Positions 1 to 64,000 of a DNA stretch of 64,000 nt are shown here, piece after piece. The stretch is taken from the NCBI GenBank assembly GCA_000525025.1, contig JCKJ01000001.1, forward strand, positions 1,860,001 to 1,924,000, given 5' to 3'. Made by a program: the position numbers and the translations under genes. The DNA is from Methylophilaceae bacterium 11 (lineage in GTDB: Bacteria; Pseudomonadota; Gammaproteobacteria; Burkholderiales; Methylophilaceae). The notes under the pieces were generated by a model that searched no databases, had not been told where the DNA came from, and was given only the letters and a program-made list of their open reading frames with translations. Positions within the stretch are counted from its first letter, which is position 1. Each line of letters opens with the position of its first letter.

Positions 1-1026
1 ATCTGCTAATACCATGCGCCCTTCTGCATCCGTATGCACAACCTCAATGCTCATGCCATTGAGTGCAATGACGACATCATTTTGTTTGTAAGCCAATGGG
101 CTAATGTGGTTTTGTGCAATCGCCAGCCAGCAGTCAATCTTAATAGGGAGCGCCTGTTGTGTTGCAGCTAGCAGCGTACCCACAGCCACAGCACTGCCAT
201 TCATATCTTCGTGCATGCCTTGCATATACTTTGCAGGTTTCAGGTTATGGCCGCCGGTATCAAAGCATATGCCTTTACCCACCAAGGCAATATGTTGCTT
301 TGCGTCATTCGGCGCATACGTGATGTGCACAATCGCCGCATCTAGCGGGTCAGACCCTTGCGCTACAGCAACAAAAGCACCAGCGCCCATTTTCTTGAGG
401 GCTACCATGTCAAACTCTTCGTATTGCCAGCCATGGGTATTGGCTAGATCCAGCAGTTTTTTTCGGTAAAGTGCAGGCGTCAACTCATTAGGGGGCAATA
501 TGGTCAAGCTACGGCATAGCGCATTCCCCGCCACTCTCGCATTCACTCGCCCGTAAGCATGCTTTGCTTGATAGCCATAAATGGCAACCTCAGTTAACAT
601 ATTGTTTTTTTGGTCTTTTTTGCGCGTAGGTAGTTGTACCGCATTCACTGTCACCACGTAATAACTTGCACAGGCATTGGCCTCGCGTACAACCTCATCT
701 CCATAGACAGCAATCGCAATATTGGCAGGCGACTCATCCAGCAGTGGCTTCACCGCCTTTGCTAATAATGCATGTTTTTGAAATACCGTTAACGTAGGCA
801 ACACTATCACCACGCTGGCTATGCCGCCATTCATCAGCTCAATTTGCAAGGGCGTTTTCTGCAAATCTTTCCATTCCCCTGCTGTACGTGCAAGTTTGGA
901 AGTAACAATTTGTAAAAACGGGCAATCATTTTGCGTTTCATCCCCCAAAACAATCAATATGTGTTTTTCTAACGATAGCGACTGTTCACTACCGATAGGT
1001 GCATGTTGTGATAATTTTAACGACAT
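1..1026 (-). CDS. Leucyl aminopeptidase family (peptidase M17), partial at left edge
   Basis: The minus strand is open from an ATG at 1026 to the window edge (342 codons); the C-terminus is cut off. The catalytic half of an M17 metallo-aminopeptidase is recognisable. GKGICFDTGG (about residues 250-259, lysine 251) corresponds to the GKG-x-x-FDTGG metal/active-site motif, EDMNGSA follows, and HTDAEGRMVLAD near the cut end matches the family signature NTDAEGRL. Cytosolic enzymes of this family remove N-terminal residues using two divalent metals. Oddities: the signature asparagine is histidine, and the usual ISLKP after FDTGG reads HNLKP, so this may be a divergent subfamily rather than orthodox PepA. 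It is transcribed away from aceE. The family call is firm; the exact subfamily is not. Confidence 0.88.
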   Translation of the reverse strand, partial: MSLKLSQHAPIGSEQSLSLEKHILIVLGDETQNDCPFLQIVTSKLARTAGEWKDLQKTPLQIELMNGGIASVVIVLPTLTVFQKHALLAKAVKPLLDESPANIAIAVYGDEVVREANACASYYVVTVNAVQLPTRKKDQKNNMLTEVAIYGYQAKHAYGRVNARVAGNALCRSLTILPPNELTPALYRKKLLDLANTHGWQYEEFDMVALKKMGAGAFVAVAQGSDPLDAAIVHITYAPNDAKQHIALVGKGICFDTGGHNLKPAKYMQGMHEDMNGSAVAVGTLLAATQQALPIKIDCWLAIAQNHISPLAYKQNDVVIALNGMSIEVVHTDAEGRMVLAD

Positions 1027-1236
1027 TCAATCCCTTTGTACTCTTATATAAGATGTATAGAAAAGCTAGCAAAACCAATTTTAAATCCGCCATAAGTCAC
1101 TGTTTTAACTTGACCAAATGGCATAAAAAAGCCACACTAATGCTTAAGAACAACCCAACTCACGTTAAGTAGCTACCCCATTGAACACATTATATGCCTA
1201 GCAACAATACTCTTGTTGTAGGCGCTTGTTATAGAC

Positions 1237-1274
1237 GCGCACTATTGCGCCTTGTTTTTAGCGCACAATAGCGC
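1237..1274 (+). promoter_or_regulatory. Paired GCGC-rich palindromes in front of aceE
   Basis: The 266-bp gap between the aminopeptidase and aceE holds two small dyads just before the aceE start at 1293. One is GCGCA-CTAT-TGCGC at 1237-1250, the other GCGC-ACAATA-GCGC at 1261-1274. The second lies 18 nt before the start codon and touches the ribosome binding site (GGAG around 1278). They could be an operator pair for a pyruvate-responsive repressor or an attenuating hairpin. No regulator gene is next door, so this is only a candidate. Confidence 0.35.
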
Positions 1275-1292
1275 GATGGAGAAATCTCACGC

Positions 1293-3965
1293 ATGGCAAC
1301 AAACCCGAGTAACAATCACTTACAAGAAACAGATCCGTTAGAAACTCAAGAATGGCTAGACGCACTCACCTCAGTGATTGAAACAGAAGGCACTGAACGT
1401 GCACACTTTCTGTTAGAAGCGATGATTGATAAAGCACGACGCTCTGGTAGCAACTTGCCTTACAACGCAACAACCGCCTATGTAAATACCATCCCAACCC
1501 ATTTACAAGCAAAATTGCCGGGCGATCCGGAAATGGAACGCCGCGTACGTGCGCTGGTACGTTGGAACGCCATCATGACGGTATTGCGCGCCAATGAGAA
1601 ATCGCCAGGTGTAGGTGGACACATTGCCAGCTTTCAATCTGCTGCTACTTTGTATGACACTGGGTTTAACTATTTTTTCCGCGCTGCCAATGAGAACTTT
1701 GGCGGCGATTGCGTCTACTTCCAAGGCCACTCCTCACCAGGCGTATATGCCCGCGCTTTCTTAGAAGGCCGCATTAACGAAGAGCAAATGGATAACTTCC
1801 GTCAAGAAACTGGCGGCAACGGCTTATCTAGCTACCCACATCCTTGGCTGATGCCGGATTTCTGGCAATTCCCAACCGTTTCAATGGGCTTAGGACCATT
1901 GGCTGGGATATATCAAGCACGCTTTTTGAAATACATTCACGACCGTGGCATTGCTGATACCAGCGACCGTAAGGTATGGGTATTCTGTGGTGATGGCGAA
2001 ATGGATGAGCCCGAGTCATTAGGTGCGATTTCATTGGCTTCACGCGAAAAATTAGACAACCTTATTTTCGTCATTAACTGTAACTTGCAACGCTTAGATG
2101 GTCCGGTACGTGGCAACGGTAAAATCATCCAAGAACTGGAGTCCGACTTCCGTGGTTCTGGCTGGAACGTACTCAAAGTGATTTGGGGTTCTTATTGGGA
2201 CCCACTGTTGGCCATGGATAAAGATGGTCTACTCAAAAAACGCATGGAAGAATGTGTGGACGGCGAGTACCAAAACTTCAAAGCCAAAGGCGGTGCATAC
2301 ACCCGCGAAAACTTCTTTGGCAAATATCCAGAGCTGAAAGAAATGGTCGCCGCGATGTCCGATCAAGACATCTGGCGCCTGAATCGTGGCGGTCATGATC
2401 CACATAAAGTATTTGCTGCGTATCACGCTGCAGTCAACCATAAAGGTCAGCCTACAGTAATTTTAGCCAAAACCGTCAAAGGCTATGGTATGGGTGACGC
2501 AGGTGAGGGTCAAAATACAACCCATCAACAAAAGAGCATGGATATTGAGTCACTCAAAAAATTCCGCGATCGCTTCGACTTACCACTGACTGACGAGCAA
2601 GTCGAAAACCTATCATTCTACAAACCAGCAGATGACAGCCCAGAAATGAAGTACATGGCGGAACGCCGTACTGCAATGGGTGGTTTTGTACCGCAACGTC
2701 GCCGTAAAGGTAACGAACTTACCGTGCCTGAGCTTTCAGCATTCGAGAATATGTTAGGTGCGACCGGTGAGCGTGAAATCTCGACCACCATGGCGTTTGT
2801 GCGTATTTTGTCTACATTGGTACGTGACAAACAAATTGGTAAATATGTGGTGCCAATTGTGCCAGACGAAGCACGTACATTCGGTATGGAAGGTATGTTC
2901 CGTCAGCTCGGCATCTATTCATCAGTTGGCCAGCTATATGAGCCAATGGACTCTGACCAAGTCATGTATTACAAAGAGTCTAAAGATGGTCAGATTTTAG
3001 AGGAAGGCATCAACGAGGCTGGTTCATTCGCCAGCTGGTTAGCCGCTGCTACGTCTTACAGCGTGACCGGCACACAAATGATTCCGTTCTACATTTACTA
3101 CTCTATGTTTGGTTTCCAACGTATTGGCGACTTTGCATGGGCAGCAGGTGATAGTCGTGCACGTGGCTTCTTATTAGGCGCTACCGCTGGCCGTACCACA
3201 TTGAATGGTGAGGGTTTACAGCATGAAGATGGCCATAGCCATTTGATGTCTGCAACGATTCCTAACTGTGTCTCTTACGACCCAACATTCGCCTACGAAT
3301 TAGCTGTAATTATTCAAGAAGGCTTACGTCGCATGGTACAAAATCAAGAAGATGTGTACTACTACATCACCTTGATGAACGAAAACTACAGCCACCCAGC
3401 CATGCCAGAAGGCAGCGCGGAAGGCATTCTAAAAGGCATGTATAGCTTTAGCAAATCCAAAGCCAAAGGCCCTAAAGTGCAATTGATGGGTTCAGGCGTA
3501 ATTCTGCGTGAAGTGATTGCCGCAGGTGAGTTGCTAGAAAAAGATTGGGGCGTATCGTCTGATATCTGGAGCGTCACCAGCTTTACAGAACTGCGCCGTG
3601 AAGGTATCGATGTAGAGCGCTGGAACTTGCTCAACCCAGATCAAAAGCAAAAAACCAGCTATGTTGGCCAGTTACTTGCCAAAGCAGAAGGTCCAGTCAT
3701 CGCTTCTACTGATTACATGCGTTCATTTGCCGATCAAATTCGTAACTTTGTACCTAATCGCTTTGTGACTTTAGGCACCGATGGTTATGGCCGCTCAGAC
3801 TCACGCGAAGCCTTGCGTGACTTCTTTGAGGTTGATCGCTACCACGTTGTATTAGCGGCATTAAAAGCATTGGCTGACGATGGCAAATTACCTGCAAGTA
3901 AAGCGGCAGAAGCCATTAAGAAATATAACATTAATGTTAACCGCCCCAACCCTGCGACCATTTAA
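1293..3965 (+). CDS. aceE: Pyruvate dehydrogenase E1 component, homodimeric type
   Basis: This thiamine-diphosphate enzyme decarboxylates pyruvate and acetylates the lipoyl group of E2 in the pyruvate dehydrogenase complex, feeding acetyl-CoA to the TCA cycle. Its 890 residues are normal for the single-chain AceE of proteobacteria (about 887). The ThDP motif is visible as GDGEMDEPESLG starting at residue 233, closed by NCN at 262-264. The HIS-rich active-site loop region and the transketolase-like middle domain (EGGLQHEDGHSHL-like stretch near residue 645) are also present. The ATG at 1293 follows GGAG with good spacing. aceF and lpdA follow, but unusually an outer-membrane protein gene lies between aceE and aceF. 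Confidence 0.97.
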   Translation: MATNPSNNHLQETDPLETQEWLDALTSVIETEGTERAHFLLEAMIDKARRSGSNLPYNATTAYVNTIPTHLQAKLPGDPEMERRVRALVRWNAIMTVLRANEKSPGVGGHIASFQSAATLYDTGFNYFFRAANENFGGDCVYFQGHSSPGVYARAFLEGRINEEQMDNFRQETGGNGLSSYPHPWLMPDFWQFPTVSMGLGPLAGIYQARFLKYIHDRGIADTSDRKVWVFCGDGEMDEPESLGAISLASREKLDNLIFVINCNLQRLDGPVRGNGKIIQELESDFRGSGWNVLKVIWGSYWDPLLAMDKDGLLKKRMEECVDGEYQNFKAKGGAYTRENFFGKYPELKEMVAAMSDQDIWRLNRGGHDPHKVFAAYHAAVNHKGQPTVILAKTVKGYGMGDAGEGQNTTHQQKSMDIESLKKFRDRFDLPLTDEQVENLSFYKPADDSPEMKYMAERRTAMGGFVPQRRRKGNELTVPELSAFENMLGATGEREISTTMAFVRILSTLVRDKQIGKYVVPIVPDEARTFGMEGMFRQLGIYSSVGQLYEPMDSDQVMYYKESKDGQILEEGINEAGSFASWLAAATSYSVTGTQMIPFYIYYSMFGFQRIGDFAWAAGDSRARGFLLGATAGRTTLNGEGLQHEDGHSHLMSATIPNCVSYDPTFAYELAVIIQEGLRRMVQNQEDVYYYITLMNENYSHPAMPEGSAEGILKGMYSFSKSKAKGPKVQLMGSGVILREVIAAGELLEKDWGVSSDIWSVTSFTELRREGIDVERWNLLNPDQKQKTSYVGQLLAKAEGPVIASTDYMRSFADQIRNFVPNRFVTLGTDGYGRSDSREALRDFFEVDRYHVVLAALKALADDGKLPASKAAEAIKKYNINVNRPNPATI

Positions 3966-4081
3966 CGTAGAGTTTGCGAGTGTCGCGCATCGAAGCAATT
4001 CTTGTGCGCGGCAACTTTACGCTACATATGATTGCCCAGAATGATTGAGTGCGCTGCATAGTGCATAAATTGGATCTGTTA

Positions 4082-4804
4082 ATGAATCTGAAACATCGGT
4101 TAATACGTAAAAGAAACAAGTACTTGCTATTATTAATGCTAATAATAAATACCTTTAGCATTACCTCAGCATTTGCACAACAAAGCTTATTTAATGTTCC
4201 TTCAGTAGAAACGACAGAAAAAAACAAGTACTTTTTTCAAGAGCAGGTGGACTTATTTTCTAAAGGGGTCGCCAACACCACCTTAGACTATGGCTTAGGA
4301 CAAGGATGGGAAACTGGCCTGACAATCCCTGGCGTCAACTTTTACTCAGGAGACCAAGCCGATCCGATGCTATTAGTGAATGTGCAAAAAGGATTTTATG
4401 TAAACGAATCTTGGAAAGTAGGCGTCGGTACGCAAACTGGCTATACCGTGCCATTCCATGATTCCAGCACAGAATTCGCTACTTTTAACTATTGGAACAA
4501 TGCCTTTGATTTAAATGATTGGGGCAAATATTACTTAGGCGTCTATTCAGCCAATAAAGCCATTACGGGAAACAGCGCAAATACTAACTTTTTAGCTGGC
4601 GTAGAACTGCCTTTTACTCAGAACGTCCACATCATGGCAGATTATATTGGTGGCAAAAATGATATTGGCGCAACCGCTATTGGTCTTGTTTGGTATGCCT
4701 CCAAAAAATGGCAATTTTCAGCGGGTGGTCAGTTTTCTAACGACCATCATTCTAAAGACGCCTTCCAAGGCGCTATTGTCGAGTTTACTTTTGTAGAGCA
4801 ATAA
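4082..4804 (+). CDS. Putative outer-membrane beta-barrel protein between aceE and aceF
   Basis: I do not recognise the family. Starting at the ATG at 4082 gives 240 residues with a clear export signal: a basic stretch (HRLIRKRNK), a leucine-rich core and a likely cleavage after SAFA before QQSLF. A start at 4049 would add 11 residues, but 4082 has GGA at 4072-4074, so I prefer it. The mature part alternates polar and hydrophobic residues, is rich in Tyr, Trp, Gly and Asn, and ends in strands such as WQFSAGGQFSND and GAIVEFTFVEQ, as expected of an outer-membrane barrel. It sits in line with the pyruvate dehydrogenase genes but has no obvious metabolic link to them. It may have its own promoter. 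Confidence 0.7.
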   Translation: MNLKHRLIRKRNKYLLLLMLIINTFSITSAFAQQSLFNVPSVETTEKNKYFFQEQVDLFSKGVANTTLDYGLGQGWETGLTIPGVNFYSGDQADPMLLVNVQKGFYVNESWKVGVGTQTGYTVPFHDSSTEFATFNYWNNAFDLNDWGKYYLGVYSANKAITGNSANTNFLAGVELPFTQNVHIMADYIGGKNDIGATAIGLVWYASKKWQFSAGGQFSNDHHSKDAFQGAIVEFTFVEQ

Positions 4805-4929
4805 AAAGCGTAAAATTCACATGAAAGTTTTATATAATTAAGGGCTATGAAAGCGTAATGACAATGACAGAAAACCTACCCTCCTGTTGCTTTTTAGTCT
4901 TACGCTTTTAAAAAATAAAAAGGTACTTT

Positions 4930-6267
4930 ATGAGTTTGAAAGAAATTTTAGTCCCGGATATCGGTAACTTTGACAGCGTGGATGTGATTGAAGTACTGGT
5001 CAAAGTGGGCGACACCATTGCAAAAGAAGACTCGCTCATTACTGTAGAGTCTGACAAGGCTTCCATGGACATCCCCTCCTCGCTCGCTGGTGTGGTGAAA
5101 GAAGTTAGCATTAAAGTGGGTGATAAAACCAAACAAGGCGCTTTGATTTTAACAGTGGACACCTCGGCGGAAGCCGCGCCAGCAGAGAAACCTGCTGCGC
5201 AACCAACCGCAACACCTGTCGTTTCTACTGTCAAAGTGGACGAGAAGCCCGTAGCCATTCCACAGCCTAGCCACCCTGTTGCCGAGCCACCAGCAGTGAT
5301 CCAACCGAAAGCCACACCTAATCCAGTGGCGGCTTCTAGCGTAGCAGCTGATGGAAAATTGGCACACGCCAGTCCGTCTGTGCGTAAATTTGCACGAGAG
5401 TTAGGTGTGAATTTAGCATTAGTCAAAGCCTCTGGCCCCAAACACCGCATTTTACAAGCCGATGTACAAGCCTTTGTGAAAGGCGAGCTAGCCAAACCAC
5501 GTACCGAGACCATGGGTAGCGGATTATCCACATTGCCTATGCCTGTGATTGATTTCAGTCAGTTTGGCGAGATTGAAACCAAACCGCTATCACGCATCAA
5601 AAAACTATCCGGTGCTAACTTGCATCGTAATTGGGTCACTGCTCCGCATGTGACACAGTTTGACGAGGCTGACATTACCGATTTGGAAGATTTCCGCAAA
5701 TCCATGTTGGCGGATGCTGAAAAACGTGGCGTGAAATTAACCTTACTTGCTTTCTTGATGAAAGCGGTGGTCAACGCATTACGCACCTACCCTAACTTTA
5801 ACGCATCACTTTCACCAGAAGGTGATAGCCTGATTTTGAAACAGTATTATCACGTAGGCTTTGCTTGTGATACACCTGATGGTTTAGTGGTACCGGTAGT
5901 ACGCAATGTCAACCAAAAAGACGTGATGGATATTGCCCGTGATTTAGCAGAGCTCTCTGCCAAAGCGCGCGAGCGCAAACTTAAAGTAGAAGAGATGCAA
6001 GGTGGCTGTTTTACTATTTCTAGCTTGGGTGGTATTGGCGGCACCATGTTTACACCGATTATCAATTGCCCAGAAGTGGCGATTTTGGGTGTGTCTCGTG
6101 CGTCTATGCAGCCAGTCTACAATGCAGAAATGAAAGGCTTTGAACCAAGACTGGTCATGCCACTTTCACTCTCTTACGATCACCGTGTGATTGATGGTGC
6201 AGATGGGGCGCGCTTTACTAGCCACTTACGTATGATGTTAAGCGACGTTCGCCGTCTCTTGCTCTAA
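4930..6267 (+). CDS. aceF: Dihydrolipoyllysine acetyltransferase (pyruvate dehydrogenase E2)
   Basis: The E2 core of the pyruvate dehydrogenase complex transfers the acetyl group from lipoamide to CoA. From the N-terminus it has one lipoyl domain (residues 1-78, lipoylated Lys43 in ESDKASMD), an Ala/Pro-rich linker, an E3-binding domain (about 143-182), and the catalytic domain ending in SYDHRVIDGADGARF with catalytic His418 and Asp422. At 445 residues with a single lipoyl domain it is short compared with the three-domain E. coli protein. AAGG precedes the ATG. lpdA begins 11 nt after the stop, so the two are surely cotranscribed. The gap before aceF (4805-4929) carries complementary AAAGCGTAA/TTACGCTTT segments that could form a loose hairpin. 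Confidence 0.96.
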   Translation: MSLKEILVPDIGNFDSVDVIEVLVKVGDTIAKEDSLITVESDKASMDIPSSLAGVVKEVSIKVGDKTKQGALILTVDTSAEAAPAEKPAAQPTATPVVSTVKVDEKPVAIPQPSHPVAEPPAVIQPKATPNPVAASSVAADGKLAHASPSVRKFARELGVNLALVKASGPKHRILQADVQAFVKGELAKPRTETMGSGLSTLPMPVIDFSQFGEIETKPLSRIKKLSGANLHRNWVTAPHVTQFDEADITDLEDFRKSMLADAEKRGVKLTLLAFLMKAVVNALRTYPNFNASLSPEGDSLILKQYYHVGFACDTPDGLVVPVVRNVNQKDVMDIARDLAELSAKARERKLKVEEMQGGCFTISSLGGIGGTMFTPIINCPEVAILGVSRASMQPVYNAEMKGFEPRLVMPLSLSYDHRVIDGADGARFTSHLRMMLSDVRRLLL

Positions 6268-6278
6268 CAGGAATTTTC

Positions 6279-8033
6279 ATGAGTAATATTGTAGAAGTTT
6301 TAGTACCAGATATTGGTAATTTTGAATCTGTTGATGTCATTGAAGTGCACATCAAAGCGGGTGACACCATCGCCAAAGAAGACTCGCTCATCACCGTAGA
6401 GTCAGACAAAGCGTCGATGGACATCCCTTCCTCACATGCAGGGACAGTCAAAGAAGTCAAAATCAATGTCGGCGACAAAGTGGCCAAAGGTACCGTTGTT
6501 TTATTATTAGAAGCGGAAGCCGCAGCGAGTGCACCTGCAAAAGCAGAGGCTGCAGCGCCTATTGCGACACCAGCGCCAGTTGCAGCGCCAACACCGGCAG
6601 CACCTGCTGGCAATAACGATTTATCTGCCCAAGTGGTCGTGCTGGGCTCAGGCCCCGGCGGTTATACCGCAGCCTTCCGCGCTGCTGATTTAGGCCTAAA
6701 AGTGGTCTTGATTGAGCGCTACTCCACATTAGGTGGTGTATGTTTAAACGTAGGCTGTATTCCATCTAAAGCATTGTTACATACGGCAAAAGTCATTACA
6801 GAAGCAGAAGAAACTGCACACCACGGTGTCGCCTTTGGTAAACCGAATGTAGATCTAGAGCAATTGCGTAACTGGAAAGCCAATGACGTAGTAGGCAAGC
6901 TCACCGGTGGCTTAGCAGCCATGGCTAAACAGCGCGGTGTGACCGTGGTCAATGGTGTAGGCAAGTTCACTAGCTCGCATCAAATTGCCGTGACAGCAGC
7001 AGACGGCAAAGTGACTACAGTTGGTTTTGAAAACGCCATTATTGCAGCGGGTTCTCAAGCCACGAAATTCCCAGGCGCGCCAGAAGACGAACGCATCATG
7101 GACTCCACAGGTGCATTAGCTTTGGCTGATATTCCAAAACGCATGCTTGTCATCGGCGGCGGGATTATTGGTTTGGAAATGGGCACCGTGTACGACGCCC
7201 TTGGCACCAAAGTCAGCGTGGTTGAGTTTATGGATGGGCTGATTACCGGGTGTGACCGTGATTTAGTTCGCCCACTACAAAAGCGCATGGAGAAACGCTT
7301 TGAAAGCATCATGCTCTCCACCAAAGTATCTAAAATTGAAGCTAAGTCAGACGGCATTCACGTGAGTTTTGAGGGCGAAGAAGCGCCCAAAGAAACACAA
7401 GTATACGATCGTGTGTTGGTTTCCATTGGTCGTCGCCCAAATGGCAAAAATATCGGTGCGGAAAACGCTGGCGTTGCAGTAGATGACCGTGGTTTTATTG
7501 CCGTCGATAAGCAAATGCGTACTAACGTACCGCATATCTTTGCGATTGGTGACATTGTGGGCCAACCTATGTTAGCCCACAAAGCCACGCACGAAGCCAA
7601 AGTAGCGGCGGAAGTGATTGCCGGACATAAAGTAGAATTTATTGCCAGCGTGATTCCAAGCGTGGCTTATACAGACCCAGAAGTGGCTTGGGTAGGGTTA
7701 ACAGAAACAGAAGCCAAAGCCAAAGGTATCGAGATTGAAAAAGCCAGCTTCCCATGGGCAGCAAGTGGCCGTGCGCTTTCTATTGCGCGAACCGAAGGCA
7801 CTACCAAGCTAATTTTCGACAAAGAAACCCACCGCGTGATTGGGGCTGGCATTGTCGGCATCAATGCTGGTGAGTTATTGGCCGAAGCAGTATTAGCAAT
7901 TGAAATGGGTGCGGATGCCCATGATTTAGGTCTGACCATCCATGCGCACCCTACACTTTCCGAGACGATTTGCTTTGCAGCCGAAGTCAAAGAAGGCACC
8001 ATTACCGATATGTTGCCGCCCAAAAAACGCTGA
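6279..8033 (+). CDS. lpdA: Dihydrolipoyl dehydrogenase with N-terminal lipoyl domain (E3)
   Basis: This flavoprotein reoxidises dihydrolipoamide with NAD+. It has 584 residues instead of about 475 because a lipoyl domain (1-78, Lys44) and an Ala/Pro linker are fused in front. The FAD motif GSGPGGYTAAF starts near 120, the redox disulfide is Cys155/Cys160 in GGVCLNVGCIPSK, the NAD-binding GGGIIGLEMG follows, and the His-Glu pair is His557/Glu562 in HAHPTLSE. All catalytic residues are present. AGGAA stands before the ATG. The lipoyl domain closely copies that of the neighbouring aceF. A fused lipoyl domain is known in pyruvate dehydrogenase E3 proteins of betaproteobacteria such as Neisseria and Ralstonia. 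Confidence 0.97.
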   Translation: MSNIVEVLVPDIGNFESVDVIEVHIKAGDTIAKEDSLITVESDKASMDIPSSHAGTVKEVKINVGDKVAKGTVVLLLEAEAAASAPAKAEAAAPIATPAPVAAPTPAAPAGNNDLSAQVVVLGSGPGGYTAAFRAADLGLKVVLIERYSTLGGVCLNVGCIPSKALLHTAKVITEAEETAHHGVAFGKPNVDLEQLRNWKANDVVGKLTGGLAAMAKQRGVTVVNGVGKFTSSHQIAVTAADGKVTTVGFENAIIAAGSQATKFPGAPEDERIMDSTGALALADIPKRMLVIGGGIIGLEMGTVYDALGTKVSVVEFMDGLITGCDRDLVRPLQKRMEKRFESIMLSTKVSKIEAKSDGIHVSFEGEEAPKETQVYDRVLVSIGRRPNGKNIGAENAGVAVDDRGFIAVDKQMRTNVPHIFAIGDIVGQPMLAHKATHEAKVAAEVIAGHKVEFIASVIPSVAYTDPEVAWVGLTETEAKAKGIEIEKASFPWAASGRALSIARTEGTTKLIFDKETHRVIGAGIVGINAGELLAEAVLAIEMGADAHDLGLTIHAHPTLSETICFAAEVKEGTITDMLPPKKR

Positions 8034-8050
8034 TATTCACTTAGCTAATT

Positions 8051-9445
8051 ATGTCCAATGATCATTTTTCAGCACAGGACTTATTACTAAGCTTAGAAAA
8101 GTTACTCCCAGCAGACAGAGTCTTTACTGACCCTGTCGATTGCTTCGCTTACGCATACGACAACTCCCGAAACTACCACAGCCCAATCGCTGTGGTATTT
8201 CCGCTTAGTGCAGAAGAAGTCTCTAGCGTTATTCTGTTATGCAATCAGCACCATGTACCTGTAATCCCAAGAGGCCGCGGCACTGGTACAGCCGGTGGTA
8301 GCGTGCCAGAGATAGGTGGCGTGGTCATGTCGTTAGAACGCATGACCAACATCCTCAGTGTCGATGGCGATAACCGCATGGCCATTGTTGAGCCCGGCGT
8401 GCTTAACCAGACCTTGCAAGATGCCGTGAAATCAGCCGGATTTTTCTGGCCGCCAGACCCTTCCAGCGCCGCGTATTGCAGCATCGGTGGCAACCTCGCC
8501 ACTTGTGCTGCTGGACCACATGCAGTGAAGTATGGTGTCACACGCGACCACGTATTAGGGCTTAAGGCAGTCACAGGCAAAGGCGATATCATCCGCACTG
8601 GTTGCTACACCAGTAAAGGCGTAGTGGGCTATGACTTGACCCGCCTGATTATTGGTTCCGAGGGCACTTTGGCGGTGGTGACAGAAGCCACGCTCAAACT
8701 CACCCCACTCCCCAAGCACACTGGCGGCATCACGGCAGAATTTGTGGATACCTACAGTTGCGCTAAAGCCATCGCAGCCATTATGGCGCAGCCGTATACC
8801 CCAAGCGCATTAGAATTTTTGGATAATGGCGCGCTGAACCTGATACGCAACAAACACAAAAACTTACTGCCAGAAAATGCCAAAGCCTATCTGATGATTG
8901 AAGTGGATGGCAGCCAACAAGAAATTATTGAAGCGACCGAAGCGATTTTACAAGCCTGCCAAGTCAATGGCCTGATTGAAGCAAAGCCCGCGCATGACAC
9001 CAAAGCGTTGTGGGCTGCGCGTAAAGCACTGTCACCCCTGCTGAAAGACATAGCACCAAAAAAAATCAATGAAGATATTGCAGTGCCAGTATCACACCTG
9101 CCTGAACTGCTGACTGGGTTGGAAAAACTGAGCAGCCAGTACCAAATCAGCAACGTCAATTTCGGTCACGCCGGCAATGGCAATATCCATGTCAATTTAC
9201 TGGTAAACCCCGATAACCCGGAAGAAATGAAACGCGCCTATGCCTGCTTGGATGAGGTGTTTAGTTTAGTACTATCGCTGCAGGGCACACTCTCTGGCGA
9301 GCATGGCGTGGGCATGGCCAAACGCCCGTTTGTATCACGCGAGATTGACGCCGTCACCATGCAACTGATGAAGCAAGTCAAACTGACGTTTGACCCCAAT
9401 AACATTCTGAACCCGGGCAAGTTATTCCCGGCAGATAACGCTTAA
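8051..9445 (+). CDS. GlcD-like FAD-linked oxidase (2-hydroxyacid dehydrogenase)
   Basis: This belongs to the FAD-linked oxidases of the GlcD / D-lactate dehydrogenase type, which oxidise a 2-hydroxy acid to the 2-oxo acid. The FAD-binding half shows PRGRGTGTAGGSVP (about residue 75), DPSSAAYCSIGGNLATCAAG and IGSEGTLAVVTEATLKL. The C-terminal cap shows FGHAGNGNIHVNLLV and GEHGVGMAKRPFV. At 464 residues it is complete. It starts 17 nt after lpdA on the same strand, and no glcE or glcF follows, so D-lactate to pyruvate (substrate for the preceding complex) is as plausible as glycolate oxidation. The substrate cannot be read from the sequence. The ribosome site before 8051 is weak. Confidence 0.88.
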   Translation: MSNDHFSAQDLLLSLEKLLPADRVFTDPVDCFAYAYDNSRNYHSPIAVVFPLSAEEVSSVILLCNQHHVPVIPRGRGTGTAGGSVPEIGGVVMSLERMTNILSVDGDNRMAIVEPGVLNQTLQDAVKSAGFFWPPDPSSAAYCSIGGNLATCAAGPHAVKYGVTRDHVLGLKAVTGKGDIIRTGCYTSKGVVGYDLTRLIIGSEGTLAVVTEATLKLTPLPKHTGGITAEFVDTYSCAKAIAAIMAQPYTPSALEFLDNGALNLIRNKHKNLLPENAKAYLMIEVDGSQQEIIEATEAILQACQVNGLIEAKPAHDTKALWAARKALSPLLKDIAPKKINEDIAVPVSHLPELLTGLEKLSSQYQISNVNFGHAGNGNIHVNLLVNPDNPEEMKRAYACLDEVFSLVLSLQGTLSGEHGVGMAKRPFVSREIDAVTMQLMKQVKLTFDPNNILNPGKLFPADNA

Positions 9446-9464
9446 CCAAATAGGCAAAGCTTAG

Positions 9465-10154
9465 CTAAACACTAGGGCAAGTGGCCTCTTTAATCGCAGT
9501 ACCAGGAAAGTCAGGCTGATTCTTTTTAAGCTGGCCTAACAAAGTGCGGGTCACCCCTTCTAGCACTAGCGTAGAATGGCCGTTACCTTGATTGCGTACC
9601 GATTTCACGACTTCACGTACACCACGATGGCGCAAATCGTTCACCAGATTGGTCGCCAGTTGCTCATCCCTAAACACGCCAAATGAGATTGCATTGCGCC
9701 ATTTTGGCTCTTGCACCACAAAAAAATCTTCAATCCCCAACGTCTTTAATTCGTCTGCTTTTTCTTGTGCAGCGGCATCGTTGGGTAATGGTGGTTTATA
9801 TACCCAATAACGTACAGCCTCTTGCGAGGATTGTTGAATGACTTGATGCTTGATAGATAAAGCGTTGATGACTGTCACAACATCGTTTAATTTTGCCGGC
9901 TCAAAAATCCCCCACTCGTAGCATGCAGTAGATTCATTCACAATGACAGCAGGTGCGGTAGAGATTGGCGTTGCAGAAATGGCCTCTTGTCGTTTTGGCA
10001 TGGCTTCCACCTCTTTTGGTGTGAGCAGTTTCATTTTTTCCGGCAGAATATCCGGTTTGATTGCAGAGGCTTGTGGTGGCGCAATGACATCGATATTGAA
10101 ATAAATAAAAGCCACTATATTCACTAGTAGCAAAGCCCAAACTAACACTTTCAT
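9465..10154 (-). CDS. SPOR-domain-like membrane-anchored protein
   Basis: The 229-residue protein has an N-terminal membrane anchor (residues 4-20, LVWALLLVNIVAFIYF), a Pro/Lys-rich periplasmic linker, and a C-terminal region of about 75-205 with the pattern of a SPOR fold: YWVYKPPLPNDAAAQEKADEL, then ISFGVFRDEQLATNLVNDLRHRGV. SPOR domains bind denuded septal peptidoglycan in cell-division proteins. Its ATG overlaps the end of coaX by 4 nt, so it is the last gene of birA-coaX-SPOR and translationally coupled. Two cysteines (ACYEW and the C-terminal ATC) might pair. The SPOR assignment rests on pattern and length, not on a strict motif. Confidence 0.72.
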   Translation of the reverse strand: MKVLVWALLLVNIVAFIYFNIDVIAPPQASAIKPDILPEKMKLLTPKEVEAMPKRQEAISATPISTAPAVIVNESTACYEWGIFEPAKLNDVVTVINALSIKHQVIQQSSQEAVRYWVYKPPLPNDAAAQEKADELKTLGIEDFFVVQEPKWRNAISFGVFRDEQLATNLVNDLRHRGVREVVKSVRNQGNGHSTLVLEGVTRTLLGQLKKNQPDFPGTAIKEATCPSV

Positions 10155-10906
10155 GCCATTTCTCTTTCCATGCGCATCAATCCACGTAAAACCAAATTAT
10201 CCACAATAATTGTCTTTTCTGCCAAGTCAGCTGGCAAATGTTTAGCCAACAACTCGGCATCTCCACCACTGAGTAAAATAGCTGGGGCTTGCTGATCAAG
10301 CGCCTGTAATAATTGCCACTGCCGCTGAATAACTCCAATCGCAGCTGCCAAGCAGCCGGTATGCATCGCATCCTGTGTGTTGGTAGGGAAATCCATCACG
10401 CTCCCGTCCATCACATTCAGCTGTGCCGTTTTTTCTGCCAATGTATTCAGCATCACACCTACTCCTGGCATAATCACACCACCCATAAAATTAGCGTGGT
10501 CAGCAGCTTTAGGCACGCTGAGTGCATCAATGGTCACCGCCGTGCCAGCGTTAATGACTAAGCAGCTCGCTTTTTGTTTATCGTACGCAGCAATCAGCGA
10601 TACCCAACGATCCACACCCAACGCTTGGGGGTAATCGTATCCATTACGCACACCACAGGCCTCATGGCTGGTCTGCACCATTGTCACTGGCGCATCTACA
10701 GCTTGCATCACTTCGGCTAGTGTTTGCGCCATGGCCTCTCCAGCCACGTTGGCAATACTCACTTTGTGTACCACCTCTGCCAAACTGGCAATGGTAGAGC
10801 TGGCGACATCTTGATTCAAACAGACGTCAATTTCCGTCAACATGTGGTTATTTTCGGCCAACACCCATTTTGTGCGCGTATTCCCAACATCCACCAGTAA
10901 GATCAT
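10151..10906 (-). CDS. coaX: Type III pantothenate kinase
   Basis: It catalyses the first step of CoA synthesis, phosphorylation of pantothenate, in the cytosol. The acetate/sugar kinase fold motifs are seen: DVGNTRTKWVLAE at residue 6 (phosphate 1), GVDRWVSLIAAY near residue 98, and VINAGTAVTIDAL near 118. AILLSGGDAELLA lies near the C-terminus. The length (251) is normal for the family. It overlaps birA upstream and the SPOR gene downstream by 4 nt each, an arrangement common in betaproteobacteria where biotin-protein ligase and CoaX are paired. Confidence 0.95.
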   Translation of the reverse strand: MILLVDVGNTRTKWVLAENNHMLTEIDVCLNQDVASSTIASLAEVVHKVSIANVAGEAMAQTLAEVMQAVDAPVTMVQTSHEACGVRNGYDYPQALGVDRWVSLIAAYDKQKASCLVINAGTAVTIDALSVPKAADHANFMGGVIMPGVGVMLNTLAEKTAQLNVMDGSVMDFPTNTQDAMHTGCLAAAIGVIQRQWQLLQALDQQAPAILLSGGDAELLAKHLPADLAEKTIIVDNLVLRGLMRMEREMA

Positions 10907-11880
10907 GATGCACTCCTCAAACTAATTTCACCCGCAGAAAAACGTTGCAAGCCAAACGCGGTTTCCACCAACAAGATACCATCTTCGGCAATCCCCTTCA
11001 CCGTGCCTTGGGTCTCCACGCCATTGGGCATGAGCATACGCACCGCCTGATGCTGATAGGCATGATGCCGCAACCATTCATCACGCAAACCCAAAAACCC
11101 CTGCTGCTCAAACTGCTGTAAGCAATCACTGATATGTTTAAGCGCCAATCCCAGCATCTCACTTGGGCTAATAGGCGTATCGCGCAAGCTCGCCACGTCC
11201 GTCGCAGGCTGATCAATACTATTGAGCACGTGTTTAGGTAAGTTTAAATTAATCCCCACGCCAATCACAGCGGCACTAGGCCCTTCCATATCGCCTTGCA
11301 GTTCAATCAAAATCCCTGCCAGCTTTTTGCCATTCACTAATACATCATTTGGCCATTTCAATTGCACCTCTGTCAGACCTAATTGATGAAGGGTACGAAT
11401 CAACGCCACGCCCACCGCCAAACTTAAGCCGGACAATGCAGAAGCGCCGCACTGAAAACGCCACAGCAGTGAGAAGGTTAAGCTAGCCCCCAGCTGCGAA
11501 ACCCAAGTACGGCCGCGCCTACCTTTGCCCTGTGTTTGCATGTGTGCCGCCACACAAGTAACATGCGCAGCGCCTTTGGCCGCTTGCTGCATCAAATAAG
11601 TGTTGGTCGAAGCCACCTCATCTAATATCACCACATGAAACCACTCACGCTGCTCACCAATGGCTTGTAGTACTTGCGCGTAGTCTAACAACACAACCGG
11701 GTGCGGTAGTTTATAGCCACGTCCACGCACTGAAAATAATGTGATCCCCAACGATTGCGCATGCGCCAGTGCATTAAAAATGGTGGCACGCGAGACATTA
11801 AAATGCTGCGCCAAGGCCTCTCCCGAATGGAACTGTCCATCGGCCAAGCGCTGTAAAATGGGGAAAGTAAGTTTGCTCAT
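10903..11880 (-). CDS. birA: Biotin-protein ligase / biotin operon repressor
   Basis: It activates biotin as biotinyl-AMP and attaches it to the carboxyl carrier of acetyl-CoA carboxylase. The N-terminal winged helix (residues about 10-60, with GEALAQHFNVSRATIFNALAHAQSLG) marks the bifunctional type that can also repress biotin genes. The catalytic domain carries STNTYLMQQA, GKGRRGRTWVSQLGASLTFS (biotinyl-AMP loop) and LKWPNDVLVNGKKLAGILIE. The length of 325 matches E. coli BirA (321). First gene of a three-gene minus-strand operon, diverging from glnS; the 154-bp gap 11881-12034 must hold both promoters. Confidence 0.95.
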   Translation of the reverse strand: MSKLTFPILQRLADGQFHSGEALAQHFNVSRATIFNALAHAQSLGITLFSVRGRGYKLPHPVVLLDYAQVLQAIGEQREWFHVVILDEVASTNTYLMQQAAKGAAHVTCVAAHMQTQGKGRRGRTWVSQLGASLTFSLLWRFQCGASALSGLSLAVGVALIRTLHQLGLTEVQLKWPNDVLVNGKKLAGILIELQGDMEGPSAAVIGVGINLNLPKHVLNSIDQPATDVASLRDTPISPSEMLGLALKHISDCLQQFEQQGFLGLRDEWLRHHAYQHQAVRMLMPNGVETQGTVKGIAEDGILLVETAFGLQRFSAGEISLRSAS

Positions 11881-12034
11881 ATGGAATGCCTAGCAGTGTA
11901 GCACAGCCCTTTTTGTTTATACCCGGCGTGCATTCGGGTAAATTGCTGGCTTCAGCGTTTAATCTATATGCTGATTTTATTTAATGCATGCCTGCATGGG
12001 TGTAAAATAATTAAAAATTTAACTAGAAATCATT

Positions 12035-13801
12035 ATGTCAGCAGAAAAAGAAAATATCCCGTCAGGTTCCAATTTTATCCGTGCCATTATCGAAAAAGAT
12101 TTGGAGCAGCACAAATTTAATCACAAAAAATGGGCAGGTAGCCCAGGTGGTGCTGAACATCAAAAAGCTGGCCAAGTAGATACGGCCAAAATCCGCACGC
12201 GCTTTCCGCCAGAGCCCAATGGTTACTTACATATCGGCCATGCCAAAAGTATCTTTTTAAACTTTGGTTTGGCGCGCGATTACGAAGGCATTTGCCATCT
12301 ACGCTTTGACGATACCAACCCGGAAAAAGAAAGCCAAGAATACGTAGATAGCATCTCCGAGATGGTGAGCTGGCTTGGGTTTGGCTGGGAGAATGGCAAA
12401 GAGAATAACCTCTACTTTGCCTCTGATTATTTTGATTTTATGTACCAATCGGCAGAAGCGCTGATTACGCACGGCCATGCCTATGTAGATGCACAAACTG
12501 CCGAAGAAATGCGTATTAACCGTGGCTCACTGACTGAAGCTGGCAAAGATTCACCTTACCGCAATCGTAGCGCGGAGGAAAACTTAACACTGTTCCGCGA
12601 GATGCGTGACGGCAAGCACCCAGATGGTAGTTTGGTATTACGCGCTAAAATTGATATGGCCTCACCCAATATCAATATGCGCGACCCAGCCATTTACCGC
12701 ATCCGCCGTGCGCACCACCACAACACTGGCGATGCATGGTGCATTTACCCCATGTACACCTTTGCGCACCCGATTGAAGATGCTTTGGAACAAATCACAC
12801 ACTCCATCTGTACGCTGGAATTTGAAGACCAACGCCCGTTTTATGATTGGCTGATGGAACGCTTGGTGGAAGCAGGTTTGCTCAGTAATCCAGTGCCGCA
12901 TCAATACGAATTTGCACGCTTAAACCTCACCTATGTGGTGCTTTCTAAACGCAAGCTGATTCAACTGGTAGAAGAAAAACACGTGAGCGGCTGGGATGAC
13001 CCACGCTTACCTACGCTGGCTGGCGCGCGCCGCCGTGGCTACACGCCAGCAGGCTTTAAATTATTTACCGACCGTATTGGCGTCAGTAAAGCCGATTCAT
13101 GGATTGAATACACCATTTTGGAAGACTGCATGCGTGAGGTGTTGAATATAGACGCCGAGCGCCGTATTGCCGTACTCGACCCGATTAAACTGGTGATTGA
13201 TAATTACCCGGACGGTCAAAGCGAAGATTGCTTTGCGCCTAACCACCCATTGAAACCAGAGCTAGGCAAACGCACCATTCAACTCTCCAAAGAGTTATGG
13301 ATAGAGCGCGAAGACTTTATGGAAGTACCCAGCAAAGGCTTTTTCCGACTTACCCCCGATGGCATGGTGCGCTTGCGCTATGGCTATGTGGTGAAATGCA
13401 CCGGCTGCGAAAAAGACGCACAAGGCAATGTCACTGTGGTGCATTGTGAATACCTACCTGATACCAAATCTGGCACACCAGGTTCAGATAGCGTGAAAGT
13501 CAAAGGCAACATCCATTGGGTGAGCGCAGCGCATGCGTACGAGGCAGACATTAGAATGTACGACCGCCTGTTTAAAGAAGCCAACCCCGGTAGTGGTGAC
13601 CGTGACTTTTTAGATGACATTAACCCGAACTCAGTCTCCACCATTAAGGCACAGTTAGAGCTGGCTTTAAAAGATGCCAAACCAGCTGAGAGCTTCCAAT
13701 TTGAGCGCCACGGTTATTTTGTGGCGGATAGAAAAGACAGCATTGCTGGCAAGCCAGTGTTTAATAGAACGGTGACGCTACGGGATGCTTGGCAGAAGTG
13801 A
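12035..13801 (+). CDS. glnS: Glutaminyl-tRNA synthetase
   Basis: Class I synthetase that charges tRNA-Gln. FPPEPNGYLHIGHAKS contains the HIGH motif (residues 66-69), FDDTNPEKE follows, and VLSKRKL (302-308) is the KMSKS equivalent. The anticodon-binding beta barrels fill the C-terminal half. Its 588 residues are slightly longer than E. coli GlnS (554), with the extra at the N-terminus, typical of beta- and gammaproteobacteria. It is preceded by an AT-rich region and followed after 48 nt by an unrelated, much more AT-rich gene pair. Confidence 0.97.
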   Translation: MSAEKENIPSGSNFIRAIIEKDLEQHKFNHKKWAGSPGGAEHQKAGQVDTAKIRTRFPPEPNGYLHIGHAKSIFLNFGLARDYEGICHLRFDDTNPEKESQEYVDSISEMVSWLGFGWENGKENNLYFASDYFDFMYQSAEALITHGHAYVDAQTAEEMRINRGSLTEAGKDSPYRNRSAEENLTLFREMRDGKHPDGSLVLRAKIDMASPNINMRDPAIYRIRRAHHHNTGDAWCIYPMYTFAHPIEDALEQITHSICTLEFEDQRPFYDWLMERLVEAGLLSNPVPHQYEFARLNLTYVVLSKRKLIQLVEEKHVSGWDDPRLPTLAGARRRGYTPAGFKLFTDRIGVSKADSWIEYTILEDCMREVLNIDAERRIAVLDPIKLVIDNYPDGQSEDCFAPNHPLKPELGKRTIQLSKELWIEREDFMEVPSKGFFRLTPDGMVRLRYGYVVKCTGCEKDAQGNVTVVHCEYLPDTKSGTPGSDSVKVKGNIHWVSAAHAYEADIRMYDRLFKEANPGSGDRDFLDDINPNSVSTIKAQLELALKDAKPAESFQFERHGYFVADRKDSIAGKPVFNRTVTLRDAWQK

Positions 13802-13849
13802 TTTCTTTAAGATGTGCTCTTTGAAGTAAAAAAACAAAAGGAAGCTAGA

Positions 13850-14896
13850 ATGCATATATCTGTTGGACAAATGACAATTGCTGACTTGGTAGGTCAATTG
13901 GAAAGAAAAGAGTTGATAATTAACCGTGATTACCAGAGGGAGGCAGGAGTCTGGCCTGACTCAGCAAGAACATATTTCATTGATACAATTCTTGAAGGTT
14001 ATCCGTTTCCAAAAATTTATTTATACCAAACATTTAGCGAAAAAACGAAAAAGCCCCTAAGAGAAGTTGTTGATGGTCAACAGAGAATAACGACTATTTC
14101 AGATTTTTTATATGGAAAATTCAAACTCACAGCCTCTTCAAAAAATTATGCCAGAATGACATATCTAGATTTAGATGAGGAAAAGCAACAAGCCTTCCAA
14201 ATGTACCTTATAGAAACATCACTAATCCTTTCTGCTACCAGAGCGGAGTTATTGGAGATGTTTAGGCGCATCAACGCATATACAGCGCCACTTTCAGCGG
14301 CAGAAAAACGACACTCCATTTACCAAGGAGAAATGAAATGGTTCATAGTTGAACAAGCTGACGAATTTTCAGAGATTTTTGAGAAAATGAACATTCTTTC
14401 AGCCAAACAGCTAGCTAGAATGGGTGATGCCGAGGCAATAGCCGATATGATTGCAGCCTTGGAATATGGGGTTGTGCCGAAGGCAACAAAATACATAGAT
14501 GGGTTGTACAAAAATCATGACGTTACTTTCAATAAAGCAGCTGAATATCACCTGATTCTCAAAGATTTTTTTGATTTTTTAAGCGGTCCACTGAGTGTCC
14601 TTTCCAATACATTCATTATGAAATCTTATGTAATACATTCGCTTTTTTCGGCTTACACGCTAATAAAATATGGACTTCCCGTTGGGGAAGCCAATTTTGG
14701 TTTACAACCAAATTCACGTTTAGAAATAAATTTAGACAAAGTAATACCCAAATTACATGAGCTTGCTTATGCGCATGAGCAACAAGATGAGACAGGAAAA
14801 TACGGGGTGTATGTAAAGTCTTGTTTATCCAGCACGACAAAATTACCTCAGAGATTAGTTCGCGTAGAAATTTTAGCTAATGTTTTACTGAGCTAA
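13850..14896 (+). CDS. DUF262 (GmrS/ParB-like nuclease fold) protein
   Basis: The N-terminal domain is a DUF262 domain: INRDYQREAGVWPDSARTYFIDTIL, PFPKIYLYQ, and the hallmark DGQQR at residues 75-79 followed by ITTISDFL. DUF262 proteins bind or hydrolyse nucleotides and are the sensor/regulator part of type IV restriction (GmrSD, BrxU) and several other anti-phage systems. I start at the ATG at 13850 (348 residues) because AGGAAG lies just upstream; an upstream start at 13814 lacks one. No DUF1524 (HNH) domain is seen in the remaining part, so nuclease activity must come from the partner, probably the HEPN-like gene 6 nt downstream. Its composition is clearly AT-rich (14101-14160: 18 of 60 G+C, against 28 of 60 at 13441-13500 in glnS). 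Confidence 0.85.
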   Translation: MHISVGQMTIADLVGQLERKELIINRDYQREAGVWPDSARTYFIDTILEGYPFPKIYLYQTFSEKTKKPLREVVDGQQRITTISDFLYGKFKLTASSKNYARMTYLDLDEEKQQAFQMYLIETSLILSATRAELLEMFRRINAYTAPLSAAEKRHSIYQGEMKWFIVEQADEFSEIFEKMNILSAKQLARMGDAEAIADMIAALEYGVVPKATKYIDGLYKNHDVTFNKAAEYHLILKDFFDFLSGPLSVLSNTFIMKSYVIHSLFSAYTLIKYGLPVGEANFGLQPNSRLEINLDKVIPKLHELAYAHEQQDETGKYGVYVKSCLSSTTKLPQRLVRVEILANVLLS

Positions 14897-14902
14897 CGTG
14901 TT

Positions 14903-15559
14903 ATGCATTTTGCCAAGCTATACAGGCACTTTGACTCTCGCTGCAAATCTTATGATCGTAAAACGTCTCATATTTTGTCACTTAAAAACAGCATTTCTAT
15001 TTGGGAGTTTAATTATTTAACAGAAACTCTTATTTCTGACCTGTGGCAACATTGGTGCTGGTTCTGCCATCAACTTATCCTTTCATCTTGTGAAGGCACG
15101 AGGGCTCGGGATTCTACGTTAATCACGCCGAGAGCAGGAGATAACTCATTCAAAAGACTAGGATATGAGGCTTTCTTTATAAATAGAAATTCTACGCCCA
15201 AAATTACCGCGAATGGGCACATTAACTTCGCCACAAGAAATGAGCCGACTTGGGGAGATGTCGATGTTTTTCTTAAAGTTGTATTAGGTCTTCGACCATC
15301 AAATGCAGGAACATTAACTAGCTATTTCGGGGCTCCTAACTCGCTAAAGCATCTTCAAAAATTAAGAAATGCATGTGCTCATAAAAATGCTGAGACTATG
15401 CAAGAATTGACTCATCTAAGATTAGATTACAATTTTTCAAAACTCAGCCAGCCATCGCAACTTGCTTGGTCTACAATGAAGAATAGTCAAGACTTTGCTA
15501 TCCAGTTCTGGCTTTATGAGATGAATTTATTAGCTGATTATGTCACCGCTAGTGCTTAA
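14903..15559 (+). CDS. HEPN-like protein partnered with the DUF262 gene
   Basis: I do not recognise a named family for this 218-residue protein. It is mainly helical and contains LQKLRNACAHKNAETM, in which Arg155-Asn-x3-His160 is the R-x4-6-H signature of HEPN ribonucleases and HEPN-type toxins. It begins 6 nt after the DUF262 gene and shares its AT-rich composition, so the two form a unit. Known DUF262-HEPN pairs (for example those with RiboL-PSP-HEPN or MAE_28990-type partners) are thought to act in phage defence by cutting RNA. Role here is inferred. Its last 20 nt overlap the flavin reductase start, so the cassette sits flush against a housekeeping gene. Confidence 0.68.
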   Translation: MHFAKLYRHFDSRCKSYDRKTSHILSLKNSISIWEFNYLTETLISDLWQHWCWFCHQLILSSCEGTRARDSTLITPRAGDNSFKRLGYEAFFINRNSTPKITANGHINFATRNEPTWGDVDVFLKVVLGLRPSNAGTLTSYFGAPNSLKHLQKLRNACAHKNAETMQELTHLRLDYNFSKLSQPSQLAWSTMKNSQDFAIQFWLYEMNLLADYVTASA

Positions 15560-16133
15560 ACTATCTACGGTATACCGCCTCCTCAACCATGGCCCCACCA
15601 CGCTTATCACTTCCGCCCATAACGGTAAGCGCAATATTATGGCAGCCGCTTGGGTATGTGCGTTGGACTTTGACCCACCGAAAGTGACGGTGGTGATTGA
15701 TAAAAATACCTATACACGCGAGTTGATTGAAGCTTCTGGCACGTTTGCCATTAACCTACCCTGCGTGGCGCAAATTGATTTGGTACAAAAGCTTGGCAGC
15801 AGCTCTGGCAGAGATTTACCCGACACCGATAAGTTTACAGTGCACAAATTAACCACCTTTGATGCGCAACAGATTGCCGTGCCTTTGCTGGAAGGCTGTG
15901 TGGCTTGGCTGGAATGCAAAATCATCCCCGAACCACATAATCAAAATACGTATGATTTATTTATTGCAGAAGTGGTCTCAGCGTATGCGGATGAACGTGT
16001 GTTCTCCAACGGGCGTTGGCATTTTGAGGGGGATGACCAAGAAACTTTGGATAAGTTACGTACCATCCACCACGTAGCAGGCGGCGCTTTTTTTGCAACA
16101 GGCCAAGCCATACAAGCTGGTCAACCCGATTAA
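15540..16133 (+). CDS. Flavin reductase family protein
   Basis: This 197-residue protein has the FMN-binding split-barrel fold of the flavin reductase-like domain: VYRLLNHGPTTLITSAHNGKRNIMAAAWVCALDFDPPKVTVVI at the N-terminus and SGTFAINLPCVAQIDLVQKLG in the middle. Such enzymes bind FMN and reduce it with NAD(P)H, or serve as flavin-dependent reductases of unknown substrate. The ATG at 15540 places the conserved VYRLL stretch at the usual distance from the N-terminus, which is why I accept the 20-nt overlap with the preceding gene. corA follows 18 nt downstream and may be cotranscribed. Confidence 0.88.
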   Translation: MSPLVLKLSTVYRLLNHGPTTLITSAHNGKRNIMAAAWVCALDFDPPKVTVVIDKNTYTRELIEASGTFAINLPCVAQIDLVQKLGSSSGRDLPDTDKFTVHKLTTFDAQQIAVPLLEGCVAWLECKIIPEPHNQNTYDLFIAEVVSAYADERVFSNGRWHFEGDDQETLDKLRTIHHVAGGAFFATGQAIQAGQPD

Positions 16134-16151
16134 TTTTGTTAGGCTATAGGC

Positions 16152-17273
16152 ATGAAAAAAACGCGCGCGAATAAGCTAAAAAAACTCTCTAAAAAAATTG
16201 GCATGCCTCCGGGTAGCCTGATGTACATTGGCGATGAAGATACAAAAGCCATCAAACCCACCATTACCAAAATGGTGTACACCGCTGATGAGTTGGTAGA
16301 GTGCCAGTTAGATGCTGCGACATTAGCCAGCTTTAAGCCTGACCCGAATAAAAAGCTGTGGCTGAATATGCATGGCGTGCACGATGCAGAACTCATTAAA
16401 CAGGTTGGCAAGTTGTTTCAGCTACACCCATTGGTGATGGAAGATATTTTGAACACCGAGCAGCGCCCGAAACTGGATGAGTTTGAGGATTATCTGTTTT
16501 TGGAAACCCGCCATTTTCATTACGATAAAGAGGCGATGGCGGTGAACTCCGAGCAAATCAGCATGATACTAAGCAAAAATGTATTGCTCACCTTTCAAGA
16601 GCGCCCTACCGGTGCATTTGAGCCTGTGCGTGAGCGTTTGCGCACCAGCAAATCGCAAATCCGCACTTTGGGCGTCGATTACCTGGCCTATGCTTTGTTA
16701 GATAGCGTGGTGGATAGGTACTTTCATGTATTGGAGGATGTGAGTGAGGCCAGCGAGCATTTGGAGCAACAAATTCTGACCAAGCCGAGCAATACTGATT
16801 TACAAAACATTCACCAATTGAAGCATGTAAGTATTGAATTGCGACGTGCCGTATGGCCGCTGAGAGAGGTGGTGAATGGTTTGATTCGCAATGAAAAGAA
16901 CTTGTTTAATCAGGCAACCCTGCCGTATCTGCGCGATGTGTATGACCATACCATCAGTTTTATTGAGGCACTGGAATCGATACGTGATTCACTGGTGGGA
17001 TTGATGGATATTTATATGGCTAGCATGAGCCAGCGCGTAAACCTTGAATTACGCGCACTGACAGTAGTGACCATGCTATTTATGCCAGCCACGCTAATAA
17101 CCGGCATATTTGGGATGAACTTTGACAATATGCCGTTTATTAAAGACAAAGATGGCTTTTGGTTTGCCATTGGCATTATGCTGATTATTGCCTTTTTGAT
17201 GCTGCTGATTTTCTGGCGCCGGCAATGGGTGAACCGTAGCATTTTCTCTGCCGATGACGTGAACAACCGTTAA
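16152..17273 (+). CDS. corA: Magnesium/cobalt transporter CorA
   Basis: CorA channels admit Mg2+ (also Co2+ and Ni2+) across the inner membrane. The large N-terminal cytosolic domain is followed by two C-terminal helices: TVVTMLFMPATLITGIFGMNFDNMPF holds TM1 and the selectivity signature GMN, and the second helix is FAIGIMLIIAFLMLLIFW. The 373 residues fit the family. The N-terminus is rich in Lys (KKTRANKLKKLSKK). The gene converges with msrA; only 11 nt separate the stops. Confidence 0.94.
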   Translation: MKKTRANKLKKLSKKIGMPPGSLMYIGDEDTKAIKPTITKMVYTADELVECQLDAATLASFKPDPNKKLWLNMHGVHDAELIKQVGKLFQLHPLVMEDILNTEQRPKLDEFEDYLFLETRHFHYDKEAMAVNSEQISMILSKNVLLTFQERPTGAFEPVRERLRTSKSQIRTLGVDYLAYALLDSVVDRYFHVLEDVSEASEHLEQQILTKPSNTDLQNIHQLKHVSIELRRAVWPLREVVNGLIRNEKNLFNQATLPYLRDVYDHTISFIEALESIRDSLVGLMDIYMASMSQRVNLELRALTVVTMLFMPATLITGIFGMNFDNMPFIKDKDGFWFAIGIMLIIAFLMLLIFWRRQWVNRSIFSADDVNNR

Positions 17274-17284
17274 AAAAACCGACG

Positions 17285-17830
17285 CTATTTAAGCCATTGC
17301 GCGTATTTTTGGCGTATTTTGGCCGCCTTAGGCGCAGCCACTGCCACACAGTATGGCTGCGTAGGGTTTTTGGCAAAGTAATACTGGTGATAATCTTCTG
17401 CCGGATAAAACGTGGTGGCGGGCACCACTTCCGTCACAATCGGCGCGCTGTATACATGCGCTTCATCAAACTCTTGAATAATCTGCAATGCGCTTTCACG
17501 CTGCGCTTCATCTAAGAAAAAAATAGCAGAACGATATTGGGTACCTACATCTGCGCCTTGACGGTTAGGTGTGGTGGGATCATGCGCAACCAAAAACACC
17601 TCTACCAATTGCCCGTAGCTAATCTCCGCAGCGTTAAAGTGAATTTGTATGCCTTCTGCGTGGCCGGTATCGCCATTACAAATGGCTTTATAGGTTGGGT
17701 TAGGTGTATGGCCGCCAATATAACCAGACACGACTTTGCTAACGCCTTTTAGCTGTGTGAATACGGGTTCTGTGCACCAAAAGCAACCGCCCGCAAAAAT
17801 CGCGATTGCGTCTTGTCTATTATTATCCAT
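17285..17830 (-). CDS. msrA: Peptide methionine sulfoxide reductase MsrA
   Basis: It repairs the S-epimer of methionine sulfoxide in oxidised proteins. The catalytic motif GGCFWCTEP is at residues 14-21 with nucleophile Cys16; GYIGGHTPNPTYKAICNGDTGHAE and YHQYYF are the other family landmarks. The length (181) is typical for the stand-alone cytosolic enzyme. The resolving cysteine is probably the one in QPYCVAVAAPK. No msrB is adjacent. Confidence 0.96.
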   Translation of the reverse strand: MDNNRQDAIAIFAGGCFWCTEPVFTQLKGVSKVVSGYIGGHTPNPTYKAICNGDTGHAEGIQIHFNAAEISYGQLVEVFLVAHDPTTPNRQGADVGTQYRSAIFFLDEAQRESALQIIQEFDEAHVYSAPIVTEVVPATTFYPAEDYHQYYFAKNPTQPYCVAVAAPKAAKIRQKYAQWLK

Positions 17831-17923
17831 GCCCCACCTCTACATAAAAATTTTCAATTAAAAGCGCGTACGCTGCCCATCAATCGGGACTAAAATATTA
17901 ACTCATACGCACAGGAGCCAATC

Positions 17924-18496
17924 ATGAATATTAAACAATGGATTACACGTTTGGTTCTACTTTCTTTTGTATTGCCGTTTATTCCTGTGAGCCAAGCAGC
18001 ACCACCACCTTGGGCGCCGGCACATGGTTGGCGTAAAAAACATGACCCGTATTATGTGGGCTACTCTGGCAAACAATGGGGCAAAGATTACGGTGTGATT
18101 AGCGGTGAGTGCAATTGGCAAGCGGTGGGCACGGTACTGGGTGGCGTTGTGGGTGGTGCCGTTGGAGCATCGGTAGCGAAAGGTGACCAAAAAGTGATTG
18201 CGGTGATTTTAGGTAGTGTGATTGGCGCAGTGATTGGCAATCAGATTGGTAAGCAAATTGATGATAACGACCGTGGCTGCATTGGCCATGCCTTAGAACT
18301 AGCCCATGATCGCCAAACTGTGCGTTGGGTGAATCCAAACTCCGGTCTTAGCTATCGCGTCACGCCACTCTCTGGCTTTACACAAGGCGGTAAAAAATGC
18401 CGTGATTACAATGTGTATATCAGCGGCCATGGTCACGATGATTCCTATAGCGAGCGTGCTTGCATGGTGAACAACGGAACTTGGAAAGCTATTTAG
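17924..18496 (+). CDS. Exported glycine-zipper (17 kDa antigen-like) protein
   Basis: A signal peptide (residues 1-25, ending VSQAAP) precedes a proline-rich stretch and a glycine-zipper segment, VGTVLGGVVGGAVGASVAKG and VIAVILGSVIGAVIGNQIG (about residues 65-105), the pattern of the Gly-zipper 2TM family found in outer-membrane proteins such as the rickettsial 17 kDa antigen. The C-terminal part with four cysteines (ECNW, GCIGH, KCRDY, ACMV) probably lies in the periplasm. The role is unknown; relatives affect envelope stability. An AGGAG site precedes the ATG. Confidence 0.8.
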   Translation: MNIKQWITRLVLLSFVLPFIPVSQAAPPPWAPAHGWRKKHDPYYVGYSGKQWGKDYGVISGECNWQAVGTVLGGVVGGAVGASVAKGDQKVIAVILGSVIGAVIGNQIGKQIDDNDRGCIGHALELAHDRQTVRWVNPNSGLSYRVTPLSGFTQGGKKCRDYNVYISGHGHDDSYSERACMVNNGTWKAI

Positions 18497-18524
18497 GAAA
18501 GCCATTAAAGCTGGTTATATTGCA

Positions 18525-19748
18525 TTGCTTAACGCCCTGTATGTCGATTTCAACTCTTATTTTGCTTCTGTAGAACAGCAGCTTGAACCACGGCTGCGCG
18601 GCAAACCTATTGGCGTATTGGCAGTGCTGGCAGAAACCACCTGCTGTATTGCCGCCAGCAATGAAGCCAAGGCCTTTGGCGTTAAAACCGGCACGATGGT
18701 GCGTGACGCACGCAAGTTATGCAAAGACATTATTTTTGTGGAGGCACGCCCGCCGTTGTATGTGGAGATTCACCACAAACTGATTGCAATAGTGGAAAGC
18801 TGCACACATGTAGAAAAAGTGTTATCGATTGATGAAATGGTGTGCAAACTAACCGGCAGCCAAAAAGTAACAGAAAACGCACTTGCGCTTGCCGCCAAAA
18901 TAAAGCGCGCAGTTTATAAGCAATATCCTTACATTCTGTGCTCTATTGGCATTGCGCCCAATACATTCTTAGCCAAAACTGCATCTAATATGCAAAAGCC
19001 TAATGGTTGTGTGGTGATTGAAGCGAGTGACATTCCCCATAAGCTATACCCGCTTAAATTGCGCAGCTTAAATGGCATTGGCCGCCAAATGGAAGAACGG
19101 CTCCAGCGCTACAAAATTCATACTGTAGAGCAATTATATGCACTGAACCGCGACCAATTGCGTAGTGCTTGGGGCAGTATTGAAGGCGAGCGTTATTACG
19201 ATAAGCTCCGCGGCATAGAGCCTTACTACGTAAAAAATGCGCGTAGCAGCTTAGGCCATTCTCACGTATTGCCGCCAGAACAGCGCAATATTGCGGGCGC
19301 AAAGGCGGTATTACACCGCTTATTGCAAAAAGCCGCTATGCGCATGCGTAGCTATGCCCTATTGACGACACGGATTAGCGTCAAAGTAAAGTTTAGAGAT
19401 CACCCTAGCTTTTATGGCGAAAGCGGCATCTCCGCAACCGATAACACCCTATCACTCATACAATCTTTAGAAACCTTATGGCAACGCTACCCGCAGCACC
19501 TGACAGAGCCAGTGGCGGTAGGGGTAAGTTTTAGCGGGCTATCTAACACCAACGAAGCCGCTTACGATTTATTTGCGGAAAAGCCTGCAGAGACAGAGAC
19601 GAAGTTAAACAAAGCCATGGATATGCTCAACTTGAAGTATGGGAAAAACACCGTGTATTTTGCGGGCGCGCATCAGGCGCTGAAAAGCGCACCCATGCGC
19701 ATTGCGTTCAACCATATCCCCGATGTGGTGGTTGAGGATGACGAGTAG
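18525..19748 (+). CDS. Y-family DNA polymerase (DinB/UmuC type)
   Basis: A translesion polymerase of the Y family. The first metal-binding motif is LYVDFNSYFASVEQ at residues 5-18, and the second is VLSIDEMVCKL near residue 102, both with their acidic residues. SIGIAPNTFLAKTASNMQKP and the helix-hairpin-helix LRSLNGIGRQMEERL follow, then the thumb and little-finger domains; 407 residues is complete. The reading frame begins with TTG at 18525, with no ATG upstream, so the start is a rare one (an ATT two codons earlier is also possible). No umuD, imuA or recA is near, so it resembles a stand-alone lineage related to Pol IV. Confidence 0.87.
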   Translation: MLNALYVDFNSYFASVEQQLEPRLRGKPIGVLAVLAETTCCIAASNEAKAFGVKTGTMVRDARKLCKDIIFVEARPPLYVEIHHKLIAIVESCTHVEKVLSIDEMVCKLTGSQKVTENALALAAKIKRAVYKQYPYILCSIGIAPNTFLAKTASNMQKPNGCVVIEASDIPHKLYPLKLRSLNGIGRQMEERLQRYKIHTVEQLYALNRDQLRSAWGSIEGERYYDKLRGIEPYYVKNARSSLGHSHVLPPEQRNIAGAKAVLHRLLQKAAMRMRSYALLTTRISVKVKFRDHPSFYGESGISATDNTLSLIQSLETLWQRYPQHLTEPVAVGVSFSGLSNTNEAAYDLFAEKPAETETKLNKAMDMLNLKYGKNTVYFAGAHQALKSAPMRIAFNHIPDVVVEDDE

Positions 19749-19754
19749 CCTTCT

Positions 19755-20246
19755 TTAATTGCAGCGACTGAGTGGCTCTGTATCTTTACCGCGGCTCAAA
19801 TCATCGTTCACTCTACGCATGCTCAAGTCTTTGGAGTAATCACCTCGTGTTAGCTCTGCCGTACGCTTGCCAAAAGACAAATCTGCGGTGTGAGCACCGC
19901 GCGATAGGTCATCTCTTTTTTTGCTGAACACCAAGTCTTGCGTATAAGCCCCACGGCTCAATACATCATCATAGCGGCGCATCGATAAATCAGGAGAATA
20001 CTGCCCATGTGTCAGCGGCACATTGATTTTACTAAAGGTTAAATCATCACGCTGATGACTCGTACTGAGCTCGTCTGTTTTACGGCCCATAGATAAATCA
20101 TCCAATACGCGGTTGTAACTGAGATTGTCTTGCGGACATTTGCTATTGTGCGATGTGCATGCAACACAGGCCTGTAAGTCTGCATCGCCAGCATTTGCAA
20201 GCGGCTGTAGCAGTATACTTAAACAAAAAAACGTGATGACTCTCAT
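19755..20246 (-). CDS. Exported short-repeat protein of unknown family
   Basis: I do not recognise this protein. With the ATG at 20246 (AGGAGA upstream) it is 163 residues: a signal peptide ending around ANA-GDA, a short cysteine segment (ACVACTSHNSKC), then a run of about ten units of 11-13 residues with the recurring core D-D/E-L-S/T-x-G/K-R, for example DDLSRG, TDELST, DDLTFSK, PDLSMRR, DDVLSRG, ADLSFGKR. It ends in SRCN. The repeats are highly charged and could form a beta-solenoid or a disordered spacer; the cysteines at both ends could clamp the array. It is the last gene downstream of the pseudopilin cluster but separated by 127 nt and a hairpin, so it may have its own promoter. Confidence 0.68.
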   Translation of the reverse strand: MRVITFFCLSILLQPLANAGDADLQACVACTSHNSKCPQDNLSYNRVLDDLSMGRKTDELSTSHQRDDLTFSKINVPLTHGQYSPDLSMRRYDDVLSRGAYTQDLVFSKKRDDLSRGAHTADLSFGKRTAELTRGDYSKDLSMRRVNDDLSRGKDTEPLSRCN

Positions 20247-20351
20247 CCGCTTATCTCCTGTGAGCGATAGTTGACTATACCGCGCACTTTTCGCAATTTC
20301 AAGCTTATCTCTGTTTAACACCTTGGTTAAGTGATTCGCTGTTGTACTTTA

Positions 20352-20386
20352 GCTGCTGCCCTAGAGTGCTGTCTTAGGGCACAGCA
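20352..20386 (-). terminator. Hairpin at the end of the pseudopilin operon
   Basis: TGCCCTA and TAGGGCA form a 7-bp perfect stem, extended by GCTG/CAGC with a one-base bulge, overlapping the stop codon of the last pseudopilin gene. There is no T-run after it, so it may be a processing or stabilising hairpin rather than an intrinsic terminator. Confidence 0.4.
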
Positions 20387-20865
20387 ATCGCTTCCGGGAT
20401 GTATGCAAAATACCATTCGCCATAATATTTTTTATTATTCAGATGGCGCAGGTGTGGCCGAAATCCGGCAGTTTTAAAAGGTGGTTTATCTGACAAACTA
20501 TATATGCCCATGATGCCGCCACTCGGTGCTTCCACAATACCCCAACCTTCGCGTTGGGTAATCGGGTCTGTATATAGCTTGCGTATATGTTTTCTAGGGG
20601 TGGGGAAACGGTTGTCGGATAATAAAGCTTCCAGATTGGGTGGGTATTCTTTAATCACACTGGGGCTTTGGTTGTAGTAGCGCCCAATGGCCAACCGATA
20701 GGCCTCTCCTACTCGAATAAGCTCCTGCTCTCTTTCTCGTTGTACAGCATCACGCCACTTCACGCCCGCTTGTGCCAGCGCAATACCACTCATCATAATC
20801 AACAGCAGCAGGCCAATTAAAATAAACCCACTGGCTTGGTCTAGCGCTGGCTTACCATGTTGCAT
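20374..20865 (-). CDS. Type II secretion-like pseudopilin without Glu5
   Basis: From the ATG at 20865 the protein has 163 residues: a 13-residue leader ending in Gly, then a hydrophobic helix (FILIGLLLLIMMSGIALAQAG) and a globular domain with LYTDPITQREGWGIVE, a block seen in related pseudopilins. The usual glutamate at position +5 of the mature protein is missing (FILIG instead of FTLVE). In type II secretion that is the mark of the tip pseudopilin GspK, so this may be the tip subunit. The longer frame from 20901 uses GTG and would overlap the previous gene by 50 nt; I prefer 20865, which overlaps by 14. Confidence 0.72.
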   Translation of the reverse strand: MQHGKPALDQASGFILIGLLLLIMMSGIALAQAGVKWRDAVQREREQELIRVGEAYRLAIGRYYNQSPSVIKEYPPNLEALLSDNRFPTPRKHIRKLYTDPITQREGWGIVEAPSGGIMGIYSLSDKPPFKTAGFRPHLRHLNNKKYYGEWYFAYIPEAIAVP

Positions 20866-21238
20866 AGGCAGTACCGTCTTCTGCAATCTCGGCCGAGCCA
20901 CTATAAATATCCGCTACAGCCCCCTGCTCATTTGGATCCGCCGGCGGCGTAATGATCCAAGTTAAGTTGCTATCAGTGATAGGGTCTGGCGGGATACTCC
21001 GCAGATATTTGTATTGCACTAACTCTTCTAGTGTATTGGGGTAGGTATTTCTATCGCTGTAAAACTTATCAATCGCTTCACGCATGGTATTTAAATCGTG
21101 CTTGAGTGTCGTTTCTTTAGATTGCGTTAAGTAATGAAAGAAACGCGGCGACACCACACTTAATAACGTGGCAATAATGGCCAGCACGACTAAAATCTCG
21201 ACCAAGGTAAATGCTTTAAGTTGTTTTTTTCTTACCAT
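20852..21238 (-). CDS. Type IV pilin-like pseudopilin (GspG-like, minor)
   Basis: 128 residues. The prepilin signal is KAFTLVEILVVLAIIATLLS: an 8-9 residue basic leader, cleavage before Phe, Glu at +5. The processing-site residue is Ala rather than Gly, which prepilin peptidases tolerate less well. The globular part has RNTYPNTLEELVQYKYLRSIPPDPITDSNLTW, typical of GspG-type pseudopilins (tyrosine-proline then I-P-x-D-P). It overlaps the genes on both sides by a few nucleotides, consistent with coupled translation of one pseudopilus operon. No prepilin peptidase is in the window. Confidence 0.83.
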   Translation of the reverse strand: MVRKKQLKAFTLVEILVVLAIIATLLSVVSPRFFHYLTQSKETTLKHDLNTMREAIDKFYSDRNTYPNTLEELVQYKYLRSIPPDPITDSNLTWIITPPADPNEQGAVADIYSGSAEIAEDGTAYATW

Positions 21239-21723
21239 GTGTTATACGGCTGCTGATTAATACCCAACTGTGTTGAGCGTGAAGAAATATCATAGACATC
21301 CGTGGCAAGTTCGCCTTGCGTACCATCGTAGGCGCGCACCAGCCAGGTTTCCTCATTCGAGATTTCCGGATTTTCTGCAAAAGGGTCTCTTGGAATACGT
21401 CGCAAAAAAACCAACTTCTTCTTGGCTGGATCCTGACTGTTTTCAACCCCATTGGCCAATGCACGTAACGTAGGCGGATAACCATTGTCGTTCTGGTTTT
21501 TTTTAATCAAGCCATCATCCGCCGCCTGCTTGTAAGCGTCAATCGCATCCCGCATTTGCCACAACATTCTGCGTAACTCCTGCTCTTTCTGTCGCTTGGC
21601 GTTGATCTGCACCATAGGGGTTGCCGCCGACACCAATAACGCCAGCAAGGCCAGCGCTACCAGCAGTTCCACCAAGGTAAACCCTTGATGACGTTGCGAT
21701 TGATGTCGAAGGTATAGCATCAT
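21232..21723 (-). CDS. Type II secretion-like pseudopilin
   Basis: 163 residues with a classic prepilin start: leader ending QRHQG, then FTLVELLVALALLALLVSAATPM. The body contains MRDAIDAYKQAADDGLIKKNQNDNGYPPTLRALANGV and FLRRIPRDPFAENPEISNEETW, which match the GspG/GspH-like pattern of the neighbouring pseudopilins. The start codon overlaps the secretin stop (TAATG), a tight translational coupling. With the two genes downstream and GspG at 29.1-29.5 kb this makes four pseudopilins. Confidence 0.84.
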   Translation of the reverse strand: MMLYLRHQSQRHQGFTLVELLVALALLALLVSAATPMVQINAKRQKEQELRRMLWQMRDAIDAYKQAADDGLIKKNQNDNGYPPTLRALANGVENSQDPAKKKLVFLRRIPRDPFAENPEISNEETWLVRAYDGTQGELATDVYDISSRSTQLGINQQPYNTW

Positions 21724-23648
21724 TATGGGTTAACTGGCGTGGTAGAAACGGGCGGATTAAATAACTGATTGGCAAAATCCGCATCGGTTCTAGCTTGCCC
21801 GGATTGTGTGGCTTGTGGTGTGGCGACAGGTGGTGGAGAGACCTCTACGCCAACCACAGCTGGTCTGGCCGAGTTCACGGTTGCACCATGGTTCACACCA
21901 GAAGGGAATAAAGTATAGGTGGCGCTTGCCGGTAAAATATTGTGCAAAATCCGTGGCGTAATCAACAATACAATTTCGTTCTTACGTTTGTCATTGCTAT
22001 CGTTACTGAACAATTTACCAATGATAGGCAGGCTGCCTAAACCGGGTAACTTTCTTTTGGTTTTTTGCTCATCATCACGAAATAAGCCCGCCAGTATCTG
22101 TGTCTCATTATTTTTCAATTGCAGGGTAGTATTGGCGTTGCGACTACCTATGGTATAAGCCAGCACGCCGTTATCGGTTCTCACTTGGTCGGTGATATTG
22201 CTGACCTCCATGCCCACTTTAATGCTGACCTGATCTTGCAGTTGCACCACAGGCTCTACATCTAGCTTAATGCCCACCTCAATGTAATTGACCGTTTGCG
22301 ACACGAAGCCCTGTGCATTGGCAATACTGGTCAGCACCGGTATTTTGTCACCCACATGAATCTTTGCCCTGTCACGATTTTTAACGCGAATCTTTGGGCT
22401 GGCGAGCAAATTGGTGTCGGTATCTTGATGCAATAAATTCAGCACGATGGCGGGATCGTTCACCGAGAACACGCCAAAATCCCCATTAAAATGACGCAGC
22501 TCTGTCAGCGTTAATTTGCCAGCCTGAGGGATGACGCCACCAGCATTGCCAATGGCATTGCCTTGTACACCCAATCCAATCTGACTTGGATATTGGATGC
22601 CCAGCTGCTCCAGATTACGGCGATTGATCTCCATCACTTCTACTTCCAGCATCACTTCCGGCTCGTTTAAATCTTGCGAAGCTATCAGCTTTTCGGCCAC
22701 CTTTACGTTGTCCAATGTATCGCGCATCACTAGTGTATTCAGCTTTTCATCGATATACACATCTTTGGCTTTCAGCATCGTTTTGACCAAATTCAGCGCG
22801 CGTTTGGCATCCATATTGGCCAGATAAAAACTCCGCACAAATAGCTCTTCGTACTCTTGCGCGCGACTCAGTGGATAAATGAGCAAAGTATTTGCATTTA
22901 ATATTTTTTTGCCTAACTGATGGCTGGTCAACATCACGTCAATCGCATCTTCAATCGGCGTATCACGTAAGAACAGGTTGACACGTATCGCCTCGCTCAG
23001 CTCTTGATCGTACGAAAAATTGAGATTTCCAGCTTTGCCGATATATTCAAATGCATTTTTAATGGGTGTATTTTTCAACTCCAGCGAGATCGTCTTTTTA
23101 AACGATGACTGCATGTTAGGCGCCACGCTATGCTTACGACTTTTATTTTGTTCCAGCTGCTCATAAAGCGCTTTTGCCTCTTGGTGCAAAGAATTTTCTG
23201 CCAAAATCGTACGTAGCAAATAGTCAGCCTTGGACATATCTTGAGCAGTGAAAGCAGCCTGCGCGCTACTCAACAAGGTGGCATGCTGATGGGCTAAACG
23301 TGTTTTCTGCAACCCTTCTGATGCGGCTTTGCTGGTAGGGTATTGCGCTAAGGCTTGCTGATAAGCTGCTTCCGCTTCTGTATATTGTTGCGCGGCATAC
23401 AAAGCATCTGCGCGTTGAATCACGGTGGTCTCTTGCTTATCCTGCAAGATTTTGAGCCAGTTTTTATACTGAGGATTATCCGGGTTCTGCGCTACCAGCG
23501 TCGTCAAGTCTTGCACGGCCTGATCGTAACTGCCCTGTGCAATTAAACGTTTAACACCCTCGAACTGCGCATCGGGTTGCTGTACCCGCGGCATATCCGC
23601 ACAACTGACTAACAACAACCCCATTGCAACTACTGCATATTTATTCAT
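21723..23648 (-). CDS. Outer-membrane secretin lipoprotein (MshL/GspD/PilQ family)
   Basis: A secretin forms the outer-membrane gate of type II secretion or type IV pilus machines. I start at the ATG at 23648 (GGAG 10 nt upstream); the upstream ATG at 23675 has none. The signal peptide ends in a lipobox (LLLVSCAD), so it is a lipoprotein. Residues about 25-165 are TPR-like repeats, unusual but known in MSHA-type secretins. Then an STN domain (KTISLELKNTPIKNAFEYIGKAGNLNFSY begins it), an N1-type ring domain (RSFYLANMDAKRALNLVKTML) and the secretin core with LLASPKIRVKNRDRAKIHVGDKIPVLT and VLLITPRIL. The C-terminus is a Pro/Ala/Thr-rich tail. Confidence 0.88.
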   Translation of the reverse strand: MNKYAVVAMGLLLVSCADMPRVQQPDAQFEGVKRLIAQGSYDQAVQDLTTLVAQNPDNPQYKNWLKILQDKQETTVIQRADALYAAQQYTEAEAAYQQALAQYPTSKAASEGLQKTRLAHQHATLLSSAQAAFTAQDMSKADYLLRTILAENSLHQEAKALYEQLEQNKSRKHSVAPNMQSSFKKTISLELKNTPIKNAFEYIGKAGNLNFSYDQELSEAIRVNLFLRDTPIEDAIDVMLTSHQLGKKILNANTLLIYPLSRAQEYEELFVRSFYLANMDAKRALNLVKTMLKAKDVYIDEKLNTLVMRDTLDNVKVAEKLIASQDLNEPEVMLEVEVMEINRRNLEQLGIQYPSQIGLGVQGNAIGNAGGVIPQAGKLTLTELRHFNGDFGVFSVNDPAIVLNLLHQDTDTNLLASPKIRVKNRDRAKIHVGDKIPVLTSIANAQGFVSQTVNYIEVGIKLDVEPVVQLQDQVSIKVGMEVSNITDQVRTDNGVLAYTIGSRNANTTLQLKNNETQILAGLFRDDEQKTKRKLPGLGSLPIIGKLFSNDSNDKRKNEIVLLITPRILHNILPASATYTLFPSGVNHGATVNSARPAVVGVEVSPPPVATPQATQSGQARTDADFANQLFNPPVSTTPVNP

Positions 23649-23729
23649 TAAAACGCTACTCCACTGTTTGATCATTCATGTGTGATCACTCATTTGCCTA
23701 AATGCTAATTCGCCCGAATACTAGTTTGC

Positions 23730-24215
23730 TCAATTGCCTAAAGACTCATTTGCCAATTTAAGTGTGTGCTGTATTTTTCCGTTCTGCAGCACAAGCAAAC
23801 TTTCTGTCAAACGACGGACTTTCCAACCGTTCGCAAAGTGATCTCCTTCGCGTAAAGAAAACTGGTTGGTGCCATCGGTTAAAAACACTACCCACTGTCT
23901 ACCATCCAATACCCGGCCATCATAAGTGTATGGATTCACTGGTTCCGGAATGCTCACTGGCGCAGTAGCTGCATCCATTTGCATGGTCAGTGGGCTAAAC
24001 AAATCCACCGGAGGCGAGGTGTCAGCCTGACGTAACAAGGGCTGGGGGCGCTGGGTGTCCTGCGCTGTTAATACCGTTGGTACTTTGTGAGCCAATACCG
24101 CATGAGTTGACATAACATCGGCAACCGGAGAAGCCTCCTGCTCTTGTCGATCAACCCACCAGCAGGCAACCAATGTCAGTGCCAACCCCACCCAAACCAT
24201 CAATTGTCTGGGCAT
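23730..24215 (-). CDS. GspC/PilP-like periplasmic connector protein
   Basis: 161 residues. An N-terminal membrane helix (LMVWVGLALTLVACWWV) is followed by a linker and a small beta-rich domain, PYTYDGRVLDGRQWVVFLTDGTNQFSLREGDHFANGWKVRRLTESLLVLQNGK, with the look of an HR/PilP domain that links the inner-membrane platform to the secretin. Its place right before the secretin gene fits that role. The assignment is by fold pattern and context. It is coupled to the gene before it (shared nucleotide at 24215). Confidence 0.65.
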   Translation of the reverse strand: MPRQLMVWVGLALTLVACWWVDRQEQEASPVADVMSTHAVLAHKVPTVLTAQDTQRPQPLLRQADTSPPVDLFSPLTMQMDAATAPVSIPEPVNPYTYDGRVLDGRQWVVFLTDGTNQFSLREGDHFANGWKVRRLTESLLVLQNGKIQHTLKLANESLGN

Positions 24216-24760
24216 TACGGCTGACCCTTACGCAAATAAAGGGTGAACTCAATTTGCGATTCCACTTGGTCACGCGTTGCATCATCGCGCTGCAATTTAA
24301 ATTCGGTCAGCGCCAGACTGGGGTACGCATTGAGTAATGTGTTTAAAAATTGACGAATTTGAATGTAGTTACCTTTTAAAGGCAGCCTGATATGTTGCAC
24401 CACCAAATGCGCGTCATCGACTGGAATAGACTTAAACTCAGCATGTTCAAATACCATGCCGAGGCTATCCGCCGACCGTAGTATTTGTGCGCTGATTGCA
24501 TCTGCCTGACGTTCATCCGGTAGCAGGTTATAAAATTTCTGCGTGAGCGCTGATGGCTTCTCTTTTGCCGTACTAGGCGCTAATGTTGGCAGTGGCTGGC
24601 TCAGTTCGCTTTGAAGCTTGGTATGGCTTTGTAACGCTACCAGCACAAATATCAACACTACAACAGCGGCAAAAAGCATGCCGATGCCCAATTTGGTGTA
24701 AGTGTCCGTGTAACGGATTTTGTAGATGGCCGATTGTAGCTTTAGCGCTAAATATCCCAT
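24215..24760 (-). CDS. PilO/GspM-like assembly platform protein
   Basis: 181 residues with one N-terminal membrane helix (about 26-45, IGMLFAAVVVLIFVLVAL) and a periplasmic domain ending in LPLKGNYIQIRQFLNTLLNAYPSLALTEFKLQRDD, which is the ferredoxin-like pattern of PilO and GspM. Those proteins form heterodimers with PilN/GspL and align the platform. It overlaps the PilN-like gene by 13 nt. The sequence itself is poorly conserved, so the call leans on order and topology. Confidence 0.68.
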   Translation of the reverse strand: MGYLALKLQSAIYKIRYTDTYTKLGIGMLFAAVVVLIFVLVALQSHTKLQSELSQPLPTLAPSTAKEKPSALTQKFYNLLPDERQADAISAQILRSADSLGMVFEHAEFKSIPVDDAHLVVQHIRLPLKGNYIQIRQFLNTLLNAYPSLALTEFKLQRDDATRDQVESQIEFTLYLRKGQP

Positions 24761-25260
24761 AAGGCCTCCACTTCAAAAGCAACCACTGGCATCCCATTCA
24801 AATGGGTGGATTCACTCGACTTTAGCTTCACTTCTTTCATCATGCCGAGTTGGCGCAGCCCTTCCATATAAGCCCAAATGGCTTCACGGTTGGTGGCCAA
24901 GAGCCTCAATTGAATGAGTTTTCTTTTCCACTGCGGGTCAAGCGACATCAGCCTAATATCGTCTCTATGTATGGATTCCATGCCTTTGAGCAACCCCGAC
25001 CAAGGCAGAATAATATGGAGAATGGCTTGCTGTGCAGCTGCGCTCTCAGGCTCATGCACCGCCACCTCAGCTGCAGATACTTTCTGCCGCAACTGATCGG
25101 CACGTAGTGTTAATCTTGCTTGGAGCATGTCGTTTTCGGCCAGTATTTTCTGCTGCCAAACCAACGTCATCAATAAAGCAAGCAGACCTAAAGTTAATAC
25201 CACATAGCCGCCTGGCGTCGCTTGATTGCTGCGAATGTGATTGAGTTCGAGCATGTTCAT
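24748..25260 (-). CDS. PilN-like assembly platform protein
   Basis: 170 residues with a short cytosolic N-terminus (MLELNHIRSN), a membrane helix around 18-37 (GGYVVLTLGLLALLMTLVW), a coiled-coil-like segment and a periplasmic domain with IHRDDIRLMSLDPQWKRKLIQLRLLATNREAIWAYMEGLRQL. The first residues are where PilN binds PilM, encoded just upstream with a 4-nt overlap. The family is known as fimbrial assembly protein PilN / GspL C-terminal. The order PilM-PilN-PilO-PilP-secretin is kept. Confidence 0.7.
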   Translation of the reverse strand: MNMLELNHIRSNQATPGGYVVLTLGLLALLMTLVWQQKILAENDMLQARLTLRADQLRQKVSAAEVAVHEPESAAAQQAILHIILPWSGLLKGMESIHRDDIRLMSLDPQWKRKLIQLRLLATNREAIWAYMEGLRQLGMMKEVKLKSSESTHLNGMPVVAFEVEALWDI

Positions 25261-26144
25261 AGCGCACGACTTACTAATGAAGTTTGTGGATAACGGGGTG
25301 ATACCGCCTGTGGTGGATGCAAGTCAATCACGCGGTATTGCGGAAGCTTGATGTTGCTTGCTACTTCAACATTACTATCAACAAACACCGGCATGCTTGC
25401 AGTGTCTGGCGCGATGACAGACTCCCGGACAATCCACTTTTCTATCTGAATCGCAGCGGATGACTCCATGGGCATGCTATGCACAGCACGCCATATACCA
25501 GCCTCCATGCGCGCAATGGTGAAGCGTGTAGGCTCAAGGCAAACAATCCACCCATGTGCTGGCAAACGATGTTGATGCATATGCGCCAACGCTTTATTGG
25601 CAGTGAGCATGAATTGCGGATACACCGCCTGGAGCGGCATATTGGCCTTAGCAAATGCACTTTTCAGCCCACTCAACAAGGTCTGGTGGATTGCGCTGGC
25701 TAATGCAGGCTGTCTGTAGCCCGCGTGATGCGCTGTCGTATGCCAATCTGCACTGGCATCGCCATAACTTTGCCCAAACAAGTGCGTCATGTACGCCTGC
25801 ATTTCTGGCCTAGTGTTGATGGCATCACTCCAAGGGATCACCAGATAGCGGCTAAACAGGTTAGCTAAAATTACAACCGGCACCACTGGCTTACCTTGGT
25901 ATTTTTCCAAAATGCTTTCAAGCGCAGCAAAGAGCGTTGGAGATGCCTCCATACTTTCCACAGGGTTTAATAAATCCAGCTGTTCGTGGGCCACAGTCTC
26001 CGGTTTAAACCCTTTCAGTATCGATCGCTTAATCTGGAACACTTCAATGCAGTCAACGGACAGCACCACTCTGAGCTCTGGCCTGAATAGCATGGCAAGG
26101 TTAGCCGGGCAATTAAGAAATAGATCAGACCAAGGAAGTAACAC
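25257..26144 (-). CDS. PilM/GspL-cytoplasmic-domain-like protein
   Basis: 295 residues. It sits in the PilM position (before PilN-, PilO- and PilP-like genes). The visible pattern, VVLSVDCIEVFQIKRS near the N-terminus and YLVIPWSDAINTRPEMQAYMTHLFGQSYGD in the middle, fits the actin-like ATPase fold of PilM or GspL, but strong nucleotide-binding motifs are not obvious and it is shorter than PilM (about 350). It overlaps gspE by 20 nt. A divergent GspL cytoplasmic half is the alternative; either way it should bridge ATPase and platform on the cytosolic side. Confidence 0.6.
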   Translation of the reverse strand: MLLPWSDLFLNCPANLAMLFRPELRVVLSVDCIEVFQIKRSILKGFKPETVAHEQLDLLNPVESMEASPTLFAALESILEKYQGKPVVPVVILANLFSRYLVIPWSDAINTRPEMQAYMTHLFGQSYGDASADWHTTAHHAGYRQPALASAIHQTLLSGLKSAFAKANMPLQAVYPQFMLTANKALAHMHQHRLPAHGWIVCLEPTRFTIARMEAGIWRAVHSMPMESSAAIQIEKWIVRESVIAPDTASMPVFVDSNVEVASNIKLPQYRVIDLHPPQAVSPRYPQTSLVSRAL

Positions 26145-27882
26145 GGTTCATCTCCTGTAGTGTGGTTTCGCCAGCCTTCACCATATCCATACCCGCTTCA
26201 CGCATGCTGCGTGTACCATTGGTTCTAGCCATTTCCTTCAACTTGCTAATCGGTTCTTTAGCAACAATCAGCTCACGAATTTTGTCGTTAAAACATAACA
26301 GCTCGGCAATCCCTTTACGTCCTTTGTAGCCGCTGCCGTGGCACTGCCCACAGCCCTGCCCTTTTTTAAATTGAAAATGGCGCACAGCATCAGGGTCTAA
26401 TCCTGATTTTTTGAGCAATTGGTCGTCCGGTTGATCATCCACTTTGCAATGCGGGCAAATCACTCTGACCAAACGCTGCGCCAATATGCCGTTAATGGCG
26501 GAGACAAAGCTATAGGCATCTACCCCCATATTGGTAAAACGCCCAATCACATCAAATACATTATTGGCATGCACGGTGGTGAGCACCAAGTGACCAGTCA
26601 AAGCCGATTGCACTGCGATTTGTGCAGTTTCACCATCGCGAATCTCGCCGACCATAATTTTGTCAGGATCGTGACGCAAGATTGAACGCAGACCACGCGC
26701 GAAGGTAAGCCCTTTTTTCTCGTTCACGGGAATTTGCAGCACACCGGGCAATTGATACTCCACTGGGTCTTCAATGGTGATGATCTTGTCTTGCCCGTTG
26801 TTGATTTCAGAAATAATGCCGTAGAGCGTGGTGGTTTTTCCGCTACCGGTTGGGCCAGTGACTAACAACATGCCATAAGGCTCTTCGGCCAATGTGCGGA
26901 TGCTTTCCAGCATATGGGGTGCAAAGCCTAGTACATCTAAGCTCAAGCCTTGTGCTTCATCGCTCAAGGCTTTTCTGTCGAGGACACGTAATACGGCGTC
27001 TTCACCAAATACGCTAGGCATAATCGATACGCGCAAGTCAATTTCACGCGGCTTGCTATCACCCAGCTTGGCCTGCACCTTAAAGCGGCCATCTTGTGGA
27101 ATACGGCGCTCAGCAATGTCGAGTTCCGACATCACCTTGATTCTGGAAATCGCCTGTTCGGCTTGCGTTAAGCCAGCAATGCCGCCAACTTCAGTCAACA
27201 CACCATCAATGCGGTATTTCACCTGTAGCCCCTGCGGGCTGGTTTCTAGATGGATATCACTGGCGCCTGCTTTCAGCGCATCGTAAAGGGTTGAGCGTAC
27301 AAACTTGACAACTGGGCTAGTGTCTTCGCTAATGGATTTTAAGGAGAGCTCTTCAATAGATTCTCCATCTTCGCTTTGTGTTGCATGCACATGCGCGACA
27401 TTATCCAGCGCACGCATAGTGATTTCATGATGCTGCAAATAAGCGGCTATGTCGTCAGTATGTGCCAGCGCCCAACGTACAGGCTGTTTGATATAGGCAT
27501 CTAACTGCGTGGGTAGTAATGCATCAAATGGGTCGGCACATACAATAGTGAGTACACCATCTTGCGCACTCAGCAGAACACAATGCAATCGGCTAGCCTC
27601 AGTAAACGGCAAGAGGTTAAACTGCGGTTGCAACGCATGCAAATCAAGCGCAGCAAGTACCGGATATTGCATCAGCCTGCCCAGCGCACGTACAAAACTA
27701 TCGGCTGGTAAACCGCTTTGTTCCTCTAATACATTTAATAGCGGCCTACCGGTTTCACCCGCCATCCTCCGTGCATCTTGTAACTGCTGTGCAGTAATAG
27801 CGGCAGTCTCATCCTGCACGGCTACATTGGGGAAAGCCACCACTTGCGCAGAAGGCATTGGCTTAATATTGACCGAACTCAC
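26125..27882 (-). CDS. gspE: Type II secretion/type IV pilus assembly ATPase (GspE/PilB)
   Basis: The hexameric ATPase that drives pseudopilus extension. The N-terminal GspE domain covers about residues 30-150. The core shows KAGASDIHLETSPQGLQVKYRIDGVL, Walker A GPTGSGKTTTLYG, the Asp box TIEDPVEYQLPGVLQIPVNEK, Walker B LRSILRHDPDKIMVGEIRD, and the His box LTGHLVLTTVHANN. A zinc-binding tetracysteine pair (CPHC and CGQC, about 29 residues between them) is present as in GspE and PilB. 585 residues is normal. It overlaps gspF by 4 nt. Confidence 0.95.
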   Translation of the reverse strand: MSSVNIKPMPSAQVVAFPNVAVQDETAAITAQQLQDARRMAGETGRPLLNVLEEQSGLPADSFVRALGRLMQYPVLAALDLHALQPQFNLLPFTEASRLHCVLLSAQDGVLTIVCADPFDALLPTQLDAYIKQPVRWALAHTDDIAAYLQHHEITMRALDNVAHVHATQSEDGESIEELSLKSISEDTSPVVKFVRSTLYDALKAGASDIHLETSPQGLQVKYRIDGVLTEVGGIAGLTQAEQAISRIKVMSELDIAERRIPQDGRFKVQAKLGDSKPREIDLRVSIMPSVFGEDAVLRVLDRKALSDEAQGLSLDVLGFAPHMLESIRTLAEEPYGMLLVTGPTGSGKTTTLYGIISEINNGQDKIITIEDPVEYQLPGVLQIPVNEKKGLTFARGLRSILRHDPDKIMVGEIRDGETAQIAVQSALTGHLVLTTVHANNVFDVIGRFTNMGVDAYSFVSAINGILAQRLVRVICPHCKVDDQPDDQLLKKSGLDPDAVRHFQFKKGQGCGQCHGSGYKGRKGIAELLCFNDKIRELIVAKEPISKLKEMARTNGTRSMREAGMDMVKAGETTLQEMNRVTSLV

Positions 27883-29075
27883 TCTATCCCTCCTGCCAGT
27901 TCAAAAATAGGCATGTACATCAGCACCACCACCAACCCAACAATCAACCCAATGACTACCATCAATGCAGGTTCAAGCAGCTTGCTCAGCCATTCCACTT
28001 TGCGTGCAGTCTCTTCATCATAAAATGCGCCAATACGTTCCAGCATCTCGTCCATACGGCCGGTGCGCTCACCTACCCGTAACATACGATTAGAAATTGA
28101 GGTCGTCATGCCATGCTGCTCCATAGCCATGGATAATGGCTTGCCGTCTTTCACATCATGGATAGCATTTTTTAGTGCGATTTGCAGATTGGCAGGCAAT
28201 AACGATTGCACCATCTGCATGGCAGTGGTGAGCGGAATACCGCCTTGCAGTAGCATGCCCAATGTGCGGTAAAACCGTGCTAATTGATAAATACGGATGG
28301 CTTCACCCATGGTTGGGATTTGCCATATTTTTTTAGCTATCCAAGCCCGGACGGCTGATCGAGACAACAAGAACATCAGCCCGGCACTGCTTGCCAAGGT
28401 GACCATGAGCACTTCTGAGCCATGCGTTTGCAACAGTTGCCCCCACTTGAGCAACATCTGACTGGCCCAAGGTAAATTTGGCCCGGTATTCTCGTAAATG
28501 CCGCTGAATCTAGGAATCACATAACCCAATAAAAACAGTACAACCACCCCCCCCACCACCATCAACAACGATGGATAAATGGAAGCGGCAATGATTTTTT
28601 TACGCACCGCATCCACTTGTGTTTGATAAGCCACATGCCGGCGCAATGCCTGAGGCATATCGCCAGTGCGTTCACTAGCCCGGATCAGCGCCACATACAG
28701 TGCGGTAAATGTTTCTGGCAAGCGCTCTAGCGCCTGGGACAGCGGCAACCCTTCGTACAGCGCCACTTTCATTTGCTTAAAGACAGCCACCGATTGCACC
28801 TGCTGTTCTTTTTCAGACAATGCTTCAATGGCTTCCATCAGGCTCATGCCAGACTCCAGCAATGCCAGCAACTCTTGGCTAAACAACATGACATTGAAGG
28901 TATGTTTCTCAAATCGAAACGCTGTGATATCTGCCAACTTGAAGCCAGCGCGCTGAATGCTCAGAGTCTGCAAACCCTGCGATTCAGCTAGTTGCTTTGC
29001 CGCACTGACATTTGGTGCCTCTAACGCCAACGCGCTGACCTGGCTGCCCTGCATGACTTTCAGCTCAAATTTCAT
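27879..29075 (-). CDS. gspF: Type II secretion inner-membrane platform protein (GspF/PilC)
   Basis: 398 residues with the two repeated GspF domains: the first around 65-190 (MLFSQELLALLESGMSLMEAIEALSE) and the second around 265-390 (LARFYRTLGMLLQGGIPLTTAMQMVQSLL), each followed by membrane helices (SLLMVVGGVVVLFLLGYVIP; ALMVVIGLIVGLVVVLMYMPIF). It binds GspE and the pseudopilins in the inner membrane. It lies 21 nt after gspG and overlaps gspE, as in other clusters. Confidence 0.94.
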   Translation of the reverse strand: MKFELKVMQGSQVSALALEAPNVSAAKQLAESQGLQTLSIQRAGFKLADITAFRFEKHTFNVMLFSQELLALLESGMSLMEAIEALSEKEQQVQSVAVFKQMKVALYEGLPLSQALERLPETFTALYVALIRASERTGDMPQALRRHVAYQTQVDAVRKKIIAASIYPSLLMVVGGVVVLFLLGYVIPRFSGIYENTGPNLPWASQMLLKWGQLLQTHGSEVLMVTLASSAGLMFLLSRSAVRAWIAKKIWQIPTMGEAIRIYQLARFYRTLGMLLQGGIPLTTAMQMVQSLLPANLQIALKNAIHDVKDGKPLSMAMEQHGMTTSISNRMLRVGERTGRMDEMLERIGAFYDEETARKVEWLSKLLEPALMVVIGLIVGLVVVLMYMPIFELAGGIE

Positions 29076-29096
29076 GGCAATATCCGTATGGCATGA

Positions 29097-29525
29097 TTAC
29101 CAGTTCCCAACATCTGTATCCGCATCTAGGCCACCAGCCTGACCATCGTTACCCAAGGTCCAGACATCGTAATCGCCATGCTCGCCCGGATATTTGTATT
29201 GGTAAGCCCTACCCCAAGGGTCATTGGGGACCTTTTTAGCAAGATAAGGGCCGTGCCACTTATTTTCTCCACTGGGTGCGCTGGTAAGTGCGGCCAAGCC
29301 CTGCTCAGTGGTTGGGTAATGCCCCATATCCAAACGATAGGTGTCGAGCGCTTTTGCCAGCGCTTCGACTTGTGCTTTGGCAGCTTTGGTTTCAGATTTA
29401 CCCAATTGCGCAAAATATTTAGGGCCAACATACCCTGCCAGCAAGCCAATAATGACCATGACCACCAATAGCTCTAACAATGTGAACCCTAAATGATGGC
29501 TACTGGATACTGGCTTGTGTTTCAT
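29097..29525 (-). CDS. gspG: Major pseudopilin GspG
   Basis: From the ATG at 29525 (AAGGA upstream) it has 142 residues: leader ending HHLG, then FTLLELLVVMVIIGLLAGYVGPKYF with Glu at +5. The globular domain is canonical GspG: ALDTYRLDMGHYPTTEQGLAALTSAP, LAKKVPNDPWGRAYQYKYPGEHG and DVWTLGNDGQAGG with the calcium-site aspartates, ending DTDVGNW. This clear GspG is the reason for calling the machine type II-like rather than a type IV pilus. The first 26 nt overlap the end of the type I secretion channel gene. Confidence 0.95.
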   Translation of the reverse strand: MKHKPVSSSHHLGFTLLELLVVMVIIGLLAGYVGPKYFAQLGKSETKAAKAQVEALAKALDTYRLDMGHYPTTEQGLAALTSAPSGENKWHGPYLAKKVPNDPWGRAYQYKYPGEHGDYDVWTLGNDGQAGGLDADTDVGNW

Positions 29526-30867
29526 GTTGGTTCCTTGGGATTGTGGTAATAAACATCGCACTAATTTTTGTCAGCTCGCCTTGATTCAACAAGCCGCTGC
29601 TAAACTTTAAATTGACCAGATCATTGATCAGGCTATATTGCGATTTAGTGAGCTCAAGCTGATTGCTGAATAATTTCTGTTGTGCATCCAGCACTTCAAT
29701 ATTGGTTTTAAACCCGGCAATGAATCCTTTTTGTGTACCTTCCATCGCCACACGGGATGATTTGACGGCTTGCTGATACGCATTGATGGTTTGAAACTGC
29801 GTTTCTACACTGTTGTAGTATTTGCGTACCTGATACTCCACCTCACGCGTTTTGGCGGTCAGGGATTCTTCGGCTGCTGTCAGCTTATTGGCGGCCTGCC
29901 GTACATTGGCACTTACATACCCCCCTGCAAACAAAGGCACATTCATCTGTAAAGCCACAGTTGTGGTATCAAAGCGAGAGCCCAAGGTGTTGTTACTATC
30001 ATTCTCGCTGTAAGAACGTGCACCCACCAGATCCAGTGTTGGGTAATGCCCGGCACGCCTTTTTTCGAGCTCCTGTTTTGCTACTTCAAGCGTATGTGTC
30101 GCCGCCGATATTTCTGGGTTATGTTGAGTTGCCATCCCCAGCCAATACGTCATGTTTTCTTCTTTTGGCAAACTGATGGGCAATTTAGAAACTATCAGCT
30201 CTGCCGATAACGGGCTGATTTCTCCTGTGAGTATTTGCAGCGTATTCAAATGCTCGTTCAAGTCGTTTCCAGCCTGTATGGTTTCTACATTGGCAATATC
30301 CAGATTGGTTTGCGCTTCGTTGATTTCCACCACAGTACCGCTACCTTGTGTGTATCGTTTCTCTGCTTGGCGCAGTTGTTGGCTAACCGCTGTTACCTTG
30401 GCGTTGAGCAAGTTGACCTTGGCACGTGCATACAATATCTCTAAATAAGTTGACGTGAGTTTGAGTATTAACTTTGCATTTTCTTGACTCAATAGTGACT
30501 CTTGCGCACTGACAAAAGACTTTGCACCACCGTAAATAGCCCAAGTTTCTTTATTAAAAATGGGCTGGCGCACCGTCAATCCATAATTCTCTAACCGGTA
30601 ATCTAAGTTAGTTTCTATCGCACCAATGGCGGTTTGCGTGGTTCTATCGGTAATACCACGACCACGTGAAAGCGCCATCTGCACTTTGGGGTAGAACAAG
30701 GCTTTGGCTTTATTCAACTCTTCCCTGTCGGCCTCGGTATTCACTAAGGCCGCACGGTAATCGGCATTGTGTTCCACCGCTTTTTGATACAGGCTGTTTA
30801 GGTCTTCTTCTGCCCACGCTTGCTGGCCAATACACCATAGCAATACCATGACACTGATTCGCCACAT
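29500..30867 (-). CDS. TolC-family outer-membrane channel of type I secretion
   Basis: 455 residues. A signal peptide (residues 1-19, ending QQAWA) is followed by the two repeated halves of TolC-type proteins: DLNSLYQKAVEHNADYRAALVNTEADREEL and SAATHTLEVAKQELEKRRAGHYPTLDLVGARSYSEND. Trimers form an outer-membrane barrel with a periplasmic tunnel. It is the last of four type I secretion genes downstream of the RTX protein gene, only 2 nt after the adaptor gene. Its end overlaps gspG by 26 nt, so the two secretion systems share a transcript or are coupled. Confidence 0.93.
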   Translation of the reverse strand: MWRISVMVLLWCIGQQAWAEEDLNSLYQKAVEHNADYRAALVNTEADREELNKAKALFYPKVQMALSRGRGITDRTTQTAIGAIETNLDYRLENYGLTVRQPIFNKETWAIYGGAKSFVSAQESLLSQENAKLILKLTSTYLEILYARAKVNLLNAKVTAVSQQLRQAEKRYTQGSGTVVEINEAQTNLDIANVETIQAGNDLNEHLNTLQILTGEISPLSAELIVSKLPISLPKEENMTYWLGMATQHNPEISAATHTLEVAKQELEKRRAGHYPTLDLVGARSYSENDSNNTLGSRFDTTTVALQMNVPLFAGGYVSANVRQAANKLTAAEESLTAKTREVEYQVRKYYNSVETQFQTINAYQQAVKSSRVAMEGTQKGFIAGFKTNIEVLDAQQKLFSNQLELTKSQYSLINDLVNLKFSSGLLNQGELTKISAMFITTIPRNQHETQASIQ

Positions 30868-30869
30868 CG

Positions 30870-32279
30870 TTATTCTTCCTTCATCGAGGCAGCAATGCGC
30901 TTACTGAGGGGATGCATCAAATACGCAAACAACGTGCGTTCGCCGGTTGTAATCACCACCTGCACCGGCATACCTGGTTGTAGTTGATGCCCTTTTAAAT
31001 CCTGCATGCCTTTCGGTGTAATAGAAACGCGGGCTAGATAATAAGTCGTTCCGCCATCTAGCGTGCCGGCTGGTTTGGTGAGCAAGTCTTTAGAGATTGT
31101 CATCAGCTTGCCTTCGGCCAATAATTGCGGGCTATTAGCAAAGGTCGAAAACCTAACATCGGCCGCCAACCCCACTCTGATCTTGTCTATCAGGTGTGGC
31201 TGAATTTGCGCATCAATAATCAATGGCTCGCCCGATGGCACAATATCCATTAACTTTTGGCCAGCCTGAATGACCGCACCTACGGTATGTACTTGCAAGC
31301 CGACGACTTGGCCAGAAGCCGGTGCCCGAATCTCGGTACGTGCCAACTCCTCTTGTAACGACTTTACCTTTTGCGCATCAGACTCTACTTGCAACCGCAC
31401 TTGCGCCATGTCGCCATCTGTCTCTTTTTTCTCTGTTTGGATGCGCGTAGTGATTTGCTGGTTAAGTTCTAAAATCGCTTTATTGGCGCGCAAGATATTG
31501 GCTTTGGTATTGGCAATGTCGCCATATACTGCGGCCACCTTTTGCTCAAGATCGTTCTGCTGATTACGTGGCGCAAACCCCTCTTTGGTGAGCTCTTTGA
31601 TACCGTTTAGTTGGTCTTGCAATAGCGCCAGCTGCGCTTGCTGGCTGGTGAGCACCCCTTCATACCCTTCAATCAGCGCCTTCTGCCCAGCAATGGATTC
31701 GCGTCTTGCCGCAGTATCAGAGGCCAATGCGCTACGCCGCGCCATTAACAGTTGAGATTGATTCTGCATGTGTTGCTGTATCAGCGGGTCTGTCTGCTGT
31801 GCCTGTAAATCCGGATGAAACTGAATCGAGGTCAAGCCAGCTTTTTCTGCCTGCAAACGTCCCTCTTGCGCACGCAACCCAGCATAGCGCTGCCTAATTT
31901 CTTCGTAACGCGCTTTCGTACTGGTATCGTCCAGCTTAAACAGCAAATCGCCCTGATGTACCTCTTGCCCTTCTCGCACCCATAGCTGGCTGACCATGCC
32001 ACCGTTCAAGTGCTGCACTACTTTGTGATTCGTTTCTACGCTCACCACACCTTCTGTCGGCACCCCTTCGTCCAACGGCGCCCATATTGCCCAAGCCAGA
32101 AACCCAAGCAACCCGATGAGCAACACCCATACGCCTCTGCGTGTATGGTGGTGTGCTTGTACGTATTGCTCAATAGAATGCACATTTTGCGGAGCCTGCA
32201 CGGTTTCTGAAGCTGTTTTGGCTGAAGCTATGTTGGCTGAAGCTATACTGGATTGTGTAGTCATAGTGTTATGTTGCAT
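30870..32279 (-). CDS. Type I secretion membrane fusion protein (HlyD/PrtE family)
   Basis: 469 residues. One N-terminal membrane helix (about 50-68, RRGVWVLLIGLLGFLAWAIWAPL) then a barrel-sandwich (lipoyl-like) half motif (GVVSVETNHKVVQHLNGGMVSQLWVREGQEVHQGDLLFKL), a long coiled coil, and the closing half RAPASGQVVGLQVHTVGAVIQAGQKLMDIVP. The C-terminal domain (LKGHQLQPGMPVQVVITTGERTLFAYLMHPL) is the HlyD/PrtE type. It joins the ABC pump to the TolC channel across the periplasm. The start may be 32279 or the sixth codon, 32264; the former overlaps the upstream gene by 11 nt. Confidence 0.92.
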   Translation of the reverse strand: MQHNTMTTQSSIASANIASAKTASETVQAPQNVHSIEQYVQAHHHTRRGVWVLLIGLLGFLAWAIWAPLDEGVPTEGVVSVETNHKVVQHLNGGMVSQLWVREGQEVHQGDLLFKLDDTSTKARYEEIRQRYAGLRAQEGRLQAEKAGLTSIQFHPDLQAQQTDPLIQQHMQNQSQLLMARRSALASDTAARRESIAGQKALIEGYEGVLTSQQAQLALLQDQLNGIKELTKEGFAPRNQQNDLEQKVAAVYGDIANTKANILRANKAILELNQQITTRIQTEKKETDGDMAQVRLQVESDAQKVKSLQEELARTEIRAPASGQVVGLQVHTVGAVIQAGQKLMDIVPSGEPLIIDAQIQPHLIDKIRVGLAADVRFSTFANSPQLLAEGKLMTISKDLLTKPAGTLDGGTTYYLARVSITPKGMQDLKGHQLQPGMPVQVVITTGERTLFAYLMHPLSKRIAASMKEE

Positions 32280-34017
32280 TCGCGACTGAAATGGTTTGAA
32301 GTTGATTGAGATACGCGATGCCCGCGTCTCTTGGCCCGCAATGTGCGACCTCGCCCTGTTTTAAAATCAACAGGTCATCGGTCACCTTTAACAAGCTGGA
32401 GCGATGTGAGATCAATACAATGGTTTTTTGCTTGGCCTTGAGCGTTTGCAGTGCCTGCATCAAGCTGGCTTCGCCAAACTCATCCAAGCTGGCATTGGGC
32501 TCATCCAGCACAATCAAAGCAGGCTCTTTGTAAATGGCTCTTGCCAAGCCAATGAGCTGCCGTTGCCCACCAGACAATGGTGCACCATGCTCATCTAAGC
32601 GTGTGTCATAGCCTTGTGGCAGATGCAATATAGATTCATGCATGCCCACCGCTTTGCATGCGGCGATAATATGTTCTGTCTCCAGCAAGCCAAAGCGCGC
32701 AACGTTTTCTGCGATGGTGCCCTCCAACAATGACACCCGTTGTGGCAAATAGCCCACGCTTGTATAGGCTGAGAGCCCGGCCTGGGTCTGTATCAATTGT
32801 TTGCCAAGCAGATACTGCCCACTTTCCGGCGTGACCAGCCCAACCAAGGTACGCGCTAGCGTGCTTTTGCCAGAGCCGGATGGCCCCATGACATTTAAGA
32901 TACGCCCCGGCACAATTGTCATTGAAATATGTTTAAGCACTTCAGCATCGCCCAACTTCACGCTTAACGCTTTCAGTTCGATGTGATTAGCCGAATCAGC
33001 ATGTGGCGCAGACGTACTTGGATGTATCGGTAAGTGTTGGCTATGCAAATGCTGGCGCTGCCGAGCTAATAAATCGCTTAGATTGCCCGCTGCGGTTTTT
33101 GCCGTGATGTATTGCCGCCAAGTATGCACAATCACATCAAACGGTTGCAGCGCACGCGCAATCAATACGTTAGAGGCAATCATGGAACCCACACTAATCT
33201 CACCGCGGATAGTAAGCACGGCAGCAATGGCCAGCATGAGCGACTGCATGGTATAGCGCACAAATTTGTTTATAAACTGGCTACGGTTTTGTATTTGTTG
33301 AACACGCGCGTCTTGCTCACCCAATTGACGGTTTAATGCTTGCCAACGTTGAAACAACGCATTAAACATACCCATGACATGGCTGGTTTGTAGATGGCGA
33401 ATTTTGTGATGTAAAAACAGGTCCGTTTGTTGCTGCGCCGCTGCATAACCCTGCAATGGCACTTGGCTTTGCCGCTGATTCCATAACGCCAGCACACACT
33501 GAATCAGGCAAAACACTACGGCGGTGGCCCCTAATACCGGGCTCAAAATAAACAGCACAGCAATGTAGATCACACTCCACGGCATATCAAAAAATGCAAA
33601 CAAGCCATTGCCCGTCATAAACTGCCTCACGGCAGTTAAGTCTTTTAAGGCTTGCGCCGGTGCTTGCAAAGTGTGTCCGGCCGTAGAAAATGCTGCACCA
33701 AACACTTGCTTGCCATAAGTCATATCAAAGCGCACCCCGGCTTTAATCGCATGCATGGAGCGAATCCACTCGGCCAAGGCCATCAGCGCAATCAAAAACA
33801 CGGTCATGCATGTCACCGCAATCAGCGTAAGCGTGTTGCGACTCACCATGACGCGATCGTAAAGTTGCAGCATATAAATGGTGGGTACCAACATCAGCAC
33901 GTTGGTCAGCATGCTTAACCACGCCATGTGCACAAAGGTTTGCTTAAATGGCTTCAGTAGCAAACTTGCATCCACTTTACTGTCAGACTGAAATAGGTAC
34001 GCTAAGACCTTGCTCAT
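32269..34017 (-). CDS. Type I secretion ABC transporter (PrtD type), second of two
   Basis: 582 residues: a membrane domain of six helices (residues about 25-310) and an ATPase domain with Walker A GPSGSGKSTLAR, the signature LSGGQRQLIGLARA and Walker B ALIVLDEPNASLDEFG, ending in the switch HR. There is no N-terminal C39-like peptidase domain, which is the PrtD/RsaD class that exports RTX proteins with uncleaved C-terminal signals. It overlaps the first ABC gene by 4 nt. Both catalytic sites appear intact. Two such genes in tandem point to a heterodimeric pump. Confidence 0.93.
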   Translation of the reverse strand: MSKVLAYLFQSDSKVDASLLLKPFKQTFVHMAWLSMLTNVLMLVPTIYMLQLYDRVMVSRNTLTLIAVTCMTVFLIALMALAEWIRSMHAIKAGVRFDMTYGKQVFGAAFSTAGHTLQAPAQALKDLTAVRQFMTGNGLFAFFDMPWSVIYIAVLFILSPVLGATAVVFCLIQCVLALWNQRQSQVPLQGYAAAQQQTDLFLHHKIRHLQTSHVMGMFNALFQRWQALNRQLGEQDARVQQIQNRSQFINKFVRYTMQSLMLAIAAVLTIRGEISVGSMIASNVLIARALQPFDVIVHTWRQYITAKTAAGNLSDLLARQRQHLHSQHLPIHPSTSAPHADSANHIELKALSVKLGDAEVLKHISMTIVPGRILNVMGPSGSGKSTLARTLVGLVTPESGQYLLGKQLIQTQAGLSAYTSVGYLPQRVSLLEGTIAENVARFGLLETEHIIAACKAVGMHESILHLPQGYDTRLDEHGAPLSGGQRQLIGLARAIYKEPALIVLDEPNASLDEFGEASLMQALQTLKAKQKTIVLISHRSSLLKVTDDLLILKQGEVAHCGPRDAGIAYLNQLQTISVANAT

Positions 34018-35723
34018 TTGCTGGCCACCTTTCCGCTTGGTGTTTGAAAGCTGGCCAATACCTCTTTAGGTTTACCAAAACGTATCATCTGCCCTTGCAT
34101 CATCACTAGCATCCAATCCGCTACGCTCAAGATATGCTGCAGATGGCTGATGACGACAAACGTGGTGCCTTGTTGCTTCATGCTAGCAATGGCGTGATAC
34201 AGCGCTTTCTCGCCAGCAGTGTCCAGATTAGCGTTGGGCTCATCTAGCACGACCACTTTAGGCGCACCATACAATGCGCGCGCTAGGCCAATGAGTTGAC
34301 GCTCGCCACCTGAAAGATAAGCGGCCTCGCGCCCAATCACTGTGTCTAGGCCATTGGGGAACCGGCTCAGCAATTCATTCAAGCCCAATAAAGTCACGAC
34401 GTCATGCATCGCCTGTAGATTATGCGCACCAAACCTGCAAATATTCTCGGCAATCGTACCGTCGAACAAATCGACTTCTTGTGATAAATAGCCAATGTGT
34501 GGCCCTAGCGATTGCTTGTTCCAAGCATAGACATCGACGCCATCTAAACGCACACGACCGGAAGTGGGCGGCAATAAGCCCACCAGTAATTTGCCCAGTG
34601 TAGTTTTGCCAGAGGCTGATGCACCTGCAATGACGAGCACATTGCCCGGTGCTAATTGAAATTGCACATTGCGGATAAATAGCGCATGCGACAAACTTTC
34701 TATTGCATAGCTCACATTGTCCACTGTGACTTCACCGCTGGGGGCTGGCAATGTCATGCCTGTCACGGGTTTTTCTGCCTTGGCAAATAAGCTTTCTAGC
34801 CGGATATAGGATGCTCTGGCTTGTACCAGCATTTTCCAGTGGCTGACCAATTGCACCAAAGGCGCCAGCACGCGCGCAGCCAGAATGGAGGCCACAATCA
34901 TCATGGCCCCACCATTGAGCAGTTCACCCGCGATCACCAAGTAACACGCCACGCCTAAAATCACACTGCTTTGCAGCGTTTGTAAAAACTTGGAGATAGC
35001 CGCATTTTTACCAGCCAGCTCAGAAGCCTGTGCCTGATTCCATAAAAAGCCGTGTTGGCTTTGCAACCACTTTTGCTGAATAGGCGCCAGCATATCCATA
35101 ACTGTCACAACATCGCTATGCTGTGTCACGCTACTAAAATAACGCTGGGATTCAATGGCATGCTCGTTCGCCAGTTTCATTTGCGGCTCTATATGCAATT
35201 GATTATTGAGCGTAATGAATAACTGAATCGCTAGGCCGAGTAGGGTTAACACACCTAATACCGGGTGAATTAAAAAGACCACCACTAAAAAAATCAAACA
35301 GAATGGTGCATCCATCAGGCCTAAAAACGCAGAAGAATTTAATGTGTTTTTAAGGCTGGAGAAATCGGAAAAGACTTGCTGAATAGGAAAAGCTGGATTG
35401 CTTAACTTTGCGGCAAAACTGCTTTCGAACAACCTTGCCTGCAAGCTTTGTTCAAAGGTTTTTGCTGCGGCCTGTAGCATTTTTCTGCGCTGCCATTCTA
35501 GTGCTTCCATCACTACATAAATAAAGGTGACCAGCACAGTGAGCATTGCTAACGTAGTGATATTGCGGCTGTTGATGACGCGGTCATACACCTCCAACAT
35601 ATACCAGGAGGGTGCCAGCACCATTAGGCTAGTAGAAAAGCCAAACACAAATACTTTGCGCCAAATAGGCCAAAGCAAAGGCAAGGCTTGCTTGATCGTC
35701 TGCGGTTGCGACAACATGTTCAC
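34014..35723 (-). CDS. Type I secretion ABC transporter (PrtD type), first of two
   Basis: 569 residues with the same architecture as its downstream neighbour: membrane domain, then Walker A GASASGKTTLGK, signature LSGGERQLIGLARALY and Walker B VVVLDEPNANLDTAGE. The two proteins share motifs but differ widely over the membrane part, so the duplication is old. It begins 59 nt after the RTX protein gene, with a strong hairpin in the gap. Its substrate is most likely that RTX protein. Confidence 0.93.
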   Translation of the reverse strand: MNMLSQPQTIKQALPLLWPIWRKVFVFGFSTSLMVLAPSWYMLEVYDRVINSRNITTLAMLTVLVTFIYVVMEALEWQRRKMLQAAAKTFEQSLQARLFESSFAAKLSNPAFPIQQVFSDFSSLKNTLNSSAFLGLMDAPFCLIFLVVVFLIHPVLGVLTLLGLAIQLFITLNNQLHIEPQMKLANEHAIESQRYFSSVTQHSDVVTVMDMLAPIQQKWLQSQHGFLWNQAQASELAGKNAAISKFLQTLQSSVILGVACYLVIAGELLNGGAMMIVASILAARVLAPLVQLVSHWKMLVQARASYIRLESLFAKAEKPVTGMTLPAPSGEVTVDNVSYAIESLSHALFIRNVQFQLAPGNVLVIAGASASGKTTLGKLLVGLLPPTSGRVRLDGVDVYAWNKQSLGPHIGYLSQEVDLFDGTIAENICRFGAHNLQAMHDVVTLLGLNELLSRFPNGLDTVIGREAAYLSGGERQLIGLARALYGAPKVVVLDEPNANLDTAGEKALYHAIASMKQQGTTFVVISHLQHILSVADWMLVMMQGQMIRFGKPKEVLASFQTPSGKVASK

Positions 35724-35745
35724 GAGGGATAACTATTTAACATGT

Positions 35746-35775
35746 GGGTGCAGGCAAGTTGCCTTGCCCGCACCC
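35746..35775 (-). terminator. Strong hairpin between RTX gene and its transporter genes
   Basis: GGGTGC-x-GGCAAG pairs with CTTGCC-x-GCACCC around a 4-nt loop, 12 pairs with one internal mismatch, 7 nt after the RTX stop codon. No T-run follows, so it is better read as a partial terminator or an mRNA stabiliser than a full stop. It would let the secreted protein be made in excess over the ABC/HlyD/TolC proteins encoded downstream. Confidence 0.6.
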
Positions 35776-35782
35776 TATCGCA

Positions 35783-38119
35783 TTAAGCAATAATAAAGTC
35801 AGAAGTAGACAAGGTACTTACGCCTGTCAACACTGCAATATTCACTGCCGCACCGGCACCATTACCATCCGCATCGTAACTCAGCGTTTTGCTCGTGGTG
35901 TTGTATACCAGATAGTCATTTGCATCTTGAGCAGTACCGCTTGCATTCACACGCAGCATGCTTGAGTTAAAGCCAGCCAATTGGCTGTACTGATCCAAAT
36001 GCAATTCCAACTTATCCGTACCACGGGTAAAGTCAGTAATCGTATCTACTCCTGTCAGGTTAAAAGCTGTGTTGGTATACGTTTGCACGCTAGTAGATGA
36101 ACCAGTGACGACTTGCTCATACACTTTGCCAAATACAAATTTATCCGCACCGCCATTACCAGTCAATGTATCGTTACCGCCATTGCCTACAAACACATCG
36201 GCTTTGCTGGTACCAATAAATTTCTGTGTATTAGCGTTACCTTCAAAACGTAAACCGTTAGTCGTTACACCAGAAGCATCGACAACTACGTTATTGATGG
36301 TGCCGCTGTTATTACCCAAGGTATTTGATAAGTCAGAAACAGAGCTATTGGCACGATGGTAATAGTGGTCATTCAATAATTGAAGCGCGGAGTCTTCAAC
36401 ATTTAAACGGCCCACAGTACCGCCCACTTGCACTACTTCCATGGATTGGAAGTTAGCGTTATTGAGCACAATAGTGCCATTGGCTTGTGTGTTAGCGCCA
36501 ATGCCGGTAGTAATACGCAATGTATCTACACCTGCACCACCCACAATCAAATCATGGTTAGCGCCGGTAGCAATCCACTCTTTATTACCATCATCCGCTT
36601 TAGAAGTTGTGCCTTGTACGCCACTGCCAAAACCACCGATGAGGAAAATGTCGTCACCATCTTCACCATACAATTTATCGGCACCACCGTGCCCCACTAA
36701 CAAATCATTACCATCGTTAGCGTAGTATGTGTCATCACCTAAGCGCATCGTTGCATTGTCTACGCCTTCACTACCATACACAGTCTCGCTGGCACCAGCT
36801 GATTCATTGGCACCATCAATGCGCGTATAGCTACCAGCTTCACCTTCGCTGGCATCGTAAATCATATCGACGTTATGGAATAAATTAGCAACAGAATAGT
36901 CGTCAAACTCAAGCGCAGCGGCATCATAAGTGACAGGCGTTGCCCCTACAATAGTCGCTGCTGGCTCAAATGTGGTTTCTTCAAACTCTAGCTCTAAGGT
37001 TACAGACTCAGTAGCGCCACCGGCAACGCCGTAGATGTGGGTACCTGGATTTAAAAATTCCAAGTCTAAAGATTCACCATTATTTAGCAGTTGTTCAGCT
37101 TCAAGCACAATGTTGACACCATCAGCTAACTCAATACGCTCAATCCCAGAAAAAGCAATATTCTCAAACTCGCCACTTTCAGTAAATTCGATAGTGTCTA
37201 CTGCGTTATACCCTGCAATAGTAGTAGCAAACGTACTAATTGCAGAAGAGCCTGGTCGGGTCACGATGTTTAAACGTACATCAGTTTCAACCTCTTGCGC
37301 CATTTCTAAATCTTCTAGCTCTACCCTAACTCCAGTAGTTGTATCCAATACCGTTAGCTCACCAGTTGCTTCATCCTCTGCCAAATCTACATATCGAGCC
37401 TCTTCTCCTTCGTTATCCAGCCCTGAAATACCAGCATTAATTACCGATATGCCTTCTATTTCATCACCAATAATAAAAGTGTCATTACCATCAGCACCAT
37501 ATAAAAAATCATTACCATTACTAACGATAAATAGGTTACCTACGACCCCTTCATTACCTTCGCTACTTGCTCCACCATCTAAATAATCGTCACCATCTCC
37601 ACCATCCAGAATATCATCACCATCGCCAGAGATAAGCTGATCATTTCCTGCCCCACCTAATAACAGGTCTGCATCAACTCCGGAGGTAATAAAGTCGGCA
37701 CCATCGCCACCAATTACAATGTTATTTCCATCACCTGCATCGATAGTGTCATCGCCAGTTCCACCATTGATTATATCAATACCTGATCCGGCTAAAATAA
37801 TGTCATTACCTGCACCACCATCGAGAAGATTCGTTCCATTGTTAGTAGTGCCATTCCCGGTAGAAATAAAATCATCTCCATCACCGCCATAAATGATATC
37901 GTTGCCTGTACCACCGATTAAGGTATCGTCACCTGTTCCACCATCAAGATAGTCATTTCCAGCACCACCATCAATAAAATCATTACCACCTAAACCATAA
38001 ATGGTATCGTTCCCATCTCCTCCATAAATTGTATTATCTAAATTATTCCCGGTTACATTGTCATTACTTGATGTACCTGTGTAAGATATTTCAGTTGAGT
38101 TGAAAGTTTTATTAGCCAT
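35783..38119 (-). CDS. RTX calcium-binding secreted protein
   Basis: 778 residues without a Sec signal. Residues about 15-215 are a dense array of glycine-rich nonapeptides (GGDGNDTIYG, GGAGNDYLDG, GGTGDDTLIGG and so on) that bind Ca2+ as parallel beta rolls. A second set lies near 455-505 and a third near 660 (GNGGNDTLTGNGGADKFVFG), followed by DTITDFTRGTDKLELHLDQ, the usual C-terminal block before a type I secretion signal. The remainder is acidic and beta-rich, with no enzyme motif that I recognise. Most RTX proteins carry repeats only at the C-terminus; here they open the protein. By position beside its transporter it resembles S-layer proteins such as RsaA; a secreted matrix role is likely but unproven. 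Confidence 0.9.
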   Translation of the reverse strand: MANKTFNSTEISYTGTSSNDNVTGNNLDNTIYGGDGNDTIYGLGGNDFIDGGAGNDYLDGGTGDDTLIGGTGNDIIYGGDGDDFISTGNGTTNNGTNLLDGGAGNDIILAGSGIDIINGGTGDDTIDAGDGNNIVIGGDGADFITSGVDADLLLGGAGNDQLISGDGDDILDGGDGDDYLDGGASSEGNEGVVGNLFIVSNGNDFLYGADGNDTFIIGDEIEGISVINAGISGLDNEGEEARYVDLAEDEATGELTVLDTTTGVRVELEDLEMAQEVETDVRLNIVTRPGSSAISTFATTIAGYNAVDTIEFTESGEFENIAFSGIERIELADGVNIVLEAEQLLNNGESLDLEFLNPGTHIYGVAGGATESVTLELEFEETTFEPAATIVGATPVTYDAAALEFDDYSVANLFHNVDMIYDASEGEAGSYTRIDGANESAGASETVYGSEGVDNATMRLGDDTYYANDGNDLLVGHGGADKLYGEDGDDIFLIGGFGSGVQGTTSKADDGNKEWIATGANHDLIVGGAGVDTLRITTGIGANTQANGTIVLNNANFQSMEVVQVGGTVGRLNVEDSALQLLNDHYYHRANSSVSDLSNTLGNNSGTINNVVVDASGVTTNGLRFEGNANTQKFIGTSKADVFVGNGGNDTLTGNGGADKFVFGKVYEQVVTGSSTSVQTYTNTAFNLTGVDTITDFTRGTDKLELHLDQYSQLAGFNSSMLRVNASGTAQDANDYLVYNTTSKTLSYDADGNGAGAAVNIAVLTGVSTLSTSDFIIA

Positions 38120-38149
38120 TTCTTAATATCCTTTAACTAAAATAAACAC

Positions 38150-38222
38150 GCATTTTTGGCTGCCTGCAACACCAATTTACCTTAATCTTGATTAGCGCCT
38201 TGAAGTTCCAAATAGATTACGG
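38150..38222 (-). repeat. Conserved leader element, copy 1 (upstream of RTX gene)
   Basis: This 73-nt segment ends 30 nt before the RTX start codon and recurs at 40285-40356, upstream of the 39243-40253 gene, with 5 substitutions and one indel by my alignment. The proximal edge lies 30-31 nt from the ATG in both. It contains the dyad TAATC-TT-GATTA (plus strand, about 38183-38194). It could be promoter plus operator or part of a structured 5' untranslated leader. It matches no riboswitch I know. Confidence 0.85.
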
Positions 38223-38239
38223 TTAAATTCATTTTTAAA

Positions 38240-38257
38240 AATCACCTCTTAGTGATT
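38240..38257 (-). terminator. Intrinsic terminator after the 38282-39157 gene
   Basis: On the minus strand AATCAC-TAAGAG-GTGATT is followed by TTT, 24 nt after the stop codon. The 6-bp stem is short and the T-run modest, so it may be leaky. It separates this gene from the RTX gene, which would then need the leader element just downstream for expression. Confidence 0.5.
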
Positions 38258-38281
38258 GCCTCTATTCATACCAATAAAACA

Positions 38282-39157
38282 CTAGTACACCTCCACCTCA
38301 CCTGCATAAGGCACTAAACCAGAAATACTAATTTGGATTGGATTTTGTCCATTTTGACCCGTAGTTCTTAGGCGTATTGCACCTTCTTTTTCTACAGGTT
38401 CGTGATCATCACAGTTGTATTTAATATAGAACATGGATGTCATTTGACGTGTAACTCCATCAGGATCTTTAAAATTTATATCCGTTGTAAAATCTATCCA
38501 ATTCTCACTTACTGCAGCAGCATTACTATTGCTGAGCCCTATGTGTACCGGCGGTGCATTTTTCAGACTAGGTAATAATTGATTTTTTTCATATTTAACG
38601 CTGCTGTAAGTTCTTCCAGCTCGAAATAACATTTCAACATTCCCACCTTCAATATCAGCTTGAGGTTTGTAGAAGTAAGCGACTTCAACCTCCTTATTTT
38701 TAAAGCCGCCGCGCAAAATATCGTTAACCTCCCAATACTGTCCATTGGCTAATGACACATCATTCATTTGAACATGTGTTCCTAAAATACACTCTGTCTT
38801 ATCTTTATTGCGCCAAAAAGTATCCGTAATTGTGGCTACTCCAACACCATCGGTTGACCCAGTATAAGATACAGGAAGCGTCGCACCGCTTACTTGCATA
38901 CCCACCATACTAAAGCCCTCCAAAGGAGCATTCATTGGGCTAACAATTAAATTAGGCGCAGAAACTGAGCATGTATTATTTGAAGAGTCGCTAGGAGCTA
39001 GCGCCTTAGAAGTTCCGTAGTCCCCTGTCGAGTTACATGTGATATAGGCCGAATTAGAAAATCCATTCTTAGGTAATTTTACAAATCCATCTGCGGCAGA
39101 AGCTACCCCTGCACTTATAGCAATAGCGAATAATATAATCGTTACTTTTAACTTCAT
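38282..39157 (-). CDS. Exported four-cysteine protein, paralogue 2
   Basis: I do not recognise the family. 291 residues with a signal peptide (cleaved near SAA-DGF). Mature start GFVKLPKNGF, then AYITCNSTGDYGTSKALAPSDSSNNTC. It is a paralogue of the next gene upstream (39243-40253): both share T-C-N-x-T-G-x-Y-G, a pair EVNDI-x2-GGF/EVNDI-x-FAGF, AGRTYSSV/VGRSHTSV, NW-x-x-FT-x-D followed by DPDG/DEDG, and a hydrophobic-LR-x-x-GQ motif near the C-terminus, and both keep four matching cysteines. Beta-rich and secreted; it lies between a TonB-dependent receptor and an RTX secretion system. Its substrate or partner is unknown. A start at 39157 is preceded by GAGG. Confidence 0.78.
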   Translation of the reverse strand: MKLKVTIILFAIAISAGVASAADGFVKLPKNGFSNSAYITCNSTGDYGTSKALAPSDSSNNTCSVSAPNLIVSPMNAPLEGFSMVGMQVSGATLPVSYTGSTDGVGVATITDTFWRNKDKTECILGTHVQMNDVSLANGQYWEVNDILRGGFKNKEVEVAYFYKPQADIEGGNVEMLFRAGRTYSSVKYEKNQLLPSLKNAPPVHIGLSNSNAAAVSENWIDFTTDINFKDPDGVTRQMTSMFYIKYNCDDHEPVEKEGAIRLRTTGQNGQNPIQISISGLVPYAGEVEVY

Positions 39158-39183
39158 TTTAGCCTCTCAAAACTTTCAAAGTT

Positions 39184-39212
39184 AATACTGCGGAGAAAAT
39201 CCCCGCAGTATT
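39184..39212 (-). terminator. Ten-pair hairpin between the paralogous genes
   Basis: AATACTGCGG and CCGCAGTATT form a perfect 10-bp stem with a 9-nt loop, 31 nt after the stop of the 39243 gene. A long T-run is missing on the minus strand, so it may slow decay of the upstream message or attenuate read-through rather than stop it. Confidence 0.55.
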
Positions 39213-39242
39213 AAAGTAAAAACTACTTATTAAATTTAAGTA

Positions 39243-40253
39243 TTAATACAATGTAGCGCTTGCACTTTGTGGAGCATAAGTACTTGGTGTTTTAACGGTT
39301 ACCCATGGTTGTGTCTCTTGTCCTGATTGACGTAAAACAATGCCATCAGTTAATGCTGCTGGTGTGCCTGCTACTAAAGGTGTCGCATCTTTACAAGCTG
39401 CTTCAATATACATCCAAGGTGAGTATGGATCAGCTGGCGCACCATCCTCATCAGGACCGCCTGATAAATCTAACGTAAAGATGACCCAATTAGGGCTCAG
39501 TGCACCTGCTTGCTCTCCAGCAGTTGCCGTATTTGGATATGGCTCAGTGCCCAATGGGCTAGGGCCATTAATCTGCGTGCTAGCAGCTGGCGCACTCGTT
39601 GTAATAGGTCTCAATACAAACGTTGAGGCTACAGATGCCCCACCCACGGCATTTGAATGCATTTGCACGCTTGTATGACTGCGACCCACTCGATAAACCG
39701 GTGATGATGTACCTGCACCAGAAAAGTAATAACCTGCATTCACGCTAGAATTTGTACTGAATCCAGCAAAAGCAATATCATTCACTTCTAATGTATTAGT
39801 ACCTGCACGCGTTCCATCATAATCAAACGTACTAGTCGCATCCATCTGGAATTGTGTGGCGTAAACGCACATTTTTTGATCAGATGTTCTAAAGGTTTTC
39901 TGCCATCTTTTTGCTAATGTTGTGCCATTAGCATTCACTACTGATGCATTGACGGATTGAATCAATGTATAACCAGATACAGGACTTGCATTCACACTGG
40001 TAAAAGTAGCCGGCGTATTCAAAAACACTGCACAATCATTATTTGCACCAGCACTTGGAGCAGTTGGAGTTTGCGCCCCATAATTGCCTGTAGGATTGCA
40101 AGTCACGTAGGGCGTAGTACCCGCTGGTTGATTAGTCCCTGCACTTACTGCAAGACCAGCTGATGGCAATGCAACCAGACCCGTTGCCATTACTTGTGCT
40201 GACAACATAGTCATCGCACTTAATACTGCTAGCTTCAATGTAATATTTTTCAT
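39243..40253 (-). CDS. Exported four-cysteine protein, paralogue 1
   Basis: 336 residues with a clear signal peptide (LAVLSAMTMLSAQVMA, cleavage near MA-TGL). It is the longer paralogue of 38282-39157, with the same motif order (YVTCNPTGNYG, LEVNDIAFAGF, VGRSHTSV, NWVIFTLDL, IVLRQSGQ) plus an insertion rich in Pro, Thr and Ser (about residues 205-250). Four cysteines are at equivalent places. No enzymatic motif is visible. The leader element shared with the RTX gene lies 31 nt upstream of the ATG, and AGAGGA is the ribosome site. Downstream of the TonB-dependent receptor but in its own transcriptional setting. Confidence 0.78.
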   Translation of the reverse strand: MKNITLKLAVLSAMTMLSAQVMATGLVALPSAGLAVSAGTNQPAGTTPYVTCNPTGNYGAQTPTAPSAGANNDCAVFLNTPATFTSVNASPVSGYTLIQSVNASVVNANGTTLAKRWQKTFRTSDQKMCVYATQFQMDATSTFDYDGTRAGTNTLEVNDIAFAGFSTNSSVNAGYYFSGAGTSSPVYRVGRSHTSVQMHSNAVGGASVASTFVLRPITTSAPAASTQINGPSPLGTEPYPNTATAGEQAGALSPNWVIFTLDLSGGPDEDGAPADPYSPWMYIEAACKDATPLVAGTPAALTDGIVLRQSGQETQPWVTVKTPSTYAPQSASATLY

Positions 40254-40284
40254 GTTAGTCCTCTGTTTACGTTAAAATATCTAG

Positions 40285-40356
40285 GCATTTGTGGCTGCCT
40301 GCAATACCAATCCACCTTAATCTTGATAGCGCCTTGAAGTTCTAAATAGATTACGG
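40285..40356 (-). repeat. Conserved leader element, copy 2
   Basis: Second copy of the 73-nt element at 38150-38222 (about 92% identical, one base shorter). The missing base breaks the TAATC/GATTA dyad seen in copy 1. The spacing to the downstream start codon is the same. The 85 bases beyond it, back to the receptor stop at 40442, show only a weak 5-bp hairpin at 40371-40388. Confidence 0.85.
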
Positions 40357-40441
40357 ATGAATACTTTACTGGGCAGTTACAAATGCCCTTTACTAAGTGT
40401 TAATTCTCTAGCCTAGCTTCCAATTAGTAACCATTCAATAA

Positions 40442-43400
40442 TTAGTCAAAACTTTCATCTGGCTTAAATTGATAAGTCAATGTCACGTATGCCGAGCGTG
40501 GTGCACCTAACCCCAAAAAGCTGGCACCTTCCCACTCCGTACTGTTGTAGTTAAAACCGCTTGTTCCGATCGCACCGTTGATTGATGGAGAAAATGCATT
40601 CAAACCCAAGCGTCCGGCACTGGCATACTTTTTATCAAACAGATTGTTAATTAATAAGCCAAAAGTCCACTCCGGGCTTAGCTTATAGCTGGTTTGAAAA
40701 TTAAACACAGTGTAACCAGGTGTTTTACCCCCTCTGTAATTCGCATGCGGCACTTCACATGCAACTTGAGTTGTAGTCCCGGTGTTTGGATCAAATAAAT
40801 TACACAGGGCTATAGTTGGGGGAACAGGTCCTGCCTTATGTTTGTTATTTTCATTGCCACGTACAAACGCACTAGAATGCGTAACGGCGTTTAACCCAAC
40901 CACCCACTTATCCGTTAACTCATAGCTAAAATTAGCATTTAGGTTATGAAGTGGTATGCCTGGCATTCGGTTGCCAGATTTAACTTTAATTTTTTGATAG
41001 TCGCTTACATATACCAATTTCCCATCAATAACTTTATAGTCATTGCCAGCAAGATTAGTGGGGTCTGGAATAACCGTGCCGGCCGAGCTGTTATAAGGAC
41101 TATCTAGTCTAAAGGCTGATTGAAAGGTGGCATCGGTAAGCGCATAATTCAAACCGAAACTAGCTTTACCTATTTTGCCTTTAAACCCCATCTCTATCCC
41201 TTGTCGACGGGTATCTCCGATATTCTGGAAAAAACTTCGACTTGGTGCCACGCTGACAAAATAGATATCGTCTTGCAAATCAGTACGGTAAACGCTAGCA
41301 TTCCACTCTATATAGCGAGTCCAACTCCCTCTTGCACCAACCTCAAAAGTTTCCGAACGCACTTGTTTTAAATAGGGGTCACCTGCCATGGTGCTTGGTA
41401 AGTTGCAATTGCGCCTTTGCACAATAGAACGCTCTTGATAGACTTGCTCACCATTGACAAGCGCGCCTTCAACTGGGATCAACGTATCATCAAGGGCACA
41501 ACCCAACTCAATTACTGTAGGTGTTCTAGCACCACGATTCCAATTGCTATATATATTTAAAGCTTCGGTAGCTTGCCAAGTGGCACCTAATGCAGGGTTA
41601 AATGAGCGATAATGAAATGTTTCCCTCGCATCACCTACTAAAGAGCGATTTCTAAAATCCTCATTACCTATAGGACTAATTAGATTTTCTGTTGGAATAC
41701 CTGTTGGGCATTCTGTACCTTCAACCACGCCATTATTGTTAGTATCTGTACACAACGTGAAAGCGTCCAAGATATTAAAAAAAGTGCCAGCACCTGCACT
41801 TGATGAGCGGTTAACAGCTAGTAGATTACTAATAGTTGTGTAGTTGTAGCGGGCAGCGGCAGTTATGCTCAAGTTTTTAGTAGGTGCCCATGTTTCACTT
41901 GCATACAAGCTTTTTGTGATGGAATCTCCCTTAAAATCATTTAAGCTAATCGCATGATCTTTGTCGCGCGCGTAAAACTCATACCCTAATTGGTCTGGTG
42001 CGGCGGCACCATTGCGCTTACTATCCAAAAGGCCTAAATACTCAGCACTTTTATAACTAGCGTCAGCTTTATTTATAGCGCCCCCCACCATAAATTTATG
42101 TTGGTCTAGGTTCCAATTAAGCTGCAGAGAACCCCCTGTACCTATCTGGTCAATTTGAGTATTAGTGATTAATGCAGTAGGCGTACCATCTATATAACCT
42201 GGATTCACTCCTCGTGTTCCTGTATAAATATCTGCTTGTCCACCATCTCTGGCAATTGGAATAAAATCACCCGGCACCGTTGGGCTAGGCTGGAGCACGG
42301 CTACTCCATAAGGAACACCTCCGACGAATAGCTGTCTATAGCTTGGGTCTAGTATTGCTAGATTTGCCACATCCAATATTGCAAGTTCGTGATAAAAACC
42401 AACAGCATCCGTATAGTTGGCACCTTGAATGCTATTAGAATTTGGGTTAGGTTTAAATTGATTGGCTGTAAATCCATTTGATGGATGCAATCCACCATAT
42501 GCTTGTGGGTCTACGGTAGAAGACGTAATTGCGTCAAGCGCTTTTCTTTTCCAAACACCCAGCGCAAATTGGTAAAACTGATCTGATAATGCACCATTGA
42601 ATACACCAGGTTGAGTTGAAGCGGTAAATTCAAATGGACTTTGCCTTGGATCGTAAGTCCAATTTAATATATTACCTGGTACGACTGGATTTCCGAATCC
42701 ATCATTTGCAGGGGCGACCTCGGCCTGTGCTGCAAGGGGGTTACCAAAAGCATCCAGTGCTCTAGTACCAAAATCTGTGCCAATCGCTAAATTATTGATA
42801 CAAGGATCATTGGGATCAAAGCATACATTGCCGTTTTTATCTAAAGGATTGCCATTAATGTCTGCTGCAACGTTATATGCCACATTATTGTAATCTGGCA
42901 GACCATCTTTATTAATATCTTGAAAACCTGCTAGCACCTGCCTACCAGTGGCTCTATCAGTTGCATATCCTTCAAAATCATTATTAACATCTGTAGAACG
43001 AGATTTACGCTTACTATTTCGATGGTAAACCATGCCTGAAATGTTAAAGGTGTCTGAAACATCCCAAATGCCACTCAATTGAAACTGCAATAGATCGTTC
43101 TTGCTTTCGTCAGGCGAAGTGTAAACCTGACTACGGTTTTCAGCCGCCATTTGTTCTGGCAACAAGCCATTGCCAGTAAGTTTATTACCCGCATATAGCA
43201 TGGATAAGCCCAAGCGAGCACGCTCATTCTGCCACTCCGCCTTACCAAATACCTGATTGACTTTACTCGGTGAATTATCACGCCAGCCATCTTCTAGAAA
43301 AAAGTTGCCAGAAGCAAAACCGGCAATCACTCCGTTATTACCACCCGCAGATATTTGCAGTTGTTTGCGCCCATATGAGCCTGCAAGCACTTCTGCATCT

Positions 43401-44239
43401 AAACTCTTTCCGTCGAATCCGCTTTTGGTACGCATGGTTAGTGCCCCACCCAGCGTGCCTAACCCAAATATAGGATTGGAACCAGGAAAAATATCCAAGC
43501 TACTTAGTGCATTCATTGGAATCATGTCCCAATTGACAACATCACCAAAGGGCTCATTGACTCGAATACCATCCAAAAATACTGAAATGCCCTGTGCAGT
43601 ACCTAATTGAGGAGATGCTGTGAACCCACGATAGTTAACATCCATTTGAAAGGGATTGCCTTGGTAATCATTCACACTGACCGACTGCAACTTACTATTC
43701 ATTAAGTCCGCAATACTGAGCGAATGCGATTCTTTAATTTCTCTTGCAGTGATGCTTTGTACGTTACCGGGGATCTCTTCTTTGGTGAGGCCTAAGCCTG
43801 GCAACGGCCCAACATCATAAGAACGCTTGGCACGGACACTGATTTGATCAAGCTGAATGTTCTTGTCACCACTTGAGGCTTTCTCTATATAAGCATTACC
43901 CTCATCAATTTTAGCTGCAAGGCCACTGTTCGCCAGAATGCGTTGTAGCGCTTCTTTGCGAGACATACGACCTTTCACCGCAGGGGATGTTTTACCCAAT
44001 ACCAAATCGCTAGGGAACGCGATATTGAGATTAGTACTTTTGCCTAATTGATTGAGCGCAGCCGCTAGTGGCTGGCTAGGTATATCAACTGTTACGGGCA
44101 CAGCAAATACAGCGTCTTGGTCTGCTGGCAATTTGGTATTCAGTTCTGCAGCTTCTACGTGAAATTGCACAAATATCCAACACACGCACACCACTACGAT
44201 GGCTAATATGGTTTTGTGAACCGCGCCCAAGATATCCAT
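40442..44239 (-). CDS. Large TonB-dependent receptor with N-terminal signalling (STN) domain
   Basis: 1265 residues, well above the usual 700-900. A signal peptide/anchor stretch (residues 8-32) is followed by an STN domain (about 52-108: VTVDIPSQPLAAALNQLGKSTNLNIAF), a plug (GNVQSITAREIKE to near residue 300), and a long 22-strand barrel ending in APRSAYVTLTYQF. An STN domain with an adjacent FecI/FecR pair is the arrangement of transducing receptors such as FecA that switch on their own genes when ligand binds. Large extracellular loops contain two EF-hand-like calcium motifs, DINKDGLPDYNN at 441-452 and DTNNNGVVEGTE at 832-843. The ligand is unknown. Confidence 0.92.
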   Translation of the reverse strand: MDILGAVHKTILAIVVVCVCWIFVQFHVEAAELNTKLPADQDAVFAVPVTVDIPSQPLAAALNQLGKSTNLNIAFPSDLVLGKTSPAVKGRMSRKEALQRILANSGLAAKIDEGNAYIEKASSGDKNIQLDQISVRAKRSYDVGPLPGLGLTKEEIPGNVQSITAREIKESHSLSIADLMNSKLQSVSVNDYQGNPFQMDVNYRGFTASPQLGTAQGISVFLDGIRVNEPFGDVVNWDMIPMNALSSLDIFPGSNPIFGLGTLGGALTMRTKSGFDGKSLDAEVLAGSYGRKQLQISAGGNNGVIAGFASGNFFLEDGWRDNSPSKVNQVFGKAEWQNERARLGLSMLYAGNKLTGNGLLPEQMAAENRSQVYTSPDESKNDLLQFQLSGIWDVSDTFNISGMVYHRNSKRKSRSTDVNNDFEGYATDRATGRQVLAGFQDINKDGLPDYNNVAYNVAADINGNPLDKNGNVCFDPNDPCINNLAIGTDFGTRALDAFGNPLAAQAEVAPANDGFGNPVVPGNILNWTYDPRQSPFEFTASTQPGVFNGALSDQFYQFALGVWKRKALDAITSSTVDPQAYGGLHPSNGFTANQFKPNPNSNSIQGANYTDAVGFYHELAILDVANLAILDPSYRQLFVGGVPYGVAVLQPSPTVPGDFIPIARDGGQADIYTGTRGVNPGYIDGTPTALITNTQIDQIGTGGSLQLNWNLDQHKFMVGGAINKADASYKSAEYLGLLDSKRNGAAAPDQLGYEFYARDKDHAISLNDFKGDSITKSLYASETWAPTKNLSITAAARYNYTTISNLLAVNRSSSAGAGTFFNILDAFTLCTDTNNNGVVEGTECPTGIPTENLISPIGNEDFRNRSLVGDARETFHYRSFNPALGATWQATEALNIYSNWNRGARTPTVIELGCALDDTLIPVEGALVNGEQVYQERSIVQRRNCNLPSTMAGDPYLKQVRSETFEVGARGSWTRYIEWNASVYRTDLQDDIYFVSVAPSRSFFQNIGDTRRQGIEMGFKGKIGKASFGLNYALTDATFQSAFRLDSPYNSSAGTVIPDPTNLAGNDYKVIDGKLVYVSDYQKIKVKSGNRMPGIPLHNLNANFSYELTDKWVVGLNAVTHSSAFVRGNENNKHKAGPVPPTIALCNLFDPNTGTTTQVACEVPHANYRGGKTPGYTVFNFQTSYKLSPEWTFGLLINNLFDKKYASAGRLGLNAFSPSINGAIGTSGFNYNSTEWEGASFLGLGAPRSAYVTLTYQFKPDESFD

Positions 44240-44477
44240 TCTTCTTCCTCAAAAACTATATATTTTTCTATTTATCGTTTGAGGAAAGAAAACCCTGACG
44301 TGGATAATAAAAAATAATTACTTTTTTATTATTTATATAAAGTAGCTAGAGGTTTTTTGCTAGAGGATTGCCCAGCATTTTTCGCCATGTATGCAAATAC
44401 AGCAGCTGGATAAAGGTTGAAACGTGATTACTATTAGGTAAGGGGTGGTTACAGCGTAGGGGCGATCTGACTAAAAT

Positions 44478-45476
44478 CTAAAGCTTCGTGTTTGCGCTCT
44501 CAATGACAGTCTGTTTAGTTTGATTGTGCACAATTACCGGAGCAATATTGGGTAGCCCTTGTAAGAACTCTTCTGCATCTTGCACGCTGACAATAGCAGA
44601 AATATTATGAGAAGACTGTCCGTCAGCCACCACAGGCCGTGCGCGGTAGCGCGACAAAGTGTCTGCAACCTCATAAGTATCCGCCCACTCAAATACTAGC
44701 TTACCGTTCACAAACGCAAAGGCATCTGCTGCACGGCGCTGTGTAATAACCGCCGTCTGATTAGGATAGACTTCTACTACTTGACCATTAGTTAGTAGTT
44801 TGGCGTTATCTGCAGCCTCTGACTTAGGCATAATGGGCTCAACACGCACGCTACCGTGATCTACGCTAATCCGCACCAGTTTGCTTAACTTGTTGACCGC
44901 AAAGCGCGTACCCAATACCGTTACTTTGGCCAGCTCAGTCTCTACTACAAAAGGGCGATTAGCATCTTTGGCAACATCAAAAATTGCTTCTCCGCGCATA
45001 AGATGCACGTGCCGCTGATGCCGATAAAATTTGACTTCCATTTGACTATTACCACTTAAGGTTACACGGCTGCCGTCATCTAACGTACGCATGGCTATAT
45101 TGCCTACCGGCGTATCTGCAACAATTTGGGCGGTAGGTTGTTGCAGCCATATCTCGTATTGTTTGTTTGCAAACAATGCAAATAATCCCACAGCACAGAT
45201 TGCGACTACATGAGCAATGTGCTTGACCACTTTTTGGCGTTTGGCGGATTTTTCCAGAAATGCATTTTGCTCCATTGCATCAGCTAACTTTGCTAACGAT
45301 TTGGGCGATGCCAATTGATCCATGGTACTGCAGATGCTTTCGTACTCGGCTTGATGCACAGGACTCGTCGTTAACCAGCGCTCAAACTCCCCCCGCTCGG
45401 GTGCATCCGGTTCTGCATCTCGCAAACGGATATACCAAAGCGCTGCGGCTTCGCTGGACTGAATGGCTTTCGACAT
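44478..45476 (-). CDS. FecR-family anti-sigma factor
   Basis: 332 residues. The N-terminal DUF4880 sigma-binding region (SSEAAALWYIRLRDAEPDAPERGEFERWLTTSPVHQAEYES) is followed by a membrane helix (about 90-107, VVAICAVGLFALFANKQ) and a periplasmic FecR domain (TPVGNIAMRTLDDGSRVTLSGNSQMEVKFYRHQRHVHLMRGEAIFDVAKDANRPFVVET). It senses the STN domain of the receptor and controls the ECF sigma factor encoded 7 nt upstream. The 238-bp gap that follows (44240-44477) should hold the sigma-dependent promoter of the receptor gene; it also contains a weak AT-only hairpin. Confidence 0.94.
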   Translation of the reverse strand: MSKAIQSSEAAALWYIRLRDAEPDAPERGEFERWLTTSPVHQAEYESICSTMDQLASPKSLAKLADAMEQNAFLEKSAKRQKVVKHIAHVVAICAVGLFALFANKQYEIWLQQPTAQIVADTPVGNIAMRTLDDGSRVTLSGNSQMEVKFYRHQRHVHLMRGEAIFDVAKDANRPFVVETELAKVTVLGTRFAVNKLSKLVRISVDHGSVRVEPIMPKSEAADNAKLLTNGQVVEVYPNQTAVITQRRAADAFAFVNGKLVFEWADTYEVADTLSRYRARPVVADGQSSHNISAIVSVQDAEEFLQGLPNIAPVIVHNQTKQTVIESANTKL

Positions 45477-45483
45477 GGTTAAA

Positions 45484-45984
45484 CTATAGCAGTTTTTGTT
45501 TGGCCGCGCGCAAATCCAACATGGCGCGAATCATATGCTTCTCTACCATATTGAGACTAATGCCAAGCTTGTCTGCAATCTCTTTTTGTTTCAGGCCATC
45601 CACATGAAACAGCCAAAACACTTGCCGACATTTTTCAGGTAGTAAATCAACGATACGTTGCAAATAGAAAAGTTTTTGCTTGGTTTCATACAACTGCTCT
45701 GGTGAATAATCCGTTGTACTTTCTTCTAGCGCCACTTCATCATAAGGCACAAACTTAACCTCTTGGCGGTATTGATTCACCAATAAATTGTTCACAATGC
45801 CGTTTAGGTAGGCTTGTGGCTCAGTATCGCGGTACGGGCTCCTAGAAACCGCAAAATAGACAATGGCATCTTGCAAAATATCAAATGCTTTATGTTTGCA
45901 AAATGTATGCCTGCTGATTCGGTTCAGCACATCCGAATAAGCCCATTGAAGATCTAAACCACTCCAAGTAAGTGCTTCGCTCAT
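45484..45984 (-). CDS. FecI-type ECF sigma factor
   Basis: 166 residues with region 2 (AYSDVLNRISRHTFCKHKAFDILQDAIVYFAVSRSP) and region 4 (LLPEKCRQVFWLFHVDGLKQKEIADKLGISLNMVEKHMIRAMLDLR) and nothing between or after, the minimal ECF form. The region 4 helix with KEIADKLGISLNMVEKHM is typical of FecI. It probably directs transcription of the TonB-dependent receptor gene after a signal through FecR. Confidence 0.93.
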   Translation of the reverse strand: MSEALTWSGLDLQWAYSDVLNRISRHTFCKHKAFDILQDAIVYFAVSRSPYRDTEPQAYLNGIVNNLLVNQYRQEVKFVPYDEVALEESTTDYSPEQLYETKQKLFYLQRIVDLLPEKCRQVFWLFHVDGLKQKEIADKLGISLNMVEKHMIRAMLDLRAAKQKLL

Positions 45985-46252
45985 ATTCTTCTTCTATTAA
46001 AACTTAAGAGTGCTATACAAATAGCAAAAATCGCTCCCACGATCAGGCTAGATTCAAGCTACTGATTTACTTTAAGAAATTAAAAGGTACCGAGACAAGG
46101 GAAGCCAAACTGGTTATATACAACCACAAGTAAAGCAAATTGGTGGTTCCATGGATAAAAACATTCAGGTTATCTATGGCTCTGCTTAGGCTGACCATCC
46201 AATGCAGACAACCGGCATCGTAAAGTGGTATGTAAAGGATACTAATTGGCGT

Positions 46253-46280
46253 AAAAAAAGCCTTGATATTCAAGGCTTTT
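46253..46280 (-). terminator. Intrinsic terminator after tRNA-Leu
   Basis: On the minus strand AAAAGCCTTGA-ATA-TCAAGGCTTTT runs into more T, a text-book intrinsic terminator beginning 5 nt after the CCA end of the tRNA. The bases from 45985 to 46252, between the sigma gene and this terminator, contain nothing else I can support. Confidence 0.93.
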
Positions 46281-46285
46281 GTATT

Positions 46286-46372
46286 TGGTGCCCGGGGCCG
46301 GAATCGAACCGGCACGACCTTGCGATCGAGAGATTTTAAGTCTCTTGTGTCTACCAATTTCACCACCCGGGC
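46286..46372 (-). tRNA. tRNA-Leu(TAA)
   Basis: An 87-nt leucine tRNA on the minus strand with encoded CCA. The acceptor stem is GCCCGGG/CCCGGGC, the anticodon stem and loop are AGAGA-CTTAAAA-TCTCT with anticodon TAA, there is a long variable arm as leucine tRNAs have, and the T loop is GGTTCGATTCC. A possible -10 (TAGAAT on the minus strand, 46405-46410) lies 33 bp upstream. Confidence 0.97.
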
Positions 46373-46534
46373 GGGTGATTACTGCTGAATTTGTTGCGGA
46401 GCGTATTCTATCACTGTATCGCGCATTTTTACCGTAATCGGGACGATTTTTTTAATAATTTTGTCATTTATTTTCATATAAGCAAGATACAGTACGTGAT
46501 CAATAGAGATATGAAAGAGTGATAATTCTAGATA

Positions 46535-46566
46535 CAAAAAAAGCACCCTAAACTGGGTGCTTTTTT
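46535..46566. terminator. Bidirectional intrinsic terminator after the TolC-type gene
   Basis: AAAAAAGCACCC-TAAACT-GGGTGCTTTTTT is symmetrical, with T-runs on both strands. It lies 14 nt after the stop of the 46581-48494 gene (minus strand). Confidence 0.95.
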
Positions 46567-46580
46567 AAGCGGGCGTATCT

Positions 46581-48494
46581 TTATGGATTGACTAACTCAC
46601 GCAAAATCTTCCACTCGCCACTGGAGTGTTCCAACTCCAAAGTTTTATTCACGTTATCGGCAAAGCCTTTTGTAGCAATTCGCTTAGCATTACACACATC
46701 ACAGCCTTGGCTATTCTTTTGTTTTAATAGCTTATAGTTGGTCACACTATATTCTTGGTGGAATGTTGCTTTTGCCTTATCACCTTCGCAAGTCACTTGT
46801 ACATTCGACAATGCTAGGTTAATTTTCCCAGGGGAAGACAAACGTTGCTTACGTTGCTGCTCCCACGCTGTTCTTGTAAGTGGGGGCTCCGGGTTGAATT
46901 TTTCTGAGTAAGTTTTGATATAGGCGTCATAGTCTTTTTGACGCCATGCAGTTGCCCAGTTGTTCACTTGTGCGGTTACCACTTCCGGTGAACATGCACC
47001 GGCTGCGGCAGGCGCTAATGCAGTGGTTCTTTCTGTTGGTTTAATGAGCTGGCGATTAGTGACGTTGAGCGGTTTAGCATCTGCCAAAATAGCGGCTTTA
47101 TCAATTGTCACCGGTACGGCTGCAACAGCCTGACAAACAGTGGCGGCATCTACATAGTCTTCACGCTTTACTTCAGGTAAGCCTTGTCTGGCTGAGCCAA
47201 TTCTATTGACCAGCTGACCTTGCCCAGCAAACAATCTCGCATAGGCATTCATCAAGTCATATTCGGTATTGGCATAGCTACGCTTTGCCTGAAAATACTC
47301 ATTTTCTGTATCGAGCAAATCCAATAAGGTTCTTTGGCCAATATCAAATTGTTTTTGGTAAGCTTCTCTTGCATTTTCAATTGAAGCACGATGTTGATCG
47401 CGGTAAGTGATTTGCTCTTTTAATTGGCGAATATCGTTATAAGCAATGGTGACGATTTGACGCGTATCGATACAGGCTTTATCACGTAAATCATTGGAGC
47501 GATTGAGTTTTTCCAATGTTTGGCTAACAGCCGCTTTATCAGAAAAGCCATTAAACAGGTTAAAGTTCATGGTCAACTCTAGTAAATCCGCTGCGCTGGT
47601 ACTGTTCTCACCATCAGAGCTGGTACCCAAATTTTTACGCGCTTGCAAATCAAAGCGGGGTAAATAACGCGCCTCTTTGGTTTTCACTTCTTTTTGTGTC
47701 GCTTGAATATCTTCTATGGTCGAGAGCAAATCTGGATTGGAAAGATAAGCCACTTGCAATGCCTCTGTTGGGCTAGGTGCAATTTCACCTGCTACAAACG
47801 CTGGCATTTCTAGCGTTTCTGGTGGCAACTCCCCTAACAAGCGTTGTACTCTGGCAGTCACTTCATACAAATTAGTGGTTTCTGTCAGCAAGTTAGCCTC
47901 AGCTAATGCTAAACGACCTGACGCCTGCTCTAAATCCACACGTCTCGCTACGCCAGCATCTACACGCTCTTTGATTTTGTCATGATATTGCTTGTGAATG
48001 ACATAGTTGGTTTTTGCATATTCGGTGAGTTGGCGATAGCGCAACGTATCGATATAAGAGCGCACAAATTCCAGCGTAGTATTTTGCATGGCACTTTGTA
48101 ACTCGTAATACCGTACTCTTTGCGCATGTCCTAAGCGACTGACTTCATTTGGCGTTGCAAAACCATCAAAAATCATCTGTCTGAGGACTAGTTCGTTGTT
48201 GGATCTTGGAATAGCAGTACCATTACGGCGGCTAAAGCCACCATCCATATCCTCTTGCCTACGGTAGCTGCTGACAATATCCGCTTTAGGTAGATAACCG
48301 CCCTTGACCACATCGCGTTCGTAGCCCGCACCAGTGTATTCATGGTACTTGACTTGTACTTCCGGATTGGCGGAGATGACTTGCTCAACCATCTCTTTGA
48401 GCGTCGTCAATGTTTGCGACTGAGCGCTGAACGAAAACCATGAGAGTGTTGCAAATACAATAAACGGTTTCAGACTACTTATTTTTTTCATCAA
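46581..48494 (-). CDS. LapE-like TolC-family channel with C-terminal Cds6/NTF2-like domain
   Basis: 637 residues against about 450 for a plain TolC. A signal peptide (ending SAQS) precedes the two TolC repeats (residues about 30-430: MVEQVISANPEVQVKYHEYTGAGYERD, ATQKEVKTKEARYLPRFDLQARKN). After a linker the last 137 residues (from about 501) form a separate domain: VNNWATAWRQKDYDAYIKTYSEKFNPE, WEQQRKQRLSSPGKINLALSNVQV, AKATFHQEYSV, LEHSSGEWKILREL. That resembles the C-terminal NTF2-like domain seen in L,D-transpeptidases of the Cds6 kind. Directly downstream of the giant adhesin gene, it is the likely outer-membrane tunnel in which the adhesin is retained. Confidence 0.88.
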   Translation of the reverse strand: MMKKISSLKPFIVFATLSWFSFSAQSQTLTTLKEMVEQVISANPEVQVKYHEYTGAGYERDVVKGGYLPKADIVSSYRRQEDMDGGFSRRNGTAIPRSNNELVLRQMIFDGFATPNEVSRLGHAQRVRYYELQSAMQNTTLEFVRSYIDTLRYRQLTEYAKTNYVIHKQYHDKIKERVDAGVARRVDLEQASGRLALAEANLLTETTNLYEVTARVQRLLGELPPETLEMPAFVAGEIAPSPTEALQVAYLSNPDLLSTIEDIQATQKEVKTKEARYLPRFDLQARKNLGTSSDGENSTSAADLLELTMNFNLFNGFSDKAAVSQTLEKLNRSNDLRDKACIDTRQIVTIAYNDIRQLKEQITYRDQHRASIENAREAYQKQFDIGQRTLLDLLDTENEYFQAKRSYANTEYDLMNAYARLFAGQGQLVNRIGSARQGLPEVKREDYVDAATVCQAVAAVPVTIDKAAILADAKPLNVTNRQLIKPTERTTALAPAAAGACSPEVVTAQVNNWATAWRQKDYDAYIKTYSEKFNPEPPLTRTAWEQQRKQRLSSPGKINLALSNVQVTCEGDKAKATFHQEYSVTNYKLLKQKNSQGCDVCNAKRIATKGFADNVNKTLELEHSSGEWKILRELVNP

Positions 48495-48583
48495 GTGAGT
48501 TCACGGATCTTTATAACATTATAGAAATCATTAGGTTAGTAAAAAAACCTGAACTGAATATACTATACATAACTTTCCAAGTA

Positions 48584-48618
48584 AAGAAAAAGGGAGCAGC
48601 CAAATCGCGCCGCCCCCT
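48584..48618 (-). terminator. Intrinsic terminator after the giant adhesin gene
   Basis: On the minus strand AGGGGGCGG and CTGCTCCCT pair fully (9 bp including G-T wobbles) and are followed by TTTTTCTTT, 30 nt after the stop. This should limit read-through from the adhesin gene into the TolC-type gene. Confidence 0.8.
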
Positions 48619-48648
48619 CTAAAAACCATCAAACAGTGTTAAGAAATG

Positions 48649-51600
48649 TTAATCCACAACTAAAGCACCATTGGCCAACATACGTTGTAGCAAATCTGTT
48701 TCATTGCCAGCTGTTGCGCCGGTCGCGGTATACAGATTAATGCCTTGCAAGACAATACGTTGATCCTCTTGTGCTGCACTGTAAGTGCCGCCTGTGAATC
48801 CACCTGCCGAGCTAATTCGGATTTCGGTATTGCCGCCATTGATATTAATATCAATATAATTCAGCAAGTTACCAATATTAGGAACGCTTCCGGTATTCAA
48901 CAAGGTAGAGGCTTCGCCTTGTAGTAAATCGCGTAAATCTAGCGCATCTACTCTTGTTGCATTAAAGTCGGTCACTGTCGCATTGCCAGATCCACCGTAA
49001 CGGAAATCAGTCACAGTATCGATGGCCGGTACACCTAACGTGCCTTTATCAGCAAGATTCCATTCAAAAATATCTTTACCAAGCGCGCCATTGGCAGGTG
49101 TGCCAGTGTCGCCCGTCAGCGTATCATTGCCTGCCCCGCCGACAATGCGGTCATCGCCCAGCAAACCAATTAAGGTGTTATTGCCATCATTTCCGATGAT
49201 TCGGTTATTAACAGCGTTACCTGTCACGTTGGTATTAAATGATCCGCTCAAAGTGACGTTCTCAAAGTTGGTAGCAATGGTATAGGTGCCGGGATTATAA
49301 GTAGCGGCAATCTCGATATTGTCAGTACCCTCATTCGCATTCTCGACAATCACATCGCCAGCACTGTCTATGCGATAGATATCATCGCCCAAACCACCAA
49401 TCATGGTATCGTTGCCAGTGCCGCCAATCAGAATATCAGCCCCATCACCACCATTTAAGGTGTCATCGCCATCACCACCATCTAAGTAATCCGCACCGCC
49501 GTAACCATTCAAAATGTCGTTACCGCCAAACCCTTGAATATAGTCTCGCCCTTCTGCACCAATTAATGTATTAGTGTTGTTATCACCGTCTAACACTGAA
49601 CCGGTACGCAATTCGTACTGCTGATTGACAGAGGTTTCTACCACGTCCTGAATACGTGTATCCGTAATGGTTGGCAGGTTAGCCGCTGAGAAGAAGGCAA
49701 TACTATCTAGCGAGAATGAAATCCAAGTATTACTGTCTGTTAACTTGAACTCAAATTGCAAGTTGGCATTACCGCCTTGTTCCCAATACAACAACTCAAT
49801 TGAGGTGAATCCGGAAATCAAATCAGACACTTCCACGTTGGTAAATGTACGTGTGGTGGGTGGTTGATTACCGTCAAACTCAATCAACGTCTCACCGCCA
49901 ACTTTTAATCTAAAGCCATCATCGGCATACACTCTAAAGTCGTAGTTACCACGCTCTAAATAGGCAAACCCTGTCATGCGAATAATTGCATCCGTGGTTG
50001 TACCTAAGCCAGTTTGCGTGCCTACTGTTGCACCCACTGGGGTGCCTGTTTGCACTACAGCCGTTGCTGCATCTGTGTATAAGAAATTGGACAACTCGCG
50101 ATTAGTCAACGTGTAATCATAGCCTGGTAAACCAGAACCCGCTGCAGTGTTAGGGTTGGTGCCCAAGCTACCATTCACAGCTCGATCATTGCCAAACTCG
50201 TCTGTCTGCAAATCATTACCATAATTTAAACTACGTACACTAAACCTTACATCGGCCGCATTAGTTGCAGCTGCGTTAGATGTACCTACGATATTGCCAG
50301 GCCCACCCATAGCCAAGTTACGGCCATTGATAATCGCGGCAACATCTTCTATCGAATCAATATTAGTGCTTCCGAATACGGTTGCAGTACTATCATCAGC
50401 ATGTACACGATTACCTGCAATGACAGTATCGTTATACCCATAATATTCACCCATGAGACCATCCGCAATAATGGGCACTGGCACTGGGGTAATGGCCGTC
50501 AAATCTAGTGTACCCAGTATGGCTACTGAAATAGTGGCCGTATCAAAGCCACCGTTATTATCGGTAATTTTGTAGGTAAATACATCACTCACCGTTTGCC
50601 CGCCCAAGATGTTTTGCGTCTGAATGCGGCTGTTGTCCAAGGTGTAGGTATAAGTACCATTAGAGTTAATCACCAACGTGCCATAAATACCACTGACTGT
50701 GAGTGCTGAACCCAATGGCACTGCGCCCACCACGGCACCTGTACCTGCCACTGCCCCAGTGATAAACAGCGTATCGTTATTAGGATCAGCATCGGCTACA
50801 TTGCCACTGCCACCCAATATTGCGTTACCCGCCAACACTGAGTTTACAGTGTCTTCCTGCAAGTTGCTGACCGGCACATCGTTGATTGCATCCGGTGCAT
50901 TATTGACATCCGTAATGGTGGCTGTACCCACAGCAGAGGTATTGGTAGTAACGCCTACTGTTCTGGTCGCTGTCAGCGTAAAGGTTTCACTGACTTCAGT
51001 AATGTTGTCTTGCGTAATTGGCGTACGCACCAATACATAAGTACCATTGATTGGGATAGTCGCAGTAGTCGCATTGCTCCAAGTAGCGCCATTGTCTGTC
51101 GACACTTGAATATTGGTCGCACCTGCTGCACCATAATCTACGCCGCCGCCAGTGGCTGTGCCATTAGCAAGCGCCAAACTGAAGGTAGTTGCCACAGAAG
51201 ACGGATTGCTGAGTGACACAACGAATTGCGCAAAGCCTGCAGTTTGATCTGACACAGTGAGGCTAGACACGGCTAATGTTGGCGTATCGTTATCCGTACC
51301 ACCTGCCCCTGCACCATCATCGCGAATCGTACCGATACCGATACCATCAGCAATCGTCGCATTGGTTGCACCACTCAAATTGACTCTAAAGGTTTCACTG
51401 CCTTCATATATATTGTCGTTCAGAATAGGCACTGTAATGGTTTGCGTGGTGACGCCAGAGGCAAAAGTTAAGGTACCAGAGCTGGCAGTATAGTCACTAC
51501 CAGACAATGCTGTTTGGTTGACCATGCCGTAATTCACGGTCACCGTATTACCGCTTGCTGCACTTAAGGTCACTGTAAAGGTCATTGTGCCAGCAGCCTC

Positions 51601-54600
51601 ATTCACGGTGACATCGTTGATCGTTAAGCTTGGGGTAGGATCATTATCGGTAATCGTACCTGTGCCTGTCACACCGCCAACCGTCAGCAACAATGTTTCA
51701 TTTGGCTCATCCAACGTATCATTGACGGTAGGTATGGTTACAGTAAAACTAGTTGTTGCCGCTGGAATAGTCAGCACACCCGTGCTTGAATTATAAGTGA
51801 CGCCGCCGCTAAAAGTGAGCGCACCGTAATCGGTCGGGGAAGCTGTACCACCTAGCTCCAGTGTTGTGGTGATGATAATTCCAGTATGAGTACTTACATT
51901 GACGGTGTAAACTAAGTTTGCACCTTCTGTAGCCGTTGGGCTAGACACTGTAATGGTATCGTCAATGATTGTTGCTGTACCTACAGATGTAGTGGCTGTA
52001 GTAGAGCCAGTGGCTGTACCACTAGAAATGGTTGCAGTTAAATTAAATGTTTCAGTTTGTGCTTCCGTCACAGTATTTGCATTGATAGCCGTACGAACCA
52101 ACACTGATGTTTGCCCTGGAGCAAAAGTCGCTGTGTTCACACCTGATGCTGACCAAGTAACACCACCATCTGTAGAAACCTGCATCAGTGTATTGTTGCC
52201 ATAATCTGTGGTTGTATTGTTGGCAAAGTTTGTACCACCAATTGCCGTGCCACCACCAAAACTAAGGCCAACTGTAACCGCAGTACTACTTGGGTTAGAC
52301 AAGCTCACAGTAAACACTGCGTTGATATTATCCACTTCCGCGACTGAAATATTATTCACAGTCAAGGTAGGTGCGGCGTCATCATCATTAATCGTACCCA
52401 CACCGGTTACGCCACCCACTGTCAAATTGTAGGTTTCATTAGGTTCATCTATCGTATCTTGAATTGATGCGATTGTTGCGGTAAAGCTAGTAACGCCAGC
52501 TGGCACAGTTAATATGCCGCCACTTAAAGTGACACCATTAGAGAAGGTCACTGCGGCAGTGTAATCTACGCCTGAGCTGGCTGTGCCGCCACCTAAACTA
52601 TAAGCATAAGTAGTCGCTACGCTAGAACCATTACTCAACGTAATGGTATGTACTAAGCTACCACCTTCCGTTGCACTTGCAGCACTCACACTTTGAATTG
52701 TTGGAACTGCATCATTATCAATAATGGTGCCTATTCCTTGTGAGTCTGCAATCGTCGCATTGGTCGCACCACTTAAATTGACAAAGAACGTTTCATTCGG
52801 CTCATCAATCGTGTCATTGTTAATAGGCACGGTAATGGTTCGTGTCGTTTGCCCTGGCGTAAATGTCACTGTGCCTGTGCTATTAGTATAATCAAGTCCT
52901 ACTCCAGCCTGAGCCGTACCATCTGCAGTTGCATAATTCACGGTAACTGTTTGACCAGATGCCGCTGATAAGGTCACAGTAAACGTCGCTGTACCCGCTG
53001 ACTCATTCACGGTCACATCGTTAATGGTCAAGCTAGGTGTTGGATCGTTATCAGTAATCGTAGTGGTAACGCTACCATTTGTACCGCTCACAACAATGCT
53101 TTCTAAATTGCCGCCAGTTGCAGATGCAATGGTCACCGTAAAGTTTTCCAAAGCCTCATCTAACAAATCATCTATTGTCGCAATATTAAAGTTAGCAGAG
53201 CTGCTACCAGCAGGAATAGTCACTGTAGCAACGCCTGTATAGTCCGTTCCGTTTGCAGCTGTACCACTATAAGTTAAGTTTACAGTTACTGCCGTTGTCT
53301 GCGCAGGATTGGTCAGCGTAACCGTATACGAACCAGATGCGCCCTCCACCACATTAGCGCTTCCAGAAATACTCACAGTGGTCGCATCCGCATCTTCATT
53401 GACGGTGGTGCTGACGGTGCTGCTGGTGGTCAAGGCTTCGTAGGTGCCGCCACTGGTGCTGGCAATACTGCGCACGACGGTGGTGCTGCCTTGCACATAG
53501 ACGTCATCCGCACGGACCACGACTGGCGCACTGGTGCCGCTGGTCTGACCGACGGCGATGCTGATGGTGGTGCCGTTATCTAAGGTAATGACGAGCGGAC
53601 TGCCAGTCACAGCATTGGAGACCGTGGCGGTGTAGGTAATGGTGTTGCCTTCTAATACGCTGCCAGCAGAGGCGGTTAAGGTCACGGTGGTCGCATCCGC
53701 ATCATCGATGACGGTGTTGTTGACGGTACCGGTGGTATTGACCGCTTCGTAGTTAGCACCACTGGTACTGCTGATGGTGACTGGGCTCAAGGTTTGTGTG
53801 CCTTGGGCGTAGGCGTCGTCAGCACGTACCGGGACCGCAGCGCTGTTGGCGCTGGTTTGTCCGACAGGGATGGTGATGGTGCTGCCGTTGCTTAAGGTCA
53901 CGACCAATGGTGTGCCTGTCACCGGGTTAGACACGGTGGCGGTATAGGTGATGCTGCCGCCTTCGGCAATGGCGGTGCCATTGGTGGCGGAACTTAGGGT
54001 CACAGTCGTTGCATCAATCGTATCCAACACGTTAGTTACCGCAGGTGTAGGATCAATCGAGCTTAAAATTCCACCACCACTTAAGGCAGTAATCGTCACA
54101 CTAACGGTAGTAGGGTCAATATATGGGTCGTCCGATCCGGCAATCGATAGACTGACCGAGCCCGTGGTTCCTCCAGCAGGAATAACGATGCTTTGTCCAT
54201 TAGACAAAGTCACAGTCAAGTTACTGGTCGGCGGTTGAGTGATAGTGGCGGTGTAAGTGATGACACCTCCAGCTTCTGTGATGCTCGGCGTGGCTGACAA
54301 TGTGACGGTTGCAACATCGTTGTCTAACAAGTTAGTGGTAACGCTGCCATTTGCTGCGCTGACTACAAGATTTTCAAAATTGCCACCACTAATAGCACCT
54401 ATCCCCACCACGATCGTTTCGCTACCTTCTGCTGCAACGTCATCTGTAATAGGCAAAGTAAAACTGACACTGCTAGCGCCTGCCGGAATAGTGACGACGG
54501 CTATACCAGTGTAATCACTGCCATTGCTGGCTGTACCAGCATAGGTGATGTTGATAGTCAGTGCAGTCTGTGCTGGGTTGGTGAGCGATACCGTATAGCT

Positions 54601-57027
54601 GGCTGTACCCCCTTCTGTAGCACTTGCACTGCCTGTAATGCTGATGGTGGTGGTATTAATCGTGTCTGTCACGTTGGTGGTAGCTGGTGCCGGATTCACG
54701 TTCAATTGCTCAAAGTTGCCGCCACTGGCACTGCTGATGGTTTTGCTAACAGATCCAGCATCCACGTACACATCGTCTGTCGGCGCTGCCAAAGTGGTGG
54801 TGCCGGTAGTTGCACCAGCCGCAATATTAATCACTTCGCCAGTAGATAAAGTGACAGTCACTGCTGACTGTGCAGGATTGCTCAAAGTCGCGGTGTATAT
54901 AATACTGCCGCCTTCAGCTACCGTAGGGGTTGCTGTTAATGTTACCGTTGTCGCATCTACGGTATCTGTAATCGTCGTCGTCGCGGGGGCAGCATTGACT
55001 ACAAGGCTTTCAAAATTACCACCTGTTGCAGAAGTAATCGTGAGTGAGACAGTGCCTGTATCGACATAAACATCATCCGTCGGTGCTGAGATTGAAAGCG
55101 TACCCGTTGTTGCGCCATTGGGAATCGTAATCGTGCTGCCATTACTCAATGTCACAGTGACTGCACCTTGCGCCGGACTGGTCAATGTTGCTGTGTATAC
55201 AATGCTGCCACCCTCAGCAACACTTGGCGTAGCGGACAAACTCACAGTTGTGACATCAATAGTATCTGTAATATTGGTCACTGCAGGTGTAGGATCAATC
55301 GAGCTGAGGATACCGCCGCCGCTTAGCGTAGTAATCGTAGCGCTTACGGTAGTAGGGTCTATATATACATCATCACTCCCTACCAACGTGTAATTGCCTG
55401 TGGCAGAGGTCGCGCCTGCCGGAATAGTAATAACAACCCCATTATCAAGCGTCACGGTGAGTGGGCTGGTAGGTGCTTGCGTGATGGTCGCAGTATAGAC
55501 AATGGTGCCACCTGCCTCCGTAATGCTAGCAGTTGCAGTCAAGGTCACGGTAGCAACGTCGTTATCAAGCAAATTAGTTGTGACAGAGCCGTTGCTGCCA
55601 CTCACCACTAGGTTCTCGAAATTACCGCCAGATACAGAGCCAATACCCACCACTAAGGTTTCGGAGCCTTCTGCCAATGCATCATCATTCATCACAATAT
55701 TGAATGTTGCACTGCTCTGCCCTGCTAGGATCGTCACACTGGTGACCGCAGTATAGTCTGCACCATTCGCGGTGCCACTATAGACTAAGTTAATTGTAGT
55801 ATTGGTTTGCGCTGGGCTGGTCAAGGAAACCGTATATGTTGCCGTACCATTCTCAAGGACAGAAGCCGTACCGGTAATACTCACTGTTGTGGTGTCAGCC
55901 GTATCCGTAATCGTTGTATTGACTGGCGTAGTATTCACTGCCAAGTTCTCAAAGTTACCGCCAGTTGCACTTGCAATAGACCGAGTCACGATAGAACTAT
56001 CTAAATAGACATCGTCCGCAGGTGCAGGAATACTGATGGAGGCTGAACTAGCACCCGCAGCAATGACAATAACCTCGCCGGTAGACAAAGTCACAGTGAC
56101 TGCTGTACCTGCCGGGTTACTTAAACTTGCTGTGTATACAATCGCACCGCCCTCAGCTACGCTGGGGCTTGCAGTTAAGGTTAGCGCAGTGGTGTCCACC
56201 GTATCGGTAATTGTTGTGACTGCAGGCGTTGTGCTTACAGTCATTGGCTCAGCGCTACCAGTCACAGTCGTGATTGTCGTGCTGATCGTAGATTGGTCTA
56301 AATAAGGGTCGTCATTCGGTGCAACGGTATAGGTTGCAGTGCCAGTGCTGGCACCTGCTGGAATCAATACAGTTTGACCATTGGAAAGCAATATTGACAT
56401 GGGAGCGGTGGCAGCACGGCTCAATGTCACGGTGTAAATAATATCGCCACCCGCCTCTGTCAGTGATGAGGTAGCACTTAAGCTCACGCCCAATGGCGGA
56501 AGTGAAGGCGTTGTCGTTAATCCGGTATTATTTAAATCAAGGTTCAACTCATCTTGCGTACGCGCACGAATCGGCTCATCTTGTAACTCACCATCAATAT
56601 TGTATTCGTACGCAAAGCTGAATTGATTGAGCACATCATTGATGCGAAGCAAATTAACGAAGCCAAAACCGTAAGAATTTCTGCCGCCAGCATTGCCTGC
56701 CGCCGTTTCTTCCAGCACTTCGTTCACGTCCTGGCCAGACTCAATGGCTTTGACTACACTCTCAATGGTGGCCAAATCCACAGACCCATCTAATTTATCT
56801 TGCGCAAAGATTGTGGCTAAATCTTCGGTCAGCGCCACAATTTGATTGGCTGGAATATTAATATTTCGGCCATCGTTCATCGATAGCTCGACCAGCGCGC
56901 CAGACATGGTCTGGATGGTATCGCCCAACTCAACGGAGTCACCTAACTGAAGCTCTCGCTTTTCACCATTGTCTTTAGTGATGTAAGCGGTTCCTGTTAA
57001 TGCAACAACTTTTCCGATGAGTGCCAT
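48649..57027 (-). CDS. Giant LapA-type retained adhesin with RTX C-terminus
   Basis: 2792 residues, the largest gene here. The N-terminal retention module (1-105, MALIGKVVALTGTAYITKDNG, LGDTIQTMSGALVELSMNDG) folds to plug the outer-membrane channel. It is followed by the LapG cleavage site TAAG at 108-111. Residues about 160-2050 are immunoglobulin-like repeats of about 90-100 residues, several with Calx-beta-like endings (VTVNYATADGTA, TVPINNDTIDEPNETFFVNLSGA). Then a cadherin-like domain (SNGTYTYTLDNSR), a PA14-like domain (GLMGEYYGYND to LQFEFKL), RTX nonapeptides (GFGGNDILNGYGGADYLDGGDGDDTL) and a C-terminal block before the type I secretion signal. Expected role: cell-surface attachment and biofilm. 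Confidence 0.95.
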   Translation of the reverse strand: MALIGKVVALTGTAYITKDNGEKRELQLGDSVELGDTIQTMSGALVELSMNDGRNINIPANQIVALTEDLATIFAQDKLDGSVDLATIESVVKAIESGQDVNEVLEETAAGNAGGRNSYGFGFVNLLRINDVLNQFSFAYEYNIDGELQDEPIRARTQDELNLDLNNTGLTTTPSLPPLGVSLSATSSLTEAGGDIIYTVTLSRAATAPMSILLSNGQTVLIPAGASTGTATYTVAPNDDPYLDQSTISTTITTVTGSAEPMTVSTTPAVTTITDTVDTTALTLTASPSVAEGGAIVYTASLSNPAGTAVTVTLSTGEVIVIAAGASSASISIPAPADDVYLDSSIVTRSIASATGGNFENLAVNTTPVNTTITDTADTTTVSITGTASVLENGTATYTVSLTSPAQTNTTINLVYSGTANGADYTAVTSVTILAGQSSATFNIVMNDDALAEGSETLVVGIGSVSGGNFENLVVSGSNGSVTTNLLDNDVATVTLTATASITEAGGTIVYTATITQAPTSPLTVTLDNGVVITIPAGATSATGNYTLVGSDDVYIDPTTVSATITTLSGGGILSSIDPTPAVTNITDTIDVTTVSLSATPSVAEGGSIVYTATLTSPAQGAVTVTLSNGSTITIPNGATTGTLSISAPTDDVYVDTGTVSLTITSATGGNFESLVVNAAPATTTITDTVDATTVTLTATPTVAEGGSIIYTATLSNPAQSAVTVTLSTGEVINIAAGATTGTTTLAAPTDDVYVDAGSVSKTISSASGGNFEQLNVNPAPATTNVTDTINTTTISITGSASATEGGTASYTVSLTNPAQTALTINITYAGTASNGSDYTGIAVVTIPAGASSVSFTLPITDDVAAEGSETIVVGIGAISGGNFENLVVSAANGSVTTNLLDNDVATVTLSATPSITEAGGVITYTATITQPPTSNLTVTLSNGQSIVIPAGGTTGSVSLSIAGSDDPYIDPTTVSVTITALSGGGILSSIDPTPAVTNVLDTIDATTVTLSSATNGTAIAEGGSITYTATVSNPVTGTPLVVTLSNGSTITIPVGQTSANSAAVPVRADDAYAQGTQTLSPVTISSTSGANYEAVNTTGTVNNTVIDDADATTVTLTASAGSVLEGNTITYTATVSNAVTGSPLVITLDNGTTISIAVGQTSGTSAPVVVRADDVYVQGSTTVVRSIASTSGGTYEALTTSSTVSTTVNEDADATTVSISGSANVVEGASGSYTVTLTNPAQTTAVTVNLTYSGTAANGTDYTGVATVTIPAGSSSANFNIATIDDLLDEALENFTVTIASATGGNLESIVVSGTNGSVTTTITDNDPTPSLTINDVTVNESAGTATFTVTLSAASGQTVTVNYATADGTAQAGVGLDYTNSTGTVTFTPGQTTRTITVPINNDTIDEPNETFFVNLSGATNATIADSQGIGTIIDNDAVPTIQSVSAASATEGGSLVHTITLSNGSSVATTYAYSLGGGTASSGVDYTAAVTFSNGVTLSGGILTVPAGVTSFTATIASIQDTIDEPNETYNLTVGGVTGVGTINDDDAAPTLTVNNISVAEVDNINAVFTVSLSNPSSTAVTVGLSFGGGTAIGGTNFANNTTTDYGNNTLMQVSTDGGVTWSASGVNTATFAPGQTSVLVRTAINANTVTEAQTETFNLTATISSGTATGSTTATTSVGTATIIDDTITVSSPTATEGANLVYTVNVSTHTGIIITTTLELGGTASPTDYGALTFSGGVTYNSSTGVLTIPAATTSFTVTIPTVNDTLDEPNETLLLTVGGVTGTGTITDNDPTPSLTINDVTVNEAAGTMTFTVTLSAASGNTVTVNYGMVNQTALSGSDYTASSGTLTFASGVTTQTITVPILNDNIYEGSETFRVNLSGATNATIADGIGIGTIRDDGAGAGGTDNDTPTLAVSSLTVSDQTAGFAQFVVSLSNPSSVATTFSLALANGTATGGGVDYGAAGATNIQVSTDNGATWSNATTATIPINGTYVLVRTPITQDNITEVSETFTLTATRTVGVTTNTSAVGTATITDVNNAPDAINDVPVSNLQEDTVNSVLAGNAILGGSGNVADADPNNDTLFITGAVAGTGAVVGAVPLGSALTVSGIYGTLVINSNGTYTYTLDNSRIQTQNILGGQTVSDVFTYKITDNNGGFDTATISVAILGTLDLTAITPVPVPIIADGLMGEYYGYNDTVIAGNRVHADDSTATVFGSTNIDSIEDVAAIINGRNLAMGGPGNIVGTSNAAATNAADVRFSVRSLNYGNDLQTDEFGNDRAVNGSLGTNPNTAAGSGLPGYDYTLTNRELSNFLYTDAATAVVQTGTPVGATVGTQTGLGTTTDAIIRMTGFAYLERGNYDFRVYADDGFRLKVGGETLIEFDGNQPPTTRTFTNVEVSDLISGFTSIELLYWEQGGNANLQFEFKLTDSNTWISFSLDSIAFFSAANLPTITDTRIQDVVETSVNQQYELRTGSVLDGDNNTNTLIGAEGRDYIQGFGGNDILNGYGGADYLDGGDGDDTLNGGDGADILIGGTGNDTMIGGLGDDIYRIDSAGDVIVENANEGTDNIEIAATYNPGTYTIATNFENVTLSGSFNTNVTGNAVNNRIIGNDGNNTLIGLLGDDRIVGGAGNDTLTGDTGTPANGALGKDIFEWNLADKGTLGVPAIDTVTDFRYGGSGNATVTDFNATRVDALDLRDLLQGEASTLLNTGSVPNIGNLLNYIDININGGNTEIRISSAGGFTGGTYSAAQEDQRIVLQGINLYTATGATAGNETDLLQRMLANGALVVD
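53390..53995 (-). repeat. GC-rich repeat pair inside the adhesin gene
   Basis: Two consecutive adhesin repeats in this stretch use strikingly GC-rich codons. I count 76 G+C of 120 at 53401-53520, against 26 of 60 at 53041-53100 and 28 of 60 at 54001-54060 in flanking repeats of similar protein sequence. The two modules share the core YTATVSN-x-VTG-x-PLV and RADD-x-Y. The change at both edges is abrupt, as after recombination with a foreign repeat. Confidence 0.75.
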
Positions 57028-57269
57028 GGTTTTATTCCAAATAATTAATTAAAAACAGCAAGTCAAATTGACCACACTGGCATTAAACACAAGTTTTTAC
57101 CAAAAAAATATTGTACTAACGGCCAATACGCCTACTTTTTAGAACTACCCAATAAAAGCCAGTTTGATTGTGGCTTTCAAATACGTCTGCCACTGTAAAA
57201 ATAGCGAAAATGGGTTTTCCTTATGGTTAAATAGGTGCATTCTCGCTTAAGCGGTGGTAGCACCTTGTT
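57028..57269. promoter_or_regulatory. Divergent promoter region between adhesin and lapG genes
   Basis: 242 bp between two divergent starts. It must hold the promoters of both the adhesin gene and lapG-lapD. A weak ribosome site (GGAAT) lies before the adhesin ATG. I could not pick convincing -35/-10 pairs or a FleQ-type site by eye. Confidence 0.5.
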
Positions 57270-57980
57270 TTGGAGCAAGTTATTTCAACGCCTGTGACCA
57301 GCATTGTTCATGTTATCGATCGCGCGCGCATGTTGATATGCATCATGCTCGGATTCTGCTGCGTCGCATACCTGTATGCCGGTGGCGTGCAATTTAATCG
57401 CTTAACCGAACTTGCCAAACAGCGCTATGGCGACCACGCCGTGCAAAGCATAGGCGAGCTCAACCAAGCACTCAATCGCGTCAGTAACGCATCTGACGAA
57501 GAAAAGCTTATTGCAATTAACGGATTTTTTAATCGAAAACTTGAATTTGTTGACGATTTAAATTTATGGAAGCAATCCGATTACTGGGCAACCCCGCTTG
57601 AATCGATTGGCATGCAAGCCGGAGACTGCGAAGACTTTAGTATTGCCAAATACGTATTTTTAAAAGCGCTGAATATTTCCAATGAGAAATTACGCCTGAC
57701 TTACGTACGCGCGCAACTGTATGATCAAGATGTAAAAGTCGTCAAAGCCCATATGGTGCTGAGTTATTACAGAACCCCCACGTCAGAACCCCTTATTCTG
57801 GACAATCTGATTCCGGATATTTTACCTGCATCGCAGCGACCAGATTTAAACCCGATTTTTAGCTTTAACGATAAAGGCCTATGGGTAGGCGGCAGCACGC
57901 AACCCAAAGCCAGCTCACAACAACATTTATCAAAGTGGCGGGATGTGTTGTTACGCATTCGTGCAGATGGAATAGAATAA
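57270..57980 (+). CDS. lapG: LapG periplasmic cysteine protease (transglutaminase-like)
   Basis: 236 residues. A membrane-spanning or uncleaved signal helix (about 20-38) precedes a bacterial transglutaminase-like protease domain. The triad is Cys120 (AGDCEDF), His161 (AHMVLSY) and Asp178 (LILDNL); the 17-residue His-Asp spacing equals that of Pseudomonas LapG. Asp119 and Glu121 flanking the cysteine match its calcium-binding positions. It should clip the adhesin after the TAAG site. The frame starts with TTG; an ATT at 57282 stands 6 nt after TGGAG, and no ATG occurs before 57330, so the true start is unclear. Confidence 0.93.
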   Translation: MEQVISTPVTSIVHVIDRARMLICIMLGFCCVAYLYAGGVQFNRLTELAKQRYGDHAVQSIGELNQALNRVSNASDEEKLIAINGFFNRKLEFVDDLNLWKQSDYWATPLESIGMQAGDCEDFSIAKYVFLKALNISNEKLRLTYVRAQLYDQDVKVVKAHMVLSYYRTPTSEPLILDNLIPDILPASQRPDLNPIFSFNDKGLWVGGSTQPKASSQQHLSKWRDVLLRIRADGIE

Positions 57981-57999
57981 AAGAGTTAAGGAAAAGACC

Positions 58000-59922
58000 A
58001 TGTCACTCATTCATCAAATTCGAATCGCATTATTTCTTGTCATTATCGCAACGGCGGGTGGCAGTTTGATTTTTAGTACACTCGACAGCAAGCAGTACCT
58101 TGAGGAAGAGTTGCAGAAGAAAAATCTGGACAATGCCAACGTGCTGGCACTTGCTATGTCACAAATGGAAAAAGATGCCACGATGATTGATTTATTCATT
58201 TCGGCACAGTTTGATGCGGGTCATTATCGCTATATCGGTCTGTTTGACCCCAATGGCAAACTGATTACCGAGCGTGTCAACCCCAACAGCAGCACCATCG
58301 CCCCTGATTGGTTCACACGCTGTGTGCCGATTAACGTCACCCCAGGATTCTCGAACATTCAAACTGGCTGGACGCAATACGGCACGGTGCATGTGGAAAG
58401 TGATGTGAACTTTACCTATGACCGATTATGGCATGCGGTCAAAAACATGTTGATTTGGGTGTTATCCATTAGCTTAATTGCCTATATTGCTTGCGGACAG
58501 TTGTTAAGAAGGATTTTGAAACCGCTGGATGATGTGATTGGGCAGGCGCAAGCAATTGGCGAGCGTCGCTTTATTAATATTCAAGAGCCCAAAACGACAG
58601 AATTTAAAGCCGTGGTAAGAGAAATGAATCAGCTTTCCACACGCGTCAAAGAAAATCTGAACAAAGAATCTGAGCGCTTGGATGAGTTACGTTTAAGAAT
58701 CAATTATGACGATGCCACCGGCTTAATGAATCACGATTACTTTATGAATACGGTTGATTCAAAACTGCACCAAGAAAGCTTTGGTGAAGGCGCGCTCATT
58801 ATCATCCGCATTTGCAATCTTGCTGAGATTGACCGCGATATTGGTTACCATCAAACCAATTTAATGCTCAAAAAAATCAGCGGCGCCATCACCTCCATTT
58901 CCAGTCACCAAGAAGGCTTGATTGCAGGCCGTATTAGTGGGCGCGATATTGCAATATTTTGCGACCAACCCAAAGATGAGTTTGTATTAGCACAACACTT
59001 TAAGGAAAACTTACTGGATGCGATGACGCTCGCGCATACCGAGCATCAAGCACCGCTATTTGCGTGTGTAGTCACTAAGACTAAATTTACCGATGAAAGC
59101 CAACACTTATTTAAAGCACTCGATTTTATTCTAGAGCTCTCGCATCTCAACAACGCACAAAACTTCCGTATCGTAAATGCGAACAGTATTGTGGCCACTA
59201 AACACCAATACCTCAACGAGTGGAAAACATTACTCGGCAATGCCATCACGCATCATCGAGTCAAACTAGAACATTACCCAGTGCTCACCATTCACGGCGA
59301 ACTTATTCATTACGAAAGCCCCGTCCGTTTGCAGCTAGAGGAAAATAATAAATGGCTATCCGCTGGCGAGTTTATTGACTGGGCCATTCAGCTCGACTTA
59401 ATTCAATCGATTGACACACTTGCCTTAGAAACCGCAATAGGCTTGCTAGCACAACACAACCTGCCCATTTGCTTGAATATATCCGAAAGCACAATGCGTG
59501 ACCCTACTTACCTTAAAACAGCGGAAAGGCTCATTCAACAGCAAGGCATCAACACTGATTTATTGAGTTTTGAAGTCCCGGAAACCGCCGCCTTTAACCA
59601 TCTGAATGAATTTAAAACCTTTACCCGTCAACTCAAAATGCTGGGTTGCCGTGTGGGTGTGGAGCATGTGAGTTTACGCATTTCACGCTTGGGTGAGTTA
59701 CACGACCTCGGATTAGACTATGTGAAATTTGATGCCTCTCTCATCCGTGGCATTGATATCAACGAGAGTCATAAATCATTGTTACGTGGGTTATGTTTAA
59801 TTGTGCACTCAATAGGTATCTACACCATTGCCGAAGGGGTAAATACAGAAGCCGAAATCGCAGCGTTAACAGAAGTGGGCATGGATGGCCTGACTGGGCC
59901 GGGCATTCGTATGGACGAGTAA
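58000..59922 (+). CDS. lapD: LapD c-di-GMP receptor (degenerate GGDEF/EAL)
   Basis: 640 residues. A first membrane helix (about 7-24), a LapD/MoxY-type periplasmic domain (25-145), a second helix (LIWVLSISLIAYIACGQLL), HAMP (LRRILKPLDDVIGQAQAIGE), a GGDEF domain and an EAL domain. The GGDEF signature reads SGRDI (around residue 312) and the EAL motif reads ESP (near 438), so it has lost synthesis and hydrolysis and should act only as a receptor, as in P. fluorescens LapD. With c-di-GMP bound it would hold LapG; without it LapG is freed. It lies 19 nt after lapG with AAGGAAA as ribosome site. Confidence 0.94.
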   Translation: MSLIHQIRIALFLVIIATAGGSLIFSTLDSKQYLEEELQKKNLDNANVLALAMSQMEKDATMIDLFISAQFDAGHYRYIGLFDPNGKLITERVNPNSSTIAPDWFTRCVPINVTPGFSNIQTGWTQYGTVHVESDVNFTYDRLWHAVKNMLIWVLSISLIAYIACGQLLRRILKPLDDVIGQAQAIGERRFINIQEPKTTEFKAVVREMNQLSTRVKENLNKESERLDELRLRINYDDATGLMNHDYFMNTVDSKLHQESFGEGALIIIRICNLAEIDRDIGYHQTNLMLKKISGAITSISSHQEGLIAGRISGRDIAIFCDQPKDEFVLAQHFKENLLDAMTLAHTEHQAPLFACVVTKTKFTDESQHLFKALDFILELSHLNNAQNFRIVNANSIVATKHQYLNEWKTLLGNAITHHRVKLEHYPVLTIHGELIHYESPVRLQLEENNKWLSAGEFIDWAIQLDLIQSIDTLALETAIGLLAQHNLPICLNISESTMRDPTYLKTAERLIQQQGINTDLLSFEVPETAAFNHLNEFKTFTRQLKMLGCRVGVEHVSLRISRLGELHDLGLDYVKFDASLIRGIDINESHKSLLRGLCLIVHSIGIYTIAEGVNTEAEIAALTEVGMDGLTGPGIRMDE

Positions 59923-59992
59923 GCATACGCGCGCCAGTTAGAAATACAGTGACTATGTATACGCCAGGTAGATTGGCGTAAAAGCTGGTGTA

Positions 59993-60610
59993 TTAAATTT
60001 GATAATTTTGGTTGAGAATTAACGCCAAGTGCAACCTATCTTTGACTTTTAGTTGCTCAAAAATAGAAGCCAAATGCGCTTTCACCGTACGGTCCGTAAT
60101 ATTCAAAATACGGGCAATCTCTTTATTGCTTAGCCCTTTGGCGGCCTCTACCGCCACTTCTTTCTCGCGCTGCGTCAGCTGATTCAACAAGCTGTTGACA
60201 TGCGAGTTATGGCTAGTGGTCATTCTGGTCGATACTTCAATCAACTTTTGTAATAGCGTATTCCCCAACCACAGTCCGCCGTGTGCAATGACAGTTTTGA
60301 TTTCAGCCAATGCTTCTGCGGTCGCGTAAGCATGGCTGTACCCTACTGCCCCCAAACTCAAGGCATATAAGGCCTCTGCCTGATCCGGCGCATTGGCCAA
60401 CACCACGACTTTTGCATTGGGATAATGCGTGGTAATGCGTTTGATTGCGCCTTGCATCCAATGCTGGCGGTCTTCGTTCATGTGTAGCCAAAATACCAGT
60501 TGTGCTTGATTGGCAGTGGTTGACACCTCACGCACACACTGGCAATCGGTAAAGGCTTGTTGCCAGCCAGGTAATGGCTGAGACAGTGTGGTAACAAAAA
60601 TATCTTGCAT
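59993..60610 (-). CDS. LuxR-type regulator with a pseudo-receiver domain
   Basis: 205 residues. The C-terminal helix-turn-helix (about 143-200: LTQREKEVAVEAAKGLSNKEIARILNITDRTVKAHLASIFEQLKV) is a clear GerE/LuxR motif. The N-terminal 130 residues follow a receiver fold (YPNAKVVVLANAPDQAEALYALSLGAVGYSHAYATAEAL), but the beta-3 end reads QLVFWLH where the phosphoacceptor aspartate should be, so it is probably not phosphorylated. The start is 18 nt after lapC, so it is the last gene of lapB-lapC. It may adjust adhesin or transporter expression. Confidence 0.86.
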   Translation of the reverse strand: MQDIFVTTLSQPLPGWQQAFTDCQCVREVSTTANQAQLVFWLHMNEDRQHWMQGAIKRITTHYPNAKVVVLANAPDQAEALYALSLGAVGYSHAYATAEALAEIKTVIAHGGLWLGNTLLQKLIEVSTRMTTSHNSHVNSLLNQLTQREKEVAVEAAKGLSNKEIARILNITDRTVKAHLASIFEQLKVKDRLHLALILNQNYQI

Positions 60611-60628
60611 AGTTGTAAGGGATTCTTT

Positions 60629-62041
60629 TTATCGCTCGCTGAACGCGTAAGACTTTGCTTTTAATACTGGTTTTAACAGATACGATAAGACCGTTTTTTT
60701 GCCCGTCAATATGTCCACCTGCGCCATCATGCCCGGAATGATCGGCAAACCTTTGCCAATGATAGATTGCTGGGTACGCACTTTCACAATGTAATAGGCA
60801 TTGCCTTTATCATCCACGGTTGAATCCGCAGCAATGCTATCCACCACGCCGTTTACAGTACCATAAATGGTGTAATCATAAGCGGTGAGCTTAATAATGG
60901 CGGCCTGCTCGGGCCTGATAAACGCAATATCTTTGATTTGGACTTTGGTTTCTAAAATCAAACTATCATCCGTCGGCACCACTTCCATTACTTCTTTACC
61001 CGGCTGTATCACACCGCCCACCGTATTGAAAAACAAGCGGCTCACTTTACCATTCACTGGAGACTTCAACATGGACTGCTTTACTTTATCGGTAAGCGCC
61101 ACACTGGTTTGGGTGAGACTATTCACCTTGGCCGAAGTGTCATTGAGCTCAGTTCGCACTTTACTTAAAAAAGATTGCTCGGCTTCGGCAATTTTACGTC
61201 TAGCCTCAGAAATAGAGACTTGGATACGGCTAATTTGCGCGCGCGCTTGGTCAATGTCTCCTCGTGCTCGCGTTGCTTCCCGGTCTAATCTTAAAATATC
61301 GATTTCTGATACCGCGCCACTGGCCAGCAAGGGCTTGTTCGCAGCCAACTCTTTACTGGCCGACTCATAAGTCTTTTCTGCAATTTCTTTTTTAAACTGC
61401 ACTTCTATCAATTCCTTTTCACGCTGTACCATTTGGTCGCGCGCAATATTCACGGTGGAATCCAACTCTTCGCGACTGGCCAAATATAAAGCACGCTCTT
61501 GCTCATAGACTTGAGGCATATCTTGCTGTACCTGTGCAGGTGGACTATAACTGGTGCCATTCGCCAGTGCCTTTAATCGTGCCTCTTTTGCTAACAGCGC
61601 TAAATACTGCCCCTGATTCTCTTTGAGTGAGGAAGCCGCGCGCGTTTCATCAATCTTAATCAGCGGCGTCCCTAGCTTCACTACATCTCCAGCTTTGACT
61701 AAAATTTCCGAAACAATCCCACCATCCAGTGATTGGATTACCTGCACTTGACGTGACGGCACCACACGTCCTTCACCACGTGAAATTTCATCGACTTGTG
61801 CAAATGCCGCCCATACCAACAAAGCCACCATCACAGCCAAAATGGTATAGAGCAACTTTTTGGCTTTAAGCGGCGTTTGCTCAACAATGGCAATATCCGC
61901 TTCTTGATCCCAAGCCAAACTTTCTTGCGTTTCCGCTGGAATAACTTTATCAATCATCGAATGTATAGGCGTTGCCAGCCAATTACGGCCGCCAAATACA
62001 CGGGTAAACGCCCCAATCTTTTTAAATAAGCCCTCACTCAT
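60629..62041 (-). CDS. lapC: Type I secretion membrane fusion protein LapC
   Basis: 470 residues of the HlyD family: N-terminal cytosolic tail, a membrane helix (about 64-82, LLYTILAVMVALLVWAAFAQV), half barrel (GRVVPSRQVQVIQSLDGGIVSEILVKAGDVVKLGTPLIKI), long coiled coil, second half (SPVNGKVSRLFFNTVGGVIQPGKEVMEVVPTDD) and a C-terminal segment with GLPIIPGMMAQVDILTGKKTVLSYLLKPV. It carries the adhesin from LapB to the TolC-type channel. It starts 12 nt after lapB. Confidence 0.94.
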   Translation of the reverse strand: MSEGLFKKIGAFTRVFGGRNWLATPIHSMIDKVIPAETQESLAWDQEADIAIVEQTPLKAKKLLYTILAVMVALLVWAAFAQVDEISRGEGRVVPSRQVQVIQSLDGGIVSEILVKAGDVVKLGTPLIKIDETRAASSLKENQGQYLALLAKEARLKALANGTSYSPPAQVQQDMPQVYEQERALYLASREELDSTVNIARDQMVQREKELIEVQFKKEIAEKTYESASKELAANKPLLASGAVSEIDILRLDREATRARGDIDQARAQISRIQVSISEARRKIAEAEQSFLSKVRTELNDTSAKVNSLTQTSVALTDKVKQSMLKSPVNGKVSRLFFNTVGGVIQPGKEVMEVVPTDDSLILETKVQIKDIAFIRPEQAAIIKLTAYDYTIYGTVNGVVDSIAADSTVDDKGNAYYIVKVRTQQSIIGKGLPIIPGMMAQVDILTGKKTVLSYLLKPVLKAKSYAFSER

Positions 62042-62053
62042 CTCAACTCCTCA

Positions 62054-64000
62054 TCAATGGGCTTTACCCACTTTGCCTGCGCGTAACGCTTCGATGACAT
62101 CTTGTTTCTTGCCATCTGCCACTACGCGGCCAGCATCAATCACAATGAGACGCGTGACCAAATCAAATAATCCCGAACGATGGCTAATCAACACCATCGT
62201 GTGCTGGTGGGTAGCCTCAGCCAGTCGTTTTTTCACTGCATCTTCGCCAGAATGGTCCATCGCGCTGGTTGGTTCATCTAACAACACAATCGAAGGCCGT
62301 GTAATAAACGCCCGGGCAATGCCTACGCCTTGTTTTTGGCCACCGGAGAGTGTCTCGCCACGCTCACCTACCAACAAATCAAAACCTTTGGGGTGTGCAT
62401 TGGCAAACTCATCGATGCCGCCCACATGCGCTGCCGCCAGTACAGCAGCATCATTGCTATGTGGCGCACGCATGGCAATGTTGTCGCGCAATGAGCCATA
62501 AAACAAATGTGTATCTTGTTGTACGTATCCTATACTGCGGCGCAACTCGGCCGGGTCTATTTGTCTAGAATCAATACCATCAATCAAAATCGCGCCTTCT
62601 GTAGGTTTATACAGACCCAAAATCAGCTTATTGATGGTACTTTTGCCTGAGCCCATGCGCCCCAATAAAGCCACATGTTCACCGGCTTTAATTTTGAAAG
62701 ACACTTTAGTCAACGCAAGCTCTTCTGCGCCCGGATATTGAAAACTGACTTCTCTAAACTCAATATCGCCACGGAACGATGGACGCGACAAAAAGTTAGC
62801 ATTAGCAGGACGCTCCACTGATTTATGCATGATCTCGTCTAACGATTGCAAGGAGGTAGATGCTGTGTGATATTGACTCAACAAGCCAGCTGTTTGCGCA
62901 ATGGGTGCCAATGCCCGAGAAGCCAGCATCGTAGTTGCGATCAAGCCCCCCATCGTCAAATCACCACTCGTGACCATATAGACGCCTAGCAACACCAGTA
63001 CCACAGTCAATATCTGTTGAATGGCATTAGAGCCGTTATTAATGGAAGAAGCCAGTAAGCGCAATTTACTACCCACCTCAGTGAGATAGCGTGCACTATG
63101 CTCCCACTTGCGTTGCATATTGCCTTCAATACCTAAGGATTTAATAGTTTCTAAGCCCACCAAGCTTTCTATCAGCGTGGCATTACGAATAGCACCAGCG
63201 CGGTACATGGTTTCTGATAGCTCATGCATCTTGGTCTGCACACTCAAGGCATATACCAGCATGATGATGGCGCCGATCACAACGGGCAAGACCATGACCC
63301 AATTAATCCAGGCAATGACGACAATAAAAATAATGCCGAACGGCAAGTCAATTAAAGCCGTGATGGTGGCAGAGGTAATAAAGTCTCTGACACTCTCAAA
63401 GGAACGGAGATTAGAGGCAAAAGAGCCTACAGAGTTTGGCCGCTGATCCAAATGTAGTCCTAGCACTTGCTCCATGATGCGCGCACTGAGCTTGACATCA
63501 ATCCGTGCACTGGCCCAATCTAGGAAAAAAGCGCGCATGGTACGTAAAATCAAATCACCCACCACAATGATGAGTACACCCAAGCCCATGACCCACATGG
63601 TTTCAATCGCGCGATTTGGCACAATTCTGTCGTATACGTTCATCGTAAATAAAGGCATGGCCAGCGCAAATATATTGACCAGAAGAGCGGCCAACATCAC
63701 ATCACGGTAAATGCGCTTATTCTCTGCCAACGTACCCCAGAACCAATGTCTCAAGCGCACCTTACCTACCTCTGGCGCGCGTTGATCAAACATATACTTG
63801 GGCTTGACTGTAATGAAATAGCCGGCATATTTGGCTTCTAATTCAGCCAAAGGCAAATGCGTTTCAGCATCGCCCAATTCAGGAAAAATCACATAGGCGG
63901 TATTGGTGGCGTAATCAATGCGGGCAAGCTTACATGCCTCATCATTATGTAGCAGTAGTGTGACGGGTAAGAATTCTTTACGAATAGACTGTAGCGGCTT
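62054..64000 (-). CDS. lapB: Type I secretion ABC transporter LapB, partial at right edge
   Basis: The frame is open to the window edge; the GTG at 63892 is internal, since in-frame upstream codons encode SIRKEFLPVTLLLHNDEACKLARID, which matches the start of the degenerate C39-like domain of LapB (so the N-terminus is outside). Next come PKYMFDQRAPEVGKVRLRHWFWGTL, six membrane helices, and the ATPase with Walker A GRMGSGKSTINKL, signature LSGGQKQGVGIARAF and Walker B SIVLLDEPTSAMDHSG. It lacks the C39 catalytic motif in the visible part. It exports the giant adhesin. Confidence 0.95.
   Translation of the reverse strand, partial: KPLQSIRKEFLPVTLLLHNDEACKLARIDYATNTAYVIFPELGDAETHLPLAELEAKYAGYFITVKPKYMFDQRAPEVGKVRLRHWFWGTLAENKRIYRDVMLAALLVNIFALAMPLFTMNVYDRIVPNRAIETMWVMGLGVLIIVVGDLILRTMRAFFLDWASARIDVKLSARIMEQVLGLHLDQRPNSVGSFASNLRSFESVRDFITSATITALIDLPFGIIFIVVIAWINWVMVLPVVIGAIIMLVYALSVQTKMHELSETMYRAGAIRNATLIESLVGLETIKSLGIEGNMQRKWEHSARYLTEVGSKLRLLASSINNGSNAIQQILTVVLVLLGVYMVTSGDLTMGGLIATTMLASRALAPIAQTAGLLSQYHTASTSLQSLDEIMHKSVERPANANFLSRPSFRGDIEFREVSFQYPGAEELALTKVSFKIKAGEHVALLGRMGSGKSTINKLILGLYKPTEGAILIDGIDSRQIDPAELRRSIGYVQQDTHLFYGSLRDNIAMRAPHSNDAAVLAAAHVGGIDEFANAHPKGFDLLVGERGETLSGGQKQGVGIARAFITRPSIVLLDEPTSAMDHSGEDAVKKRLAEATHQHTMVLISHRSGLFDLVTRLIVIDAGRVVADGKKQDVIEALRAGKVGKAH

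Follow-up and report, generated by a model that had tools for sequence, protein, structure and literature searches.

Methylophilaceae bacterium 11 carries, in one linked unit, genes for a TonB-dependent receptor, for two exported four-cysteine proteins (P1 and P2, the P family) and for type II secretion, together with a structured leader RNA. We read this unit, with a probability of about 0.6, as a nutrient-capture system in which the P proteins are partners of the receptor, probably exported by the type II secretion system (T2SS), and the leader RNA is regulatory. Gene linkage, co-occurrence, co-divergence of receptor and P, and an RNA structure seen by covariation are established here. The window, the whole 64,000-nucleotide stretch analysed, comprises positions 1,860,001-1,924,000 of contig JCKJ01000001.1 (assembly GCA_000525025.1); feature positions are window coordinates.

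45484..45984, minus strand: FecI-type ECF sigma factor (Pfam Sigma70_r4_2, 2.6e-14; NCBIfam sigma70-ECF, above cut-off)
44478..45476, minus strand: FecR-type anti-sigma factor (Pfam FecR, 2.9e-19)
40442..44239, minus strand: TonB-dependent receptor with STN signalling domain (Pfam STN, Plug and barrel)
40270..40402, minus strand: leader RNA before P1 (covariance model R1; covariation)
39243..40253, minus strand: P1, exported four-cysteine partner protein, putative (homologues adjoin the receptor)
38282..39157, minus strand: P2, exported four-cysteine paralogue (P1 homologue; follows receptor class)
38135..38271, minus strand: leader RNA copy 2, before RTX (covariance model R1)
35783..38119, minus strand: RTX calcium-binding repeat protein (Pfam RTX repeats only, 10 stretches)
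34014..35723, minus strand: type I exporter ABC 1, PrtD type (TIGR01842, above cut-off)
32269..34017, minus strand: type I exporter ABC 2, PrtD type (TIGR01842, above cut-off)
30870..32279, minus strand: HlyD-type adaptor (TIGR01843, above cut-off)
29500..30867, minus strand: TolC-type outer membrane channel (TIGR01844, above cut-off)
29097..29561, minus strand: GspG major pseudopilin (TIGR01710, 175.5 bits against a cut-off of 88.85; the true start may be internal)
27879..29075, minus strand: GspF (Pfam T2SSF)
26125..27882, minus strand: GspE ATPase (Pfam T2SSE)
23730..26144, minus strand: four assembly genes, namely an unmatched 295-aa protein and PilN-like, PilO-like and HofP-like proteins (weak Pfam matches below cut-off, and position)
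21723..23675, minus strand: GspD/PilQ-type secretin with TPR and STN (Pfam Secretin, 3.4e-39; below the TIGR02517 cut-off)
20374..21723, minus strand: three small ORFs, interpreted as minor pseudopilins (Pfam N_methyl in 21232-21723)

The open reading frames and the Pfam and NCBIfam matches agree with the first-pass annotation, which had placed FecI, FecR, the receptor, two paralogous exported proteins and the RTX protein on one strand at 35783-45984. The two-ABC exporter that it named is present just outside this interval (29500-35723, from TolC to ABC 1), and its description of a run without a break was an understatement: the same-strand run continues from FecI through RTX and the exporter into the type II secretion genes (20374-29561), reaching ~20.4 kb. 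Because the secretion genes lay outside the interval, the core of the unit, namely receptor, leader RNA, P and type II secretion genes, had been missed. The genes named did prove to recur together, but RTX with its exporter is an optional insert rather than core, and FecI/FecR is likewise optional.

Assignment to type II secretion was based on the presence of GspG, GspF, GspE and a secretin; the secretin does not reach the equivalog cut-off for GspD, and the components of the inner membrane resemble PilN and PilO. Among the small ORFs, 20852-21238 has a prepilin motif by eye, and 20374-20901, the third, had no Pfam match. A methanol-induced T2SS island is described for Methylotenera mobilis JLW8 (PMC3728764). 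The T2SS may have substrates other than P.

P1 is a homologue of P2 (E 1.4e-12, 28-29% identity); each has four cysteines, which probably form disulfide bonds, and a Sec-type signal peptide recognised by eye. Neither matched a Pfam or NCBIfam family at E<=0.1, and a profile search gave no solved structural relative; homology to HasA was thus not detected at either level. The profile search suggested by the first-pass annotation therefore yielded no named family, but profile-profile comparison revealed distant relatives with PEP-CTERM-type tails (probability 99.5, 148 aligned columns). P was present in 39 of the 150 sampled genomes of the family (41 before two weak matches, G025 and G125, were left out); beyond the family, the class sample (368 other genomes) gave only weak matches, in 2 genomes, and no P1 was found on plasmids.

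The presence of P coincided with that of the T2SS. P and the GspE orthologue, a class delimited after the score gap had been seen (>=836 versus <=747 bits), occur in the same 39/150 genomes with an empty symmetric difference, and they lie <=15 kb apart on one contig in 37 of the 39, the other two being fragmented assemblies. Six genera (g1, g3, g7, g12, g15 and g22) include genomes with and without the set. Joint transfer or loss, combined with linkage within one family, could yield the same co-occurrence. The gene-order check that had been proposed showed, at 36 of the 40 P loci read, a receptor gene in the same orientation and at most 4.2 kb upstream of P.

The receptor and P also diverged together. 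We compared 32 loci, 8 of the 40 being left out because the receptor was missing or fragmentary or because the mid-points of receptor and P were >4.5 kb apart. The score of the receptor against that of the window was at least 1169 bits at all ten P2-type loci and at most 1113 bits at the 22 loci without P2. One excluded locus, L053, was exceptional: with a P2-type score of 193, its receptor (965 bits) lies 5 kb away on the opposite strand. At the 24 loci that remained after 8 more with no GspF in view were left out, the receptor-P distance correlation was 0.73, and 0.69 after removing GspF (0/999 permutations), while the GspG controls gave 0.18 and 0.03 (19 loci). Receptor-RTX (0.47) and P-RTX (0.38) also stayed correlated (0/499), and co-divergence is therefore not exclusive to receptor and P. 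These results show that receptor and P diverge together more than the secretion genes account for; replacement of the two as one cassette could yield their correlation. Together with the gene linkage, they favor the earlier proposal that P is an extracellular partner of the receptor as the best reading.

The PEP-CTERM-type relatives of P adjoin other TonB receptors in 11/11 regions of the family. They thus resemble P in homology and receptor adjacency and differ from it in the tail and in the lack of a GspG/F/E match (E<=1e-20) in stretches of up to 14 kb; no R1 leader match was listed for them. In the present genome, such a relative and its receptor lie near an exosortase/EpsI-like locus (names by eye). 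At the level of titles and abstracts, we found no literature on a pairing of TonB receptor, PEP-CTERM protein and exosortase.

The leader RNA occupies the gap from the receptor gene to the first P gene, and it occurs in the same 39/150 genomes as P. A single covariance model, R1, finds both window copies, at 108.6 bits (E 8.4e-23) before P1 and 95.1 bits (E 1.9e-19) before RTX, both having been among the sequences from which it was built. A leader common to paralogue 1 and RTX, as previously noticed, is thus real, but the tie that it was thought to make between P and RTX holds for the window and seldom elsewhere, as the leader precedes RTX in only 4 of the 26 RTX-bearing P genomes. In the leader alignment (A4, from which two poor candidates of 41 were left out), the covariation score was 0.233 versus 0.140 for shuffled alignments (0/500), and slid controls gave <=0.085. 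No relevant Rfam match was obtained with window positions 29000-47000 at E<=1 or with the leaders of two relatives at E<=10, which led us to reject a known riboswitch or Rfam family. Under strict filters, 338 other genomes gave two marginal matches (27-29 bits, E 0.005-0.008 per genome), about as expected by chance. The leader is therefore a new conserved structured RNA with covarying helices.

Intercistronic elements of mRNA processing or stability are well established, and somewhat short of an even chance the leader is purely such an element, raising P and RTX over the receptor with no sensing of a ligand. This is in line with its location, which is between receptor and P and, in four genomes, also ahead of RTX, and with its 3′ hairpin, paired in 98.5% of the cells of the alignment. 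A second conserved pairing, however, joins the ends of the leader in competition with the hairpin, and on average little energy separates the two states (the hairpin is favoured in 17/39), which would fit a switch. This argument is weak; the window RTX leader has a degenerate 5′ pairing element and lacks the end-to-end pairing in the alignment. As in riboswitches, conserved covarying structure is found in a 5′ leader. We consider it unlikely that the leader belongs to a new class of riboswitches, sensing the nutrient of the receptor and directly controlling the secreted capture proteins; one ligand, a metal (iron or lanthanide) or a cofactor, would then be read three ways, by receptor signalling, RNA and capture protein, in a methylotroph-specific uptake by T2SS-exported carrier and receptor.

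As to the nutrient, the nearest solved receptors by sequence are PqqU/YncD (E about 4e-9), yet the receptor scores 82.9 bits against an NCBIfam equivalog cut-off of 1200 for PqqU, and the ligand is not transferable. The window receptor has two DxNxDG-type loops (residues 441 and 832), and such loops occur in 22/47 receptors (34 motifs versus 1.9 expected from shuffles); a lanthanide link through them was rejected; they are found in 10/10 P2-locus receptors but only 5/22 of those without P2. Fur control was also rejected: scanning with the Fur box consensus, we obtained a best window match before fecI of 12/19 positions, and all-gene means similar to those of shuffles. The palindrome TTGAGAATCAATCTCTTA (0-1 mismatch) precedes fecI in nine relatives of the genus (9/23 FecI genes examined) and is absent before the fecI of the window. 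It presumably resembles Fur or ECF sites, and iron control is no more than a lead. FecI/FecR signalling is an optional part of the unit: eight P-adjacent receptors and the L053 receptor (5 kb off) lacked an STN match, and FecR was not seen in the stretches concerned.

The Has operon comprises sigma, anti-sigma, receptor, hemophore, exporter and TonB (PMC9249621). The order of sigma factor, anti-sigma factor, signalling receptor, secreted partner and exporter in the Serratia has operon, as given there, is the same as in the window. Unlike in Has, P matches no known family and adjoins a type II system, the type I exporter comes after RTX and is optional, a leader RNA is present, and no TonB-like gene was noticed in the window run. 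Separately, ExbB/ExbD/TonB-like genes were seen by eye upstream in one relative (L055).

The co-occurrence by itself would also suit a structural role, with P as subunits or tip proteins of the pseudopilus/T2SS or of a surface fibre and the receptor as a sensing or regulating neighbour, as PUMA3 is for Hxc: P was never found without this T2SS (39/39), and in Pseudomonas the cell-surface-signalling unit vreA/vreI/vreR is likewise tied to a T2SS, its sigma factor raising hxc transcripts (PMC2729926). We consider this improbable. No prepilin motif was seen in P by eye, the partial correlation of P was 0.63 with the receptor versus 0.03 with GspG, and the PEP-CTERM relatives adjoin receptors with no GspG/F/E match (E<=1e-20) in the stretches of up to 14 kb. 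VreA is periplasmic and barrel-less, whereas the window gene encodes a full receptor with a Pfam barrel, accompanied by a dedicated partner family. Quite improbable, too, is a calcium-dependent surface layer or matrix with RTX and P as structural proteins and the receptor supplying the ion. RTX is strongly conserved (66-76% identity in 12/14 aligned relatives) and stands beside a type I exporter, and RTX S-layers are reported in a methanotroph (PMC13274458); the RTX family (E<=1e-80) is, however, missing from 13 of the 39 P genomes (26/39 have it), and the strongest co-divergence, that of receptor and P, would be left unexplained. The RTX toxin family NF033943 does not account for the protein (111.7 bits against a cut-off of 1000). 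The first-pass annotation had held that receptor or RTX genes without the paralogues in most relatives would mean an accidental run. Of 27 genomes with RTX, only 1 lacks P, but the receptor, of a multi-copy family (65/150 genomes at E<=1e-80), often occurs without P: many members have no adjoining P, and this genome itself has five further FecI-FecR-receptor modules without P in three other regions. A chance gathering of unrelated genes is nonetheless highly improbable, being hard to reconcile with the joint presence and absence and the shared leader.

The best reading is that the nutrient-capture unit would operate as the Has hemophore systems do, but with partners from another family; we infer the secretion route, ligand transfer, RNA mechanism and ligand identity as follows. 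The compound imported by the TonB receptor would be scarce and is probably a metal complex. P1 and P2 would leave the cytoplasm by Sec and be carried outside by the adjoining T2SS, there to bind the compound and either deliver it to the receptor or remain attached to the latter, in a hemophore-like manner. Where FecI/FecR and STN are present, ligand on the receptor would also turn genes on. RTX, with its own type I export, may play an accessory part as a surface or matrix protein in its calcium-bound form. The leader RNA may set the output of secreted proteins apart from that of the receptor, as a riboswitch or an mRNA processing/stability element, with a second leader before RTX where P2 intervenes.

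It is an open question how methylotrophs come by the scarce metals and cofactors they need, and this unit offers a testable case. It introduces a new secreted partner family, one form of which goes with type II secretion while another is of the PEP-CTERM type, and an orphan structured RNA in a well-defined gene setting, where the downstream genes point to its signal. If confirmed, type II secretion would join the routes by which Gram-negative bacteria release proteins that capture nutrients.

In the window, which lies in a genome of 2.79 Mb assembled as one contig, signalling, receptor and secretion genes form a single run on the minus strand, read from 45984 down to 20374. Its features are as follows.

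45984 to 20374, minus strand: whole run, in the order FecI, FecR, receptor, P1, P2, RTX, type I exporter, type II secretion genes
40442-44239, minus strand: receptor, TonB-dependent with an STN domain
40270-40402, minus strand: leader, a structured RNA before P1
39243-40253, minus strand: P1, exported four-cysteine protein
38282-39157, minus strand: P2, its paralogue
38135-38271, minus strand: second leader copy, before RTX
35783-38119, minus strand: RTX, calcium-binding repeat protein
Next in the run, minus strand: type I exporter (two PrtD-type ABC proteins, HlyD, TolC)
Last in the run, minus strand: type II secretion set (GspG, GspF, GspE, four assembly genes, secretin, three small ORFs, the latter taken as minor pseudopilins)

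No Pfam or NCBIfam model matched P1 or P2 at E ≤ 0.1. A 188-aa protein of DDLSRG-type repeats, without family match, closes the type II run (19755-20321). On the other side, 46581-63892 holds a separate set that looks LapA-like by eye: a 2792-aa Calx-beta/RTX adhesin, LapG- and LapD-like genes, an ABC/HlyD exporter and a TolC protein with a C-terminal Cds6_C domain.

We searched 150 genomes of the family for P homologues. P1 alone retrieved 37 genomes and a 50-row profile 41, of which 39 were strong; G025 and G125, with weak matches only, were left out. In neighbourhoods read as stretches of up to 20 kb, a receptor gene lay upstream of P, on the same strand and within 4.2 kb, in 36 of 40 P loci. 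The four others were L048 and L051, at the edge of a stretch or contig, L052, and L053, where the receptor is on the opposite strand 5 kb from P. Usually a receptor was followed by one or two P genes; after these came the type II genes, either immediately or preceded by RTX and the type I exporter. A GspE orthologue class (at least 836 bits and 70% identity, counting one 87% fragment in G071; next class at most 747 bits and 63%) was present in exactly the same 39 genomes as P, within 15 kb of it on one contig in 37. Six genera (g1, g3, g7, g12, g15 and g22) mix genomes that have the set with genomes that lack it, which suggests that the set was gained or lost as one block repeatedly.

The first-pass annotation had proposed the FecI/FecR-receptor, paralogues, RTX and exporter as a candidate for one new system, which RTX or receptor genes without paralogues in most relatives would reveal as accidental. 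The receptor-then-P core of this proposal held in most loci; RTX proved optional (26 of 39 P genomes have it), and the exporter, too, is not always there. The first ABC gene followed RTX in 23 of 26 loci; two had RTX without exporter and a contig end cuts one. RTX occurred without P in only one of 27 RTX genomes (G134, 55% identity, receptor and exporter not in view). The receptor does occur without P: its family is multi-copy and has members in 65 of the 150 genomes at E ≤ 1e-80, and three other regions of the window's genome carry five more FecI-FecR-receptor modules lacking P.

Some loci carry additional genes. In L046, L047, L050 and L063, a TPR protein of 723-770 aa lies between P and gspG, its C-terminal part glycosyltransferase-like by eye; the domain scan covered the L046 protein only. 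In L054, L061 and L070, receptor and P are separated by a protein of 1126-1199 aa that weakly matches (25-33 bits) the TolC protein at 46581-48494 of the window; by eye, the L054 protein looks like an autotransporter.

A P locus need not have FecI and FecR. No STN match was obtained for eight receptors adjacent to P or for the distant receptor of L053, and their stretches showed no FecR; upstream of one such receptor (L055) we noted ExbB, ExbD, TonB and two-component genes by eye. Among genus relatives, a palindrome before fecI is kept in L035, L036, L037, L038, L041, L043, L044, L080 and L081, and a TGTAAA-N13-C[AG]TCA site, which resembles ECF promoters, precedes the receptor gene in 13 of 14 relatives (regions upstream of the receptor in L034-L045 and L081).

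Receptor and P also diverge together. A P2-type gene (above 190 bits) was present in 10 of 32 loci, whose receptors all scored at least 1169 bits against the window's receptor, versus at most 1113 bits in the other 22; there are two receptor classes. L053, excluded from the 32 for distance, is a counter-example (P2-type score 193, receptor 965 bits). Pairwise receptor distances correlated with those of the nearest P at r 0.73, and at 0.69 with GspF distance removed (24 loci, 0/999 permutations). Over 19 loci the partial correlation was 0.63 for receptor-P (0/499) versus 0.18 for receptor-GspG (15/499) and 0.03 for P-GspG, and receptor-P still gave 0.44 in 13 P2-less loci. With ABC1 as control in 19 RTX loci, the values were 0.77 for receptor-P, 0.47 for receptor-RTX and 0.38 for P-RTX (each 0/499). 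This is the pattern expected of partners, although receptor and P swapped as one cassette would give the same.

The earlier observation that one leader precedes both P1 and RTX was borne out, and the leader stands before P genes in most loci. Its covariance model matched exactly the 39 P genomes among the 150; a search of 338 further genomes from the class gave no convincing match, and no Rfam family matched. An alignment of 39 rows (41 candidates, two poor ones left out) supported a long helix in the centre, capped by an apical hairpin; a 3′ hairpin; and base-pairing between the loop of the latter and the 5′ part of the RNA. Cells were paired in 87.6% versus 82.1% when shuffled, with both-side changes in 17 of 33 pairs; the covariation score was 0.233 versus 0.140 (0/500; slid controls at most 0.085), the rows being related so that shuffle counts are not probabilities. 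Weak pairs were columns 68-113 (unpaired in 19/39) and 29-146 (15/39). Strand invasion of the 3′ hairpin by the 5′ part gives an alternative fold that scored about the same (0.241), and the energies of the two states were close on average (hairpin favoured in 17/39; the difference had a mean of 1.7 kcal/mol and a standard deviation of 6.0). The four genomes with a copy before RTX (G000, G057, G081 and G035) coincide with the four loci that have both P2 and RTX; the window's RTX copy has lost the 5′ element. Leaders without P lie right after a receptor gene in L130 (5323-5457) and L131 (6883-7033), and about 800 bases from an AmtB-like gene in L133 (8931-9063 and 9183-9315); no P remnant was found near them.

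Weak profile matches led to eleven further regions of the family, in all of which another TonB receptor (846-901 aa) adjoins one to three P-related proteins with PEP-CTERM-type tails. The tails were confirmed for both L087 proteins (Pfam) and one L086 protein (NCBIfam) and otherwise called by eye. GspG, GspF and GspE had no match at E ≤ 1e-20 in these stretches. The window's genome itself carries one such pair, receptor first, at 2.28 Mb (L151, 2277001-2293000); by eye, the genes beside it are an exosortase and EpsI from a polysaccharide locus. In another family of the class, two genomes yielded four fragments; three of these show a receptor-like ORF beside a P relative, and the tails differ. 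In 331 genomes sampled across the class (the window's plus 330), near-full-length matches occurred only in the window's genome and two others, the remainder matching the tail alone. Profile-profile comparison joins P to this group (probability 99.5, E 1.5e-22, 148 columns). One partner superfamily is thus found next to receptors in two settings, each with a different likely delivery system.

P is probably exported through the type II system, since it has a signal peptide (by eye) and four cysteines, lacks a PEP-CTERM tail and was not observed in the absence of that system. For the type I exporter, RTX is the natural substrate. The window set closely parallels the Has system, for which PMC9249621 describes sigma factor, anti-sigma factor, transducing receptor, secreted capture protein and exporter. 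P would fill the role of HasA, and the leader would control how much of the secreted proteins is made. Cell-surface signalling genes are likewise tied to a type II system in PUMA3, according to PMC2729926. As to the ligand, among solved receptors, PqqU/YncD come closest, followed by siderophore receptors; the palindrome that genus relatives have before fecI may be iron-related; and P2-locus receptors bear calcium- or lanthanide-type loops, being EF-hand/TSP3-like in the window's receptor (DINKDGLPD and DTNNNGVVE, residues 441 and 832), with like loops at like positions in the others. None of these clues is decisive.

In an open-licence literature search for the combination or its parts, no title or abstract described it. 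The methanol-induced type II secretion island of Methylotenera mobilis, as presented in PMC3728764, may or may not be the same type II system. The whole belongs with the systems of secreted carrier plus TonB receptor; what is new is the protein family P and the structured RNA.
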